Positions 1 to 64,000 of a stretch of 64,000 nt of DNA are shown here, piece after piece. The DNA comes from Isoetes taiwanensis (taxonomy: Eukaryota; Streptophyta; Lycopodiopsida; Isoetales; Isoetaceae): assembly GCA_021234155.1 (NCBI GenBank), contig JAJEKV010000020.1, positions 10,594,346 to 10,658,345 of the forward strand, read 5' to 3'. The notes under the pieces are model-generated. The model was not told where the DNA came from and did no database searches. It saw only the letters and a program-made list of their open reading frames with translations. The first letter of the stretch is position 1, and each line of letters opens with the position of its first letter. A program made the position numbers and the translations under genes.

Positions 1-170
1 CCGATTAATGACAGACCTGTTAATGGTCCCACTATTTTGCAACTGGCATTCTGCTCTACACTAATGTCAATGAACTTGTTGTTAGCTCCTCCACGTTGTA
101 AGAGGCCAACGTTTTTATTACGTAATGCCACACCCATCTCCCACTTATTGACTTAGCACAATGTTATGTT

Positions 171-352
171 TTGAGACATATTGAGGGTTGAAACATATTG
201 ACATTACGACTTAACATTTTCACTTATGCTAGCATTAATTGTGTTAGCATAATGTGACTGGGTTGAGACATATTGAGGGTTGAAACATATTGACATTATG
301 ACTTAACATTTGCACTTATGCTAGCATTAATTGTATTATCATAATGACCGAA
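171..352. repeat. Two-copy tandem duplication, 92-bp unit
   Basis: A 92-bp unit beginning TTGAGACATATTGAGGG is repeated at 171-262 and 263-352 with few differences (for example ATTACG versus ATTATG, TTTTCAC versus TTTGCAC). Both copies contain the short palindrome-like ATGCTAGCAT. No coding sense is seen in it. Confidence 0.85.
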
Positions 353-2945
353 GACAATAGAAATCTCTATAAATCTTATATCGAATGCAATGGTCTCATC
401 AAAAATGTCAAATGTGAAATGAATGCCAATTTTGCCCTTGTACAATTATGATTCCAACTATGTTTCATGAGGTGTGCGTTGTTGTCCTATTCAACAATCT
501 TGGGAGGTGTGCCTGAATTCTTCTTGTTGTCCTATTCGACAACCTTCCTTATTTTATTTTATAAAATTTTAAAAAACCAAGCCTAGTTGTGTTTATGTAG
601 CGGCAACCCCTTATATATTAACACAAATCTCACACAATAGTCACTTATAGTCTACCAATTTTTGCAAGCATCGTTCATGGTTCACACAATCTAGGATATA
701 AACTTAAGCATTATAAATCCCAACTTTCTTGAGGTGGTCTCTTCATGTAAAGCTAAACGTAGTCATCACTTGCAGCCAGTACAGATCACATGGGCAAAAT
801 TTGTTATCTTGATTGCATAAAGTACATCAACATTTATTGGAAACAAAAATGCAGAACAACATGAGCCTTAGTGGTGGAAGGCCCTTCAACTCCCCAACAT
901 TTTCATACCCCTTTAAGTAGCCATAGCATCTAAGAGGGTTAACAATTGGGCTAGATCTTAAATTTATCAGGTTTTTCTTATACCATAGCCACCAGAACAC
1001 TTAGCAGATGTTCTTTTTGCATACTTTATATTGCCCGCTGTCCTGCAAGTGACGTTTGCCTTTATTCCCTCTTCTTTTTAGTTTTCTTTTTTTTCTCCCT
1101 TATCAAAATACGTCCATGTCTAACATATTCTCTTGCTAAATTGTGCCATCTGTTTTGGCTTTAAGCATATTTAGTTTGAAATAGAGCATTTGTTTTCCTT
1201 GATCTGGGTTTTACCCAATACTGAACATAAGAATGGTCAGCTTACTTAATCTATTTGCACAATAACCAGCCTAATAACCAACAGTTGTTTTCAGTTATGT
1301 CTCCATCACCCGCTGTTTGAATGATTGCTTGAAGGAGGTAAATCCCACATCCTTTTTTCTTTTTGTTCTAAGATATCGAGAGCGAGAATATATTGGAGCT
1401 TACAACAAATTGAATCATCAATCACACCTAAGCTTTTAGAATATCTCATCAAGCATAAATTTGATAGAGTTGGGGAAAAGCATGAATTTCCAACGACAAG
1501 TAATAGCCCAATCTATGTAAATCAGTAGCATGATATGTGTCTTCCTCGAGAACACGAAGAGAACACGAGCTCGACCAAAAAGGGCTCCTCCATGTTCTAG
1601 TAACCAAACAATTGAATTTGAAAGTCTTTTTCATCTAACAAAGATTTGATGTACAAGGTGCTCCAAATTAACAACATAACATAACGAAATTTAAGTACTA
1701 AAAACTATACCTTCAAGCGAGAGGGTTCTTTGATGCCTATTCATAGCGTTTTGTGCCAAAGCGAGAATCCATGCAAGAACAAAGAGAGGAATAGACACCT
1801 AAGCGGTAATTCCATACAACCTTGGTGTTGCGGATCTTTACCATCCGCTACATACTCTGAGCTTTGAAGCATTTACTCTCGCTTCTCTATTTAAGATGTT
1901 TGTGGACAAATCTGATCAACCTAGCCATGCAAAGAGACAAAATTAAAACACAATATGCCATGTTTAAGACAGGCACATTCACAGTTAATGAGCATGAATT
2001 AAGACGAACATCTTAAAGGATAGAAATTTGACTGTGCTTACCTCACACTCCAGCTTGGCGAAGAGTATTAGATAGATGTTCCTCTGCTTCAATGCGAAAA
2101 AGCAAAAAACCGAGAAATAAATCTATCTCAAGCTCGCTTGAAACATTATAAATTGTCTGTATTGTGCCAAGGAACTGGCTATCGTGAAATTTGGAACCTG
2201 CAAGCATACAAAAAACATTGAGCATACAGAAAAATACAGAAAGAGTGAATAGATGAGAAATGAAAGAAAAAGCACCTCGCGACATTACAGGGGCATGATC
2301 GGTATACTTGGAACCCCTATCACGCTAGCGACATCTAACTCTCAGACGGTTGCGGTCTGCGGATCGAAGATGCAAAGGCGGTTGGTTGCATATGCAATCG
2401 CCCTCTCGACTCAAATGGGGCGTGCCTCCTTGGCCGACCTCTGATTTGCCTTTGCCATGGTTTTGGATGGCTTCAAGCCTACTTCTGTGAAACACTTAGA
2501 TGTAACCAAATTTACTTCAATCGACCCTTTGTGATTCCACCATATCCCTGCCATCCAGCAACGCGAGATTAGCGTGCATGCCTTGCAAGCTTGACATGCT
2601 TTGCGGTGCCCGATTGATCCCCGAGAGCTGCAAACCTGGCCGCCGTCCTGAATTCATCTATCTGATGAGCATCATGGGCATCCATCGACATAAAACCGCT
2701 CGGGGTGCCGCCATAGCCATCATCGAACCGAAGATGAGATGCAAAAATCATACCGAGACCATACCGAAACCATACCGAGAGGAGATAGATGCAAAATCGA
2801 GGCTGTCAGAATTTTAAGGGAAAACATTCCGCCATAGCCAAGCTTGGCCGCAAAAAAAAACCCTAATTAGGTAACGATGCGGATGATGCCACGTGGCTTT
2901 CAGCGAAATCTCGGTAATTACCAATCTAGGAACCATTCAAAACAG
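353..2945. other. AT-rich stretch with no supportable gene
   Basis: Only short ORFs under 90 codons are present and none has recognisable composition or motifs. The part at about 2250-2850 is richer in GC, with scattered CG sites, but I see no protein family on either strand. The 2830-2945 part resembles the 5' terminal zones of the Helitrons that follow. Confidence 0.5.
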
Positions 2946-2973
2946 ACATACACTATAATTTTATAATATAGGA
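2946..2973 (-). mobile_element. Helitron 5' terminus (partial element)
   Basis: Read on the minus strand this ends as TCCTATATTATAAAAT, the same 5' terminus (TC + TTATATTATAA) seen in the three complete elements at 3942, 4933 and 10231. The matching 3' end (hairpin plus CTAG) should lie to the left, but I did not find it. Confidence 0.5.
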
Positions 2974-2977
2974 TATA

Positions 2978-3942
2978 CTAGGAACGATGCCCAGCGTTGC
3001 TGGGCATAAACTGTGTAAATGATACACTATACCAATGAGAGAATAATCCAAAAGTACATCATTGTTACACACGCCACTATTTTCTGTACCCTTTTCCATT
3101 TTCTCTATCTCGTTTTTACCCTTTTCCTTTTCCCCTTTCCTTATTTTTCTTACACCTTTTTTTTTTTCCTTCTTTTCCTTTTTCCTTTGTTCCACACATC
3201 CCCCCACAACCCCTCCTACCCCTTCCTTCCCTTTTCCCTTTCTTTTTTCTTTATGGACTTTTCTTTCTCCTTTCCTCCTTTTCCTCTTCCCTCATGACTT
3301 TTTCCTTCCTCCTTTCCTTTCCTTCCTTTCCTCTTCCCTTCCATTCCATTCCTTTTTCCCCTTTCCATTCCTTTTCCTTTCCTTTTCTCCTTTCTTTTCC
3401 TTTTCTTTTCTCTTTCCTTCTTCCATTCATTCCTTTCTTTCCTTTTCTTTTCCTTCCATTTTCCTTCCTTTTCCTTTCCCTTTCTTTTCTTCTTTGCCTG
3501 TTTTTCCATTCCTATGTTCCTTTCTCCCATCTTTCCAAATTCTTCCATCCCTCCTTCCATTCCCATACCTTTTCCTTTCCCCTTTCCCCCTTTCCATTTC
3601 CTTTTCCCACATTCCTTCTTCCCTTTTTTTCCTTTCCCCCTTTCCCCCTTTTCTATTCCTTTTCTTTTTCCCATGCCATTTACCTTCCTTTTCCAGTTCA
3701 TTGCCCTTTCTTCTTCCTCTTTTTCCATGCCCTTTTTATCTTTCCTTTTCTCCTCCTTTTTTTTTCCTTTTACTGTTGCTTTCTCCCCTTTCCTTTCCTT
3801 TTCCTTAAGAGATCAAATCATGATGAATCCGCGGTGGTGGAAGGTCATTAAATAAATCTTGCCTTCAAATTCAATGAGATGATCTTAGCCATTCAAATTA
3901 GGGCTTGATCCATTCAATCTGATATAACATTATAATATAAGA
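2978..3942 (-). mobile_element. Non-autonomous Helitron A, pyrimidine-tract bearing
   Basis: On the minus strand the element starts TCTTATATTATAATG at 3942 and ends with a perfect hairpin (GCCCAGC-AAC-GCTGGGC, 2989-3005), a short spacer and CTAG at 2978-2981 followed by T, as expected for Helitrons inserted between A and T. Almost the whole body (about 3080-3810) is a C/T-only tract on the + strand. No Rep/helicase is encoded, so it would need an autonomous partner. Long ORFs reported across this tract are low-complexity artefacts. Confidence 0.75.
3080..3812. repeat. Polypyrimidine tract (TTCC/TTTCC-rich)
   Basis: About 730 bp consists nearly only of C and T on the + strand, built of irregular TTTCC, TTCC and CCATTCC words. 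Such mirror-like homopurine/homopyrimidine DNA can form triplexes. It is the body of Helitron A. Confidence 0.9.
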
Positions 3943-4933
3943 CTAAGGATACTTGACATTCTTTGGGCATAATTGAAAATCTATTGATATATTGTAACAA
4001 TAAGAGAATAACCAAAAGAGCTCCACTATTAAAACATTCGGCGTCATTTCTAGATCCCTTATGCCATTTGCTCTATCTTGCTTTTATCCTTTTTCTTTTA
4101 CCTACACACTTCCATTTTTTTTTTAACCTTTTCTCTGTTTTCTTACATGCTTTCTTTTCTTCTTTTTCCCCTTTTTTTTCCCCCCCTTTTTTTCCTTCCC
4201 TATTCCTTTCCTTCCTATTTCCTTTCCTTTCCATTTCCTCTTTTCTCGACCCCTTCTTTTTTTCCCTTTCCTCTTCCTTTCCTTTCCATTTCCCTTTTCC
4301 ATGCCCTTTTCTCCATTTTTTCCCTTTTTCTTTCCTCTTTTCCTCTTTCTAAAGACCTTTTCTTGTCCTTTTCCTTTCCTTCCATTCTTTCCTTCCTTCC
4401 TTCCTTCCTTCCATTCCTTCCTTCTTCGTTCCTTTTCCATCCTTCCTTTCCATTCCATTCCTTCCTTTCTTTTTCCATCCTTTCCTTTTCCATTCCTTCC
4501 AAATCTGAACCTTCCATTCCTTCTTCTTTTAATTCCTTCCGACCATTTGCCTTCCTTCTTTTCATTTTCCATTTGCTTCCACCATCCTTTCCATTCCCCA
4601 CCTTCTTTCCCCTCTTTCCCTTTCTTTTTCCTGATTTTGTCTTTCTATTTGGTTATTTTTTTATTTTTTATTCCCCTTTTCCTTTTCTCCCTTTCCTTTG
4701 TCCTTTTCCCCCTCCCTTTTCCTTTTTCTTCATTTTCCTCTCTTTTCCCTTTTCCTTTCCCCCTTTTATCTTCTTCGCGGCCGGATTGAGTGAATCTATT
4801 GAAGCAACAATCAAGATGAAATTTTGGTTGAAGCCCGCGACATGTCATCTTCACCGTCGGTTCGATCAAATCCTCAACCATTCGATCTAGGGTCTTTATG
4901 GAAGACACACACTATATTTTTATAATATAAAGA
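3943..4933 (-). mobile_element. Non-autonomous Helitron B, abutting Helitron A
   Basis: The right edge on the minus strand reads TCTTTATATTATAA (4933), the family 5' end, followed outside by T. The left edge at 3943 aligns with Helitron A over the first 70 bp (shared TGGGCATAA and AGAGAATAA), but the terminal hairpin has decayed and the terminal CTAG reads TTAG. Its 3' end touches the 5' TC of Helitron A directly, a head-to-tail arrangement. The body (about 4080-4770) is again a polypyrimidine tract, so A and B are the same family. Confidence 0.65.
4080..4772. repeat. Second polypyrimidine tract
   Basis: About 690 bp of C/T-rich DNA with local (TTCC)n runs near 4380-4425. It matches the tract at 3080-3812 in composition but not base by base. 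Confidence 0.9.
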
Positions 4934-5029
4934 TGAGTATAATCTCTGTTGCACTTTAAATGTTTTGTTGATGTATTCTTGCCCCACAACTATACCAACA
5001 AACGTAAACAATGCAAGAGAACAGAAAAC

Positions 5030-7257
5030 TAACCATATAGCCATGAATCACTTGTGTATGCGATTTAGAGGCTGGGCTCGGGAACGACAACGCCAAGACC
5101 TTAGGGAAGAACAGACTCGCCCGCACCACCTCCAAAAGAAGGAACCTATTCAAGAAATGGAACCCATGACACCGAGGGAGGAGATATCCCGTGATGAGGA
5201 CGGACCTTGAGCGGATAAAGGCCTTGCTCTGCTACAAGCAGCAGAAGCGTGTTCGGTGGCAATGCTCCACCTCCACAAGCATCAGCTCTAAAACAGAAGG
5301 GACAAAAGAGGAGCGGAGAAGGAGATCCTCCAGCCTGATCTTCCCGACTCAAGCTCGATCCGACCAGACTCGAGGAAGACCCGAAGAGCAAACCTGTGAC
5401 CAAACAGATGCAAGGCAAAAGGAACCCTACGATGCAAGGCAGAGGGACACTATAGAAGGATCTACAAAGGGACACAGGGCCTCGACTACCGTAAGAAGGT
5501 AGATTCCACACCTGGCAATGTATGGAAGGCCTGGAACTCGGAACAGTTCTGGGGAGAACAGGTCAGGATTAGAAGCAGAGGCATGGCTGGACGAAATGAG
5601 TGAGTAATGAACGCTTTTATGGCATGAAGGATAAAGACAAAAGGTAGAGGGCAACAAACAACTTGAAGGAGCCGCGACGGATTTGGTGGAAGGGTTATGC
5701 AAAGGCACATGGCTTAAGCAGGATGCTTGTAAGTTCGGAAGTTTGCTAAAGCCTTCAAGCGCCATTACGATCTAAGGGAACATAAGTCCGCATGATGCGG
5801 CAGGTTCTATAGGCTCCAACGAGGGAAACAAATCAGTCGAGAAATATCTGAGGAGGAATTCATGAGGCTAAAGGCTATATGTGCCAAAGTTGGGAGAGAA
5901 GCATCTGATGAAAAGCTATATTGAGGGGCCCTAATGAGGAGATCCGCAAGCTTGTGAGAGCAATAAACCCTAGGACATTATCGAAGCGAGTCAAGGCTAA
6001 GCTGCGGGGGGGGACCGACCGAGAATAGCCGGCGAAGCAGCGGTATTTCGGGGATAAAGGCAAGGCGACAGGAAGCTATAGCCCTAGGGCAGCCAGTCGA
6101 GTCCAAATAGAGCCCCATATGGTGGCAACGGGGAAACGGCGGAGAAGAAGCGGTGTCCTTCAAGGACAAGCGGGAGGGGTCAAACTACTCCAAAGCGGTC
6201 ACGATCCTTTTGCGGCGTGCCCAGGAAAGAGAGAGGAGTGCATAGAAAAGCGGCTTTGCCGGGTGCTTCCACGGCCGAACCCGGGGACGTGCCGCCCCTA
6301 CGTCATGAGTGCGGCACTAGCGGAGTTGGGAGATTGGGACATCTGTCGGCGGCGGCGGCAGGAAGGCAGCGACTACATTCAGTGGTGAGTGTCATATCTT
6401 TGCCGCAATAGATGCGAGCAAGCAGAGCCAAGACAAAGTAATTTCCACGGTAGGGAAGGCCAAGACCAAGTCCTTCATAGTCTTGATAGACTTCGGGAAG
6501 TAGCCATAACTTTGCATCCCCCGAATGGTTCAAATGTTGAAGTTAAAAACCACTAAAGTCAAAGCCAAAACCCGTTGTCTTAGCAAGTGGAGCAATAAAG
6601 CGGGCGGCGAGCAAGAGAATCAACCGACATCGACTTGCCAGGGATTAATATCGGATGGGGCGAAGTAATGGGCATTGGCAAGTATGACTTGATCATAGGT
6701 ATGGAGTATCTTGACCAGCGAGGGCCATCATCGATTGGGAAGCGGAAGGTGACCTTCCCCAACACGGCGGCAAGATCATGAATCCGCGAGGTAAAGAAGT
6801 TGTTTCCATCATGCAATGCATGTCTTCTAGCGGTATTTCAAGTGCATCAAGAAGCGGCGGTGGCATACATCTTCAAGCTTGAGATGAGTGGCCGGAATCG
6901 GAAGGAAGCAAAAGACAAGGTGCTTCGACAAGTTGCGAAGCAAATAGCTAAAGGCGATCCGAGTTCCATGATCTCTTTCTAGATGAGATCAAGCGACTTC
7001 CTCCTTATAGGGGAGTCGAGTCTTGCGAGATAGCACTTTCGAGGCAGAACAAAGCCAGCAAACAAGGCTCCATATAGAATGACAATGCAGGAGTTGGCCG
7101 AGACTAAAGCGATTCGCGGGGAGGCACTTTCGACCTAGGTTTTATTAGACCCTAGTGTCTACGCCATTTGGAGGCTTTTCTCTTTGTAAAGAAGGATGGC
7201 AGTTTAAGGATGTGCATAGACTATAGGCAGCTGAACAAGCATACCATTAAGAACAAA
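5030..7257 (+). pseudogene. Decayed Ty3 gag-pol (gag, protease, start of RT)
   Basis: Translations in shifting + frames match the nested chromovirus polyprotein of this window. The gag core is near 5480-5600 (YRKKVD, NVWKAW, then EAEAWLDEMSE), later gag at 5800-5990 (EEFMRLKAICAK, EEIRKLVRAINPR), the protease at about 6480-6530 (disrupted LIDTGS, intact IGKYDLIIGMEYL at 6675) and the start of RT at 7180-7255 ([19 protein letters not shown]). The sequence stops inside RT exactly at the Helitron terminus at 7258. Many frame breaks fall at CTG/CG-like positions, for example the protease active-site codon region, so some may be sequencing error. No LTR is attached. Confidence 0.75.
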
Positions 7258-10231
7258 CTAGTAATGGTGCCCAGCGTTGCTGGTATAAGTTGGAAAACCA
7301 TAATTTATAGCCCAACAATGCTTCCAACCCTACTTATCTTCTAAGAATTTTTCTTCAACTGTTTTTTTAAAGCTAAACAATTAGTATTTCTCAAAGGATG
7401 GAACTAATCAATCTTCATTTGGCATGGCCATTATAGAAAGATTGGTTTATTCATGTTTGGTTATTTAGTGCCCCCTCAATATGAGACAATTTTAAAGCAT
7501 AGCACTATTGGTTATTTAGTGCCCCAAGTGGACAAAGTTTGCTACCCTTAATATGAAACAATTTTAGAGCGTAACACTATAATTTTAAACTTGTGTGTAG
7601 ATCTTATTAAGGTTTGTGAAGAGGGAAGCATGATTGGAAAAACGAAGGGGGGATTATTCTTCTTGAAATCAAAGATCCCATAAACAAATGAATTATATGT
7701 TTTAACTGGTTTAAAGATGTTTTTATTCTCTTATTGTCTATTTTCTTATTGTCAAACGCACATCTTTGAAACACCAAAGGCGGTTGGTAAGCATATACTT
7801 TTTTTATTTCATTAGATAATTTTTGATGTTATCTCTTTGCCGCTTTAAGCATTATTGATGTTATCTCTTTAAGCATTATTGATGTTATCTCTTTACCGCT
7901 ATTTTTTTGATATATTTTTTAGAAGATTCAAGTCTTGGATGCATTTTTCCAGTATCTTATTCACGAACATTTGTCCATATCATCCATAGTAAATGCATAA
8001 CAATTTTAGAGAACCCCCGTGTCAAAATTATAATACCTCCAAATTGGGTAACAAATCCGAACTTAAATGTTGCATTTGTGCGTCATATATCTAAAGATAA
8101 ACTACATTCGGATAATAGTAGATGTGCAAGAACTACTGAAAAGCATTCACCAAAATGAATGCCTTCCTATGAAGCATGTTACAACACATTGAGTACAATT
8201 GCATAAATCATTTGTTGGATAAAGGGGTGTATCTTGAGAAATATAATAGTAGATGTCCGTAAGCTATTGAAAAACAGGAACACTTTCGGAACATGATATG
8301 TTATATTCAAAAATGAATGAATTTTTATGATAATGGATATGAACAATACATTGTCATACATCCTTTAAGATTTATGATGGCTATATAAAAACCTCATAGT
8401 AACAGAAAAGATTTTCTTCACATAAAGCTGTACACACTGTAACATCAAATGATTTTGAAAGATGCGCACAGTGAGGAATCGCACAACCAATCGCTCTAAG
8501 TTGATGGAGAGGTCTCAAACTTCAATCTGCAATCTACAATGGCAAGGGATACCACGGTCAATGTAAGATTGGATTATCATCGATCATGAACATATGAATC
8601 TTCAAACGCAAATATTTGGAAAGGAATTCCTTCGACTACTTTTGCAAACTACTTTCTTTCACGGTCATCTTCCCCACATCATGAGCAATGGAAATCTTGA
8701 GTGGCGCATGGGCTATAACTCCATGGAGACTCCGAAGCATAAATAACATCCTAAAGAATTTTGTTCATAATCGTTGAAATTTTCAGCACCATGAGGAAAG
8801 ATAGAATCTGAAGCGGATGTCCGTTGAAGCACGAAATCATAAGGTACCACTATTTATGATGCAACCAAGAGAAATTTCTAGCACCTCAGAACTTAATTAA
8901 ATGAGAAAAAAAATATTCCACACCTCTCTTTAAAGCTTGAAGAAGACTCCATAACCAACCTAACAGTTCACATCATGTGTTGAGCGGTCGCGAGAACTTA
9001 CTACGAACAAGCTACCGAGGCCATGTTGATCAAGATTGATGGTATCTTAAGGAGCTATCGTCTCTAACGATGCGGGGTCTTTTAACAATACTCAAAGACT
9101 TATCAAGAAGTTCCCATAAAATTTCAAAGATGGGAAACCCCTCGTGGATTTAAATATCTTGCTTCAAAAGATCAAATTAAGACGCAAGATACATACATGG
9201 CTACACCGCTCCAAATGGCTGCAGAATGAACTCAAACATGAATCCCTAAGTTTTAAACATGAACCCCAATCATCAAGCGACAAATAATATTACGTGAAGT
9301 CGCAAGAATTCGACTTGCAAAGCCAAAAATCTTATAAATTTCTATACTAACTCGATTGAGCCATTTGATCTAGCCGGTTTTCAACCTATTCATTCTCGTT
9401 TTGCATTTTTCAAAATCGGTTGGTTCACCGGGGATAATGTATCCAAGTCTCGATTCTCGAGTCCAGAAATGGGCTTTAAAGGCTGCGGTTTAGCATGCGG
9501 GACATTAATGCATTGGGTCTTCACCATATCTGCCTTTCTTACGATATCCTTGCATACCACGTATAGTGTTCCTAAATCGAATGATTATCTGACCTGCTAT
9601 GGCTTAAGAGAAGAGTGTTGCAGATCTTTCTAAGATTTCCCCATAGCTCACCATAGGATGCCATAGCCGAGCTCTATAGATTGTAGCTAATATGCTCACC
9701 GACAAAAGGTAGGTCTGGAGAGAAAGTATGGAGGGAGGCGATATCTTAAAACCTCGTTGTACGCCTATGGCCTCCAAAGCTCGAACAAAACTCCAACCGC
9801 TCCAACATCCTTAAGCTTAGCCTCCAGTAGAGCAATGAGGCGACAACCACGACTACGAGAGGTAACACAGCTAAATTACCAAGAAGAGTGCCGATTCCCC
9901 TTCCTCGCTGGTCATTTAGGTCCAATATACCTAATCACGATATGGAAAAGAACCACCGGGTGGAGTTTAGCCACTACTCCTAGGGAAGTAGTAGCAAGCG
10001 CTTCCCCACCGGTAGTCACCATGGCCGCTGATGCTTTCAGTATGGCCGAACCGAGGCGGATAAAAAGGAACCCACTCAACTCCGACGGATAGGGTTTGTA
10101 AGTGAAGAAGGACTCAACTTCACCGGATAGGGTTAGGGTTTTTCTGAATGATCACGAATCGCCTATTCAAAGAGTTAATGTGGGCCGCCCGATCTAGGGT
10201 GCGGTCCATTACACAACATTATAATATAAGA
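7258..10231 (-). mobile_element. Helitron D, about 3 kb
   Basis: On the minus strand it begins TCTTATATTATAATGTTG at 10231 (T follows outside on the + strand) and ends at 7258 with a hairpin (CCAGC-AA-CGCTGG region, 7267-7284), spacer and CTAG followed by T. The terminus is clearly the same family as Helitron A (shared GCCCAGCGTTGCTGG). The body is AT-rich with no convincing Rep/helicase and no recognisable captured gene; a 111-codon + ORF at 9757-10092 has no family signature. Its two flanks are not contiguous in any other copy of those sequences, so a rearrangement or assembly join cannot be excluded. Confidence 0.65.
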
Positions 10232-10508
10232 TACTAACTTGTGTTTCTTTCCTATTTTTAGCCAACCTAGCATGTTTATTTATAAAAAATTAACTTATTT
10301 GACTCTGAATTTATCCCGTTTTGTTACACCGCTAAAGGGGCTTTCGAGCCCCCCGGCGGCGGTTTGGCTTACGGTGTGACCGAATTTTGACTTTTTGGCG
10401 CCGTTGACTTTATTAACTCCGATATTTATTAATTTTTAAAAGTAGTACAACCTCTATATAACACCCTGGAGTCAAAATTTACAAAATTTTTAGACAGTTA
10501 TATGCTAT

Positions 10509-11572
10509 TTAAAACTTTGCCCCTCTAATTCTTCTTGCCAAATGAATATCTTTAGGCATTACGGTAACCCTCTTGGCATGAATAGCACAGAGGTTACCTT
10601 CTTCAAATAATTGAACTAGCGCCTCAAAAAGCTTCTTGCAAAGCACCTTAACCATGAAAGGTGTAACCGATAACTGCCTTGAATTCCTGCAACATCTCCC
10701 TTAGCAAATCGCCAAGGGTGCCTTATGTTATAAGGAGATTTGTGCACCGTTGAAAGTGCCGAATCCCCTAAACGCACCGAGCGCCAGTTTGGGTTTGGGC
10801 CGGTGTTTCCTCTTGGGATCTCTCGGGTGTGTGGTGGGGTGGCTTCGCTGATTTTTCTTGGGTGCCCCTTCAATCGTCCTTGAAAATTTCGTTTGCGTAC
10901 CATTCGTTGTATAGGTACCATCTACAAAGTAAATTTTATATCTTGTACTTCTTTCTTTTTTTCAAATTGGGCCATGACTTAATTTGAACGCCTTTTTCGC
11001 CCCGCTTTTGTTTCTTTTTTGCTCTTTTGTGCCTTGGGCCATGTTGGGTATGGTGGTGGGGCATTAGGGGTCCGGGGGTTCGGCCTCTCCTCATCTTCGA
11101 CCACGGGGGTCTTCCTCCTCTTCTTCTTCGGCCCTCCTCCTCTTGTTCCTCTATTGGTTCTTCATCCCTAGGGGTTCTTGGATATTAATTGTCCCCCTAG
11201 GCCTATCCCCGCCTCCTCTTTCGTCCCTCTCTCTTGCCTTCTCAATTCCTCCTCCCTTTCTTTTCTCTTTCTTTCCCTTCTTCTAGAGGCCCATTCGGAT
11301 ACTTTTTCCTTGCCTTTCTTGCTTATGGGTCTCATACCTTTTTTAGCATTTGCTTCCCACTGTTGTGGGTCTAGTGATTGCTTCTTCTTGCCCGTTCTTC
11401 TTCTTCCTCCCTGTTCTTCACTTTGATTCTTCCTCTTCTTCCTCACTTGTTTAGTTCTCCTCTTCTTCAACTACTTCCTCTTCTCGAGGGGTGGGTGGGC
11501 GTTCTTTTGGCTGCTAAGTGAATTTTACGCATAGGGGCCACAAACTCTGGCAGTGGATTTGGTTCTGGCCAT
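10509..11572 (-). pseudogene. Disrupted copy of the retrotransposon H3-like ORF
   Basis: This is the duplicate of the ORF at 58831-59904. The start (ATG at 11572) and stop (10509-10511) are both preserved, and the middle basic region is readable in one frame ([18 protein letters not shown] at about 11330-11270), but indels break the reading frame several times, including in the histone-fold part at 10520-10800. Almost every difference from the intact copy falls at a CG, CTG or CAG site, so the frame breaks may be base-calling artefacts rather than true pseudogenisation. Confidence 0.8.
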
Positions 11573-12096
11573 GTTTTTTATCTCAGAAAACGGACGTTGA
11601 TTGGCTATAGAACTGCTTACTAAGAAAAAGGAACTTAAGAGGTTTTTTTAGGGTTCTTTTTCTTAATCTGAGTTTAAAAAGTAGTTAGTGGGGGATCATG
11701 GGGGAATATTCCTTTTTTCATTATGGTGGAATTTATTGAGCCCCCTTTCATTAATATCCCTCCCTAAATTTAATTTTTCGCATTTTCTTGGTTGGAAAAT
11801 TATGAACCTTCACCATTTTTCACTGGGATCTCAGAATTTAAAAATTCTTTGACCCTTTTTAGGTGGAATTTGATGTAGATGCATAATTTTCTCCCCAATC
11901 TTACTAGAATGTTCATTCGACTACATCTCTATTAGAATTTAATTTGACTCTAGGACCCTCCTATTGGGGAAAAAAAATTTCTCCCCACTTTTACTTAAGT
12001 CCAAGGTTGGAATTTTTCATTTCCTACCTTTTTCTAGGTCAATTAGTCTACTAAAAAAGGGATATGGTCACAAGTAGTTCTTGGTCAACCAAAACA
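11573..12096. other. Retrotransposon leader between H3-like ORF and primer site (duplicate)
   Basis: This is about 520 bp of AT-rich sequence nearly identical to 59905-60426. It contains no ORF of note. By position it is the untranslated leader of the element. Confidence 0.7.
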
Positions 12097-12110
12097 TGGC
12101 TCGATACCAT
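12097..12110 (-). other. Primer binding site (duplicate, one base altered)
   Basis: On the minus strand it reads TGGTATCGAGCC where the intact copy at 60427-60440 reads TGGTATCAGAGCC, the complement of the initiator-Met tRNA 3' end. The change sits at a CTG site on the + strand. Confidence 0.7.
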
Positions 12111-13704
12111 TGTGACGCCCCTCAAGACAATATACCTGGTAACCACCGCACACTCCATCGGAAAATCCCCCAACCAAGGTGTCGCTCAATCGGATGGGCC
12201 CTCCATCTATCCCGCCTCTAGGGATGGCTAGAACGGTAGGGACACGGAGGTGTCTCGTGAACCGGCCCCTATGGACTCCTAATAACAAATGAAGCATATA
12301 ACTAAATGTCGCATTAGCAACCAACAACAATAATAATAAGTCTACCCTCGAAGGGTAGCTCAATCTATCCATCCATAGAATCGCCGAAGGATCAATACAC
12401 CATAAAACAATAAAGCTTCTACCCAAGCTCACCGTGGGGAAAAGTATACTGGACGGGAATCTCAAGATAGATACGACGGAAGTATAAACAATGGCGGGCT
12501 GGCTATAAGACAATGACTAAGGGTTGACCACTCCATCCGCCCCTCCCGTAGCATACTTTGCAGATGGGCTAAAACGAAGCTATAGTATGATCAGAGCCCC
12601 CCGGATAATGCAATCTTTGATTCACCCTAAGAGACTACTCCGTGTTTCATCTCCTCGGTCCGATGAGGCAAGGTCGGGTTACATCTCCCCTTCCCGAAAT
12701 CGATTCGATGGGCGACTAGAGGATCGTGGCGACACACGCCCGCTTCGCCTTTAACCCCAAAAGCAAAGAACCAGGGCCGGCACCTCGCCTCTTTCAGATC
12801 GGGCTGCACCATTGATCCGTGAGGTGACGAACCCATGCCCGCCCACGCGAAGTGACCGACCATAGGTCTAGTGCTCCCCAAGTCCCCGAGAGCCGTTTCC
12901 GGCAGGGGGACTATTCCTCCATCTTGTCAATGATCCCAAGTATGTGGTGCTCGGTCATTTCCATAACTCCCTTAGTCCCAGGGGGCTCTATGCACGCCGC
13001 ATATAATAGGTATTATGGGTCTATCTAGAAGCATCATACATAAGACCTAGGTCTCTACCCCCTTCCCAATACATGAGGAGCATAACAAGAGATCAACCAT
13101 ATCATATCCATAACATATGAACAATAAGAATAAGATCTAACCTAATCACATGAATCTAACTACAGAGTTAGGGTTCGTTGATTCGGTTCATCAGTTGAAA
13201 TAGTGGTTCTAGGAAGGCTCTACTAGAATACATGACTCTACTACATCTCTATAGCTGAAATGCTTCAAAAATACCTCTGATGCATTTCCTCCTCGATCCT
13301 GGGTATCCATCGATTCTTCGATGTTTGAGATTACCGCATTGAATCCAACACGCCCACGCCGCCCTTTGTCGCTAAACCGTGCTATGCTGCAGCTTAGGAT
13401 CTTGATTACAACTCCTGTGACAATAGCCTCAAGAGGGAGGAGCAAAAATGTCTTGGTTTAGGGTTAGGTATTTATAGGCAAATTAGGGTTAGGGTTGACA
13501 CCTTGTCCAATGGGATCGCGAACACGGGGCGCCAACCCCAATCGTAGTGCCACGCGGATATATCCTTTCCTAAGGTTAATCAAGTTACATTTAATGTGAC
13601 TTGAACTTATGTAATTGTCATACAAATCTAAGTGATATCGATTTGTATGGTGGCGTGTTAAAATATAACGTTATACATACCGTATATTTTAGGGGAACGC
13701 GACA
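12111..13704 (-). mobile_element. LTR of the H3-bearing chromovirus (duplicate copy)
   Basis: It aligns end to end with the LTR at 60442-62058: starts TGTGACG on the + strand and ends CGACA (CGTCACA in the intact copy), followed by AGAAC, the same flanking pentamer. About 1.6 kb. A short TTAGGGTTAGGG run near the right end is part of the LTR, not a telomere. Confidence 0.85.
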
Positions 13705-14700
13705 AGAACTATCCCGCTAAAATGAAAGTGGTTGCATCTAACATAGCAATTTTATGTGCAACTAACTCTAAAATGAGTAGCCGCTTTAGTGGATCTTTAT
13801 GGCGGGGTAATAACCCTGGTTATAACCGAAAATATTTGTTGCTATTCCTTGTCTCTAATGTTAATCTTAATCTAATCCAGTGCTTGTATGAGACATTGCC
13901 TTTCGAAAGTGGAAGAGCAAAATCTTTTTATCCCCGCTTACAACTATATAAGGTTTAGAGAAGCTACCAAAGAAAAAGAAAGGGTGAATCACCGAAGGAT
14001 CACCAATGTCATTGAAATAGTGAAATCGGGATTGTGGTAGCTAAATGCCATCATATCCTTGCACCTATCCTTGAGAATGAACATTTTGTGCTGGCTGTTT
14101 TACGCCGCACCATCCGATTCCAAGATCCCACCGCACTGTGAATTCACGCCTTGAATCCTCTTACCTGTTATCACGATAACGAGAAAGCAATCAAAGGGTA
14201 TGTAATACTTTTAAGGTTGTTGCTTTGCTTTTCTTCGCTAATTGGCCCCGCTAAATTTAAGTGATATGTAGGCTGCATACACAAATGTTAACCACATCGA
14301 TCGGTCCAAGTATCTAGAGGCGCCGATTTCATGAAGAGAAATAATGTTAATCGGATTCACAGTAGAGGTGCCATAGCAGCCCGATTTAACATCATGTGGG
14401 TTGTATGTGATGGGATTTATGCACAAATATGTTGAAGCTCTTGTCTCCGGTAGAGATATGGAAGTAAGTTGTATGCCTTCCCTTGTATGTGTTGCGTGAT
14501 CTCATGTTCCTTTTAAATATTTCTAACCTTATTTATGGATGTCACAGATTACATCTAAATGGTTCTCTCATGAATACCACATCCTTGGCGACAATTTCTA
14601 ATAGATGCTTTGGTCATGCATTGTGATGCCAATCCGAAAAGAACGTATCGGCCAGCCCTCCCTCGATTTACGAGCCGATCATGAGTCCGAGTATCGATTT
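13705..14700 (+). pseudogene. Ulp1-type protease gene fragment (duplicate)
   Basis: This duplicates 62059-63043. The half-exon after the insertion site (MKVVASNIAILCATNSKMSS, 13722-13781) is readable, as are the His-motif exon (ENEHFV at about 14070-14090) and the exon carrying the catalytic-Cys region (14390-14450, disrupted before the CGL). The last exon is at about 14549-14680 (ITSKWFSHEY). There are frame breaks throughout. Only the portion downstream of the LTR is present here. Confidence 0.7.
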
Positions 14701-14935
14701 TGCAAGATGAACTATGTAACAGGCTTATATATATCTTTTGTTCACATTTGTGTTCACATTTCCTATCATAAGGAATGTGTAAATGACACTATGCTGAATA
14801 GTATACTACTGATAGTATACTTTTATGACTATGTAAGTTTTTTTTTTTGAAGAAAAAAGATTTCGATTTAAAGAAGCCTTGTACCCTTTTGGTCAATCAA
14901 AACAATTGATTTGATTTTTGATCGACATATTTTAG

Positions 14936-15485
14936 ACCTTGTACCACACACGACACCCACAACACCACACCACAATCCACAACACACACCACCACACCCC
15001 CACCACACTCCACCACACCACATCATACCACCACACACCACTACACACACCACCACCACCAACTTCCCCACCACCACACCCCCACCACCACCACACACCA
15101 CACCACCACCCCACCACCACACTCCACCACCGCTCCACACCCACCATTTGGTGTATGGTGTATGGTGTGTGGTGAATGGTGTGGTGTGTGGTGGGATGTG
15201 CCTTGGTAGTGAATATGATAGTTGGTGTATGGTCTATGGTGTATGGTGTGTGGTGAATGGTGTGGTGTGTGTGTGTGTGGTGAATAATGGTGTGGTGTGT
15301 GGTGGGATGTGCTGCTCTGGTGAATATGATAGTTGGTGTATGGTCTATAGTGTATGGTGTGGTTAATGGTGTGGTGTGTGGTGGTGGGGTGTGTGGTGAA
15401 TGGTGTGGTGTGTGGTGGGATGTGCCTGCACGGTGAATATGATAGTGTGGGGCATGGTATGGTGCATGGTTTGGTGTGGTATACA
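14936..15485. repeat. CA-rich then TG-rich minisatellite with mirror/inverted symmetry
   Basis: About 14944-15145 is built of CACCACACC-type words and about 15146-15480 of TGGTGTATGG/TGGTGTGTGG words, joined at CCACCATTTGGTGTATGG, so the two halves are roughly reverse complements. A longer period of about 120-130 bp (GGGATGTGC ... GAATATGATAGT) repeats three times in the TG half. The duplicate is at 63310-63862. Confidence 0.9.
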
Positions 15486-15632
15486 CACCCTAACAGTTTT
15501 AGTGTTCATTTCATGAGATGGTATTGTTCAAGAGGTTTGGACCAACATCGAGAGAATTTTTGGCGAATGCTTTCAGATGCTTCAAGATGCATTTAAAGAA
15601 AAATACTACGAACATATTTTTCTTATTGGCCG

Positions 15633-16383
15633 CTTGTTACCATATTTTGTTAGTGTGCGATCATAAATTACTTAACCTTGAAATTCCTTTTGTTGGCTTT
15701 AATGTTTGTTTTGGTATACTATTTCAGTAATTGTACTTTTGCATTTTATAATTAATGACAAAAACCATCATTAACTTGAGTTGCACCAAAAACTTGAGTT
15801 GCAAACTAAGTACCAAACATGTTTCTTATATCTATACGAGAAAGGATAGAAATAGTTGGCTTAACTAAAAAGAACATGGAAACTCGTGAGAACAGTTAAA
15901 GCAAAAAAAATAGTCACAACAAATGTGAGAAGAGGGAGTTCTGTCATTAATGAAAAAGCTTTACAAAAAATGGAGTAGGACTATTGCAAAACAAGTTGAA
16001 TTAAAAGTTTTTACAAAGAATAGTCACAAGGACTATTACCAAAAAATTGAAACTAGGGATTACAAAAACAAGGCTTGATCTTCGTGCCATCTTTCACTCT
16101 ATATGAAGGTCGCCCCTCCATGGCATACATCTTCATTTCGAGGAGTCGCCTCGCCGAGGTAAGCCTCATGCACCCACTCGATCACCCCGAACGGCGTAGT
16201 TTACTGATGATCCATGATGAGCTTCCACCTCCGTGGAGTGAACTTCACCGATCAGAACCGGTGGCCTCCTGAGGAAGACACCCATTCTTCTGGAGGAAGA
16301 CACCATCCTCCTGAGGGGAAGAGGGGAGGACCGCCGGTGGGGGAGGAGCAGCACAATGGCCTGATAGTGTTCTTTGGAGTGTG
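15633..16383. other. No gene seen
   Basis: AT-rich sequence, GC-richer from 16080 with short, uninformative ORFs. There is a local imperfect repeat GAGGAAGACACC at 16270-16310. Confidence 0.5.
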
Positions 16384-16850
16384 CACTACAAGAGAATGCT
16401 AGTTTATCGTCAAAAAAATCGTCAAAAATTTCGTCAGAACCACATGATTTTCCAGACTGTAGTTCTGATGAATATTCTGATGTATATAATCTGACGAATT
16501 TTACGTCAAAATAATCGTCAAAATATGCGTCAGAATTACGTCAAAACATGCGTCAGAATTTCGTCAGAAAATTCGTCTGCCTATGCGTCAGAAGTTAATC
16601 GTCAAAATTTTCATCAAGATTTTCGTCAGATCATTCGTCACAATATCGTCGCCGATCATTCGGGTCACAATATCGTCGAGTTACATCGGGTTATTCGGTC
16701 GATTGTTCATCTGGTATGCATCAAAATTACGTCAAGTTATTCATCAAAAGTTTCGTCAATTTATTCGTCAGAATTTTCATCAAGTTTTTCATCGTATGCT
16801 TCATTACCTTCTGGTATATTTTTGACAATATTCTCGTTCTTTCTGTTTGT
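16384..16850 (+). mobile_element. CACTA (En/Spm-type) transposon terminus with subterminal repeats
   Basis: The sequence CACTACAAGAGAATGC at 16384 matches the canonical plant CACTA terminal inverted repeat (CACTACAAGAAAA type). It is followed by more than twenty degenerate copies of CGTCARAAT (16408-16800) in both orientations (CGTCAGAAT and CTGACGAAT), the arrangement known for CACTA subterminal transposase-binding motifs. I found no matching right end and no transposase, so it is a truncated or non-autonomous element whose extent is unknown. Confidence 0.65.
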
Positions 16851-17520
16851 CATTATGCAAGACCATTTTTATTTCTGTCTAGATTATTTCTACATACTCT
16901 TATATAACTTATAATGATGCGTGGATTATAGATGAAGAGATAACAATATATATAAAATAAAAATTTCTTTATTTAAATCTAATCATAGTTACATGTCGAG
17001 AATTGACAATCTTTACAATGCCAATCATGAGCCATGGCTCCATGAAACTACAGCCATTCATGAAATGGAAGAAATCGAAGACCTTCAAAGTACGTCTTCA
17101 ACTACAATCTTCAAGTAATAGCTTTCTCTCCTTCCCTCCATTGATGTCCTAAAAATCAAACAATCATCTCACCATTAGAACTGAAACCAGAACCTTATCA
17201 TTTTAAGTTAATGATCCATCTATAATTATATGCAATATCATGTATAGAGAAGAATATTTTTTAGACTCGTGTAGTCCTATTGTATTTCTTCAAAATTACT
17301 ACCCATGTGATTGAGAATGGATGCTTAGATAATCATATTCAAAAAGCGAGAATTACATGTTTATGTTGATTATAAACTTAACAAGAGTGCTTACCATCGT
17401 AATGGTGAGACAATTGCACAGTTCCAGTATATGTACATTCCACTTTTGTATTTAAAACCAGAAGGTTTTATCATGTGCAAAGACATAAGATTTCTACCAT
17501 AAATTGCAACCCGAAGTTTT
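16851..17520. other. No gene seen
   Basis: AT-rich sequence between the CACTA subterminal region and the RBOH remnant. It may contain introns or downstream exons of the latter, but none could be supported. Confidence 0.4.
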
Positions 17521-17576
17521 GAGTTAACGCTTCAGAACAAACAGAAAGACAATGAATTGAAAGTTGGTTAGGAAAG

Positions 17577-18110
17577 CTGACCTTGACTGCTTGTAATGCC
17601 AATTATAGCCAATTTCATTGCACTCCTCTGATAATGCTCCAACAATTCTTGGAAGATCACAGCTCAAGTGTACTATTGCATGAACTGCCACAGCTATTGC
17701 AATAGCTGCTGCAACAGTTGCCAAAATCCAAGTTAGTGAAGATTTCTTATATAAACCTTCAAAGTGCTTAAATTTCCAGAAGAGACTTGCCTTTTAAAAG
17801 CAAATGTTGTTATCAAATGGGATTATTTTAACTTAAATAGAACGCAGACTTGTGATTATAATCCTGCAGATAGGTAATAAGATGAGTGCCATAAGAGATT
17901 CAAGGTCTCTGCAGCCCCTTTTGTTGTGCAAACACATAGCCCATGATGGAGAATAGCAAAGACTGAAGGGGTTCTTGACTTATCCGAAGGTTTTTGAACT
18001 CGGTCTTCAGCATGTGTAGGATAAGAAACTTGTGCTTGCTTGTCCGAATGACATGCACTCCAATGTGATACGCCTTCAACCATAGTAAATAAAAAATTGA
18101 GAGATTAAAT
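17577..18110 (-). pseudogene. RBOH-type NADPH oxidase fragment
   Basis: Plant respiratory burst oxidases are membrane flavocytochromes producing apoplastic superoxide. On the minus strand three collinear pieces of the ferric-reductase transmembrane region are visible: GLCVCTTKGAAETLNL (about 17900-17950), then after a one-frame shift MALILLPICR followed by a decayed version of the conserved PFDDN segment (17800-17895), then AVHAIVHLSCDLPRIV (about 17610-17720) with the paired heme-ligand histidines HAIVH. The last exon ends KQSR before a GT donor. A frameshift inside the first piece and a stop after the PFDN segment indicate a pseudogene, unless due to sequence error. EF-hand, FAD and NADPH domains were not found. 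Confidence 0.7.
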
Positions 18111-18230
18111 AATGAAATCAAACAATTGCTTACCATTGGATAGCCTTTTGTGAATTGGCATGCAATGATGTACAACCAGCATGCCTGATGGTATATATCT
18201 TCAATCACCTGCTGCAACAAAAAATAAAAT

Positions 18231-19375
18231 ATTTACACTTGCCTCATAAATAAATATTTAGATAAAAATCATTACTCTTGCTTGGAGAGAAGCATCGACA
18301 ATCTACACATGTTAATATAGCAATCTAAGTAATCTACACATGTTAAAATAGCAGCCTAAGTATGTACATCGTTAAATACAGGACATATCCATTCACCAAT
18401 TCACTTTCACCATACATCATGCCTTCTATGCAAGGCAATACAAAAAATCGTCTCATGTAATCCAACTCAATTATATGAGGTTTTTATGGCATAAATACTT
18501 TCCATCACCATTTCACTTCGAGCAAGCAAAGTAAAGCAAAATGCTAACAATCTGGCAAACAGTCAAGATAGACAAAACCATTTCGAACTCAATGTGTATC
18601 CAGAGTGCTCAGATTCATGTGTTTGCTTGCTAAAAGATCTGGCCACATATGCTTGTGCACTAAAGTAAACTCTTACATAAACTAATGCAAGACTTTCCAT
18701 GTCTTACACCTTAACACATATCAACATTTTAGAGCATAGTAATACTTATATTTAGACATTTAACATCCTAATAGGCTCATATGAGAACCAGGCATGTATC
18801 AACAAATGTCACACTAAACAAAGTTTAAAATGAAACGCGACTAATTTGCTCAAAAACGCACTTCAAAAGGAATCTTTGAAAGATTCCCTAAAATCCCCCC
18901 AAAAATGTCCCTTTTTGTGGTATATTTGTGACAAGTGTGACAATTTAAAAATTTTAGGCATCATTTTGGAGGGGGGTGTGAACTTAGCTTCCATTCAAAA
19001 TTTTTGACATCCCTTTTGGCCCCCCTAGTTTGGGTTGCGAAATAGTAATATTTTCAAAAACTAAACAAAATAGACATTGAAAAAACAAAGCAAGCACAAA
19101 AAAGTGCCAAAAGGTATTTTATTCAAAGTTTTCCAAATCAATACAAAACTATGAACAAACCGTAAAAATGCAACACATTTTGACATTGCCTCATTGAAGG
19201 AAACATTTTCACATGAAAGTATGCCTCATCACTTTGAAGCTAAGTTGGAGTCGAAGACGCCGCTTCTTCGCCTTATATACTTGCTCTTATTTGCTCATCC
19301 GCCTTTGCTATAGACTTATGTATACCACGATGAACGCCTTCAAACTAAATTGGTGGTATAGATTTATACCACAAT
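18231..19375. other. No gene seen
   Basis: AT-rich sequence with no ORF of interest. There is a 24-bp near-duplicate around 18300-18350 (CTACACATGTTAA twice). Confidence 0.5.
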
Positions 19376-19377
19376 AG

Positions 19378-19775
19378 GTAGTGCTTTGTATGGATATGAC
19401 ATGCCGAGTTCGTGATGGTATAAATTTAGCGCAGATAAATTTATACCGCTAGAGGACTCGAAATGCAGATAAATTTATATCACGAGAGTTTCTCGATTCA
19501 TCAGCGAGAGCTCTCACTATAAATTTATACCGTGGAGAGCTCCCTCGCTATACCATCAGAGCTTTCTGGTATAAATTTATACCGCGACAACTCTCTGGTG
19601 ATAAATTTATACCGCAGAAAACCTTCGTGACAACCAATTTATACACATATATATGTATATATATATATATATATATATACACATAATTACATATATATAT
19701 CCCACAAGAAAAGAGAACTCTTTATGGTATAAATCTATACGGAGAAATCCAGATAAATTTATACCGAATTGCATA
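19378..19775. repeat. Palindromic TATAAATTTATA minisatellite and AT microsatellites
   Basis: The core GATAAATTTATACCGC recurs about ten times at irregular 20-60-bp spacing. At about 19569-19584 it is extended to GGTATAAATTTATACC, a perfect 16-bp palindrome. The spacers carry GAGAGCTCTC-type words that also pair with each other. Runs of (TA)n occur at 19650-19680 and 19785-19815. Confidence 0.85.
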
Positions 19776-19820
19776 TATATATAAGACTTGTATATATATA
19801 TATGTAATATATATATGCAG

Positions 19821-20460
19821 TCCAAAGAGATAAAGTATATATCGTGTAAAAATCTTTTTTAGGTCTTTTTCTTGCTCGCCAAAGGGTTTGGCAACCTAAA
19901 ACTACTAAAGTAACACACATAAGGGATAATTTTACACATAATCGCTCTTAGTTTTTAGTCTAAAAAGTTCTAAAACGGTTCTAAATTTTCTCGAGCTTGT
20001 AATGCAATGTTAGAGCATAAAGTAGTCGAATCATGTTGCTATTTCTACTTTTTCTCTACATACATGCTAACTTCACTCCGTGCAAAATAAAAAATTGCTA
20101 TTAAAGGCAAAGAACTCCAAAATATTATGGTGACACAGGTGTTTGACTAGAAGGAAACCACATGGTTTATCCAGAGGAGAGCGAGGAGTAGCAACCCCTC
20201 AGAAGTTTACCTATTTATTTACAAAATATATAGGAAAGGGTAAGGCGAATACTTCATTGCCAGAGAAATGTGCATGGTGCCCACTGCTACAGATGATGTA
20301 ATTGTGATGAATATCTAGCATAATAACAGGGGGTTTCCCTTGTATTTTTATACCTTTTTCCCTATGATTTTCATATGATTGTTTGTCGTATTTCATGGGA
20401 CATACTAATGCGTATATCTAGAGTGCGCAATCATACGCTCTAATAAATTTTCATCATATT
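19821..20460. other. No gene seen
   Basis: AT-rich sequence without recognisable coding content. Confidence 0.5.
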
Positions 20461-20972
20461 TTTCAATGGTTAACCCCTTAAACATGCAATATTTTGATAT
20501 TTTAGGGTTCTCTACTTCTATATTCCTAATTCCTAAGAAACTATTATTTCTTTTACATGCATGGATCGAGGACCATAAGGCTAGGGTTTTTCGCTATCAC
20601 TTAAGAACCGGCCGCCCGTATGCAGACAATTCTTCATTCGACTTCCATAGTCTGGCGAATCCTTCAATGCTCCAACACAAATGTTCGATACGAGCATGTT
20701 TGTTGCAGTTGAGCATGCCATCCCTTTAGGCTTTTTACACCTTCCATTTAGTCTTCCTGTAATTGATGCAAAGTTACAATTTCGAAAACTGTCACACTTA
20801 GAAGACCTCAAACGAAAGACCCTCATTTGTATCCCGATGCAAAGTTGTCTTATTCTCGCTATTTCTTTTGGTGATTTTTGTTGTGGGTCTTCCACAAATC
20901 ATCATCTGGTTTTCATCCACCCGAAACTATCTTCACGGCCAATAATCGCCTCGTTTCTCTATTTTTGAGACC

Positions 20973-21452
20973 TTGAATTGTTTCGCAAATTTTTCCTTCT
21001 CCAGAGCAAAAATGTCTTCCCCGATCCGGATGACTAGTGGCGGGCCTGTGGCTTACCCCAAGATGACAAGTATGCAAGAGCGAAGTTCAGATTCCTTTGA
21101 GCATCTAACTAGCTGGGTTTCCATCTTATCAAGGTATGAGCCTTTCAAGCTTCAACAAGAGTGTGGAAAACGCTCCATTCTTTATTTCCCTCGCCATATG
21201 CCACACATCCGCCTCCCTCCTCCCATTACATCTCAAAATGTGCCATGCCATTCCCACTCAATCTACATTAAGGAAGTTATGCTAGGATCTAAGCTTGTTC
21301 TTCACAAGGTTCTAGATCATGATCAAACTTCTCGCTCTTGGGACCCCTCTTTAGAGCCCAACATTGAACCTCACCAACCCATACATTTGTTGCATGTGTT
21401 TATTGCTAATGGTAGCACAATTCTTCACCATATGAGCTTATTGATGGGCTAA
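20973..21452 (+). CDS. Unrecognised 159-codon ORF
   Basis: An open + frame begins MNCFANFSFSRAKMSSPIRM and ends at a TAA at 21450. Composition is plausible for protein (mixed, His/Ser-rich) but no family motif is seen. It lies between PPR-gene-like sequence on both sides (a phrase EDLKRK occurs at about 20800 and again in the PPR remnant at 21810), so it may be the translation of an inserted non-coding segment. Low confidence that it is expressed. Confidence 0.2.
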   Translation: MNCFANFSFSRAKMSSPIRMTSGGPVAYPKMTSMQERSSDSFEHLTSWVSILSRYEPFKLQQECGKRSILYFPRHMPHIRLPPPITSQNVPCHSHSIYIKEVMLGSKLVLHKVLDHDQTSRSWDPSLEPNIEPHQPIHLLHVFIANGSTILHHMSLLMG

Positions 21453-21729
21453 ACGCCGTAGAAGATGAGGAGACTCCAAAGAAATGCTCTTAGATGGTGT
21501 GTTTGGCCTCCGGATTCTACGCCTACTGTGTGGAATTTTTGTGGAATTTTTTAAGAAGATTTTGCAAACGCTTTGTAGCTTCAATGTAGCTAGTTCAAGA
21601 TTGCTAAATGTTGGTGCTTTTTATCCGTGAAGTTATGATCTTGCCACCATGGGTGGCTCTTGCGGCTCATCCACGCCCGTGAGTGTGGGCGATGTGCACT
21701 TTTAATGAAGCAGGAATGGATGTGAGTTC

Positions 21730-22410
21730 TTATGGAACAGGCTTATGTAAAACTTCCCGGCCCTTCAATTCGAGAGCCAAATGTGTACTCTTTTGGCACT
21801 TCATATCAGTTGATCTTTGAAGACCTCAAACGTAAAGACCAACATATTTACGTTTCTGCCCTAAAAGCATGCTCTTCAGCGTCATATCTTTGCCAGGGAA
21901 GACTTGTGCATAATCGATCATTTGCAGTTCAAGCATCTTAAAAAGCATGTGCCATTGAAAAAGAGGCGTGTACATTCATGAGTATGTGATGGGATCCAAG
22001 TTTCAAGTCATTGCTTTTTAGTTTCAAGTCCGCTTTTTTGTGGGTAGCACATTGGTGGACATGTATGCAAAGATGCGTAAGTCGTGGATAATGCCGCATT
22101 AGTATTTGCCATTTTGAAAGCATTCAGCAGGACTGGGGCCATGGATAGAGCAAGGTATATTCATGAGAAAATTATGAAGAAGGGTTTCCAGTTTGATGCG
22201 CCAAAGAGAGCAAATGCTCTTGTGGGACATGTATGCAAAACGTGGTTGCTTGAAGAGGCACATGAAGTCTTTCGACATTGCCACGCGGATGTTGGATTGT
22301 GGAATACAATCATTTCTGGGTATGTCCAGCATGGTGACACCTTCCATGCTTTAAAATGCATTGGGGAAATGCAGGACGAAAGATTGAGGCTAGATGCAAT
22401 GTCCCTTTAA
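21730..22410 (+). pseudogene. PPR protein gene remnant
   Basis: Pentatricopeptide repeat proteins bind organellar RNA. Readable blocks in order are: IYVSALKACSSASYLCQGRL (21855-21914), a frameshifted VGSTLVDMYAK-like block (22030-22080), then a continuous frame at 22084-22410 with AMDRARYIHEKIMKKGFQ, ALVGHVCKTWLLEEAHEVF and DVGLWNTIISGYVQHGDTF, the standard plant-type P/L/S repeat phrases. The frame ends at a TAA just after RLDAMSL. No E or DYW extension is present. Two frame breaks and the premature stop make it a pseudogene. Confidence 0.8.
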
Positions 22411-25400
22411 CTATTGAGTACTTTAACTATTTGGCATATTTTAAAATACTCCCTATAACTTGAGTATGTGATTTGGCAAATTCTAAAATATTTTTTATAA
22501 CTTCAAGACGTGGGTGCAAAGACTCCTCTTTTTTTCAATGCATGTATCTTGTTTTCTTTGTCTGATTTTGTTAGGGGCCCCGGCGGGCCCAATTTTTTTT
22601 TTTTTAACTACCAACATATAACTAACAGTAACATTATTAATACAAACCATTGCATCCAACACCTTTAAATGAAAATCCCCTTGAAACCCCCTTTGGTTTG
22701 GGTGCATATTCACACTAAGTTACGCAGGCAGCCCCCTAAAACTTACACATACATGTACAAAATTAACACCATTAAGTACATTCCCTCAAATCTTATAGTA
22801 TTTTTCAAACCTCAATATACAATATATAAAACTTGTACGCATACCCCACAAATGAGGATCTCTATATACGGTCCGTGATCAATATGCTCAACATTGCTAA
22901 GGAGGTTGACTATCTTTTGAGCATCACCATGTTGTAGATTGGTATGTATGCTCGTAATACATCTCCGAGAATAAAAAGGAGGGCATGTAATAACATGGCT
23001 TCATTACTTCAACTTTTGTATCCTCTGTATAAATTTATAATCATATCATCAACTAAAACTTCAAATTTAACTACAAGACATCGTGGATGTATTGGTATTT
23101 GTAATACTATGTGATGCAAAAACAATGGTTTGTCATTCAAGAAGTTTGTTCAATCAGCTCCCAATGTGTTTTAGGGTCCATTAGGATGTTCAGCCAAAAA
23201 TGGTTGTGAAATAACAAATTTCCCCTTCTAAAACAACTAATATAAAAACTTTCAAAGGACAAGGTACAAAAGCATCTAATTTCTTCATACCTAATTTGCC
23301 CCATAGTCAATCTTTTGAATTTCATTGTAGTTCTTTTCCCTCTACAATGGGATTTTTTTTTGTGTGTGTTTTTCCTTAATATTAAGTCTTCTTAAAAATG
23401 TCTGCTTTTCATGAAAGCGCTTTATAAATCTTTGGATTAACTGTAATAAAAGGGCCCTTTTAGAGGGATTTTAGAATTTTATAAATTTTCGTAAGGAATC
23501 TTCCAAACACACTTCTTAAATAAGTGCTTTCATTTTAAACCTTGTTACTAGCAAAACTAGTTCAAGATTAAATCATTCTATTTAGAGATTAATCCGCATG
23601 CCTTGGCATTTTAATAAACTATGGCAGCATAAAGAATCTTATATAAACTCTTCTTAGAAAACATAGTTAAGGCATTCAAGTTCTAACCTGATTGAGTGCA
23701 TTTTCCATGTTGCAATCCAAATTTTCCCTTTGAACTCCTTATGCCAAAGAATGACTTATGCTCCCCTTTGTGTTAAACACTCCATAACCACTGCCGCCAA
23801 ATGCACCTAGAATGGATTACAAGAAAAAACAACAAGTTACATCAACCGATAAACCTAATTCTGGCTATGGCACGTAATACTAAACCCGAGCATAAATTTA
23901 ACCGAAAAAATGTCTGGGCCAGAGCTTTAAAGCCAGTTTAGGCAATAAAAAACCTTCTCAATGCAAAACATGGATTCACACCCGCTTTTGCCATACATGG
24001 CATCAATCGCTTCTATGGATCCAATTCTTGCATTATACACATAGGCAAAAAGTTAACCTAAGTTTAAAAGCACAAAAAATCGGGCAACAACCCGATTTGA
24101 CATCAATGTTTTATCGTAAGGTGTTGGATACAAAGTTCCATTTCCGCTTTGGTCGAGAAAACCTCCAAACCGGCGCTAAACTCCATCCCATTTGGGGAAC
24201 CACGCCGCCGCTACCGCGCTCAGAATCGCAGCAGAAAACATGTGCAAGGGCGATCCCCGCTGATGCAAGTGGCATGTAGCCGCTATTCTGGCCGTGTCTC
24301 TAAATCGATTTTGAAAATGCCTAAATTGATCTTCACAAATACACCTTTAAAAAATATTTTAAAGGTCTAACATCCATATATTTTTAATATATTTTTAATT
24401 TATGTGCCATAGTTGTCATTTGGAAGGCTAAACAAATAGCCTATAATTTAAATTTTTAATGTGAAATGACTTGGCAAAAGATCAACATACCTTAGAGAAC
24501 TTGTAAGGCATGAGACTCACGTTCCATAAAGCTCATGAGTCCTTTTGTGAGAACAATAAGCCATAGCAAAGGTGACATGCAAAAGTTGCATGTTACACCA
24601 CCACATGTCTGACATGCATGTGGGAAAAATGCATGCATATGTTTTAACATAATATCCATAAGCCTAATCATTTTATTACATGTCAAAAAAAGTTATGACT
24701 AATCGGTTTCCCAAGCCATAGTTTAAATCATATTGTGCTCATGTTATAAAAGCGTAGCACCAAATGGTTCATGATAGCACATTTTCCTGTTACAATAGCA
24801 CCAACTACCTTCATGGTTTTTTCCTGCTTTGTTTCTTCATAGAACGTGAGCCCAACCTATGTATCGCATCTTTGGTTTTGTACAATGGCACAAATTTGTT
24901 ATCTTGAGCTGGAGAGCTTCCTATTATTCTAGGCTATATGAAAAAACAGCCCTCATACTGTACATCACTAGACAATTCATAGAGAGAGCTTTCTAACACA
25001 TCAAATTTCATCCAAAACTGACTCATGGATCAAAAGTTATGATTAAAACTGTAGTAATAAAAAATCCAACTCAACTTATGTAGCTTATAAGATTTGCTCA
25101 AAGTTCTGCCTAATAGACTTTCAACCTTTAACCCTTTTCTAACCTTTCTTTTGTAGAATTATGTTTCGATGATGTTTTTTCCTTCTTTGTTTGCTTAGGA
25201 TAAATATCCTAGACGGTTTGCCTTTTTTGTTTTGGTTGACAAGGTTCTATGGAAAGCTCTTTTTATACTTTGTTGGATTAACATTTTTCTTCTAAACGCA
25301 TTTCAGGCAGCTTACCATGCTATGTTGTGCCTAGGATAATATCCCCTTTTGTAACATTCTCCCTAATAGTAGTCGTTTTGTTTTTCCTCAATTTAGATTT

Positions 25401-25600
25401 ACTTCTCACCATCGTGCTTTGAAAAAGAACCTTTTGTGGTTGTGTTATGCTTGCATTTTTGTAGCTATGGTTGCTTATTTGTTCAGAATTGTTCTTTTTT
25501 GTATATCCAAGACGGGACGTTATTTTCCTTATATTCTATTTTCCCCGAGTGCGCATTATTTCCTTAAATTCTATTTTTCCTAAGCGCGCATTATTTATTC

Positions 25601-25631
<31 letters not shown>

Positions 25632-26369
25632 TTCATGTTTTTCCCCTTGCCTCTTGTTTTTTATTGTTGGGCTTGACCTTGAAACTACGGTGGATTTCTC
25701 TTTGAGCTTTGGAAAACGATGTTGAACCATACTGTATCAAAAACTTTTGTGCCTTTATAAATTTCCATGTGTGCCCATGGCAAAGCATCTTAGGCCCAAG
25801 GTTATTCCATATGTTCTCTTCCTTGTTCAAAACTAATCGTCTTTCTCTTTTGATGGGCTTTTGATATGCCAAATTCATGCCATCTAGATCCCCAAAAACC
25901 CCATCGCTTTCCTTCTTCCTCTCAAAGATCGAGGTCGTACTAGTCTTTTTATTCGCGTTATGTGATTTTCAATTGTCCCTAGCCACTTTTATTTGCTAGA
26001 CGCCTTTTTATATAGTGTGGTTCTTACCATTGCTGTTTGAGCTTTCTCTTTCAAGTCATGGACACTCCTAGAGAAACTCTTGGAGGAGAACTTTTAGAGC
26101 ATAAAGAAAATCATCTAATGCTTCTCAGCATAATCGCATATTTCAAATGAACTTGGCCACTACCCAATACATTTGATTAATCCTATCTTTCTCGGGGCTG
26201 CGTATGCTCAAATTTCATTTGCTTTGCTTTAACTTTTTTGCATCTAAAATGCTTTGTGCTTCTTTCCCTCTTATTCAATTTGATGTAGCTTGTTGTCTCA
26301 AAAAGGATTTAATTTTCATTCTCTTTCCCTTTTTTCTTTCTTGATGTTTGTTGACTTCTTTTTCTCATA
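22411..26369. other. Long stretch with no supportable gene
   Basis: Only short ORFs are seen. Noted in it: an imperfect duplication at 22425-22505 (TTTGGCA...TTTTAAAATA...TATAACTT), a GC palindrome-like GGGGCCCCGGCGGGCCC followed by a T run (22575-22605), and an ATT trinucleotide run (25603-25631). No element termini could be assigned. Confidence 0.5.
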
Positions 26370-26764
26370 TTGTCTTGTCTTGCATCTCATCTTTTCTTTC
26401 TCACTAGATTTTCTTGCCATCTACCATTGCACCTAGGGTTTATGAGTGGAGTGTTCCTCTTCTTTCGGTCATATGTTGTTGTTGTTTTTGCAAGAAGAGT
26501 CTTCCCAAGAATGCAATGGTTCTATGGCAACATAGAACCATCATTCTTGGAGAAGACGGGCCTTTTTGAACGCCTATTTTTCCATCGATCTTTTTACGTG
26601 CTATATATCTCATCGCCTAGGTTTTCATCATCGGCCTTCCTCTTGAGCTGCTCCATCTTTTTGTGTTTTGTCTTCTACTTTCCCACCCTCCCATGCCCTT
26701 TTGCAATATACTTTGGAATGTGTGGTTTTTTTCCTCACTTCGCTTTGTTTATGTTTTCTTCATT

Positions 26765-26945
26765 TGTAATTTATGGGCTGATGTTCTTCCCTCGCTTTAG
26801 TTGCATTTGATATCTTTCGCTCTAGGCAGATGTTCTTCCCCGCCCCATCTTCCGAAGTTGAGTTGTTTGATCGGATGTTCTTCCCCGCGACTAGTTCGCA
26901 GATGTCATTCCCCGCTAGGCGGATGTTCTTCCTCGCCCCTTTGCT
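26765..26945. repeat. GATGTTCTTCCCCGC degenerate minisatellite
   Basis: Five copies of GATGTTCTTCCCYCGC, one changed to GATGTCATTCCCCGC, are spaced 24-56 bp apart. No function is evident. Confidence 0.6.
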
Positions 26946-27424
26946 TATGCTCATTCTATATGGGTGGCTTGCTTAATTTTGCTTCATATTGAACTAAAAA
27001 TATTTTTTCGTATGCCCGCTTATGGATTTTGACTTGATTAATGGTTGCCTAACGTGTTTCAGGGCTTTCAAGTTCTTTGTTTTTATAGATCTATTCAAGT
27101 CGCATTTGAATTCGTTCGGCCATGGCTTCATGACGATGGACATCTTCAAACCGCATTTGAGGTGGAGTCATGGCTTCATAACTATGGATGAATTTTCGAT
27201 GGCTTCGCATTCTGTCAAGCTTTCATGGCCATTTGGAGTTTGCAATTGTTACGCGAAGATCGCAGATGCATGGGGATTATTGTCAATGATGGTTGGATGA
27301 TGCAATTTGCGTGACTCTTAGTCGATTATTTATCTTTATGGTTTTCTCAAAACCCGAAGGGCTGGTTTTATTCCAGGCCCTAAATCTCGACCGAGAGATT
27401 CATTGTGGCTTATCTCATTTCTTA

Positions 27425-28030
27425 TTGAAACCCTCGTAATTGTCTACTTCCTCGGTTTATTTTGGTTTCTATCTTTCTAGCCAATCCCATCGATCCGGTG
27501 ACATCGGATCGCCATTCTAGAATGGGACGAAAGCATGCATATTGTTTTGCATGCATGCATGCGGCGCGATGCCCATTCCGTTGGGAGTTCGCTATTTTAG
27601 GCGCCGATTCTGCAGAACATCTCATCGGCGCTTCCTCTTCTCAGCAGTATCTTTATTCTTCAGGATTTGTTTCCCCTCAGTGGAGGGGCTTCTCCCCGCT
27701 TTGGTTTGGCTAATTTGGCGCTTTTTTTTTGTGTCCTTTTCCAACCTTTTTAGCCTTCGCCCCGTGGACCTTCGGCCCTCGATCCTAGTTTGTAAGGAAG
27801 TCCTTTTGGTATTCTGGGCGTTTTGTTGAGTTTCATGCGAGTCCCATTCTAGATCCCATCGATCCGGGATCGGATCGCTTATTCTAGAATGGGACGAAGC
27901 ATGCATGTTTTGCATGCATGCGGCGGCGCATGCCCATTCTCGTTGGGAGTTCGCTATTTTAGGGCGCTGATTAGCAGAAGAACATCTCATCGGCGCTTTT
28001 CTCTTCTCTCAGCATCTTTTATTCTCTCGT
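27425..28030. repeat. Direct duplication of about 200 bp
   Basis: The segment around 27480-27665 (CCCATCGATCCGG ... ATTCTAGAATGGGACGAA ... GTTGGGAGTTCGCTATTTTAGG ... CATCTCATCGGCGCTT) recurs at 27850-28020 with differences mainly at CG and CTG sites. A third partial copy of its start (TTTCATGCGAGTCCCATTCTAGA) lies at 28495. The spacing is about 380 bp. It might be the terminal repeats of a small LTR element, but no primer site or TG...CA ends could be fixed. Confidence 0.6.
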
Positions 28031-28989
28031 GGAACCCACCCTCCCCCTTCTTTGTTTTGTATTTTTATCGCGGCGGTACACGCCAGAATCAGCCCCCTCC
28101 ACTCGAGGTTTGTTTTGTCTTGTTGTTTTGTTGGTGATGTGCGTGTACAGTGAGCCGAAAGGCGCCCGCTTTCGACTTTTCCATTCGTGGGTTTTGGGAG
28201 CGCTTTTTTATGCCTTTGCGCTTGTCCAGGCTCCCTTGCCGGCTGGGCTAATCACTAGGGTTTTTCCTCGAAAACCCGGAAGGGCGGGGTTTTTTAATCC
28301 CGGTGATAAGCTTTCGGCAGGTACACTAGCCCAATCTCTATTAGCATTGTAATTTGTTGGGGTCCAAATGATATAATTGGATTTTCCCTTTATTTTTGTG
28401 GGTAGTTCGCATGTGTGCGCTACCCACTATCCACCATTGTAGAAAATCACCGAGATGAATGAGAAAGCAAGTCTAATCTAAGCGGTTTGTTGGTTTCATG
28501 CGAGTCCCATTCTAGAATTCCTTTTTACTACTATGCTATTGTACTCTGAACGCTCAATAAGAAAGCCACTTCACTTCCCGTCATATGTTGTTGTTGTTTT
28601 TGCAAGAAGAGTCTTCCCAAGAATAGGTGGAAAAAAGTTTAAGGGCCTTTTCCTGAGCTAAAACCAAGCTCCCTATAGATAGATCTGACCTTTCTTATCA
28701 GATCCGGCCACTTATATCAGGCCACAATGCTTCAGCATCGAATTTCCCCTTTTAATCTCCTCGTGATGCCACATCGACCCCATAAAACAATGGTTAAATG
28801 GTTTTCTTAGGAGCCCCTTTATAATTTATTTAAATGACAATTTAGCATACGAAATAAATGCCATTCAAAAACCCATACGCCGCCCCTAGGAGGCAACTGA
28901 TTGGAACGTTCCCAGGCCACCTGGTGGCACTTCCAAGGCAGACTCCCAGTCCCAAGGCCTACAAGCGTGACTTGCCCTTGAACCATAAC

Positions 28990-29766
28990 AATTTCCTCCG
29001 CTTCCCTTAGGACCTTGTAATTCTCGTACGATGGATGTTGTTATATGCAAACTCTAGGTAAGGCAAATACTCCTCCCAACGGGTTTGGCATTCATGGATA
29101 AAACTTCTCAACATATCCTCCAAGATCATGTTGATTCTCTCAGTTTGGCCATCCATTTGTGGATGGTTTCTACTACTCATTCTTAATCGTACCTTAAGAC
29201 CTTTCATAAGGTCCTTTCAAAAGTGACCTGTAAACTTGGTATCCCTATCACTTATGATAGACAAAGGCAAACCAAAAATAGGAAAAAATATCTCATATAT
29301 GTATTTGCTACATCTGGACCAGTAGCATCTTCCTTTAAGGCTACATATTTGGCGTATTTAGTTAGGCAATCAACAATCACCCATACCCGAATGTTATGGT
29401 TCTAGGCAAAGCGACTATAAAGTCCATACTTTTACACTCCCATCTTTGCAATGGTATAGGTATAGGTTGCAATAGTCCCGGGGTATGACCATGGTCAGCT
29501 TTAACAGCTTGACACGTCAAACAATGTGAAACCAAGTGCTGGACTTGTTCCTTCATGTCTGGCCAATAGTAGTGACGCTTTCAAGACTAACTCATAGATC
29601 TTCCATTCACCCCCGTGCCTAGCTTGCGGGGTCTCATGATGGTCATGCAATGTCAATTCTCAAAGATTAGCATGCAATGGAACATAAATCCTTGATTTAT
29701 AAAAGTACAACCCAACTTGTTTAATTCACCAATCCCCAGATTTGGTTACTGCGGGTTGTTGCTTAT
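28990..29766 (-). pseudogene. Ty3 integrase fragment of a second lineage
   Basis: Read on the minus strand: zinc-finger remnant with HYYWPDMKEQV and LTCQAVK (about 29500-29580), the core with a KSMDFI-like block, then SRNHPQMDGQTERINMILED (about 29110-29170) which includes the integrase glutamate, and YLPYLEFAYNN. The wording differs clearly from the pol genes at 31.8-35.4 and 51.7-55.1 kb, so it belongs to another Ty3 family. Several frame breaks. It ends against the LTR at 29767, which presumably inserted into it. Confidence 0.7.
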
Positions 29767-31274
29767 TGTAACGCTTCCAGAGTCTATACGATGCTCCAAT
29801 ACGAGAATTCCTCTCCCATGGCGACTACATCACCATGGTAAGGCCCTCTGTCGAACTCGGGCCACTTGGGATGGCCAAGTGTCCGGGCGAGGAACACGGA
29901 GGTGTCATTCGTCCACGTCCTCTATGGGAAATCTTATACAGTGGAAGCATACATATACGTTAGCATACAATAATCATGCAAAAATAATATACCACCACGA
30001 AGGGTGGCCCATCCATCATCATCACGGAAAAGACAATACATCCATAATAACACGAAATAACACCATGACAAGGCACTACCCTGGGCTTTGACTCTGAGGG
30101 ATCAACTGATGGTCAAGGCCTCAAGATATCAATAGACGGAGGTATAACATGGCGTTGGCTGGCATAAGACAATGGCTAGGGTAGTCCACTCCATCCGCCC
30201 CTCCTGTGCACACTTTGTAGATAGGCTGAATCATGCTATGACGTGCTTGTAGCCCTCCGGAGACGCAGTCCCAAGGAGTCACCCTTCGGGACTACTCCAG
30301 GTTACATCTCCCCAGTCCGATGAGGCAGGTCAGAGAGGCGTCTCCTCCCCGAGCATGACAGATCCCTGGGTGTGCTAGAGAACACGTGCCGCATTAGCGG
30401 CCCCCGCATCTGTACCCGACTTACTCCCCTAACCAGGGAGGCCATATAGTCTCCTCCCTCCGACCCAGAGAGTGTCAGACCCATACCCAGCCCACACACA
30501 GTGACCGACTATAAGCCCAGCACAGTATAGGAGTCCTGTAGATGCGCTAGGCAAGACCCCACCCCCCGATTCACCATCATACTCATTGTATGGTGCTGAA
30601 CCACATCATAGCATCCACAGCCAGGTTGGCTCTTGTGCACAGGCCGCAATTATTGGGTATTAAGGGATCTAGCTAGAGACATCTCTACTGCTAAGAGGCT
30701 TTTAGGTCTCTACCATTCCCTTAATTCCAATACATGGAAAAAGTGGAAAGAAAGAATATAACACCATCTAAGTATCCAGAGCAACATACAAAAGAGAATT
30801 TAATCATTCCATTTATTCAAAGAAGTGTCAGCAGAATAGAAGCTATCTAATGACTAACCAGTCTCTTAGCTAGAGCCGTTATCACGGAAGGCATCCATAG
30901 TTCGAGGCTGGTTGGTAGGTGTTGGCAAAAACGGGTGTAAGCTGGTGGCTACTGCTCCTCTTCACTTCCAATTCGAATTTGGGATGAATTGGGGGGTAGG
31001 ACCCCTATTCCATGACCCAAAATGGCAAGTCCCTCCTGGCCAATCGATTTGGGCCAGATGGCACCCCCTCATTGGTGACAATTAGTTAATTGGACCATAT
31101 TAGCATAATTAAGTTAATTATGCCACTAAAACCCATAATTATCCATTGGTTTTATTAGCATAGCTAATAAAATCTATTGTAGGCGAACCCCCACTTGGGC
31201 CCTTAGGCCTACTATGTACTGGTGACGTGTCATGGTATGTATACATATACCGTATAGATACCTGGAACGTCACA
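29767..31274 (-). mobile_element. 3' LTR of Ty3 element 2 (1508 bp)
   Basis: It begins TGTAACGCTTCC and ends GGAACGTCACA on the + strand, the same terminal pattern as the H3-bearing element (TGTGACG...CGTCACA), and internal words such as CACTCCATCCGCCCCTCC, CCGATGAGGCA and TAGGTCTCTACC are shared. The polypurine tract and pol of the same element follow at higher coordinates, so it is the 3' LTR of a minus-strand element. The partner LTR is missing. Confidence 0.8.
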
Positions 31275-31288
31275 TTCTCCCCCCTTGG
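31275..31288 (-). other. Polypurine tract
   Basis: The minus strand reads CCAAGGGGGGAGAA immediately before the LTR start TGTGACG, the expected plus-strand priming site. Confidence 0.8.
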
Positions 31289-31786
31289 ATTAATGTTGTC
31301 CTCAGCATTAGAGTTAGTGGAGAGTAATTAGAGTAAAATAAGTTTGATTTATTGAAAATGGCAAAGGGTTACATATGGAGGTAGCAGGACAAGAAATCTT
31401 ATTCCAACATAAACAGTAAGAGATTACATTCAAAAGTACATTTCAAACACAAATTTTTTTCGAAAACACAAGTTGGCCTACGAAGTGGGGCCTTGATTCT
31501 TCTGCAGCTTATCAGTATGCTCTACTGGCCTGCAGAATCGAATACATTAGTGTTTAAGAATTAAGTTAAGTAGTGTGGTTGAAGGGACCACCCCCTTAAA
31601 TAAATGAAAATATGAATGCAAGGATCCTATCATGCCTAAGGCTTGCATATTGTCTCGGCGTAAGGAGTGGCAATATGCCCATTATAGCCGTAGACGAATG
31701 CGTACTAACATGAATGCCTATATGCCCAGTTTCCCATCTAAAATGCATGTAATCCAACCCCTAAAATGACCCCTGCCGGATCTCAC

Positions 31787-34700
31787 TCATATGACCCCTG
31801 TCGCACTAAAAGAACATTGCTTACCATCAGGGTTGGGGATGATTGCATCTTGAATGGTTCGGCCTTGGCATTCCTTCATAAAGTCTGGGTAAGTCTTATC
31901 CAAATCCGCTTTAAGGACCCATGTTGCGTCCTCTGTGGGCAAGTGTTTCCACTTAACCAAGTATTGCAAAATTTGAGTTCGACGGGTTTGCTTATAGGCA
32001 CGATCAAGGAGAGCTTCCGGAACAATCTCCAATTGATCCTCAGTCATCTCCAGAAGTGTTGGTGTGTCAAGAACCTCTTCTGGATCCGGATGATGCTTCT
32101 TGAGAAGACTTACATGGAAAACTTTATGGATCTTTAAATGCGCGGGTAGATCCAACCGGTAGCTATCCTTTCGATTATACGAAATGGTCCCGCCCATCTA
32201 GGTACAAGCTTCTTACAGTTGCCAATCTTAAGTTTGGCTTGCTTCACCTTGATCTTTAGCCAGACGGACTCACCGACCTGAAACTCCCGGGGAGTACGGT
32301 GTCGATCAGCTAGACTCTTTTGCCGAGCTCTTGCGGCTATCAAGTATGCTCGAACTTCCGCGACTAGCACTTGCATATCTGTAAGCAATTGCTGAGAAAC
32401 CTCCACCTTGGATACTGGATTATGCCACGTGTCTGGCGTGAGGCATTGATAGCCGTAATTATCATGAAAGGAGATATTCTTGAGGATTCCTGTCTAGTAC
32501 TGTTGTAGGCAAACTCCACCAAATGAATGTAGTCTGCCCATTGAGATTGTTTGTTCCAGACATAGTTACATAGCACATCCTCAATTATGCGATTGGTACG
32601 CTCTGTTTGACCATCTGTTTGCAGGTGATAAGCTGTGCTCATGGCAAGCTTAGTTTGCATAGTGCTGAAAAAATCTTTCCAGAATGCACTAACAAACTTA
32701 GGATCCCAATCTGATATAATTGTATGGGGCATCCCATGCAGACGAAATACCTCCCTCGTGAAGAGTAAGGCGGTATCCAATGCAGTGTCTGTGGTACGAC
32801 ATGGCAGGAAATGTGCCACTTTAGAAAGTTTGTCGACCACCATCATTAAGGCATCAAACCCTCTTAAGGTGCGCGGAAGCCCCACGATAAAATCCATGGT
32901 AATAACTTCCCATTTTGCATTGGGTACATCGAGGGGTTGCAATTCCCCTGGAATACGCAACTGCTCTGCCTTTGTTTGTTGACAGATCTGGCATTGCTTA
33001 ATGTACTTGACAATGTGCTTCTTCATCCTGGGCCAGAAATAGCTGGAGCGGATCTTGAAATATGTTTTCATAAATCCCGCATGCCCCACTATAGGACTGT
33101 TATGTGTTTCATGGAGGATGAGCTTACGAACTCCAGATGTCTCAGGAACACATAACTTATTCTTGTAATAAAGGAGTTCAGCTTTTTTCTTATAATGGCG
33201 GAAGGTATCCCTCTCCTTATCCGTTCTAGCTTCCTTAGATACACTTTGCCATATGTCTGGAATTCTGGGTCTATGGGCTGAATCTGTTTTCCAAACTCAC
33301 TAGAGAGTGTGGAGATAGCATTACAATGCATTTGGGTGACAAATAGATGTCTAAAAAGGGTGTCGGCAACAACATTATGCTTGCCCGGCTTATAAATGAC
33401 CTCGAAATCATATTCCTTAAGGAATTCCATCCACCGTCTTTGTCTAAAATTGAGATGGGGTTGTGTGAAGATGTATTGGAGGCTTTGATGATCAGTATCC
33501 AACTGGAATCGCCTTTCAAGTAAATAGTGCCTCCAAATGCGCAAGGCACGCACAACGGCGAGCAATTCTTGATCATGAGTGGGGTATCGCTACTCGGCGT
33601 CATTCATCTTTCGAGAGTCATAAGCGATAACCCGACCTTCTTGCATTAAGACTCCACCGGTGGCGATTTTGCTGGCATCTGTGGCAACCCACTTATCCTT
33701 CTGAGGATCTGGCATTGTAAGAACAGGAGCTGTTGTCAAAGCATCCTTTAATGCTTGAAATTCGGTCTGTACCTTGTCTTTCCAATGTGCCATCCAATCC
33801 CTAACCTTATCATGCTTGGTCAGGTCGGTTAAAGGTGCGGCGAGCTTGGCAAAGTCCTTGACAAATTTACGGTAATAACCGGCCAAGTCCAGAAAACTGT
33901 GGACCTCAGACACATTGGTTGGAATTGGCCATTCCTTGACTGCTTCAATCTTAGCGGGGTCGGTGGCTATTCCATCTGCAGACACAATATGTCCTAGGTA
34001 ATCAACATTGGTAGTGGCAAAGCAACACTTGGAGAACTTGGCATATAGTTGGTGGCACCTCAATTTCTGTAGGGCCAATCGAAGATGCCATTCATGATCC
34101 TCTAAGGTCTTACTGTAGATGAGGATATCATCGAAGAATATGATAACAAAATCGTCAAGGTACTCGCGGAAGGCATCATTCATAAGCCTCATGAAGGTAG
34201 CCGGAGCATTTGTCAGGCCAAATGGCATTACCTGAACTCGTAATGCCCATAACGCGTCCGAAAAGCGGACTTATGGATGTCATCCTCTTTAATCCTTATC
34301 TGGTGATACCCCGACCGAAGATCAATCTTCGTGAAATACTTCGCCCCTTGCAATTAATCCATAAGATCATCTGCTCGTGGCAAAGCATATCAATTCTTGG
34401 TAGTATGCTTGTCCAGCTAGAGGTAATCGATGCACATTCTCAAGGTGCCATCCTTCTTCTTAACAAAGAGTATCGAGGCTCCAAAAGATGAAACGCTAGG
34501 CCTAATGAAGCCTAATTTGAGAAGTAATTCTTGGTAGTATATGCTTGTCCAGCTAGCGGTAATCGATGCACATTCTCAAGGTGCCATCCTTCTTCTTAAC
34601 AAAGAGTATCGAGGCTCCAAAAGGTGAAATGCTAGGCCTAATGAAGCCTAATTTGAGAAGTTCCTGCAACTGCTTCTTGAGCTCAATCAATTCAGGAATA

Positions 34701-35420
34701 CTCATCTGATATGGGGCCTTACTGGTAGGCTTAGTGCCTGGTTCCAATGTGATTTCACATTCCACCCCTCTAAAAGGTGGCAACCGATGGATTTCATCAG
34801 GAAAAAGATCATGGTATTCTCGAAGCACTACGGCTATTGCCGGAGGCAAGGCATCAAGGACTTCATCCTGTTTGGACTTATCTTCCACTGAAGCAAGTCG
34901 AATCATGCCCGTGATCTCCGATTTCCTGAGAGCCCTATGCAACCGGCGTAACGAAATACATTGCATAATAGGAATAACGGGCTTACCTGCTATAGTGACT
35001 CAGGCTCCATTGGCTGCATTAAAGGTAACCTCCCGTTTCTCACAGTCAATGTTGGCCTTGGTAGCAGCCAGAAATTCCATTCCCACAATGAGATCATAAC
35101 GGCCAATATCCATTATTTTCACTCCTAGAGCAACAGGTGCTCCTGACAGCTGAATATTCAAATTGATACGGCGACCACGGGTGTGGCGTATGGCCCCACT
35201 TGCCAACGTAACTGGACGTGGCTTAGACTTCAAAAGAGTGATCTGTAAGGCCTCTGTCATTCTAGGAGATGCAAAGTTATGCATGCTACCAGTGTCCATA
35301 AGAATGATGAAGGGTTTACAACCTACTTGACCAACCATAGAGATGACAGATGGCTGGTGGTTGGCTTGACCTGTTTCAATGGCAGCATAAATATGTGACT
35401 CACCTGTTATATAGTTTGCT
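31787..35420 (-). pseudogene. Ty3 chromovirus pol, frameshifted and 5'-truncated
   Basis: Minus-strand pieces in order: protease with ILMDTGSMHNFASPRM (about 35280), RT with RMCIDYR (about 34555), [13 protein letters not shown] (34180-34228) and FFDDILIYS, RNase H with [16 protein letters not shown] (33650), integrase with zinc finger CQICQQTK, VDKLSK and [12 protein letters not shown] (32364-33089), GPF region (32150-32250) and a chromodomain with LQYLVKWKHLPTEDATWV (31900-31960). At the integrase second catalytic position the motif reads ISDWDPKF, so the aspartate (last D of SDRD) is kept. Frames change at about 32200, 32400, 33090, 33580 and 34240-34550. The upstream end stops near 35420 in the pre-protease region (LANYITGES), with no gag. 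Confidence 0.85.
34392..34660. repeat. 134-bp tandem duplication inside RT
   Basis: The segment TTCTTGGTAGTATGCTTGTC ... CCTAATTTGAGAAGT (34392-34525) is repeated at 34526-34660 with 98% similarity by eye. It duplicates the RT segment around the RMCIDYR/KKDG motif, so it destroys the reading frame of that pol copy. Confidence 0.85.
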
Positions 35421-35890
35421 AGTTTGTGAAAGGGTATGTTTATAACATAAGATTGTAATGGTTATTGGGGTGTATTGTATGAAAAAGCGTACACCAATTG
35501 GGCGTAAGGGAATCTTTGCCATTTTCGACTGTTTTTCATATGGGGCGATTCAAAAGAATGGTCCGGTTCGCGGGATGTAGGGCTTATGTTTGAAGGCCAT
35601 GCTTGCCGCCCCGGCATCGCGGGGAGTGGATAAGATGGGCAAGCCGCCAATATGTCCGCACAAATCGTGAGCTTGGAGGCGGCTTCAGCAGGTGAGCTTC
35701 ATTCGCTTCTGTTATTTCTTCTTTTGTTTGTTTTCTTTCCATGAGGAGGGATGCTAGAAGAGCAGGCCTGCAAAAGTGTGAATGGGCAGCGAGAGTGCTC
35801 TTCCGCAGTCTCCGCTGGGAGGCATGCACAGATGGCCCTCGAGGATGAAGGCATAGGCCTCATAGACGCCAGTTACCCTCGGGTGTGGCG
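35421..35890. other. No gene seen
   Basis: Mixed sequence between truncated pol and the decayed ORF that follows. Short ORFs only. Confidence 0.4.
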
Positions 35891-35899
35891 GTAAGGATG

Positions 35900-36732
35900 C
35901 ACCCCCTGAAGTTCTATGACATGCCGATTAAATTCCCGTGGAGGAGGACCAGGTGGCGTGTGCTGTTGTGGAGAGGGGAGTGATCTAGATCACCGCATTA
36001 CCACAGGTGTTTAGGCTAGCTCAAGTCCCCTAGAGTAGTCAATTTGGCCATGAAGCCGCAGGTTTGGGTGGGGGAGCTAAGAAGCCCTGGGGGTTGTCCT
36101 TGTGTGCAAGGCATTAAGAATACTGGCTCCATTGTTTTGAGGGGCTCATAGGGTATTGCATGAAGGATATGGGGAAGCCCCACTTCAAGCTGCACACAAA
36201 GAATGTTTCGGAGCGCCAATTGGAGATGGGGAAGGACCTGTACTTGCTGTATGGTGCAGGGGACATTAAGCATGTGGTAGTTCTGGATAACAGAAACCTG
36301 TTGGGAAGGGCTCTTCATTTTGTAAACTATCATGGTGGAAGGCAACTGAGCTCTAGTCTTGTATACACAATCACTAGGATGCTTAGAACCGGGAAATTTG
36401 TGTTGTCTACTAGCTGGATCCTTCCTTCTAATACTGCCTTTATCTCTGAGCATAGGGTCAAGGCCGCCTGGCACCTGCCACTGAACCCCAGAGTGGCCTT
36501 GCCAAGCGATGTTAGATGTGTGTTGTATGGGATCCCGGCTGGGATGGAGCCCATTCAGCGGATTGGGCAGGGTAGGAAAAGATACTGGGACGAGGCTGCC
36601 ACGCCTGGAGACATGGATGAGAATTTTGTGGAAGGGGAGGATGCTGAATTCAGACCCGAGGCTGTTGGGGACATGCCTGGCACTGACTTCATCCCTCTTG
36701 ACACAACAGATTACACAATGGCAATTGGGTGA
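35900..36732 (+). pseudogene. Unrecognised protein ORF with three internal stops upstream
   Basis: The last 190 codons (36160-36732) are open and protein-like: MKDMGKPHFKLHTKN, then DIKHVVVLDNRNLLGRALHF, LRTGKFVLSTSWILPSN, and an acidic C-terminal part with EGEDAEFRPEAVGD. The same frame reads upstream to about 35900 with plausible protein (CAVVERGVI, KKPWGLSLCARH) broken by three stop codons, so the real ORF was longer, at least 275 residues. I do not recognise the family. The opposite-strand 299-codon ORF is a shadow. The sequence after the stop (36800-37330) has a possible acceptor (TTTGTTTGCAG) and further coding-like fragments. Confidence 0.4.
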
Positions 36733-37627
36733 CTTGAGGGGGCTGCCTGCAACTTTTGTACATATGTCTTTGTTTGCTTTGATTTTGTATCTTTGTTTGC
36801 AGTTACTATGCCTGGAATAGAGATGGATCGTGCTGGTATGGAGGTTGGGAATGGGGCTGCTGTTAGCGCCAGATCCCGCTACACTGCTGGGATGAGGCCA
36901 CCGGCGTGGCGTCATTAATATTGAAAGTGATGAGGAGGGCCCATCTTCCCCTCCGCACAGACCTGCTGCTCCCGGGCCAAGTGTCCATGATGTAATTCAC
37001 AATGCTGCCCCCTCTCCTGTTGTCTTCTCTCCGAACAGGGAGCGTGTGCAGGTGGCTCTGGATGTTGTGGCAAGTGTTGTTAACATTAACACGTCATGAG
37101 TCCGTGGCTGCTCTGTCGATTTTGTTTAGGATGCACGACTTGGGAGGCTCTTTGCAAAGATTGGAAGAGGTCGTGTCTCATATGGAATGGGAAGAGGTGG
37201 AGGTCACCACCGATGAACGGCAAAGATATCTTGGGCGATATGAACCTTTGCTTTAAGGCTCTTCTTCTCGTGGAATTGCGCCAGATTGATGCTTTGGCCG
37301 ACGTCACAACGCCGTCCATGAACAACAACTAGAGTGTGTCATTTGCTTGGTCCGTTTTGCTTATCGCGGTTCTTTGTGTGTGGCGTGTCGTGAGGAATGA
37401 GAAAAGGGAAAAAAGTGGAAAACATGGAAAAAGGCTCTGCAAATGGACTGCAGGTCAGCCAAAAAATGCTTGTCTTTGCTTGGTAAAACCAGATTTGTCT
37501 GCTTATTTGGCTTCATGGCATTGAATGTCGAAAAGAAAAAACTGAAAAACTCAAAAAACTCATGAAAAAACATGGTGTGCTTGCATATGCATCTGCATGG
37601 GAATAGCCCCTGCCCTTTAAGGGCGGG

Positions 37628-37678
37628 CAGACTGCTTGGAGCTGCGCACTGCGCAGGGGGTTCGAATCCCCCAGTCTG
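37628..37678 (+). ncRNA. tRNA-like / SINE-like pol III box B structure
   Basis: A 7-bp stem CAGACTG/CAGTCTG encloses a perfect T-arm (GGGGG-TTCGAAT-CCCCC), which is also a perfect pol III box B. The span is only 51 nt, so there is no room for both a D-arm and an anticodon arm: it is not a normal tRNA. It could be a truncated tRNA pseudogene or the head of a tRNA-derived SINE with box A near 37604-37616. No poly(A) tail was identified. Confidence 0.4.
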
Positions 37679-37689
37679 TGTCCTCTTTC

Positions 37690-38150
37690 AGTTCTGCTTC
37701 AACCTCCTACAGACAGGTAGCTTTTCTTATACGCTTCTCTATTTTAAGAGCCAGGCTTATTTATGTGTGCTGCAATCATATGGTCCACAGGTTTTGTGGC
37801 TTAAGCCATTATGTTTTCGCTGGTGTAAGAAATTAGCTTGTGATTCTTCAAACATGTCAATGCACGCACTGGTTTTAAGGAATATTTCCAGGTGGTTTTG
37901 TTCTTAGTTCATTGTCTTCATTTCTGTGGCTTAACTTGCCAGACTTAAGTTGTCACTTGAGGTCTTCATATCAGGTAAACTCTTAATCTTTATTAACAGA
38001 ATTGGCCTGCAGTGTTACAGTGTTTCTTATTGTACAGTAGGGAGTTTTGGCTGCATTAGCTTGTGGCACAAGCCCCATTGGAGATGGTTTTAGAAGCTTC
38101 AGCCGTTCCTGCTTTAGTGGAGCCAGCAGGGCCAGTTGCTATCTTGGGGT
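37690..38150. other. No gene seen
   Basis: AT-rich sequence without recognisable content. Confidence 0.4.
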
Positions 38151-38164
38151 CAAAATCACATTTA

Positions 38165-38475
38165 AATTACTGCCAATGGATGTCAAGGGGCCCTTGAAAA
38201 TAGAGCCACATCAGCGTTTGACCCCATTGCGCAATGACGTGTACGCATGGGATCGCACTAGAGGGCATATACCTCAGAATATTCCCATATCTGACGGTGG
38301 CCAATTGACTAGAGCATCCATAGTCAGGCCCGTCATCCTCAGCAGCATTGTCCGGATGGTTTGGGTCCCCTGCGTCTTCCCAATCCATATCCGCCAGGGC
38401 AGCCTGCACTGTCTGTGTAATGTAAGGGCATTGGGTAGAAGCATGAAAGGGTGGGCAAAAAAAGTGCCCGTATTT
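38165..38475 (-). pseudogene. Ty3 gag/protease junction fragment
   Basis: On the minus strand a zinc-knuckle tail (CGHFFCPPFHASTQCPY) is followed by QAALADMDWEDAGDP, matching the gag-protease linker of the nested element ([13 protein letters not shown]) at the same position after its knuckle. A short orphan piece without LTR. Confidence 0.6.
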
Positions 38476-38602
38476 TACATTTACAAATTCAAAATGTAAG
38501 GAAATCCCTCCCCCCCAAGAAATTATTATTCTTGGAATGAATCATTAATAGGGCAAATAATTTTGAACTCTCCTCCCGCGCTCTGTTCAACCTTCCTCCC
38601 GC

Positions 38603-38722
38603 TCGAACCTCCATAGCCAAAAGCTTGACATCCATATTCGAACCTCCTCCATAGCCGAAAGCTTGACATCCATATTCGAACCTCCATAGCCAAGATCAGG
38701 ACCTCCATAGCCAAAAGCTTGC
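38603..38722. repeat. About 38-bp minisatellite
   Basis: About four imperfect copies of CGAACCTCCATAGCCAAAAG followed by CTTGACATCCATATT; the third lacks part of the unit. Confidence 0.8.
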
Positions 38723-38757
38723 ATTTTTAGAGAGCTGAAGCACCAGGGAAGAGATCA

Positions 38758-41755
38758 TGACGAAACAGCTTGGAACAAAGACATCTCCAAGGAAATCTCC
38801 TTGCAACAAACCTGTAAAGCCCATGCCAAGGTCTCCCACTAGAACTGCCGCCCGAAAACTCAAGAGTGGGTCTTCTTTAGATCGGGAGGTCTTGCCGCCC
38901 GAGTTTGACAAGGTAAGCATCAGGCAGCTTAGGAGCAACAATTTTGATAGCATGTTTCCAGGGCTAGTGCAAATAGTGCAGGATGTTTGGGGTTCTGAAG
39001 CCCTTGCTGTTAGGGGTTATCAAGAGTGCGGGGATTAAGCCCGTTGGATGGCGATTTTTTTTCCGTAATATGAGCACGCGCTTTTTGTAGGAGGGACATT
39101 GCAAATCATCACATTCCATTGTATTTTGCCCGAGCATATGCACTTCATTACAAAGGAGTAAGCATTGATTGGGATGAGGTGAAAGCAAGTGCAAGTCTTC
39201 ATTCAAAAGGCTCTCAAAAAAGAATCCGACGGCAATTAGCTACAAATGAAAGTCTTCCAATGTTAAAGCTATTAAATGTATGCCCGGTAGAATTGGGGCA
39301 GCAGGTTGGAAATGATGAAAAGGTGGAGGGAAACAAGAGCATTAGATTCCGCCTCCATGCTTGATGAAATACGAACTTTAAAGAGAAAAGGAAAACAATG
39401 GAAATTGAACTATTGAAGCATGAGAGTGATAAGAGCTTCTTGACAAGACTTGTGCAGAGTAAAGATGCAAAAATATGTGAGCAGTTCAGCATTATGGCAG
39501 GTTTAAAAGCAAGCGGGAAGCCAACTGATGTGCAAATGGCTTTGGCATCCCATTTAGAGGAGGAGAAATCAAGTTATATTGTCGACTTAGATGCTCGAAT
39601 GATTCCCATTGATTGTTTAAAGGCTGATTTGTAAGAATTAGAAGTCGCCATTGAAAAAATCAGCAAGGATTTGGAAGTTAATTCCAACCGTGAGAATAGA
39701 ATAAAGGAGATGACTAAGCGTTTGGAAAGATCAGACCCGATAGGCCTGCAGCCCATCTCCCATACTCGCACAAGGCGGGAGCTTCATTCTCACATATAAG
39801 CAATACTTGCAGCAGCTGCAATGATTGCCTTGACTCGACCATGGTAATATCTCCACTTTGTGGTCATACATATTGTCTATTTTGTCTTATATTCAGGGTT
39901 TCAACGACGAATACATGTGTACATGATTGTTCATGGTCCGAGGACTGCGACATTGCTTTAGGAATCCCTTCCTCCGAAGGTACATCTATTTCTATTTTGA
40001 TTACATAATTAGTTTGAGTGTACTTAGATGTAGTTAGTTTCCATCATGTACATAATCGTATTAACATTTGATTTGGCGTGGTTTTGTCTTTCTTGTAAAG
40101 AGGAAATATATTTGTTTACGTTTTACATTTACATGTGCCATGAAGTGCTTTTCCGGAATTCCTTTACGGGGTGTATTAATAGGGTGTATTGCATTGATTG
40201 TACTTTGCATTTACATGTGATCGAAATGCATATGAATTTGGTATTTGACTTTCCTTTACATTCAATCTTGAATGATGTATTTGATAGGGTGTATTGATAA
40301 AATATTTTATTCTCAAATACATTTGAATTTAGTATTTGGTTTTCCTTTACATTGTGATAGCTATGTACACTAATGTACTTCTATTTTGTCGTTACATTAT
40401 CGGTGAAATTTTGCCCATAGTAAAACCTACTTGCATGTAATTAACATTTGTTCTACATTTTGATTTGCATCGATTGTTTTTTTCTTGATTTTTGCTTCTA
40501 TCTACTCTACATCTCCCTTGATTCTGAATCAAGTGTTTACATTTCTTATTGACACCCAATTGTGTCAATGCGCACATGGGTAGTATCAAGAAAGGAAGAA
40601 GTAAACCGCGGGTAAACTAAACAATTCATATTTAGTGCACTATGCTTAAGTTCGAATATAGCAAAATTTCATGTTGTAGGTGAAAAGAAGAATGTTATTG
40701 AGAAGGGGTTGCATTTACCATTCTCGACATCCCAATTGATGAACCTGGCACAAAAAAGATGCCGATGCTATCGATGTTGGAAGTCCATCCACATCTACAT
40801 CACCTTTGAGAATTGCAACAACTCATAAGCAATCGGTCAGGATTTGGAGACAGGGGGTATGTGGAAGGTAGGGTGATTACATTCTGATTACATTAAGATT
40901 GCATCTGTTGTAGTTAGGAGTTCACTAATGTTCAATATTTTGCAGCAGGGTTGTTTTCCGAGAAAGAGATCCCACCGTGAAGGCGAAATGCTATTATTGA
41001 AGCAAACTAGTCGAAAGCCCGGAAAGTAATTCTCTCTCCTTTTCGAAGTTTCTTTTTTTTTTTTGTATTTTGAAACTTAGTTGACGTGGTTTTCGTGATA
41101 AAAATTACCTCAAGATGTTGGTGACGACATTGAAAAACAAATCCTGGCTTTCACAAGTTTTTCAAGTTGAGGAAAAGGCTTGTTCTTTGGCGGTACGTGT
41201 TTCTTTTTTTGTCTTGCTTTCAAAACATTAGAATGAAGCACTTTCTTTGTCTTCGAGACTTACACGATTCAAAGGAGCTAGATGATGTTGAAGAAGCCTT
41301 GGAGATTGCAGCCAAGGCAACGACTAAATTTATGGTCAAAGCCGATGCCAAAACAAATTGAAAAAAGAGTGCAAACCGAAAGCGGGGACATCCGCTGCAA
41401 AATCCGGTAATTGCTAGCTTACATTGACTTACTTATACTTCCGGTAGCTTATTATATTTTACTCGTTTTGCGGTCTAAACCACTTTGGAAACGAGATTGG
41501 AAGGTATCAATTTATGCTTTATTGTCATGGATCAATTGTTAATATGACACTAACATTGACTTACTTATACTTTAGTAGCTTATTATATTCTACTCGCTTT
41601 GCAGGTCTAAACCATCGAAACAGATTGAAGGTATCAATTTATGCTTTATTGTCATGGATCAATTGTTAGTATGACACTAACATCTTGGATCTGACAACAG
41701 AAATGATGACAAGGATAAACTTATGGAATTCACGCCATTCACGCCATTCAAGAAC
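38758..41755 (+). pseudogene. 5' part of a Ulp1-type gene interrupted by the chromovirus
   Basis: Coding-like + strand blocks with splice-like borders: 38758-39038 (MTKQLGTKTSPRKSPCNKPV, basic N-terminus, then LPPEFDKVSIRQL), about 39090-39364 (FARAYALHYKGVSIDWDEVK), 39398-39630 continuing after one stop to 39800 (a charged, coiled-coil-like segment with IELLKHESDK and IEKISKDLEV), small blocks near 40680-40870, 40945-41027 and 41230-41360 (ELDDVEEALEIAAKATTKFM). The last exon opens after an AG at 41700 and stays open to the insertion at 41755, resuming at 62064. The protein is unrecognised apart from its C-terminal protease (see 62059-63043). Linking all blocks into one gene is inference; the exon spanning the insertion site is seen directly. 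Confidence 0.5.
41421..41681. repeat. 132-bp tandem duplication carrying a micro-exon
   Basis: The unit ACATTGACTTACTTATACTT ... ATTGTTARTATGACACTA occurs at 41421-41552 and 41553-41681. Each copy holds an acceptor-like GCAG or TGCG, a 27-32-bp GTCTAAACCA...GATTGAAG segment and GTATCA, i.e. a candidate micro-exon. The copies differ mainly at CG/CHG-like positions inside that segment. Confidence 0.75.
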
Positions 41756-43345
41756 TGTGACGCTCCCCACCGTACACTCCACGGAAAATCCCCCAACCAG
41801 TGTCGTCTACTAGATGGGCCCTCCATCTATCCCGCTTCTAGGGATGGCTAGAACGGTAAGGGACACACCTGAGGTGTCTCTCGAAAATCCGTCCCCCTAT
41901 GGACTCCTAATAACAAATGAAGCATATAACTAAATATCAGTACTAGCAACTAACAACAATAATAATAAGTCTACCTCAAAGGGTAGCTCAATCTATCCAT
42001 TCATAGAATCGTCAGAAGGATCAATACACCATAAAACAATAAAGCTTCTACCCAAGCTCTGACTCGTGGGGAAAAGTATATCTTCGCCAGGTCTCAAGAT
42101 AGATACTGCACGGAAGTATAAACAATGGCCGGGCTGGCTATAAGACAATGGCTAAGGGTTGACCACTCCATCCGCCCCTCCAGGCATACTTTGCAGATGG
42201 GCTAAAACGAAATATAGTATGACCAGCCACCCTGATACGCAATCTCTTGATTCACCCTAAGAGACTACTCCGTGTTTCATCTCCCCGTCCGATGAGGCAA
42301 GGTCGGTTACATCTCCCCCTTCCTAAATCGGTGATTCATGGGCTTAATTAGAGGATCATGGCGACACGCCCCCGCTCACGCCTTTAACCCCCAAAAGCAA
42401 GAACCAGGCCAAGACTGCGGGATCGAGGCGGCACCATTGATCCAGGGGGGTGACGACCCATGCCCTACGACGCCGGTTACCTAACATAGGCCTAGTGCCC
42501 CCAAGTCCCCAAAGAGCCGCTTCGGCCAGGACTATTCCTCCATCTCGTCAGCGATCCCGCTATGTGGTGCTTTCGGTCATTCCATAACTCCCCTTAGTCC
42601 TGGGCTCTATGCACAGTGTGATATAATAGGTATTATGGGTCTATCTAGAAGCATCATACATAAGGTCACGCTGGGTCTCTACCCCTTCCCAATACATGAG
42701 GAGCATAACAAGAGATCAACCATATCATATCCATAATATGTGAACAATAAGAATAAGATCTAACCTAATCACATGAATCTAACTACAGAGTTAGGGTTCG
42801 TTGATTCGGTTCATCAGTTGAAATAGTGGTTCTAGGAAGGCTCTACTAGAATACATGACTCTACTACATCTCTATAGCTGAAACTGCTTCAAAATACCTG
42901 CTCCTGACGCATTTCCTCCTGATCCTGGGGTATCCATCGATTCTTCGATGTTTGAGATTAATGCCATGAATCCAACACGTCCCACGCCGCTTGGAGTAAG
43001 CTAAACCGCGCTATCTGCTGCGCTTACGGATCTTGATTAGAACTCCGGTTGTGACAATAGCCTCAAGAGTGGGAGGAGCAAAAATGTCTTCTGGTTTAGG
43101 GTTAGGTATTTATAGGCAAATTAGGGTTAGGGTTGACACCTTGTCCAATGGGATGCGAACACGTGGCCTAACCCAATCGAGTAGTGCCAATGGATATATC
43201 CTTTCTAAGGTTAATCAAGTTACATTTTAATGTGACTTGAACTTATGTAATTGTCATACAAATCCCAAGTTATCTTGGTTTGATTTGTATAGTGACGTGG
43301 CCCCAAAATATACGATACATACCGATATTTTTTGGGAACGCTACA
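41756..43345 (-). mobile_element. 3' LTR of the H3-bearing chromovirus
   Basis: 1590 bp, starting TGTGACGCTCCCC and ending GGGAACGCTACA (intact copy ends CGTCACA). It aligns along its full length with 60442-62058. Differences are small clusters around CG, CTG and CAG sites, so LTR divergence cannot be used to date the insertion from this sequence. Confidence 0.9.
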
Positions 43346-44100
43346 TTCTCCCTTAGAATAATGTTGTCCGCAAAGATTAAAGTAAGGTTTTTCTAACCTG
43401 CATAACTTATATACTTAATTATAATTAGATTGCATTTGTATATACATATAAAAAGAAACGATAACTTCCGATATATATGTTTCTACAACAGTAGCTTGGA
43501 AGAATATCCTTGCAAGCTTATACATAAGTATTTTCAAGTTTATTTATAACAAAACATTATGAATTGGACACATCAATTCATAATTTAAGTTTAAGAGTTT
43601 AAGTTATCTACAAAATTCTTAACTCCTAACTTCTCGTAATTCGCTCCCTCGTATTTGCTTGAATTCACTTCCCTGCAATGAGTAGTGCATTACGTTAGTT
43701 TAATTATAAATTGTGGTTTTAAGGGGACCACCCCTCTATTTATTTAGTATACCTTTTTCTAACTGCATACGATCATGGTCATACGGTTTAAGCTAAGAAT
43801 CATTTAAGATGATTCTATCATTGCCCATGATGGTAGCTACCTTGTGCATGATCTCCCCCCGTTGATCATGCACCCCACTGTGCTTCATGGTTTCTGGTTT
43901 AAGCTTAGGAACATGCAGTTGTATCCTTCATTGCCCATGATCACCTTTATTTTACATGACCCCCCTATGGTCATGTACACTTGCAGTGCGTAATGGCATA
44001 GAGAACGTCTTATGGATGATCTACTCTTTTCTAGACTTATCTAGAACACAATAATCTATACATTGTAATTATCATTGCTAACTACAAAGTATTCCCTCAC
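43346..44100. other. Polypurine tract and 3' untranslated region of the chromovirus
   Basis: The minus strand reads CTAAGGGAGAA just before the LTR (43346-43356), a short polypurine tract. The rest is AT-rich and holds two imperfect copies of a CAT-GATCATG-rich segment (about 43765-43860 and 43880-43985: GGTTTAAGCTWAGRA...CATTGCCCATGAT). No ORF. Confidence 0.6.
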
Positions 44101-44686
44101 TTATTTAATATATCACAGATTTTAACAATGGCAGACCTATATGTTCGATGTTGGCCATTTCAGAGATGACTTGGCCGTCGAATTGGTTCATAAATTCTGG
44201 GTATTGTCTTTCTAAATCTTGTTTCAATACCCAAGTTGCGTCTTCTACTGGCACGGGTGAAAGCATGCTAGGGTGTACCATCTAAAGTTCTTTTTAGGGA
44301 GTGCAAAACTACCCAGAAAAGTACCCAGCACTGGGTACTGGGAACTTGCATAAATGTCTCAATAAACAATAAGTTTGAGAGTTGATTCATTCATTTTAAT
44401 CTCTAATAGTATTGTGATCCTCTAATACTATAGATTAACATGTTACTGACCTTCAATTCAAAATTTTTGAATTGATTTTAATGTAAAGAAAAAACAGAAA
44501 GTACCAGTTTTAAAAGTACCCAGTATAGGTACTTTTGAGGGTTCCAAAAGTGGTACACCGTAGCATGCTTTCGCCCGCACGTGCTTCCATTTGACTAAGT
44601 ACTGAAGAAATTCCGATCTTCGTGTTTTCTTGAGTGCTTTGTCAAGGATAGTTTCAGGAACAATTTCAACATGCTCCTCTCTGTCA
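44100..44686 (-). pseudogene. Chromodomain end of the chromovirus pol
   Basis: This is the part of pol cut off from 51761-55103 by the LINE. On the minus strand it continues after LLEMTE with EEHVEIVPETILDKALKK, then the chromodomain (RRSEFLQYLVKWKH, MITE insertion, VEDATWVLKQDLE, YPEFMNQFDG). Chromodomains on chromovirus integrases are known to bias integration towards modified chromatin. Apart from the MITE the segment appears open. Confidence 0.8.
44254..44577. mobile_element. 324-bp MITE inside the chromodomain
   Basis: Terminal inverted repeats of 27 bp (CGGGTGAAAGCATGCTAGGG... at 44254 and its complement ending ...GCATGCTTTCGCCCG at 44577) differ at two positions. The AT-rich interior is without ORF. 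The flanking target duplication is at most 2-4 bp (CA or CACG). Removal restores the pol sequence in line with the homologous copy at 31.9 kb. The superfamily is not assigned. Confidence 0.85.
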
Positions 44687-44929
44687 TTTTTTTTTTTTTT
44701 TTTTTTGAGGGAAAGGAAGGATTATATTAATCATAACTTAAGTACATACAAAATAAGGCTCAAAGCCCATATCAGAGAAAATTAAATATAAACAAAATAA
44801 CCAATTGTCCATTGGCAACGAGAAAAGTCCGTCAAAACAGGGATCATCTTCCTGACCATATGCCGGATGGGGGAGACAGAGTTTTGGGAAACCGGTAGGG
44901 GATGTGGAAACACAGGGTAGGGGATAAGT

Positions 44930-45313
44930 TCAAGAGAGAATCCGGGATAGTGGGAAGATCGGGAAAAGAGTGTGTAGCATTAAGGGGGCATTGAAAAGCA
45001 AGGGGGCCATCCAATTAATCTCGGCCCGAGGGGGGTCAGCAGCCAAATAACTCTTCAATGGGTACACCGATAATATCCAATAACACACCAGTGCAGCCTC
45101 ACATCTGCCTTTATGGTAGTAATACATAGACCTTAAGCAAAGAACGCCTTTCGATAAAAGCGGTTGTTGGCTCCAATGAACTTGTGGAGAATGTGTGCAT
45201 TGTATGCTTCCTTCAAAGAAGAATTTAAGCCAAACGTAGCTCGACGGCGACGAGGCGCCCCGAATGGTGGGTAGGAACATCATCCCAGGGATTGATCCCT
45301 GAATACGAACCAC
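44930..45313 (-). pseudogene. LINE ORF2 C-terminal zinc-binding RT domain
   Basis: A 127-codon minus frame carries IPGMMFLPTI, FEGSIQCTHSPQVHWS, LLSKGVLCLRSMYYY and KGRCEAALVCYWI, resembling the zf-RVT domain found after reverse transcriptase in plant LINEs. The cysteine/histidine pattern is only partly kept. Confidence 0.6.
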
Positions 45314-46363
45314 ACTTGTTCAAAAAGGCTGCAATCCACAAAGGCATTCAAGTCAATCGGAGAGTCGGAATGAATAGTAAAGAAAGTAGACTTGAAGGAG
45401 CCCCAATTCAACCAATCCGTATCAAACTTCTCCAATTTAAGGGCTTTATGAGCCATAGCACATCTAATAAGTTCAAATTGGAAATTGAGCTTCATCCAAT
45501 TAAGGTCACACTTCACGTTTTGCGAGCCACATTATTCCTATGTTTCCAAACAATCCGAGGGCTAGTTGTAGGACTGTACAATTGACACTTTGGAATCGAG
45601 CTGAAAGAATTGAGAAATATCGGTTATGGAATCGAAATCGAGGATTTTCAGGCCCCATCGAGTCAACCATCTCCAAAAGTCCTCGGATCCTTTGGCAAGT
45701 GAAAATGTGTAGCATGCATTCATCATGATTGTTCTGAGCTGGCAGAGGGCACTATGGGCAGGTCTTAAAGTTTCTCTTGATCATGTTAGTGTTACTTAGG
45801 ATAGCACTTTGTGGGGATGAGCCAAGAGAACACTTTTATCTTAGGGCAAGCATAGGATTTCGGCTAGATCGAGAATTTTCTTGAAATTCTTGGAAGATAA
45901 GCCACGAGAGAGGCATGCTTTTCGCTTTTACGGGAAGGCATGCATGGTAAATCTTAGATACTTTGTAGCTCCTTTTAACCTTGAAAAACCAATTAGGGGG
46001 GAGTGACTCTCCCCTTGCCATCTTTGCCTAAGAAAGGGGAGTAGGTGAGCACCACTTTCTTATAAATCGATCTGTGGTAGCACCCCTCCAACTTTCTTCT
46101 TAATCATTTCCCAAGGAATCAATTTTCCTCATCATCAATGAGGTCTTTGACATGCAAAATATTAGCAGAGTGCCATTTTTGTAACATGTAGGGTGACAGA
46201 TAGCCATAGCAGAGTAGGAGGGAGGGGCCATCACAGGGGACCCGAATATGGAAGTATCTCTCACTGAATTGGACAATTTGTCATGAGTAAAGTTAGCGAC
46301 CACTTTCTCCCATGCTTTAAAAGATACTTCTAAGGAGAGGAGAAGTATTAGCTGCATTTGAAC

Positions 46364-48000
46364 TCATAGAAAGCGAATGGAGCTGGTGCTTAGGGAGGGA
46401 CTTCCTAAGGGTTTACTTTTATTAATCCGGGAACCTAATAAAATCCATAGCGGAGATTGGAAACCGAGAGATGGCTTTCCACACATTTTATTTAAGCACT
46501 TGGGCTTGGAGAAATAAGGATTTACATCCCAAACCCCCGACTTTTTACTATGAGTCACCGATCCCAAGCGAAAGATGTGTACCTTGCCAAATATACTCTT
46601 TAATACATTGCTCAATTTTGTTATAGAAGCCTTGTCGACAATCAAAGCGAGAAGAGAAATAGACATGGCTACTAGCAAGGACGAGTTGGCAATCAAAATC
46701 ATCCCAACCCGAGACAAAAGAACCTTTAAGGAGGATAAGCTTTTTCCTGATCCTATTAATGTCGAGGTCGCCAAGCAATCTTATGGGACATGTGAACGCA
46801 AGGGGAGGCCTAAAAAGAGTCGGTATTGGCCATTAGGAACAAATTTGATGCCATGTGTATTAAAGTTGCGGATACGAGCCATCAACTAGGATGGAACATT
46901 TGGCAAAATTCGGTGGATCCCGAGGCAAACACTAAATTTAGAGATGCATCCATAAAATTCTTCATATTGTCGTTATCATTTCACGAGCATGGTAAAGGTA
47001 TCATCGATATTGAAGAATGGAAAGGCTGTTATTGAATTCGGGGCATTTGAAGGCCATGGAGCACACCCTTATCTTGGTAAGAGAGGGACCATTTTAGTAA
47101 AATTTCAGCAGCAATTATAAAGAGGTAGGGGAGCCGGGGGGCAGCCTTGTCTCACCCCTCTTTGAATGTGGAAAAACCAAAGAGGAGTCCCATTGACAAT
47201 AACACATGAAGTGGCTTTTGGTTTAATCCCATAATGAGCTTAGTGAGGGCAGGATGAATGCCAATATGGACCATGGCTTTCTCTAAGAATTTCCAAGAAA
47301 TGATCATAGGCCCTTAGAAGTCCGGCTTGGGGAGGATACCGGTTTTGTTTGGTCAATCTATTCCAGTCTGAGCCTCATTTGCAGCTATATAGTTATCCAA
47401 AATAGATCTGGCTGGAAGAAATGCATTGACAGGCATTCACTTTTCATGGAGGTGAACCAAAATTCTACCATTATAATCTTAGCTACAAGCTTGTATAAAG
47501 TTGTAGTCAAGGAGATGGGGCGCCATTCATTGGTTTTTAGAAGGGATTCAGTCTTAGGGATGAGGAGATAACTCCAACATTGAAGGTTGGATAAATAGTG
47601 CTTTAGCTCTCAAACCCCCGAACAAATTGGATGATGTCCTCCTTCATAATAGGCCAAAATTCCATAAAGAATTCGGGTTGAAAACCATCTATACCGGACT
47701 CTTTCCATGCTTCATTTTCTTAAGAGTTTCAAAGATTTCAGGAAGTTCAGGGACTTCAGTCAATCATCATCCATCATATCATTAGGAGGACCAATGATAT
47801 CAAAAGACTTCTGGATTTTACGATCTTCTATCAATTAAGTCTTTAAAAGATTAGTGTAAAATCAAGGAAGGCCGAGGCGATTTCCTTCTCATCGTAAGAG
47901 TGGAACCTTGTTGGATTCAATTTGGGTAATGGAGTTATTAACCAACTTGTTTCTAGCAATTCTAAGAAACATTTTAGAGCTCTCATGATCCAATTGATTG
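46364..48000 (-). pseudogene. LINE reverse transcriptase remnant
   Basis: Minus-strand fragments of the plant L1 RT: the active-site region near 46990-47040 reads FFNIDDTFTMLVK (FADDTF type; the alanine before DD is replaced by isoleucine), and a later thumb/connection part at 46364-46778 has YNKIEQCIKEYIWQG and SSRFDCRQGF. Frames shift many times between 46400 and 48000. Confidence 0.65.
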
Positions 48001-48006
48001 TACATC

Positions 48007-49110
48007 TTAATTTTTACTCCTAAGGGCCATCCCTTTAACACGGTGTTCTTCAAGAGCTTTGATCTGAATTTCTAATTGTTCCTCTCTCAAATGAAGAGAG
48101 TCATCCCTAGGATTGCCTTCAAGATCAGATCTAATATTCTTGATTTGTTCCAACAGTGGGACATTATAGCTTTCCTTTTCTCGAGCAAGGTCTTTTCCCC
48201 ATTGTTTCACCCAGGTCTTTGACTTTCTTCATTTTATCATTGAAGCACTTCATGGATTGGTGTTAGCCAATCTTGGGCAGAGAGGTAGAAAGAGGTGAAC
48301 TCTTGACAAAAAGACTTCATTTGGAGCAGAGGTGTTAAACTTGAAAGGGGTGTTCTTGCTCCTAGGGCCAATTTTCAGATCTTTAGTGTCAAGGAAGTGT
48401 GGTTGGTGATCTGAGATGGTGCTAGCTATATCTCCGGTAACAATACAGTTGTCTAACCAGCTAGCGTAATTATGGATATAAAATCGTCTCGCATCGCGAA
48501 GAATCTCGATCACCCTTTCTCTTGTTGCTCGGAGAATTTTAGTGTTAGAAGATGGGACATAGATAAGGTCTTGGTTGGACATCAATTGTCCCGAATATCT
48601 TTCATTAATGGACATGTTAATTTTGTTTTACCCAAGCTTCATATCCTTATGGGGGGCATTATTGAAGTCCCGGTAACCACCCGGTTCTCAATATCTTTGT
48701 GGCCGCTCATCCATTGTTGATTTCAAGCCACATGGGCTCTCTTTCATGGGGGTCAGTTGAGGCATAAATATTAATGAAGGCAACTTGGCGGTCCTTAATT
48801 TGGAGGGTGACGGTAAAGCCATTTGGAAGAGTGATGGTGTTGATTAACTACGGTTGACAATCCTGGTTGTCCCAATCGGTGCCATCAGGCTGGGATATAC
48901 CGAGGGAAAGCCATCCCGGATCGAATCCATTCACCCATTTGGAGTCAAATTTGGGGGAGTCTATGTTCTTGAATCATAATGATATCTGCTCCTTAGAAAT
49001 CTCTCCCAAGGCAATAAACCTTCTCCTTTTAGTGGGGCCTTTGATACCCCTCAAGTTCGGGTTAAGATCTCATGAGGGTAGGAGAAAAAGAACCAGAGGA
49101 GCCAGCAATA
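48007..49110 (-). pseudogene. LINE endonuclease and linker remnant
   Basis: Minus-strand APE-type endonuclease phrases: LNPNLRGIKGPTKRRR (49030-49080), FINIYASTDPHERE (about 48740-48790), a GGYRDFN block (GGDFN type, about 48660-48690), and STISDHQPHFL (48390-48425, the SDH catalytic motif). A helical, charged linker follows at 48007-48210 (LHLREEQLEIQIKALEEH). Confidence 0.7.
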
Positions 49111-49199
49111 AGACTTAAAGACCATGAGGTGAGGCCTTGCCAGTATTATAAGTGTGAAGGTTCGGTGCTCCCGGGGACTTAGTTATGAAACCCGCCTTT

Positions 49200-51600
49200 C
49201 ATTTTCCTTTTTAAAGATCTAAGAGATGTATTGGTGATATCATGTAAGGGCGCTACTCATATCTTCCCTCTCCCAATCGGTACAATTAGATGCTGGTTGA
49301 CTCGGTCAAGGTTGTCCAAGGTGTCAAGGTTCAATTGCGAGCTTGCAGGCCATATTCAATACTCTCTTTCACCGGTTATGGTAGGTGGATTGGACAAAAT
49401 CACGGTCGGCAGAAAGGTAGGACTATCTTGTGTTGGGGATAAAGTCCTTTGTTGGTCTTGTGTTTGACTTGCTATCGGGAGTCAAGCCGTGTGCTCGCAA
49501 ACAAGGGAGTGATCACTTACCCGATTCGCTCCATCTCCTTATCTTCAATCGGCGCTTTGTCAAAAGACACTTTTCATCCACGGCTTGAGACAATCACTCA
49601 TCAGGGTCCACAAAGTGACTTTCCATACTTTTATAGAGTTCGAGGCAAAGGGGTATGGTGAGAAGGGGAGTGAGTTGACCAATGCAGAATGTGGTATGAT
49701 TGAGGGATCTACCGAGAGATCAACAAGATAGACCACGGAGGGAGGTGGGAGAGGTGGGAGAGGTGGGGGTAACCGTGTATGAGAGGTTGAAGAAAGTGAT
49801 CCCGTTCCTGGATGTGCAGATTGGTATTTGAGCCAACTTTGTATGTATCCATCCTTTCCTTGTGGTGTGAAGAGATCATTGAACTCCTCACCAAGATCAG
49901 TTGAAGAACCCCTCGTAGAATTTTGAATCTGTTACAAAAAGGAGAGGGGCGATGTCCCCTTATCGGTGAAGTTGACCGGTCTCCGCAGGCGCAGACCTGC
50001 TCAAGCAAATTGTGTTGCATATCTTCAGAGCATCATTGACCATGTGTTCCTTATCGGCCCGGTGTGTAGGTTGAGAAGAAGATGGAACTTCATCTTGTAT
50101 ACCACCATCCTCGGCTGATTATTGTGACTTTATCATATTGCACCTGTTGCGAGGTTTGTGCTATCAAAGGTTTAACCATGGTGGGGGGTTGAATGAAACA
50201 CCTTTAATGGTGACCCCTTTGTTTAAAACCTTCACAACCTTTAGCGGGAAAAAGAATTCAAATCATGGGGATTTGAGAGTCTCTTCAAGTTCCTTATTGG
50301 CTAAGGCAATCTTCTCATACAATGATTTGTCTCCTTGGGTGCCTAGCACTACCAAGTTAATGTTACCCCGCATTGCGATCGGTGCCGTGTTTCTCTGATT
50401 AGGGTAGCTTTGCTCCCGTCAGTGGTTGGGCGGGCATCGGGGAAGCACTTTCACCTCCCTCCATGCAAACGTTTCTGCGGATCGGACAAGCAGGAGGCAA
50501 CCCATTCCATCTTAAAAGCAAGGATTGGTCAGTCCCAAACGCATATCCCGGAAAGTCAATTCAAAGAAGGATAGGTTTGAGAAGATCCAATTGTATGAAT
50601 ACAGTGTAGAGGCCCTGGTCAGTGCAAGTTACATGTTGATATGAAGGAGCCAATAGGAGAAAAGATAGTTTTTAAGCATTGGGGCTCCCAAAAGAAATTT
50701 GGATTAAGATCATGCAGGTTAACATATCTTTGTGTGCATGAGAGTTGATGGCTTTAGAGGGTTAAAATGATAGGACCATTTCGAATTTAATTCTAAAGCC
50801 AAGATGAGTAAGGGTGCCCCCATCTTTAAGATGTGCTCAGCCCGACTTTGTTCAATGAGCATCTCGATCATGAAATATGGGAAACGAGTCCAATAGATGG
50901 CGCGTAGATTTGGATCGATTTAGATAAAGCACAAATTTGCTTGGACACATTCCCTAAAACAATACCTTCCTTTTTAGGCCCGACAAATGGCGGCATGCGA
51001 AAGAGAGAAATTCAAACCTTGAATGACAAAAGCTTCGGATTCAATTCCGCACCTCTGGGTGGCGGTAAGTCGGGTGGATTGTGCTTCTTCATGGTCGAGA
51101 ATGTCTTGTTTAATATCTTGTCTTCCTTAAAAGGTTGAGCTCTCGCATGAAAGTGTTGCTTGAACCGGCATTACGATTGGAGCATAGCAGTCGAGAAAGG
51201 TCTATCCCCGAAGGAAGATGGAAGAGCATTCTTTAGCGCCATCGGTTTAGCAACGAAGGTTGTGAATTCACCAAATTGAATCGGAACTATGTCTCCTTTG
51301 AAAGCAACAGTTGTTGGGCTAGAATTTCTTTACGTTCTTCAAAGATTTAAGGAGGAGAAGGTATTTAAGATGGAGCCCATCGGGGGAGATAATCCCGGGC
51401 CCGCTAGATCCGGTGGGACCATGATAACGAGAAAGATGCGAGGGAGTCTCAAAAAGCCGTGGAGAATTAAGATGATTGGAAGTGGAGAAAGGGGAAAGTT
51501 GGCAAAAGGCGGAGGGTACAAAGCGAATTATCTTGAGGAGATGAAAATGACTTCCCCGAGGGGCGATGGGACCCAAAAATCCTAGATCTAAAAGATGTAA
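49200..51600 (-). pseudogene. LINE ORF1 region, decayed
   Basis: On the minus strand coding-like fragments occur (near 50880-50780: AIYWTRFPYFMIEMLIEQ and LKMGAPLLILALELN; near 50390-50200: MRGNINLVVLGTQG) in the place expected for plant L1 ORF1 with its nucleic-acid binding domain. Stops are frequent and no zinc knuckle could be confirmed. Confidence 0.4.
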
Positions 51601-51722
51601 TGTAGATTACCTTACCGCTTACCTCGATTTACCTCGATTCTGAAGTCGATCCGCGATCGAACCCTAGTTAGGGTTAAGCATGACCATGGTAGCGCTCCAG
51701 CCTCCTTTCGATGTAGAAAAAC

Positions 51723-54700
51723 CTATCGGACAAAGCGCTCCCTTGCATATTCTGTCATTTCCAATAAAGTTGGAGTCTCCAAAATCTCTTCCGGATTTGG
51801 GGTATGCCTCTTAAGCAGACTAACGTGGAAGACTTTATGAACCTTTAGATGAGCGGGTAAGTCTAATCTGTAGGATTGATTTCCAACTCTCTCAATAATT
51901 TTAAATGGTCCTGCCCATCTTGGTGCCAATTTCTTGCAATTTCCAATTCTGAGCTTGGCTTGCTTAACTTTGATCTTTAGCCATACGCTATCTCCAACTT
52001 GAAATTCTCTCACTGTTCTATGCTTATCTGCTAAGCTCTTTTGACGGCTTCTAGCTGCTATCAAATATTCTCGAACTTCTTGCACTAGCTCTTGCATATC
52101 TTCTAGCATTTGTTGAGAGACTTCAACTTTTGACACCGGATTATGCCACGTGTCAGGTGTGAGACATTGGTATCCATAATTAATCATGAACGGGGACATC
52201 TGTGATGATTCTTGCTTGGTACTATTGTATGCAAATTCTACCAAGTATATGTAGTCCTCCCATTTCGTCTGTTTGTTCCACACGTAATGTCTCAACATAT
52301 CTTCCAAAATTCTGTTTGTTCTTTCTGTTTGACCATCTGTTTGAGGATGATAAGTTGTACTCATACAAAGCTTTGTTCCGATGGTTCCAAAGAAGTCCTT
52401 CCAAAATGCACTTATAAATTTCGGATCTCTATCCGATATTATTCCTCTAGGCATACCATGAAGTCTGAAAATTTCTTTAGTGAAGAGCAAGGCTGTATCT
52501 AGGGCAGTGTCTGTTGTTTTACATGGCAAGAAATGTGCCATCTTTGAAAGTTTATCGACTACTACCATGAGTGCGTCATGCCCCCTTGCTGTTCTTGGGA
52601 GGCCCGTGATGAAATCCATACTCACTATTTCCCACTTGGCATCTGGAACTGCCAATGGCTCTAGGGCTCCAGGAATGCGAAGTTGTTTGGCCTTGGTTTG
52701 TTGACATAATTGACATTGCCGAATGTAATTGGCAATGTCCTTCTTCATACCTGGCCAGAAGTAACTACTTCTTATTTTAAAGTAAGTTTTCATAAAGCCT
52801 GCATGACCTGCGATTGGGCCATTGTGAGTATCATTGAGAATCAATTTTCTCACTCCTGATGCTTCTGGGACACACAATTTGTCCTTATGATAAAGAAGCT
52901 TGCCTTCCTTCTTATAATTCTTAAAAAGTTCCCTTTCCTTGTTTGTCCTTGCATCCTTGCAAAGGCTTGCCCAAACCTGTTGGAACTCCACACTAGAGGG
53001 TATTGCCTCCTCAATTTTCCTGCCGAATTCACTTGACAAAGTTGATATGGCATTGCAGTGTGTTCTTGTGACTATTGGTCTGCGAGAGAGAGCATCAGCA
53101 ACTACATTCAATTTGCCGGGCTTATAGACTATATCAAAGTCATATTCTTCTAAAAACTCCATCCACCTTCTTTGTCTCAAATTTAGAAGTGGTTGTGTGA
53201 ATATGTATTGCAAACTCTGATGATCTGTGTCTAATTGGAACTTCTTTCCTAACAAGTAATGTCTCCAAATGCGTAGTGCCCTCACTACTGCCAATAGTTC
53301 TTGATCATGAGTCGGATATCGTTGTTCTGCTTCATTCATCTTCTTTGAATCATATGCAACTACCCTTCCTTCCTGCATAAGTACCCCGCCTGTGGCAATC
53401 ATGCTTGCATCAGTTGCTACAAGTTTATCTTTTTCTGGGTCAGGTAAGGTTAGAACTGGAGCTATTGTCAAGGCTTCTTTGAGCTTATCAAAAGAAACTT
53501 GTACTTCTTGCATCCAATTGTCCATCCAGTTCTTTACCTTCTGTTTCTTTGTGAGGTCTGTCAAAGGAGTTGCCCACTTAGCAAAGTCCTTTACAAATTT
53601 TCTGTAGTATCCTGCAAGACCCAGGAAACTTCTTACTTCAGGGACGTTTCTTGGTGCTGGCCAATCTATGATGGCTTCTATTTTTGCTGGATCTGTTGCA
53701 ATGCCTTCTGCTGATACAATATGCCCCAAGTAATCAACTTTGGGGGTGGCAAAGTGACACTTGGAAAATTTGGCAAATAGCTTATGCCTTCTTAGCTTCT
53801 GTAATGCTTTTCTCAGGTGGTGATCATGTTCTTCGATTGACTTACTATAAATGAGGATGTCGTCGAAGAATACTATTACAAAATCATCCAAGAACTCTCT
53901 GAAAATTTCATTCATCAACCTCATGAACGTTGCTGGTGCATTTGATAGGCCAAAGGGCATAACTGTAAATTCATAATGACCATAGCGTGTTCTGAAAGCT
54001 GTTTTATGAACATCTTCTTTTTTTATTCTTATTTGGTGGTACCCTGACCTTAAGTCTATTTTGGAGAATATCTTTGCCCCTTGAAGTTGATCCATTAGAT
54101 CATCTGCCCTTGGTAATGCGTATTTATTCTTTACCGTTTGTTTATTTAGTTGTCGGTAATCTATACACATTCTTAGACTTCCATCTTTCTTCTTCACGAA
54201 GAGAATAGGTGCCCCAAAGGGTGATACACTTGGTCTTATAAAACCAATTTCCAACAACTCCTTCAACTGTTTCTTGAGCTCTCCCAGTTCCGGTGTGCTC
54301 ATCCTGTAGGGAGCCTTGCTAGTAGGCTTAGCATCTGGTGCTAGAGTAACCTCACATTCCACACCTCTATAGGGTGGTAGCTCTCGGATATCATCCGAAA
54401 AAACATCATAGAATTCTCTTATGATTTTAGCAATAGGCTTAGGCAATTTTTCTATGCTTTCCTCCTGTGTTATTTTCTCACTATCAGGTTGAATTGCTTC
54501 TAGCCTAAGGATATATTCGATCTCCTTCTTTAAATTGCATTTATTCAACTGGCTTAAAGTTATACACTGCATTACTGAAGGAATTTCCTTACCTCTGACC
54601 ACTATTCGTTTGCCATCTGGTGCGGTGATTGCTATTTCTTTATTGTCGCAGTCAATGATTGCCTTAGCTGGTTTGAGGAATTCCATTCCAACTATCAAGT

Positions 54701-55330
54701 CATATTTGCCAATATCCATTACCTCAGCTCCCATGGTGAACTTAATTCCGGTCAATCCGACGTCGAAATTAACTCTTCTTCCCTTTGTATGTCGAATTGC
54801 CCCATTTGCCATGCTGACTGGTCTGGGTTTAGATTTCAGGGTCTTTGACTTCAATAATGCTGCCAGTCTAGGAGATGCAAAATTGTGTGAACTACCTGTG
54901 TCTATTAGAATTACATATGGTTTATCATCTATTATAGCATCAGTTGAGATGACCGTGGACTGACTTGCAACATTATCAGTCTCAATAGCTGCACAAATCT
55001 TACACTCACCATCTATGTAATCTTGGGCTTCCTCCTGATCATCATCTTCATCTTGTTCAGTAGGTGATTCCCATCCATCTAGCTCTGCTAAGGTTGCCTG
55101 CATGACGAAAGGACATGTATGTGTTCTGTGGCCCAGTTGGAAACATTTGAAACAGAGTTGTTTCTTGATGCATTCATCCCCCTTTTCTCTTGGAATACTG
55201 TCTAGGAAGCTTTTGATTGACCTGCCAGATGAAGACCCTTGAGCTGCCTGATTTCTATATGGTCCTTTCCTTTCATTCTTCCCTTGAAACTGTTGGTTAG
55301 CAGGTTGATTTCCCTGCTGCCTTGGAGTGT
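51723..55330 (-). CDS. Chromovirus Gag C-terminus - Pol polyprotein (PR, RT, RNase H, IN)
   Basis: One long minus frame. The zinc knuckle [14 protein letters not shown] (CX2CX4HX4C, about 55110-55155) is in frame with pol and upstream of the first Met at 55103. Residues counted from that Met: protease DTG 68-70; RT with [10 protein letters not shown] 311-320 and FFDDILIYS 412-420; RNase H from VATDAS 562; integrase zinc finger H760, H767, C797, C800; catalytic D830, D891, E927 (DD35E); a GPF-type module near 1050-1090. It runs on to LLEMTE, where the LINE interrupts it; the last residues (YARERFVR) come from the LINE. All catalytic residues are present. Gag upstream of about 55330 is frameshifted. 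The chromodomain lies at 44100-44686. Confidence 0.93.
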
Positions 55331-55379
55331 ATGGAGCTATTGACTTGTCCTTTGAATAGTTGCTTTTTTTGGCCCGTGT

Positions 55380-56318
55380 GTTTGTGGAGTTTCTTCCAAA
55401 CTTAAGGCTTTATCCTCGGCTTTCCCCTAACCGTTTTTGGGTTTATGGCCCGCACAAGTCTCTTGATGTTGGGGTTTAGTCCTTCAATGTAACCATCTAC
55501 GGCTTGCCTTTCTGTTATTGTTGGCACATTTAATCGTAGCCTCATGAACTCTTCTGTATATTTGGCTACGGTTAAGTTTCTTTGATCCAACCTATAAAAT
55601 TGTTGAATCTGCCTGCTTGTATGTGATCGAGGTACATAGTGCTTGCGAAATGCTTTACTGAAAGTTTTGAACTTACAATTGTTTCTTTTCAGTCTATTAG
55701 ATTTTGCATATCCCTTCCACCATATTCGGCTGGACCATTCAAATTTGTTTACGTTGCTACCTTTCCTATGTCCTTATCCTTCATCCCATAGGAGTTGCCA
55801 AATTCTTCCATCTCATCAAGCCATGCTTCTGCTTCCATGCCGGATCTGTCCTTTCCAGAGAACTGCCCCAGTTTCCTTGTTTTCCAGACATTGCTCATAG
55901 CAATATCTATTTTCTTCTGGTAATCCTCCGCTCGACGTACCGTTCCTCCTCTTCGATGTCTGTTCCTATCATTAGAACTACCGGACTTCGGTCGAAAGTC
56001 TATTGTCACTAGTCGCACTGATGTGGTGTTGTCTGCACTTGAGCTTGAAGGAGTTACACTTCTCCTATGTCTTTTCTTTCTCTTTTTCTCCTTTGGAGCC
56101 TCCGGTGGTGGATTCTGCCCTTGGTGAACTTGTTGATCAACTCCTGGGACTTGTTGTGGTAGGGGTGGACACTCCTGGTTTTGCATCAATGGTGTTGCCC
56201 AGTTGACTATTCGTGTCATTTGATTTCTCATGCGCACTAATCGTCGGTTTATAGCTTCGGATGACATGTCATCCTCGACTGCTTCATCATTGTCATGGCC
56301 AAATAAGTTCCTTGGCAA
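55380..56318 (-). pseudogene. Chromovirus gag, N-terminal and core part
   Basis: The start MPRNLFGHDNDEAVEDD at 56318 is followed by a basic linker (KEKKRKKRHRRS) and the capsid-like core KKIDIAMSNVWKTRKLGQFS, EAEAWLDEMEEFGNSY. After about 55750 the frame shifts and continues with DQRNLTVAKYTEEFMRL and IKRLVRAINPKTV (55402-55590). Gag forms the intracellular retrotransposon particle. One or two frameshifts separate it from the zinc knuckle-pol frame; they may be real or sequence errors. The 56320-56619 spacer to the next ORF is AT-rich and holds nothing recognisable. Confidence 0.8.
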
Positions 56319-56619
56319 CCAGTTTCGTTGTCGGTTTTGAAATTCTTGTTCCTGAGGTGGTAAGCCGAATGTTCCAGCTGCAAGATTTTATCATATACAT
56401 TGTTTATGCAATATTCCTTGGTGTTATGATATTGTTATCTTACTTCAAATAAACCATAAAGATTTTTAAAATAGAAGATGATTTATATACTCATAAGATA
56501 ACTTTTCTATTCAAAACACGAGTACATAAAATTATAATATTATCTTTAAAAAGTAAATACTTGGCATAATTTTAAGAAAAGCTAAACATGAAATTGCTAA
56601 TCTATTCCTTGGAGCTGGA

Positions 56620-58137
56620 TCATGTCTTGGATTTGAAGAAATCCTTGATGTGCTTGAGTCTAAGGCCTTTGCCCGCATTTCTCAGGATATTTCGTGCCGA
56701 TCCTCCTTCTAGGGCTTGCTGCATCTGTGGTGCTGGGAGTTCCGGTGCCGTAGCTGCTACAACTGTCAGTGGTCCATCTCGCATGTGGCCCCGGGCGAAG
56801 TCTAGACTATAGAGAGCTACCGATCTTTTAATGAAAATGATATGATCGATATTTTCTCTTATTTTGGCATGTTGCCCGAAACCTGTGAGTGCCATGAGCA
56901 ATGCTACTGCTTCTTCCCCTCTGGGGCTAAATTCTTTGTGAAAAACTAATATTTGGCCTTGACACAGGGCTGGGAGATAGTATCTCAAGGCCTTGCCTTT
57001 TTGATGCCCCTTTGGTGCCTTTCCTTTGCCTGTTCCTTTTCTTGCTGCTGCTGATCCCACTATATCAAGTGCTAAGAGATCATCATGGTCTCTCATCATT
57101 GTCGCCGCGTTTTCAAGATTGATGGTGTTTCTCTCCCTGACACTTGATGATCTCTTGGGTTGACTCGCGCTAGGTCCCCTGCCTGGTTTATACAAGGTGC
57201 TTTGAATTGCTTGGAATTCTTCTTCTGATATAACGGGTTCATTTTGCTTATAGTAGTCCCTTATGTATTGATAGGCCTCAATATCGGACATTGTTTCACC
57301 CGTATAAGAGTGATACTCTGCTACTTCACGAGGAATCTTCTGATAAGAATAGTCAATGAGGTCATGCTGCTGTCCTTCTGAGATTATACCTAGGAGTTCA
57401 TCAATCCTCATGCCTTGTTCCAATGAATAAGGTAGATGCAATATGTCATTTGCAAGGAGATATTCTTCTCCTTCGACAATGATTGGAGACAAGGCAGTGA
57501 TACCTATTGGTGGCGGGTTTGATTTTAGCACCCGTTCCTCGTTCATAGTGATTTGCCTTTCCCATTTTTCGGCGTATCTCGCTTCCTCTTCTTCATCTAG
57601 CTCACTAGTTTCTTCATAATCTTCCTGCAGTTTGAGTATTCCATGTGATGTGCCTTGGGTCACGTACTCGGTCGTGTCGAGTTCGAGGATGTCATCTTGA
57701 TTTACCCTTGTATTCAAGGGTGCAAGGTCTAGGGGCTGAACTGAAGGTTCCCCTACCTGATTGATGGCGTTAAATTGCATAAAAATTGCAAGTGTTGCTT
57801 GCGCTAAAACATGCCTATGCTTTTGAGCTGTACATCTCATATAATCTGGCATGTTGCTTGTTCTTTCCCATATTTGTTTCTTGATTTTTGATGTATTGCC
57901 CAATACTCTGGAGAGTACTTCCAATGAAACCCACTTTCCTGCTCTGGGTGGAATGTCAACTTCCCATGACAATATCTGTTGATCATACTGGATCATTATC
58001 TCTGTGTAGAATGGTGTTCTTGTTAGTGTTGCATACAGATCAAATGTATGATTGAACACCTCAAAGGCCTGCTGTATGGGTACTTCTCCCTTGTGGTCGG
58101 AGCTATTATACCATTCGATGAAGTTGGTGGGCGCCAT
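56620..58137 (-). CDS. Unrecognised chromovirus accessory ORF, about 505 aa
   Basis: An intact ORF in the sense direction of the element, between the H3-like ORF and gag. The frame opens at 58179, but the second Met (58137, MAPTNFIEWYNSSDHKG) is the better start because the preceding 14 residues are hydrophobic and poorly protein-like for this context. Features: a central acidic block (ETSELDEEEEARYAEKWE), a Ser/Arg stretch (SQPKRSSSVRERN), a basic Gly/Lys block (RKGTGKGKAPKGHQKGKA) and a basic C-terminus ending KDFFKSKT. No zinc finger, protease or membrane segment is seen. I do not recognise the family. Plant Ogre/Tat elements also carry an unrelated-looking ORF before gag, so position alone gives no function. 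Its intactness amid decayed gag is notable. Confidence 0.7.
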   Translation of the reverse strand: MAPTNFIEWYNSSDHKGEVPIQQAFEVFNHTFDLYATLTRTPFYTEIMIQYDQQILSWEVDIPPRAGKWVSLEVLSRVLGNTSKIKKQIWERTSNMPDYMRCTAQKHRHVLAQATLAIFMQFNAINQVGEPSVQPLDLAPLNTRVNQDDILELDTTEYVTQGTSHGILKLQEDYEETSELDEEEEARYAEKWERQITMNEERVLKSNPPPIGITALSPIIVEGEEYLLANDILHLPYSLEQGMRIDELLGIISEGQQHDLIDYSYQKIPREVAEYHSYTGETMSDIEAYQYIRDYYKQNEPVISEEEFQAIQSTLYKPGRGPSASQPKRSSSVRERNTINLENAATMMRDHDDLLALDIVGSAAARKGTGKGKAPKGHQKGKALRYYLPALCQGQILVFHKEFSPRGEEAVALLMALTGFGQHAKIRENIDHIIFIKRSVALYSLDFARGHMRDGPLTVVAATAPELPAPQMQQALEGGSARNILRNAGKGLRLKHIKDFFKSKT

Positions 58138-58439
58138 TAGAGCAAGGTAGATGTAAAAGACGGTTTGATAAAATAGCAAAAGGCCTGAAAAATCGCCTAA
58201 AGGGGTAGGAGCTATCTTTGAGAGGAAAAAAAATAGAAAATGACCCTCCTTTTATAGAGGTTAGGGTTTCTAGTTTTTCGTGCCAATCATAATTGTTTAG
58301 AAAAATCTAAGTTTCATGAGCTAGAACTTACCAATCTAAGAGATATGAAATGCTAACATAGTTAGAATAAGGCAGAAAACATACTAATTTATTTTATTTC
58401 AGTTAATTTGGGCATCTTTTTGATCAACTCGGGCTATTT

Positions 58440-58502
58440 CGGTTACACCGCGCGAAAGGGGTTTCTAAGCCCCTTAGAAGGCGGTTTGGCGCGGTGTGAC
58501 CG
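58440..58502. other. Hairpin element 1
   Basis: The outer arms CGGTTACACCGCGC and GCGCGGTGTGACCG pair over 14 bp with one T/G mismatch. An inner stem TTCTAA/TTAGAA has a GCCCC loop. It lies in the spacer between the H3-like ORF and the 505-aa ORF. Confidence 0.85.
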
Positions 58503-58641
58503 AATTTGGGTCAACTTTATTTCCATAATGACGATTTTTATAATAAAACATACTAACTTGTGTTTCTTTCCTATTTTTAGCCAACCTAGCATGTTTATTT
58601 ATAAAAAAATTAACTTATTTGACTCTGAATTTATCCTGTTT

Positions 58642-58704
58642 CGGTTACACCGCGCGAAAGGGGTTTCTGAGCCCCTCAGAAGGCGGTTTGGCGCGGTGTG
58701 ACCG
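58642..58704. other. Hairpin element 2
   Basis: The same 63-bp structure lies 202 bp from the first, with identical outer arms and inner stem TTCTGA/TCAGAA. The A-T pair of copy 1 is a G-C pair here, a compensatory change. A degraded third copy is at about 10323-10385 in the duplicated block. Confidence 0.85.
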
Positions 58705-58830
58705 AATTTTGACTTTTTGGCGCCGTTGACTTTATTAACTCCGATATTTATTAATTTTAAAAAGTAGTACAACCTCTATATAACACCCTGGAGTCAAAAT
58801 TTACAAAATTTTTAGACAATTATATGCTAT

Positions 58831-59904
58831 TTAAAACTTTGCCCCTCTAATTCTTCTTGCCAAATGAATATCTTTAGGCATTACGGTAACCCTCTTGGCA
58901 TGAATAGCACAGAGGTTACCTTCTTCAAATAATTGAACTAGCTCTGCCTCAAAAGCTTCTTGCAAAGCACGAACCATGAAAGGTGTAACCCGATAATCTG
59001 TCTTGAATTCCTGCAACACCTCCCTTAGCAACCGCTCGAAGGGTGCCTTGCGTATAAGGAGATTTGTGCACTGTTGAAAGTGCCGAATCTCCCTAAACGC
59101 ACGGGAGCGCTTCGAGTTTGGGCCGTGGTGTTTCCTCTTGGGCTCTCTGGGGTGTGGTGGGGGTGGCTTCGGCTGATTTTTCTTGGGTCTGCCCCCCTTC
59201 ACCGTCCTTGGAAAATTCTGTTTGCAGTACCATTCATTGTATAGGTACCATCGGCGAAAGTAAATTTTATATGCCGCCTTCTTTCTTTCAAATTGGGCGT
59301 CATGACTTAATTTGAACGCCCTTTCGCCCGGCTTTTGTTTCTTTTTGCTCTTTTGTGCCTTGGGCCATGTTGGGTATGGTGGTGGGGCATTAGGGTCGGA
59401 GGGTTCGGCCTCATCTCCTGATCTTTCGACCACGGGGTCTTCCTCCTCTTCTTCTTCAACGTCCTCCTCTTGTTCCTCTATTGGTTCTTCATCCCTAGGG
59501 GGTTCTTGGATATTAATTGTCCCCCTAGGCCTATCCTGCCTCCTCTTCGTCCTCCTCTCTTGCCTTCTCAATTCCTCCTCCCTTTCTTTTCTCTTTCTTT
59601 CCCTTCTTTCTGAGGCCCATTCGGATACTTTTTCCTTGCCTTTCTTGCTTATGGGTCTCATACCTTTTGGCAGCTGCTTCCCACCTGTTGTGGGTCTAGT
59701 GATTGCTTCTTCTTCGGCCCGTTCTTCTTCGACCTCCTGTTCTTCACTTGATTCTTCCTCTTCTTCCTCACTTGTTTCGTTCTCCTCTTCTTCAACTACT
59801 TCCTCTTCTCGAGGGGGTGGGTGGGCAGCTGCTGCTTGAGCGGCTAAGTGAATTTGTTCTGCATAGGGGCCACAAACTCTGGCAGTGGATTTGGTTCTGG
59901 CCAT
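58831..59904 (-). CDS. Retrotransposon-encoded histone H3 variant (357 aa, long acidic/basic insert)
   Basis: Histone H3 pairs with H4 in the nucleosome core. Residues 1-9 are MARTKSTAR, the H3 tail start with Q5 changed to S; K4 is kept, K9 is V. An insert follows: acidic (33-67), an H3-tail-like [10 protein letters not shown] (72-81), strongly basic (88-128), acidic (138-166), Pro/Lys-rich (173-193), an aromatic basic helix (205-230) and an AT-hook-like [10 protein letters not shown] (237-246). Residues 269-357 are a full H3 fold with canonical loop lengths: [59 protein letters not shown]. The histidine and aspartate of the H3-H3 interface are kept. IRHFQ and TNLLI recall CENH3 but the short loop 1 is H3-like. 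Single exon, first ORF after the leader, same strand as gag-pol. A host-gene capture is inferred. Confidence 0.92.
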
Positions 59905-60426
59905 GTTTTTTATCTCAGAAAACGGACGTTGATTGGCTATAGAACTGCTTACTAAGAAAAAGGAACTTAAGAGGTTTTTTTAGGGTTCTTTTTCTTAATC
60001 TGAGTTTAAAAAGTAGTTAGTGGGGGATCATGGGGGAATATTCCTTTTTTCATTATGGTGGAATTTATTGAGCCCCCTTTCATTAATATCCCTCCCTAAA
60101 TTTAATTTTTCGCATTTTCTTGGTTGGAAAATTATGAACCTTCGCCATTTTTCACTGGGATCTCAGAATTTAAAAATTCTTTGACCCTTTTTAGGTGGAA
60201 TTTGATGTAGATGCATAATTTTCTCCCCAATCTTACTAGAATGTTCATTCGACTACATCTCTATTAGAATTTAATTTGACTCTAGGACCCTCCTATTGGG
60301 GAAAAAAATTTCTCCCCACTTTACGAAGTCCAAGGTTGGAATTTTTCATTTCCTACCTTTTTCTAGGTCAATTAGTCTACTAAAACAGGGATATGGTCAG
60401 TGCTAGTTCTTGGTCAACCAAGAACA
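59905..60426 (-). other. Leader of the chromovirus between primer site and H3-like ORF
   Basis: About 520 bp, AT-rich, nearly identical to 11573-12096. There is no ORF before the H3-like start codon worth reporting. The H3-like ORF would therefore be the first translated from the genomic RNA. Confidence 0.7.
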
Positions 60427-60440
60427 TGGCTCTGATACCA
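60427..60440 (-). other. Primer binding site for initiator-Met tRNA
   Basis: The minus strand reads TGGTATCAGAGCCA one base inside the 5' LTR, the standard complement of the initiator-Met tRNA 3' end used by plant chromoviruses and many Copia elements. Confidence 0.93.
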
Positions 60441-60441
60441 T

Positions 60442-62058
60442 TGTGACGCTCCCCGCACAATATACGGTAACCACCGTACACTCCACGGAAAATCCCCCAA
60501 CCAGTGTCGTCTACTGGATGGGCCCTCCATCTATCCCGTTCTAGGGATGGCTAGAACGGTAAGGGACACGGAGGTGTCTCGTAAATCCGTCCCCTATGGA
60601 CTCCTAATAACAGCGGAAGCATATAACTAAATGTCAGTACTAGCAACCAACAACAATAATAATAAGTCTACCTCGAAGGGTAGCTCAATCTATCCATCCA
60701 TAGAATCGTCAGAAGGATCAATACACCATAAAACAATAAAGCTTCTACCCAAGCTCTGACTCGTGGGGAAAAGTATACTGACGGCTAGGTCTCAAGATAG
60801 ATACAGACGGAAGTATAAACAATGGCGGGGCTGGCTATAAGACAATGGCTAAGGGTTGACCACTCCATCCGCCCCTCCTGTGCATACTTTGCAGATGGGC
60901 TAAAACGAGCTATAGTATGACTGTAGCCCCCGGATACGCAATCTCTTGGATTCACCCTAAGAGACTACTCCAGGTTTCATCTCCCTGGTCCGATGAGGCA
61001 AGGTCGGGTTACATCTCCCCTTCCCGGAAATCAGTGATTCGATGGGCGACTAGAGGATCGTGGCGACACACGTCCGTTCACGTCTTTAACCCCCCAAAAG
61101 CAAAGAACCAGGCTGGCACCTGCAGCTCTTCAGGATCAGGGCGGCACCATTGATCCAGGAGGTGACGAACCCATGCCTGGCCCACGCGAAGTGACCGACC
61201 ATAGGCCTAGTGCGCCCCAAGTCCCCAGTAGCCGCGCTCAGCAGGGACTATTCCTCCATCTTGTCACTGATCCCGTTATGTGGTGCTCAGTCATTCCATA
61301 ACTCCCTTAGTCCGGTGGGCTCTATGCACAGGCCGCATATAATAGGTATTATGGGTCTATCTAGAAGCATCATACATAAGACTGCTAGGTCTCTACCCCC
61401 CCTTCCCAATACATGAGGAGCATAACAAGAGATCAACCATATCATATCCATAACATATGAACAATAAGAATAAGATCTAACCTAATCACATGAATCTAAC
61501 TACAGAGTTAGGGTTCGTTGATTCGGTTCATCAGTTGAAATAGTGGTTCTAGGAAGGCTCTACTAGAATACATGACTCTACTACATCTCTATAGCTGAAA
61601 CTGCTTCAAAATATCTGCTCCTGATGCATTTCCTCCTGATCCTGGGGTATCCATCGATTCTTCGATGTTTGAGATTATTGCTACTGAATCCAACACGTCC
61701 ACGCTGCTTGGGTCGCTAAACCGCTATGTCTGCAGCTTTCCGATCTTGATTCTCGAACTCCCATGACAATAGCCTCAAGAGTGGGAGGAGCAAAAATGTG
61801 TTCTGGTTTAGGGTTAGGTATTTATAGGCAAATTAGGGTTAGGGTTGACACCTTGTCCAATGGGATGCGAACACGTGGCCAGTTACCCCAATCAGGTAGT
61901 GCCACGTGGATATATCCTTTCCTAAGGTTAATCAAGTTACATTTTAATGTGACTTGAACTTATGTAATTGTCATACAAATCTAAGTGATACTGGATTTGT
62001 ATGGTGACGTGGCCCAAAATATACGTATACATACCGTATATTTTAGGGGAACGTCACA
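60442..62058 (-). mobile_element. 5' LTR of the H3-bearing chromovirus
   Basis: 1617 bp, TGTGACGCTCCCC ... GGGGAACGTCACA on the + strand, followed by the TSD AGAAC (62059-62063). The promoter is expected in its minus-strand U3 (right part); a TATTTATAGG near 61816-61826 could be read only on the + strand, so I make no TATA call. Confidence 0.92.
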
Positions 62059-63043
62059 AGAACTGTCCGCCGGCTAAAATGAAAGTGGTTGCATCTAACA
62101 TAGCAATTTTATGTGCAACTAACTCTAAAATGAGTAGCCGCTTAGTGGATCTTTATGGCAGGTAATAACCTGGTTGTAACCGAGCTGTATTTGTTGCTAT
62201 TCCTTGTCTCTAATGTTAATCTTAATCTAATCCAGGTGCTTGTATGAGACATTGCCTTTCGAGTGGAAGAGCAAAATCTTTTTTATCCCCCCATACAACT
62301 ATATAAGGTTTAGAGAAGCTACCAAAGAAAGAAAAGAAAGGGTGAATCAAATTTGAGGATCACCGAATGTCATTGAAATAGTGAAATCGTGGGATGAAGG
62401 GGATTGTGGTAGCTAAATGCCATCATATCCTTGCACCTATCCTGAGAATGAACATTTTGTCTTGGTCGTTTTACGCCGCACCATCTCGATTCCAAGATCC
62501 TACCCCGCACTGAATTCACGCCTTGAATCCTCTTATGGTGTTATCGACGAACCAGAAAGCAATCAAAGGGTATGTAATACTTTTAAGTTGTTGCTTTGCT
62601 TTTCTTCGCTAATTGGCCCCAAGCTAAATTTCTCGGATATGTAGGCTGATACAAAAAATGTTAACCACATCGATCGGTCAAGTATCTAGAGGCGTCGATT
62701 TCATGAAGAGAAATAATGTTAATCGGATTCAGCAAGTAGAGGTGCCACAGCAGCCCGATTTAACATCATGTGGGTTGTATGTGATGGGATTTATGCACAA
62801 ATATGTTGAAGCTCTTGTCTCTGGTAGAGATATGGAAGTAAGTTGTATGCCTTCCCTTGTATGTACTGCATCTCATGTTCCTTTAAATATTTCTAACCTT
62901 ATTTATGGATGTCACAGATTACATCTAAATGGTTCTCTCATGAATACGCCCTGTCACGACGACAATTTCTAATAGATGCTTTGGTCATGCATTGTGATGC
63001 CAATCCGAAAGAACGTATCAGCCAGCAGTCCTCTGATTTCTGA
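62059..63043 (+). pseudogene. 3' part of a Ulp1-type (C48) protease gene
   Basis: Ulp1-family cysteine proteases process SUMO-like modifiers; plant transposons (some MULEs and CACTAs) also carry them. Visible exons: the second half of the interrupted exon (62064-62161, donor GTAATA), an exon ending 62569 (donor GTATGT) with the His motif ENEHFVLVVL, an exon 62645-62837 (donor GTAAGT) with VPQQPDLTSCGLYVMGFM, which contains the catalytic-Cys motif (Q...CG), and a final exon 62918-63043 (after GTCACAG) beginning ITSKWFSHEYALSRR and ending at TGA. One frame slip lies inside exon 62645-62837. The gene is inactivated by the chromovirus in its exon. Whether it was a host gene or part of a larger transposon is open. 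Confidence 0.7.
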
Positions 63044-63309
63044 GCTGATCATGAGTCTGAGTATCTGATTTTGCAAGATGAACTATGTAACAGTCTTATA
63101 TATATCTTTTGTTCACATTTGTGTTCACATTTCCTATCATAAGGAATGTGTAAATGACACTATGTTGAATAGTATACTACTGATTGTATACTTTATGACT
63201 ATGTAAGTTTTTTTTTTTTTGAAGAAAAAAGATTTCTGATTTAAAGAAGCCTTGTACCCCTTATGGTCAATCAAAACAAAGTACTTGATTGTTTCGACTG
63301 ATATATTTT

Positions 63310-63862
63310 GTGACCTTGTACCACACCAAGACCTCACAACACCACACCCACAATCACAACACCACACCACCACACCCCACCACACTCCACCACACCACAT
63401 CATACCACCACACACACTACACACACACCACCACACCCCCACCACCACACCCCACCACCACCACACCACCACACCACCACACCCCACCACCACACTCCAC
63501 CACCGCCCACACTCCACCATTTGGTGTATGGTGTATGGTGTGGTGAATGGGTGGTGTGTGGTGGGATGTGCTCGTTCCGTGAATATGATAGTTGGTGTAT
63601 GGTCTATGGTGTATGGTGTGTGGTGAATGGTGGTGTGTGGTGGGGTGTGGGTGAATGGTGTGGTGTGTGGTGGATGTGCTACGCTTCGTGAATATGATAG
63701 TTGGTGTATGGTCTATAGTGTATGGTGTGTGGTGAATGGTGTGGTGTGTGGTGGGGTGTGTGGTGAATGGTGTGGTGTGTGGTGGGATGTGCTGGATTAC
63801 GGTGAATATGATAGTGTGGGGCATGGTATGGTGCATGGTTTGGTGTGGTATACACACCCCAA
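63310..63862. repeat. CA-rich/TG-rich mirror minisatellite, second copy
   Basis: The same arrangement as 14936-15485: CACCACACC words to about 63515, then TGGTGTATGG words. The pivot is CCACCATTTGGTGTATGG. ORFs called through it are low-complexity artefacts. Confidence 0.9.
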
Positions 63863-64000
63863 ACAGCTTTAGTGTTCATTTCATGCGCATGGTATTGTTC
63901 AAGAGGTTTCGGACCAACATCCGTAAATTTTGGCGTAGATGCTTCCGGATGCTTCAAGATGCATTTAAAGAAAAATACCGAACATATTTTCTTATTGGTC
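63863..64000. other. Continuation of the duplicated block to the window end
   Basis: It matches 15490-15632. No gene is recognised; the homology runs off the window. Confidence 0.6.

Follow-up and report, generated by a model that had tools for sequence, protein, structure and literature searches.

Histone H3 is the presumed target read by chromovirus chromodomains. Transposon-borne H3 genes are known from fungi, where a hAT transposon of Pyrenophora tritici-repentis carries an H3-like gene, H3L, represented by 26 copies and by ESTs (PMC3538342), and where the H3 copies captured by a hAT in Pseudocercospora fijiensis are inactivated by RIP, the accessible portion of that report describing no selected function for them (PMC6710886). 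Among plant Ty3 elements, those of Phalaenopsis carry an ORF for an AlkB m6A demethylase, and a screen of 121 angiosperm genomes, reaching 5 kb to each side of the reverse transcriptase (RT), yielded 15 extra domains, with no histone among those named in its text (PMC9289625). Single histones have also been described in viruses, namely bracovirus H4, xenomavirus H3 and prasinovirus H3 (PMC9145170).

The window analysed here, a 64,000-nucleotide stretch of the Isoetes taiwanensis genome, contains a Ty3 LTR retrotransposon with an H3-like ORF. Like the fungal H3L, this gene has insertions in the amino tail, a changed fold and a neighbouring ORF of unknown function; H3L, however, belongs to a fungal DNA transposon with very similar copies, for which its authors consider drift possible (PMC3538342), whereas the window H3, which has a 268-aa tail, comes from a divergent lineage showing signs of purifying selection. 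With the hAT of Pseudocercospora and its relatives the window element shares intron-less capture of H3 and amplification by a transposon (PMC6710886). It is itself an LTR element, and no hAT domain was found in the four ORFs scanned with Pfam. The AlkB elements of Phalaenopsis are likewise large plant Ty3 elements with an extra host-type ORF and a proposed anti-surveillance role, but they encode an enzyme rather than a histone and belong to the Tat/Ogre lineage, not to the chromoviruses; Ogre/Tat elements feature a tRNA-Arg primer binding site (PBS) and a second RNase H (PMC9289625). The PBS of the window element is of the initiator-Met type, and no second RNase H was detected among the Pfam matches of its pol. 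Measured from the RT, its H3 fold begins at 4.6 kb and its ATG is at 5.7 kb, on the edge of the 5-kb range of the angiosperm screen (PMC9289625). The viral cases share the presence of one core histone, with an extended tail in bracovirus, that is incorporated, or presumed to be incorporated, into host nucleosomes, but they concern DNA viruses, and the main text of the review never mentions a retrotransposon (PMC9145170). Chromoviruses of non-seed plants have a Ty3 pol with a chromodomain and, in some, a tRNA-Met PBS, and no H3 ORF is described in the available parts of the two reports on them (PMC2864245, PMC3350952). A search of the literature, limited for the most part to open-licence papers, found no H3 in an LTR retrotransposon. 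The original prediction knew of no described retrotransposon with an H3 ORF, and within that search this stands for LTR retrotransposons, with a precedent in fungal hAT DNA transposons; what appears to be new here is an H3 in an LTR retrotransposon, transposon-borne H3 being already known (PMC3538342, PMC6710886).

The window element (Table 1) presents LTRs, a 5-bp target-site duplication, a PBS, a polypurine tract, gag and a pol in the order protease, RT, RNase H and integrase, which identify it as a Ty3 LTR retrotransposon. The PBS was called against what we take to be the complement of initiator tRNA-Met. The zinc-knuckle-like motif of gag has a Pfam E-value of just 0.059. A LINE-like insert sits in the C-terminus of pol, flanked by a 10-bp duplication (AAATGACAGA), and the two chromodomain pieces are parted by a small insert at approximately 44.28-44.6 kb, as judged by eye. 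The window copy can be considered dead, since its gag is frame-broken and its chromodomain is severed from pol by the LINE-like insert. A related element in the window retains an intact chromodomain at the C-terminus of its integrase (31790-32197, Pfam E 7.8e-10), and the 6 kb of window sequence upstream of its pol contained no convincing H3 or ORF2 match. Together, the two broken chromodomain pieces and the intact one of the related element support the assignment of the H3-bearing element to the chromoviruses. The flank of the element contains a Ulp1-like peptidase fragment (Peptidase_C48, E 5.3e-5; 62628-62969, plus strand), perhaps derived from another transposon.

Table 1. Features of the H3-bearing element and of related sequences in the window.
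Feature	Position	Strand	Remarks
Target-site duplication AGAAC	62059..62063	.	Outside 5' LTR
5' LTR	60442..62058	-	
Primer binding site (PBS)	60427..60440	-	14-nt match, presumed initiator tRNA-Met complement
H3-like ORF, 357 aa	58831..59904	-	Intact; between LTR/PBS and gag
Histone fold	58834..59100	-	Residues 269-357 of H3 ORF
74-bp hairpin-forming repeat, copy 2	58636..58709	-	z -6.02
74-bp hairpin-forming repeat, copy 1	58434..58507	-	z -5.48
ORF2, 519 aa	56620..58179	-	From TTG, Met at residue 15; between H3 ORF and gag
gag	55101..56387	-	Broken into three frame pieces; Ty3_capsid match at 55405-55773 (E 3.2e-14)
pol	51723..55103	-	Protease, RT, RNase H, integrase (Pfam)
LINE-like insert, about 7 kb	44690..51740	-	Approximate ends; poly-A end; RT trace E 0.012
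Chromodomain piece 1	44461..44718	-	Pfam Chromo E 3.6e-4, below cut-off; separated from pol by insert
Chromodomain piece 2	44108..44281	-	Pfam E 0.18, below cut-off
Polypurine tract AAGGGAGAA	43346..43354	-	Adjoins 3' LTR
3' LTR	41756..43345	-	
Target-site duplication AGAAC	41751..41755	.	Outside 3' LTR
Related chromovirus pol	31790-35416	-	55-86% identical by piece; chromodomain intact
Duplicate of 58538-63998	10219..15629	-	91% identity; H3 ORF (indel-broken), 5' LTR and flank

The original prediction of an intact 357-codon H3 ORF, lying in a Ty3 element bounded by LTRs and a target-site duplication, was borne out in both respects. The ORF is uninterrupted, and the longest ATG ORF in 500 base shuffles of 58180-60441 reached 165 aa (357 aa in 0/500). 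It matched the Pfam Histone family (PF00125) with E=1.3e-30 over residues 241-353, and its best PDB matches were canonical H3 (E=5e-33), all matches shown being H3. The predicted placement between LTR/PBS and gag also held, but it had passed over the 519-aa ORF2, which likewise precedes gag. From its ARTK start the protein runs through two acidic blocks, basic stretches and a W/Y-rich linker with PPPP to an H3 fold that is identical to plant H3.1 at 60/89 positions. The conserved part of the tail comprises W219, Y222, N223 and a proline run directly ahead of the fold. Residues 1-30 resemble the start of the H3 tail, with an equally good resemblance in 1 of 2000 shuffles; the resemblance of residues 31-268 is weak (87/2000 shuffles as good), and that of residues 60-100, a segment chosen afterwards, was equalled in 30/2000. 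The conserved H3 tail with its ARKS motif was not found in the ORF, where ARKS occurs 0 times. In the window copy alone, 11 of 13 presumed DNA-contact residues and 8 of 9 presumed H3-H3 residues are kept, with no excess over overall conservation in either case (P 0.13 and 0.14), and special conservation of the DNA contacts in this copy by itself was rejected.

Codon usage of the H3 fold correlated with that of ORF2 at r 0.46 and with that of pol at r 0.54. AlphaFold models built from single sequences were of poor quality (mean pLDDT 55 and 32), and searches of viral contigs with H3 and ORF2 confirmed no relative. Eleven ATGs lie between the PBS and the H3 start in the window copy, so that the ORF is unlikely to be translated directly from a full-length transcript and would probably depend on splicing, on reinitiation or on a different promoter. 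Between the H3 ORF and ORF2 lie two palindromic 74-bp repeats that are 96% identical to each other and could possibly represent an RNA signal or a small foldback element; an Rfam search over 55000-62100 returned no matches. ORF2, which accompanies the H3 ORF in other copies, matched no Pfam family above the cut-off, and its best PDB match had E 0.28.

The second copy in the window, at 10219-15629, shares its flank with 58538-63998, indicating the same insertion, duplicated or assembled twice, and ruling it out as an independent insertion. Over 58538-63300 the two copies differ in 403 of 1710 columns near CG and in 144 of 3115 away from it, with 189 transitions, 183 transversions, 175 gap columns and identical runs of up to 283 bp. 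Given this clustering near CG, the similar numbers of transitions and transversions and the gaps, the differences were read as consensus error rather than decay, and the broken H3 of the 10219 copy was rejected as biology. The differences between the two LTRs follow the same pattern (181/676 near CG, 53/967 away), so they cannot date the insertion, and LTR divergence was discarded as a measure of its age. The CG-centred differences suggest consensus errors linked to methylation in a noisy long-read assembly, and estimates of decay or dating from this error-rich genome assembly need care.

Searches of the 1.66 Gb assembly containing the window scored at least 114 H3-ORF matches (weakest E 2e-101) out of 28,476 first-look candidates, together with at least 84 ORF2 and at least 42 pol matches. 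Over the matched stretch, 77 of the 114 listed H3 matches are free of stops. Among the matches listed, identity to the window protein falls into two classes for H3 (78-100% and 59-71%) and for ORF2 (87-100% and 59-63%, with one match at 75%). ORF2 follows on the same strand, 489-1309 bp downstream, in at least 30 of the 114 listed H3 matches, the window's included, and H3 or ORF2 lies upstream within 20 kb for at least 9 of 41 pol rows among the matches listed, one of the two rows of a split match having been left out.

Two sets of loci were fetched, the first comprising hits 2-21 of the 114 listed (20 loci) and the second 18 of the 19 places in a one-in-five sample of hits 22-114. In the first set, an LTR end lies upstream of H3 in 16 of 20 copies, the PBS 12-mer in 15 and the leader in 18; downstream, ORF2 was found in 18, gag in 15 and pol in 14. 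In the second set the PBS is upstream in 13 of 18 copies, and in 10 of these, all of subfamily 2, it stands 566-580 nt ahead of the MARTK start. No two of the 12 copies with readable 5' flanks, window included, share a flank. In one of them (L026), the upstream LTR start (sense coordinate 338) is preceded by a likeness of the element's own polypurine tract; this copy may belong to a tandem or recombined arrangement, and 11 of the 12 were therefore counted as independent insertions. As read from the assembly, many copies at independent sites show H3 linked to LTR, PBS, ORF2, gag and pol. The prediction would have been undone by a single locus with this linkage; with at least 114 scored matches, and an LTR end upstream in most of the first set, a single captured locus was rejected.

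The H3 proteins form two subfamilies, approximately 62% identical to each other, and a third family is represented by one copy (L016:1179-2429, minus strand), in which an LTR-like end and a PBS are followed by a 417-aa ORF. Both subfamilies and the third-family copy start with MARTK or MASTK and end in an H3 fold of canonical length. The third-family ORF starts MARTKQTTRKP, and its fold, 57% identical to canonical H3, has P in place of R63 (LLIPRAPF) and contains CTVHAKR. Stops occur inside the best H3 match in 11 of the 38 fetched copies, and 16 of the 39 copies (window plus fetched) have a full-length, stop-free H3.

The fold remained free of stops to an intact end in 28 of the 39 copies, and 23 of these entered the analysis of the 89-codon fold, with L022 and L028 (altered ends) and L039, L040 and L043 (only a 65-aa ORF found) left aside. 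With copies chosen in order of their similarity to the window protein and, within subfamilies, also filtered for stops, both of which lower dN/dS, and in an error-rich assembly that blurs it, the fold gave dN 0.019, dS 0.339 and dN/dS 0.057 in subfamily 1 (12 sequences, 66 pairs) and dN 0.048, dS 0.648 and dN/dS 0.075 in subfamily 2 (11 sequences, 55 pairs, 9 with undefined dS). Between subfamilies, fold dN was 0.123 and dS was undefined through saturation in 121 of 132 pairs. In the 16 full-length stop-free copies, dN/dS was 0.18 (6 sequences) and 0.12 (10) for the tail and 0.04 and 0.08, respectively, for the fold. Against the window copy, broken copies included, it was 0.091 for the fold (20 copies), 0.170 for ORF2 (18), 0.227 for pol (14) and 0.247 for the tail (20). 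The fold is the most constrained of these four coding parts.

In a neutral simulation at the dS of subfamily 1, amino-acid identity fell to 50% and 89% of folds acquired a stop, against observed mean identities of 96% and 92%. For bias alone to mimic fold values of 0.06-0.09, ranking and filtering would have to depress the ratio more than tenfold; in these copies the tails gave 0.12-0.25. Purifying selection thus seems to preserve the H3 that a lineage of LTR retrotransposons carries, and to act most strongly on the fold. The comparison of dN/dS across copies that had been proposed as a check therefore favours the prediction of a chromovirus encoding its own H3 variant, as do the many LTR-linked copies and the at least 11 independent insertions.

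Alignment of 17 element H3 proteins revealed that K4 is kept in all of them, as is each of R69, R72, R83, H113, K115, R116, D123 and L126, which we take to be sites of DNA contact or of the H3-H3 interface. K56 is lost in 16 of 17, with Q or M instead, and positions 87-90, presumably the chaperone-recognition site of H3, differ from the host SAVL in all 17. K9 is replaced by V in the six full-length subfamily 1 proteins (6/6), but the third family and 9 of 10 subfamily 2 proteins keep it; loss of K9 therefore does not characterise the clade and was rejected as the key to the design.

Host canonical H3 genes gave 15 matches, 96-98% identical to canonical plant H3, and the eight that were read encode one identical protein. 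After a clear gap in score, at least 135 further H3-like folds were found (71-86% identical to canonical H3), with a stop in 6 of 135 and open frames of up to 567 aa. None of the first 70 of these lies within 12 kb of the 114 listed matches of the window type, and one is beside an ORF2 match. They may represent further element families nearer to the captured gene. At G000:C1078:20994065-20996379 (minus strand) the order is reversed: an ORF2 match is followed, 447 bp downstream, by an H3-like fold in the place expected for gag.

We consider it probable (about 0.7) that the H3 gene was acquired from a host long ago by a clade of Ty3 chromoviruses, in which it remains the first gene, ahead of a second private gene, ORF2, and of gag and pol, and that the encoded protein forms an H3-variant nucleosome serving the element. 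Points that weigh against this explanation are the 11 ATGs ahead of the H3 start, the stops in 11 of the 38 fetched copies, the poor structural models, the absence of excess conservation at the presumed contacts of the window copy, the downward bias of the dN/dS values and the modest share of listed pol rows (at least 9 of 41) with H3 or ORF2 upstream. Judging from the conserved residues, the element H3 would pair with host H4 and enter nucleosomes as an H3 variant, having retained the ARTK end together with the arginines that contact DNA and the H3-H3 interface, and lost K56 and the presumed chaperone-recognition residues 87-90. The long acidic and basic stretches that replace the tail could serve as a built-in chaperone and, together with the changed chaperone residues, might let the protein bypass host deposition routes, a more loosely drawn step. 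The most likely use would be loading onto the element's new DNA or provirus, yielding chromatin that host silencing handles poorly. The uses suggested by the original prediction, namely depositing a private H3, packaging cDNA or competing with silencing marks, are likewise conjectural. Possibly the tail could also be read by the chromodomain of the element's own integrase, so that reader and substrate would travel together. A complete private chromatin system, with its own H3 on its own DNA, the integrase chromodomain as reader and ORF2 as a loading or partner factor, is a tentative and rather doubtful extension.

The protein might alternatively act in the virion or in cDNA packaging, as a nucleocapsid-like or nuclear-import protein that exploits the fold and the basic stretches outside the nucleosome. 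The long basic and acidic blocks of the tail, the position of the ORF ahead of gag and the departure from SAVL at the presumed chaperone site would suit such a role, but both subfamilies preserve the presumed H3-H3 and nucleosomal DNA contacts, the ARTK amino end is retained and gag has a zinc-knuckle-like motif of its own, and we regard this explanation as unlikely. An origin from centromeric H3 (CENH3), with targeting to centromeres, is suggested by the likeness of EIRHFQ..TNLLI to Arabidopsis CENH3, by P at position 63 in the third family, as in two plant CENH3 sequences, and by an eight-sequence FastTree phylogeny that placed the window fold beside plant CENH3 (support 0.77). Against it, the window fold is identical to canonical H3 at 60/89 positions and to two plant CENH3 at 45/89 and 50/88, the extended loop 1 of CENH3 is absent from the aligned folds, whose loop has the canonical length, and the PDB matches shown are H3. 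In addition, a 30-sequence tree of the fold separated subfamilies 1 and 2 from the third family as well as from host H3 and CENH3 (support 98.1/99, against 53.1/76 for the placement of the third family). On identities, loop and the larger tree, a CENH3 origin was rejected as very improbable.

Capture of a host H3 could also have been followed by amplification of a mere passenger with no role in the life cycle (transduplication). Transposons do capture host genes, H3 included (PMC3538342, PMC6710886), and almost a third of the fetched copies (11/38) have stops in their H3 match; yet purifying selection is stronger on the fold than on pol at dS of 0.34-0.65 within subfamilies and saturation between them, and the ORF is kept in two subfamilies and present in the third-family copy, leaving this reading improbable. 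That the ORFs are a family of host H3-variant genes lying beside insertions, or a product of misassembly, is hardly credible: the two window copies do diverge at 58538, between the H3 ORF and ORF2, but the arrangement LTR-PBS-leader-H3-ORF2-gag-pol recurs, whole or in part, in most of the 20 copies of the first set and at no fewer than 11 independent sites, the spacing from PBS to ATG is 566-580 nt in the ten subfamily 2 copies measured, and the host H3 genes are separate.

The apparent retention of a working H3 gene by selection in these elements suggests that they build or mark chromatin for themselves. An element that makes H3 as well as a chromodomain would turn the conflict between host and transposon into a contest over the nucleosome itself, and, if the private chromatin system were real, it could mark and protect its own chromatin, and re-target it, without depending on the H3 marks of the host. 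The finding also carries a warning, in that H3-like ORFs of mobile elements can outnumber others in such a genome. As a naturally occurring H3 variant that seems to be under selection and has a rebuilt tail, the element H3 would offer a direct way to ask if mobile elements can make chromatin that resists silencing or is self-addressed.
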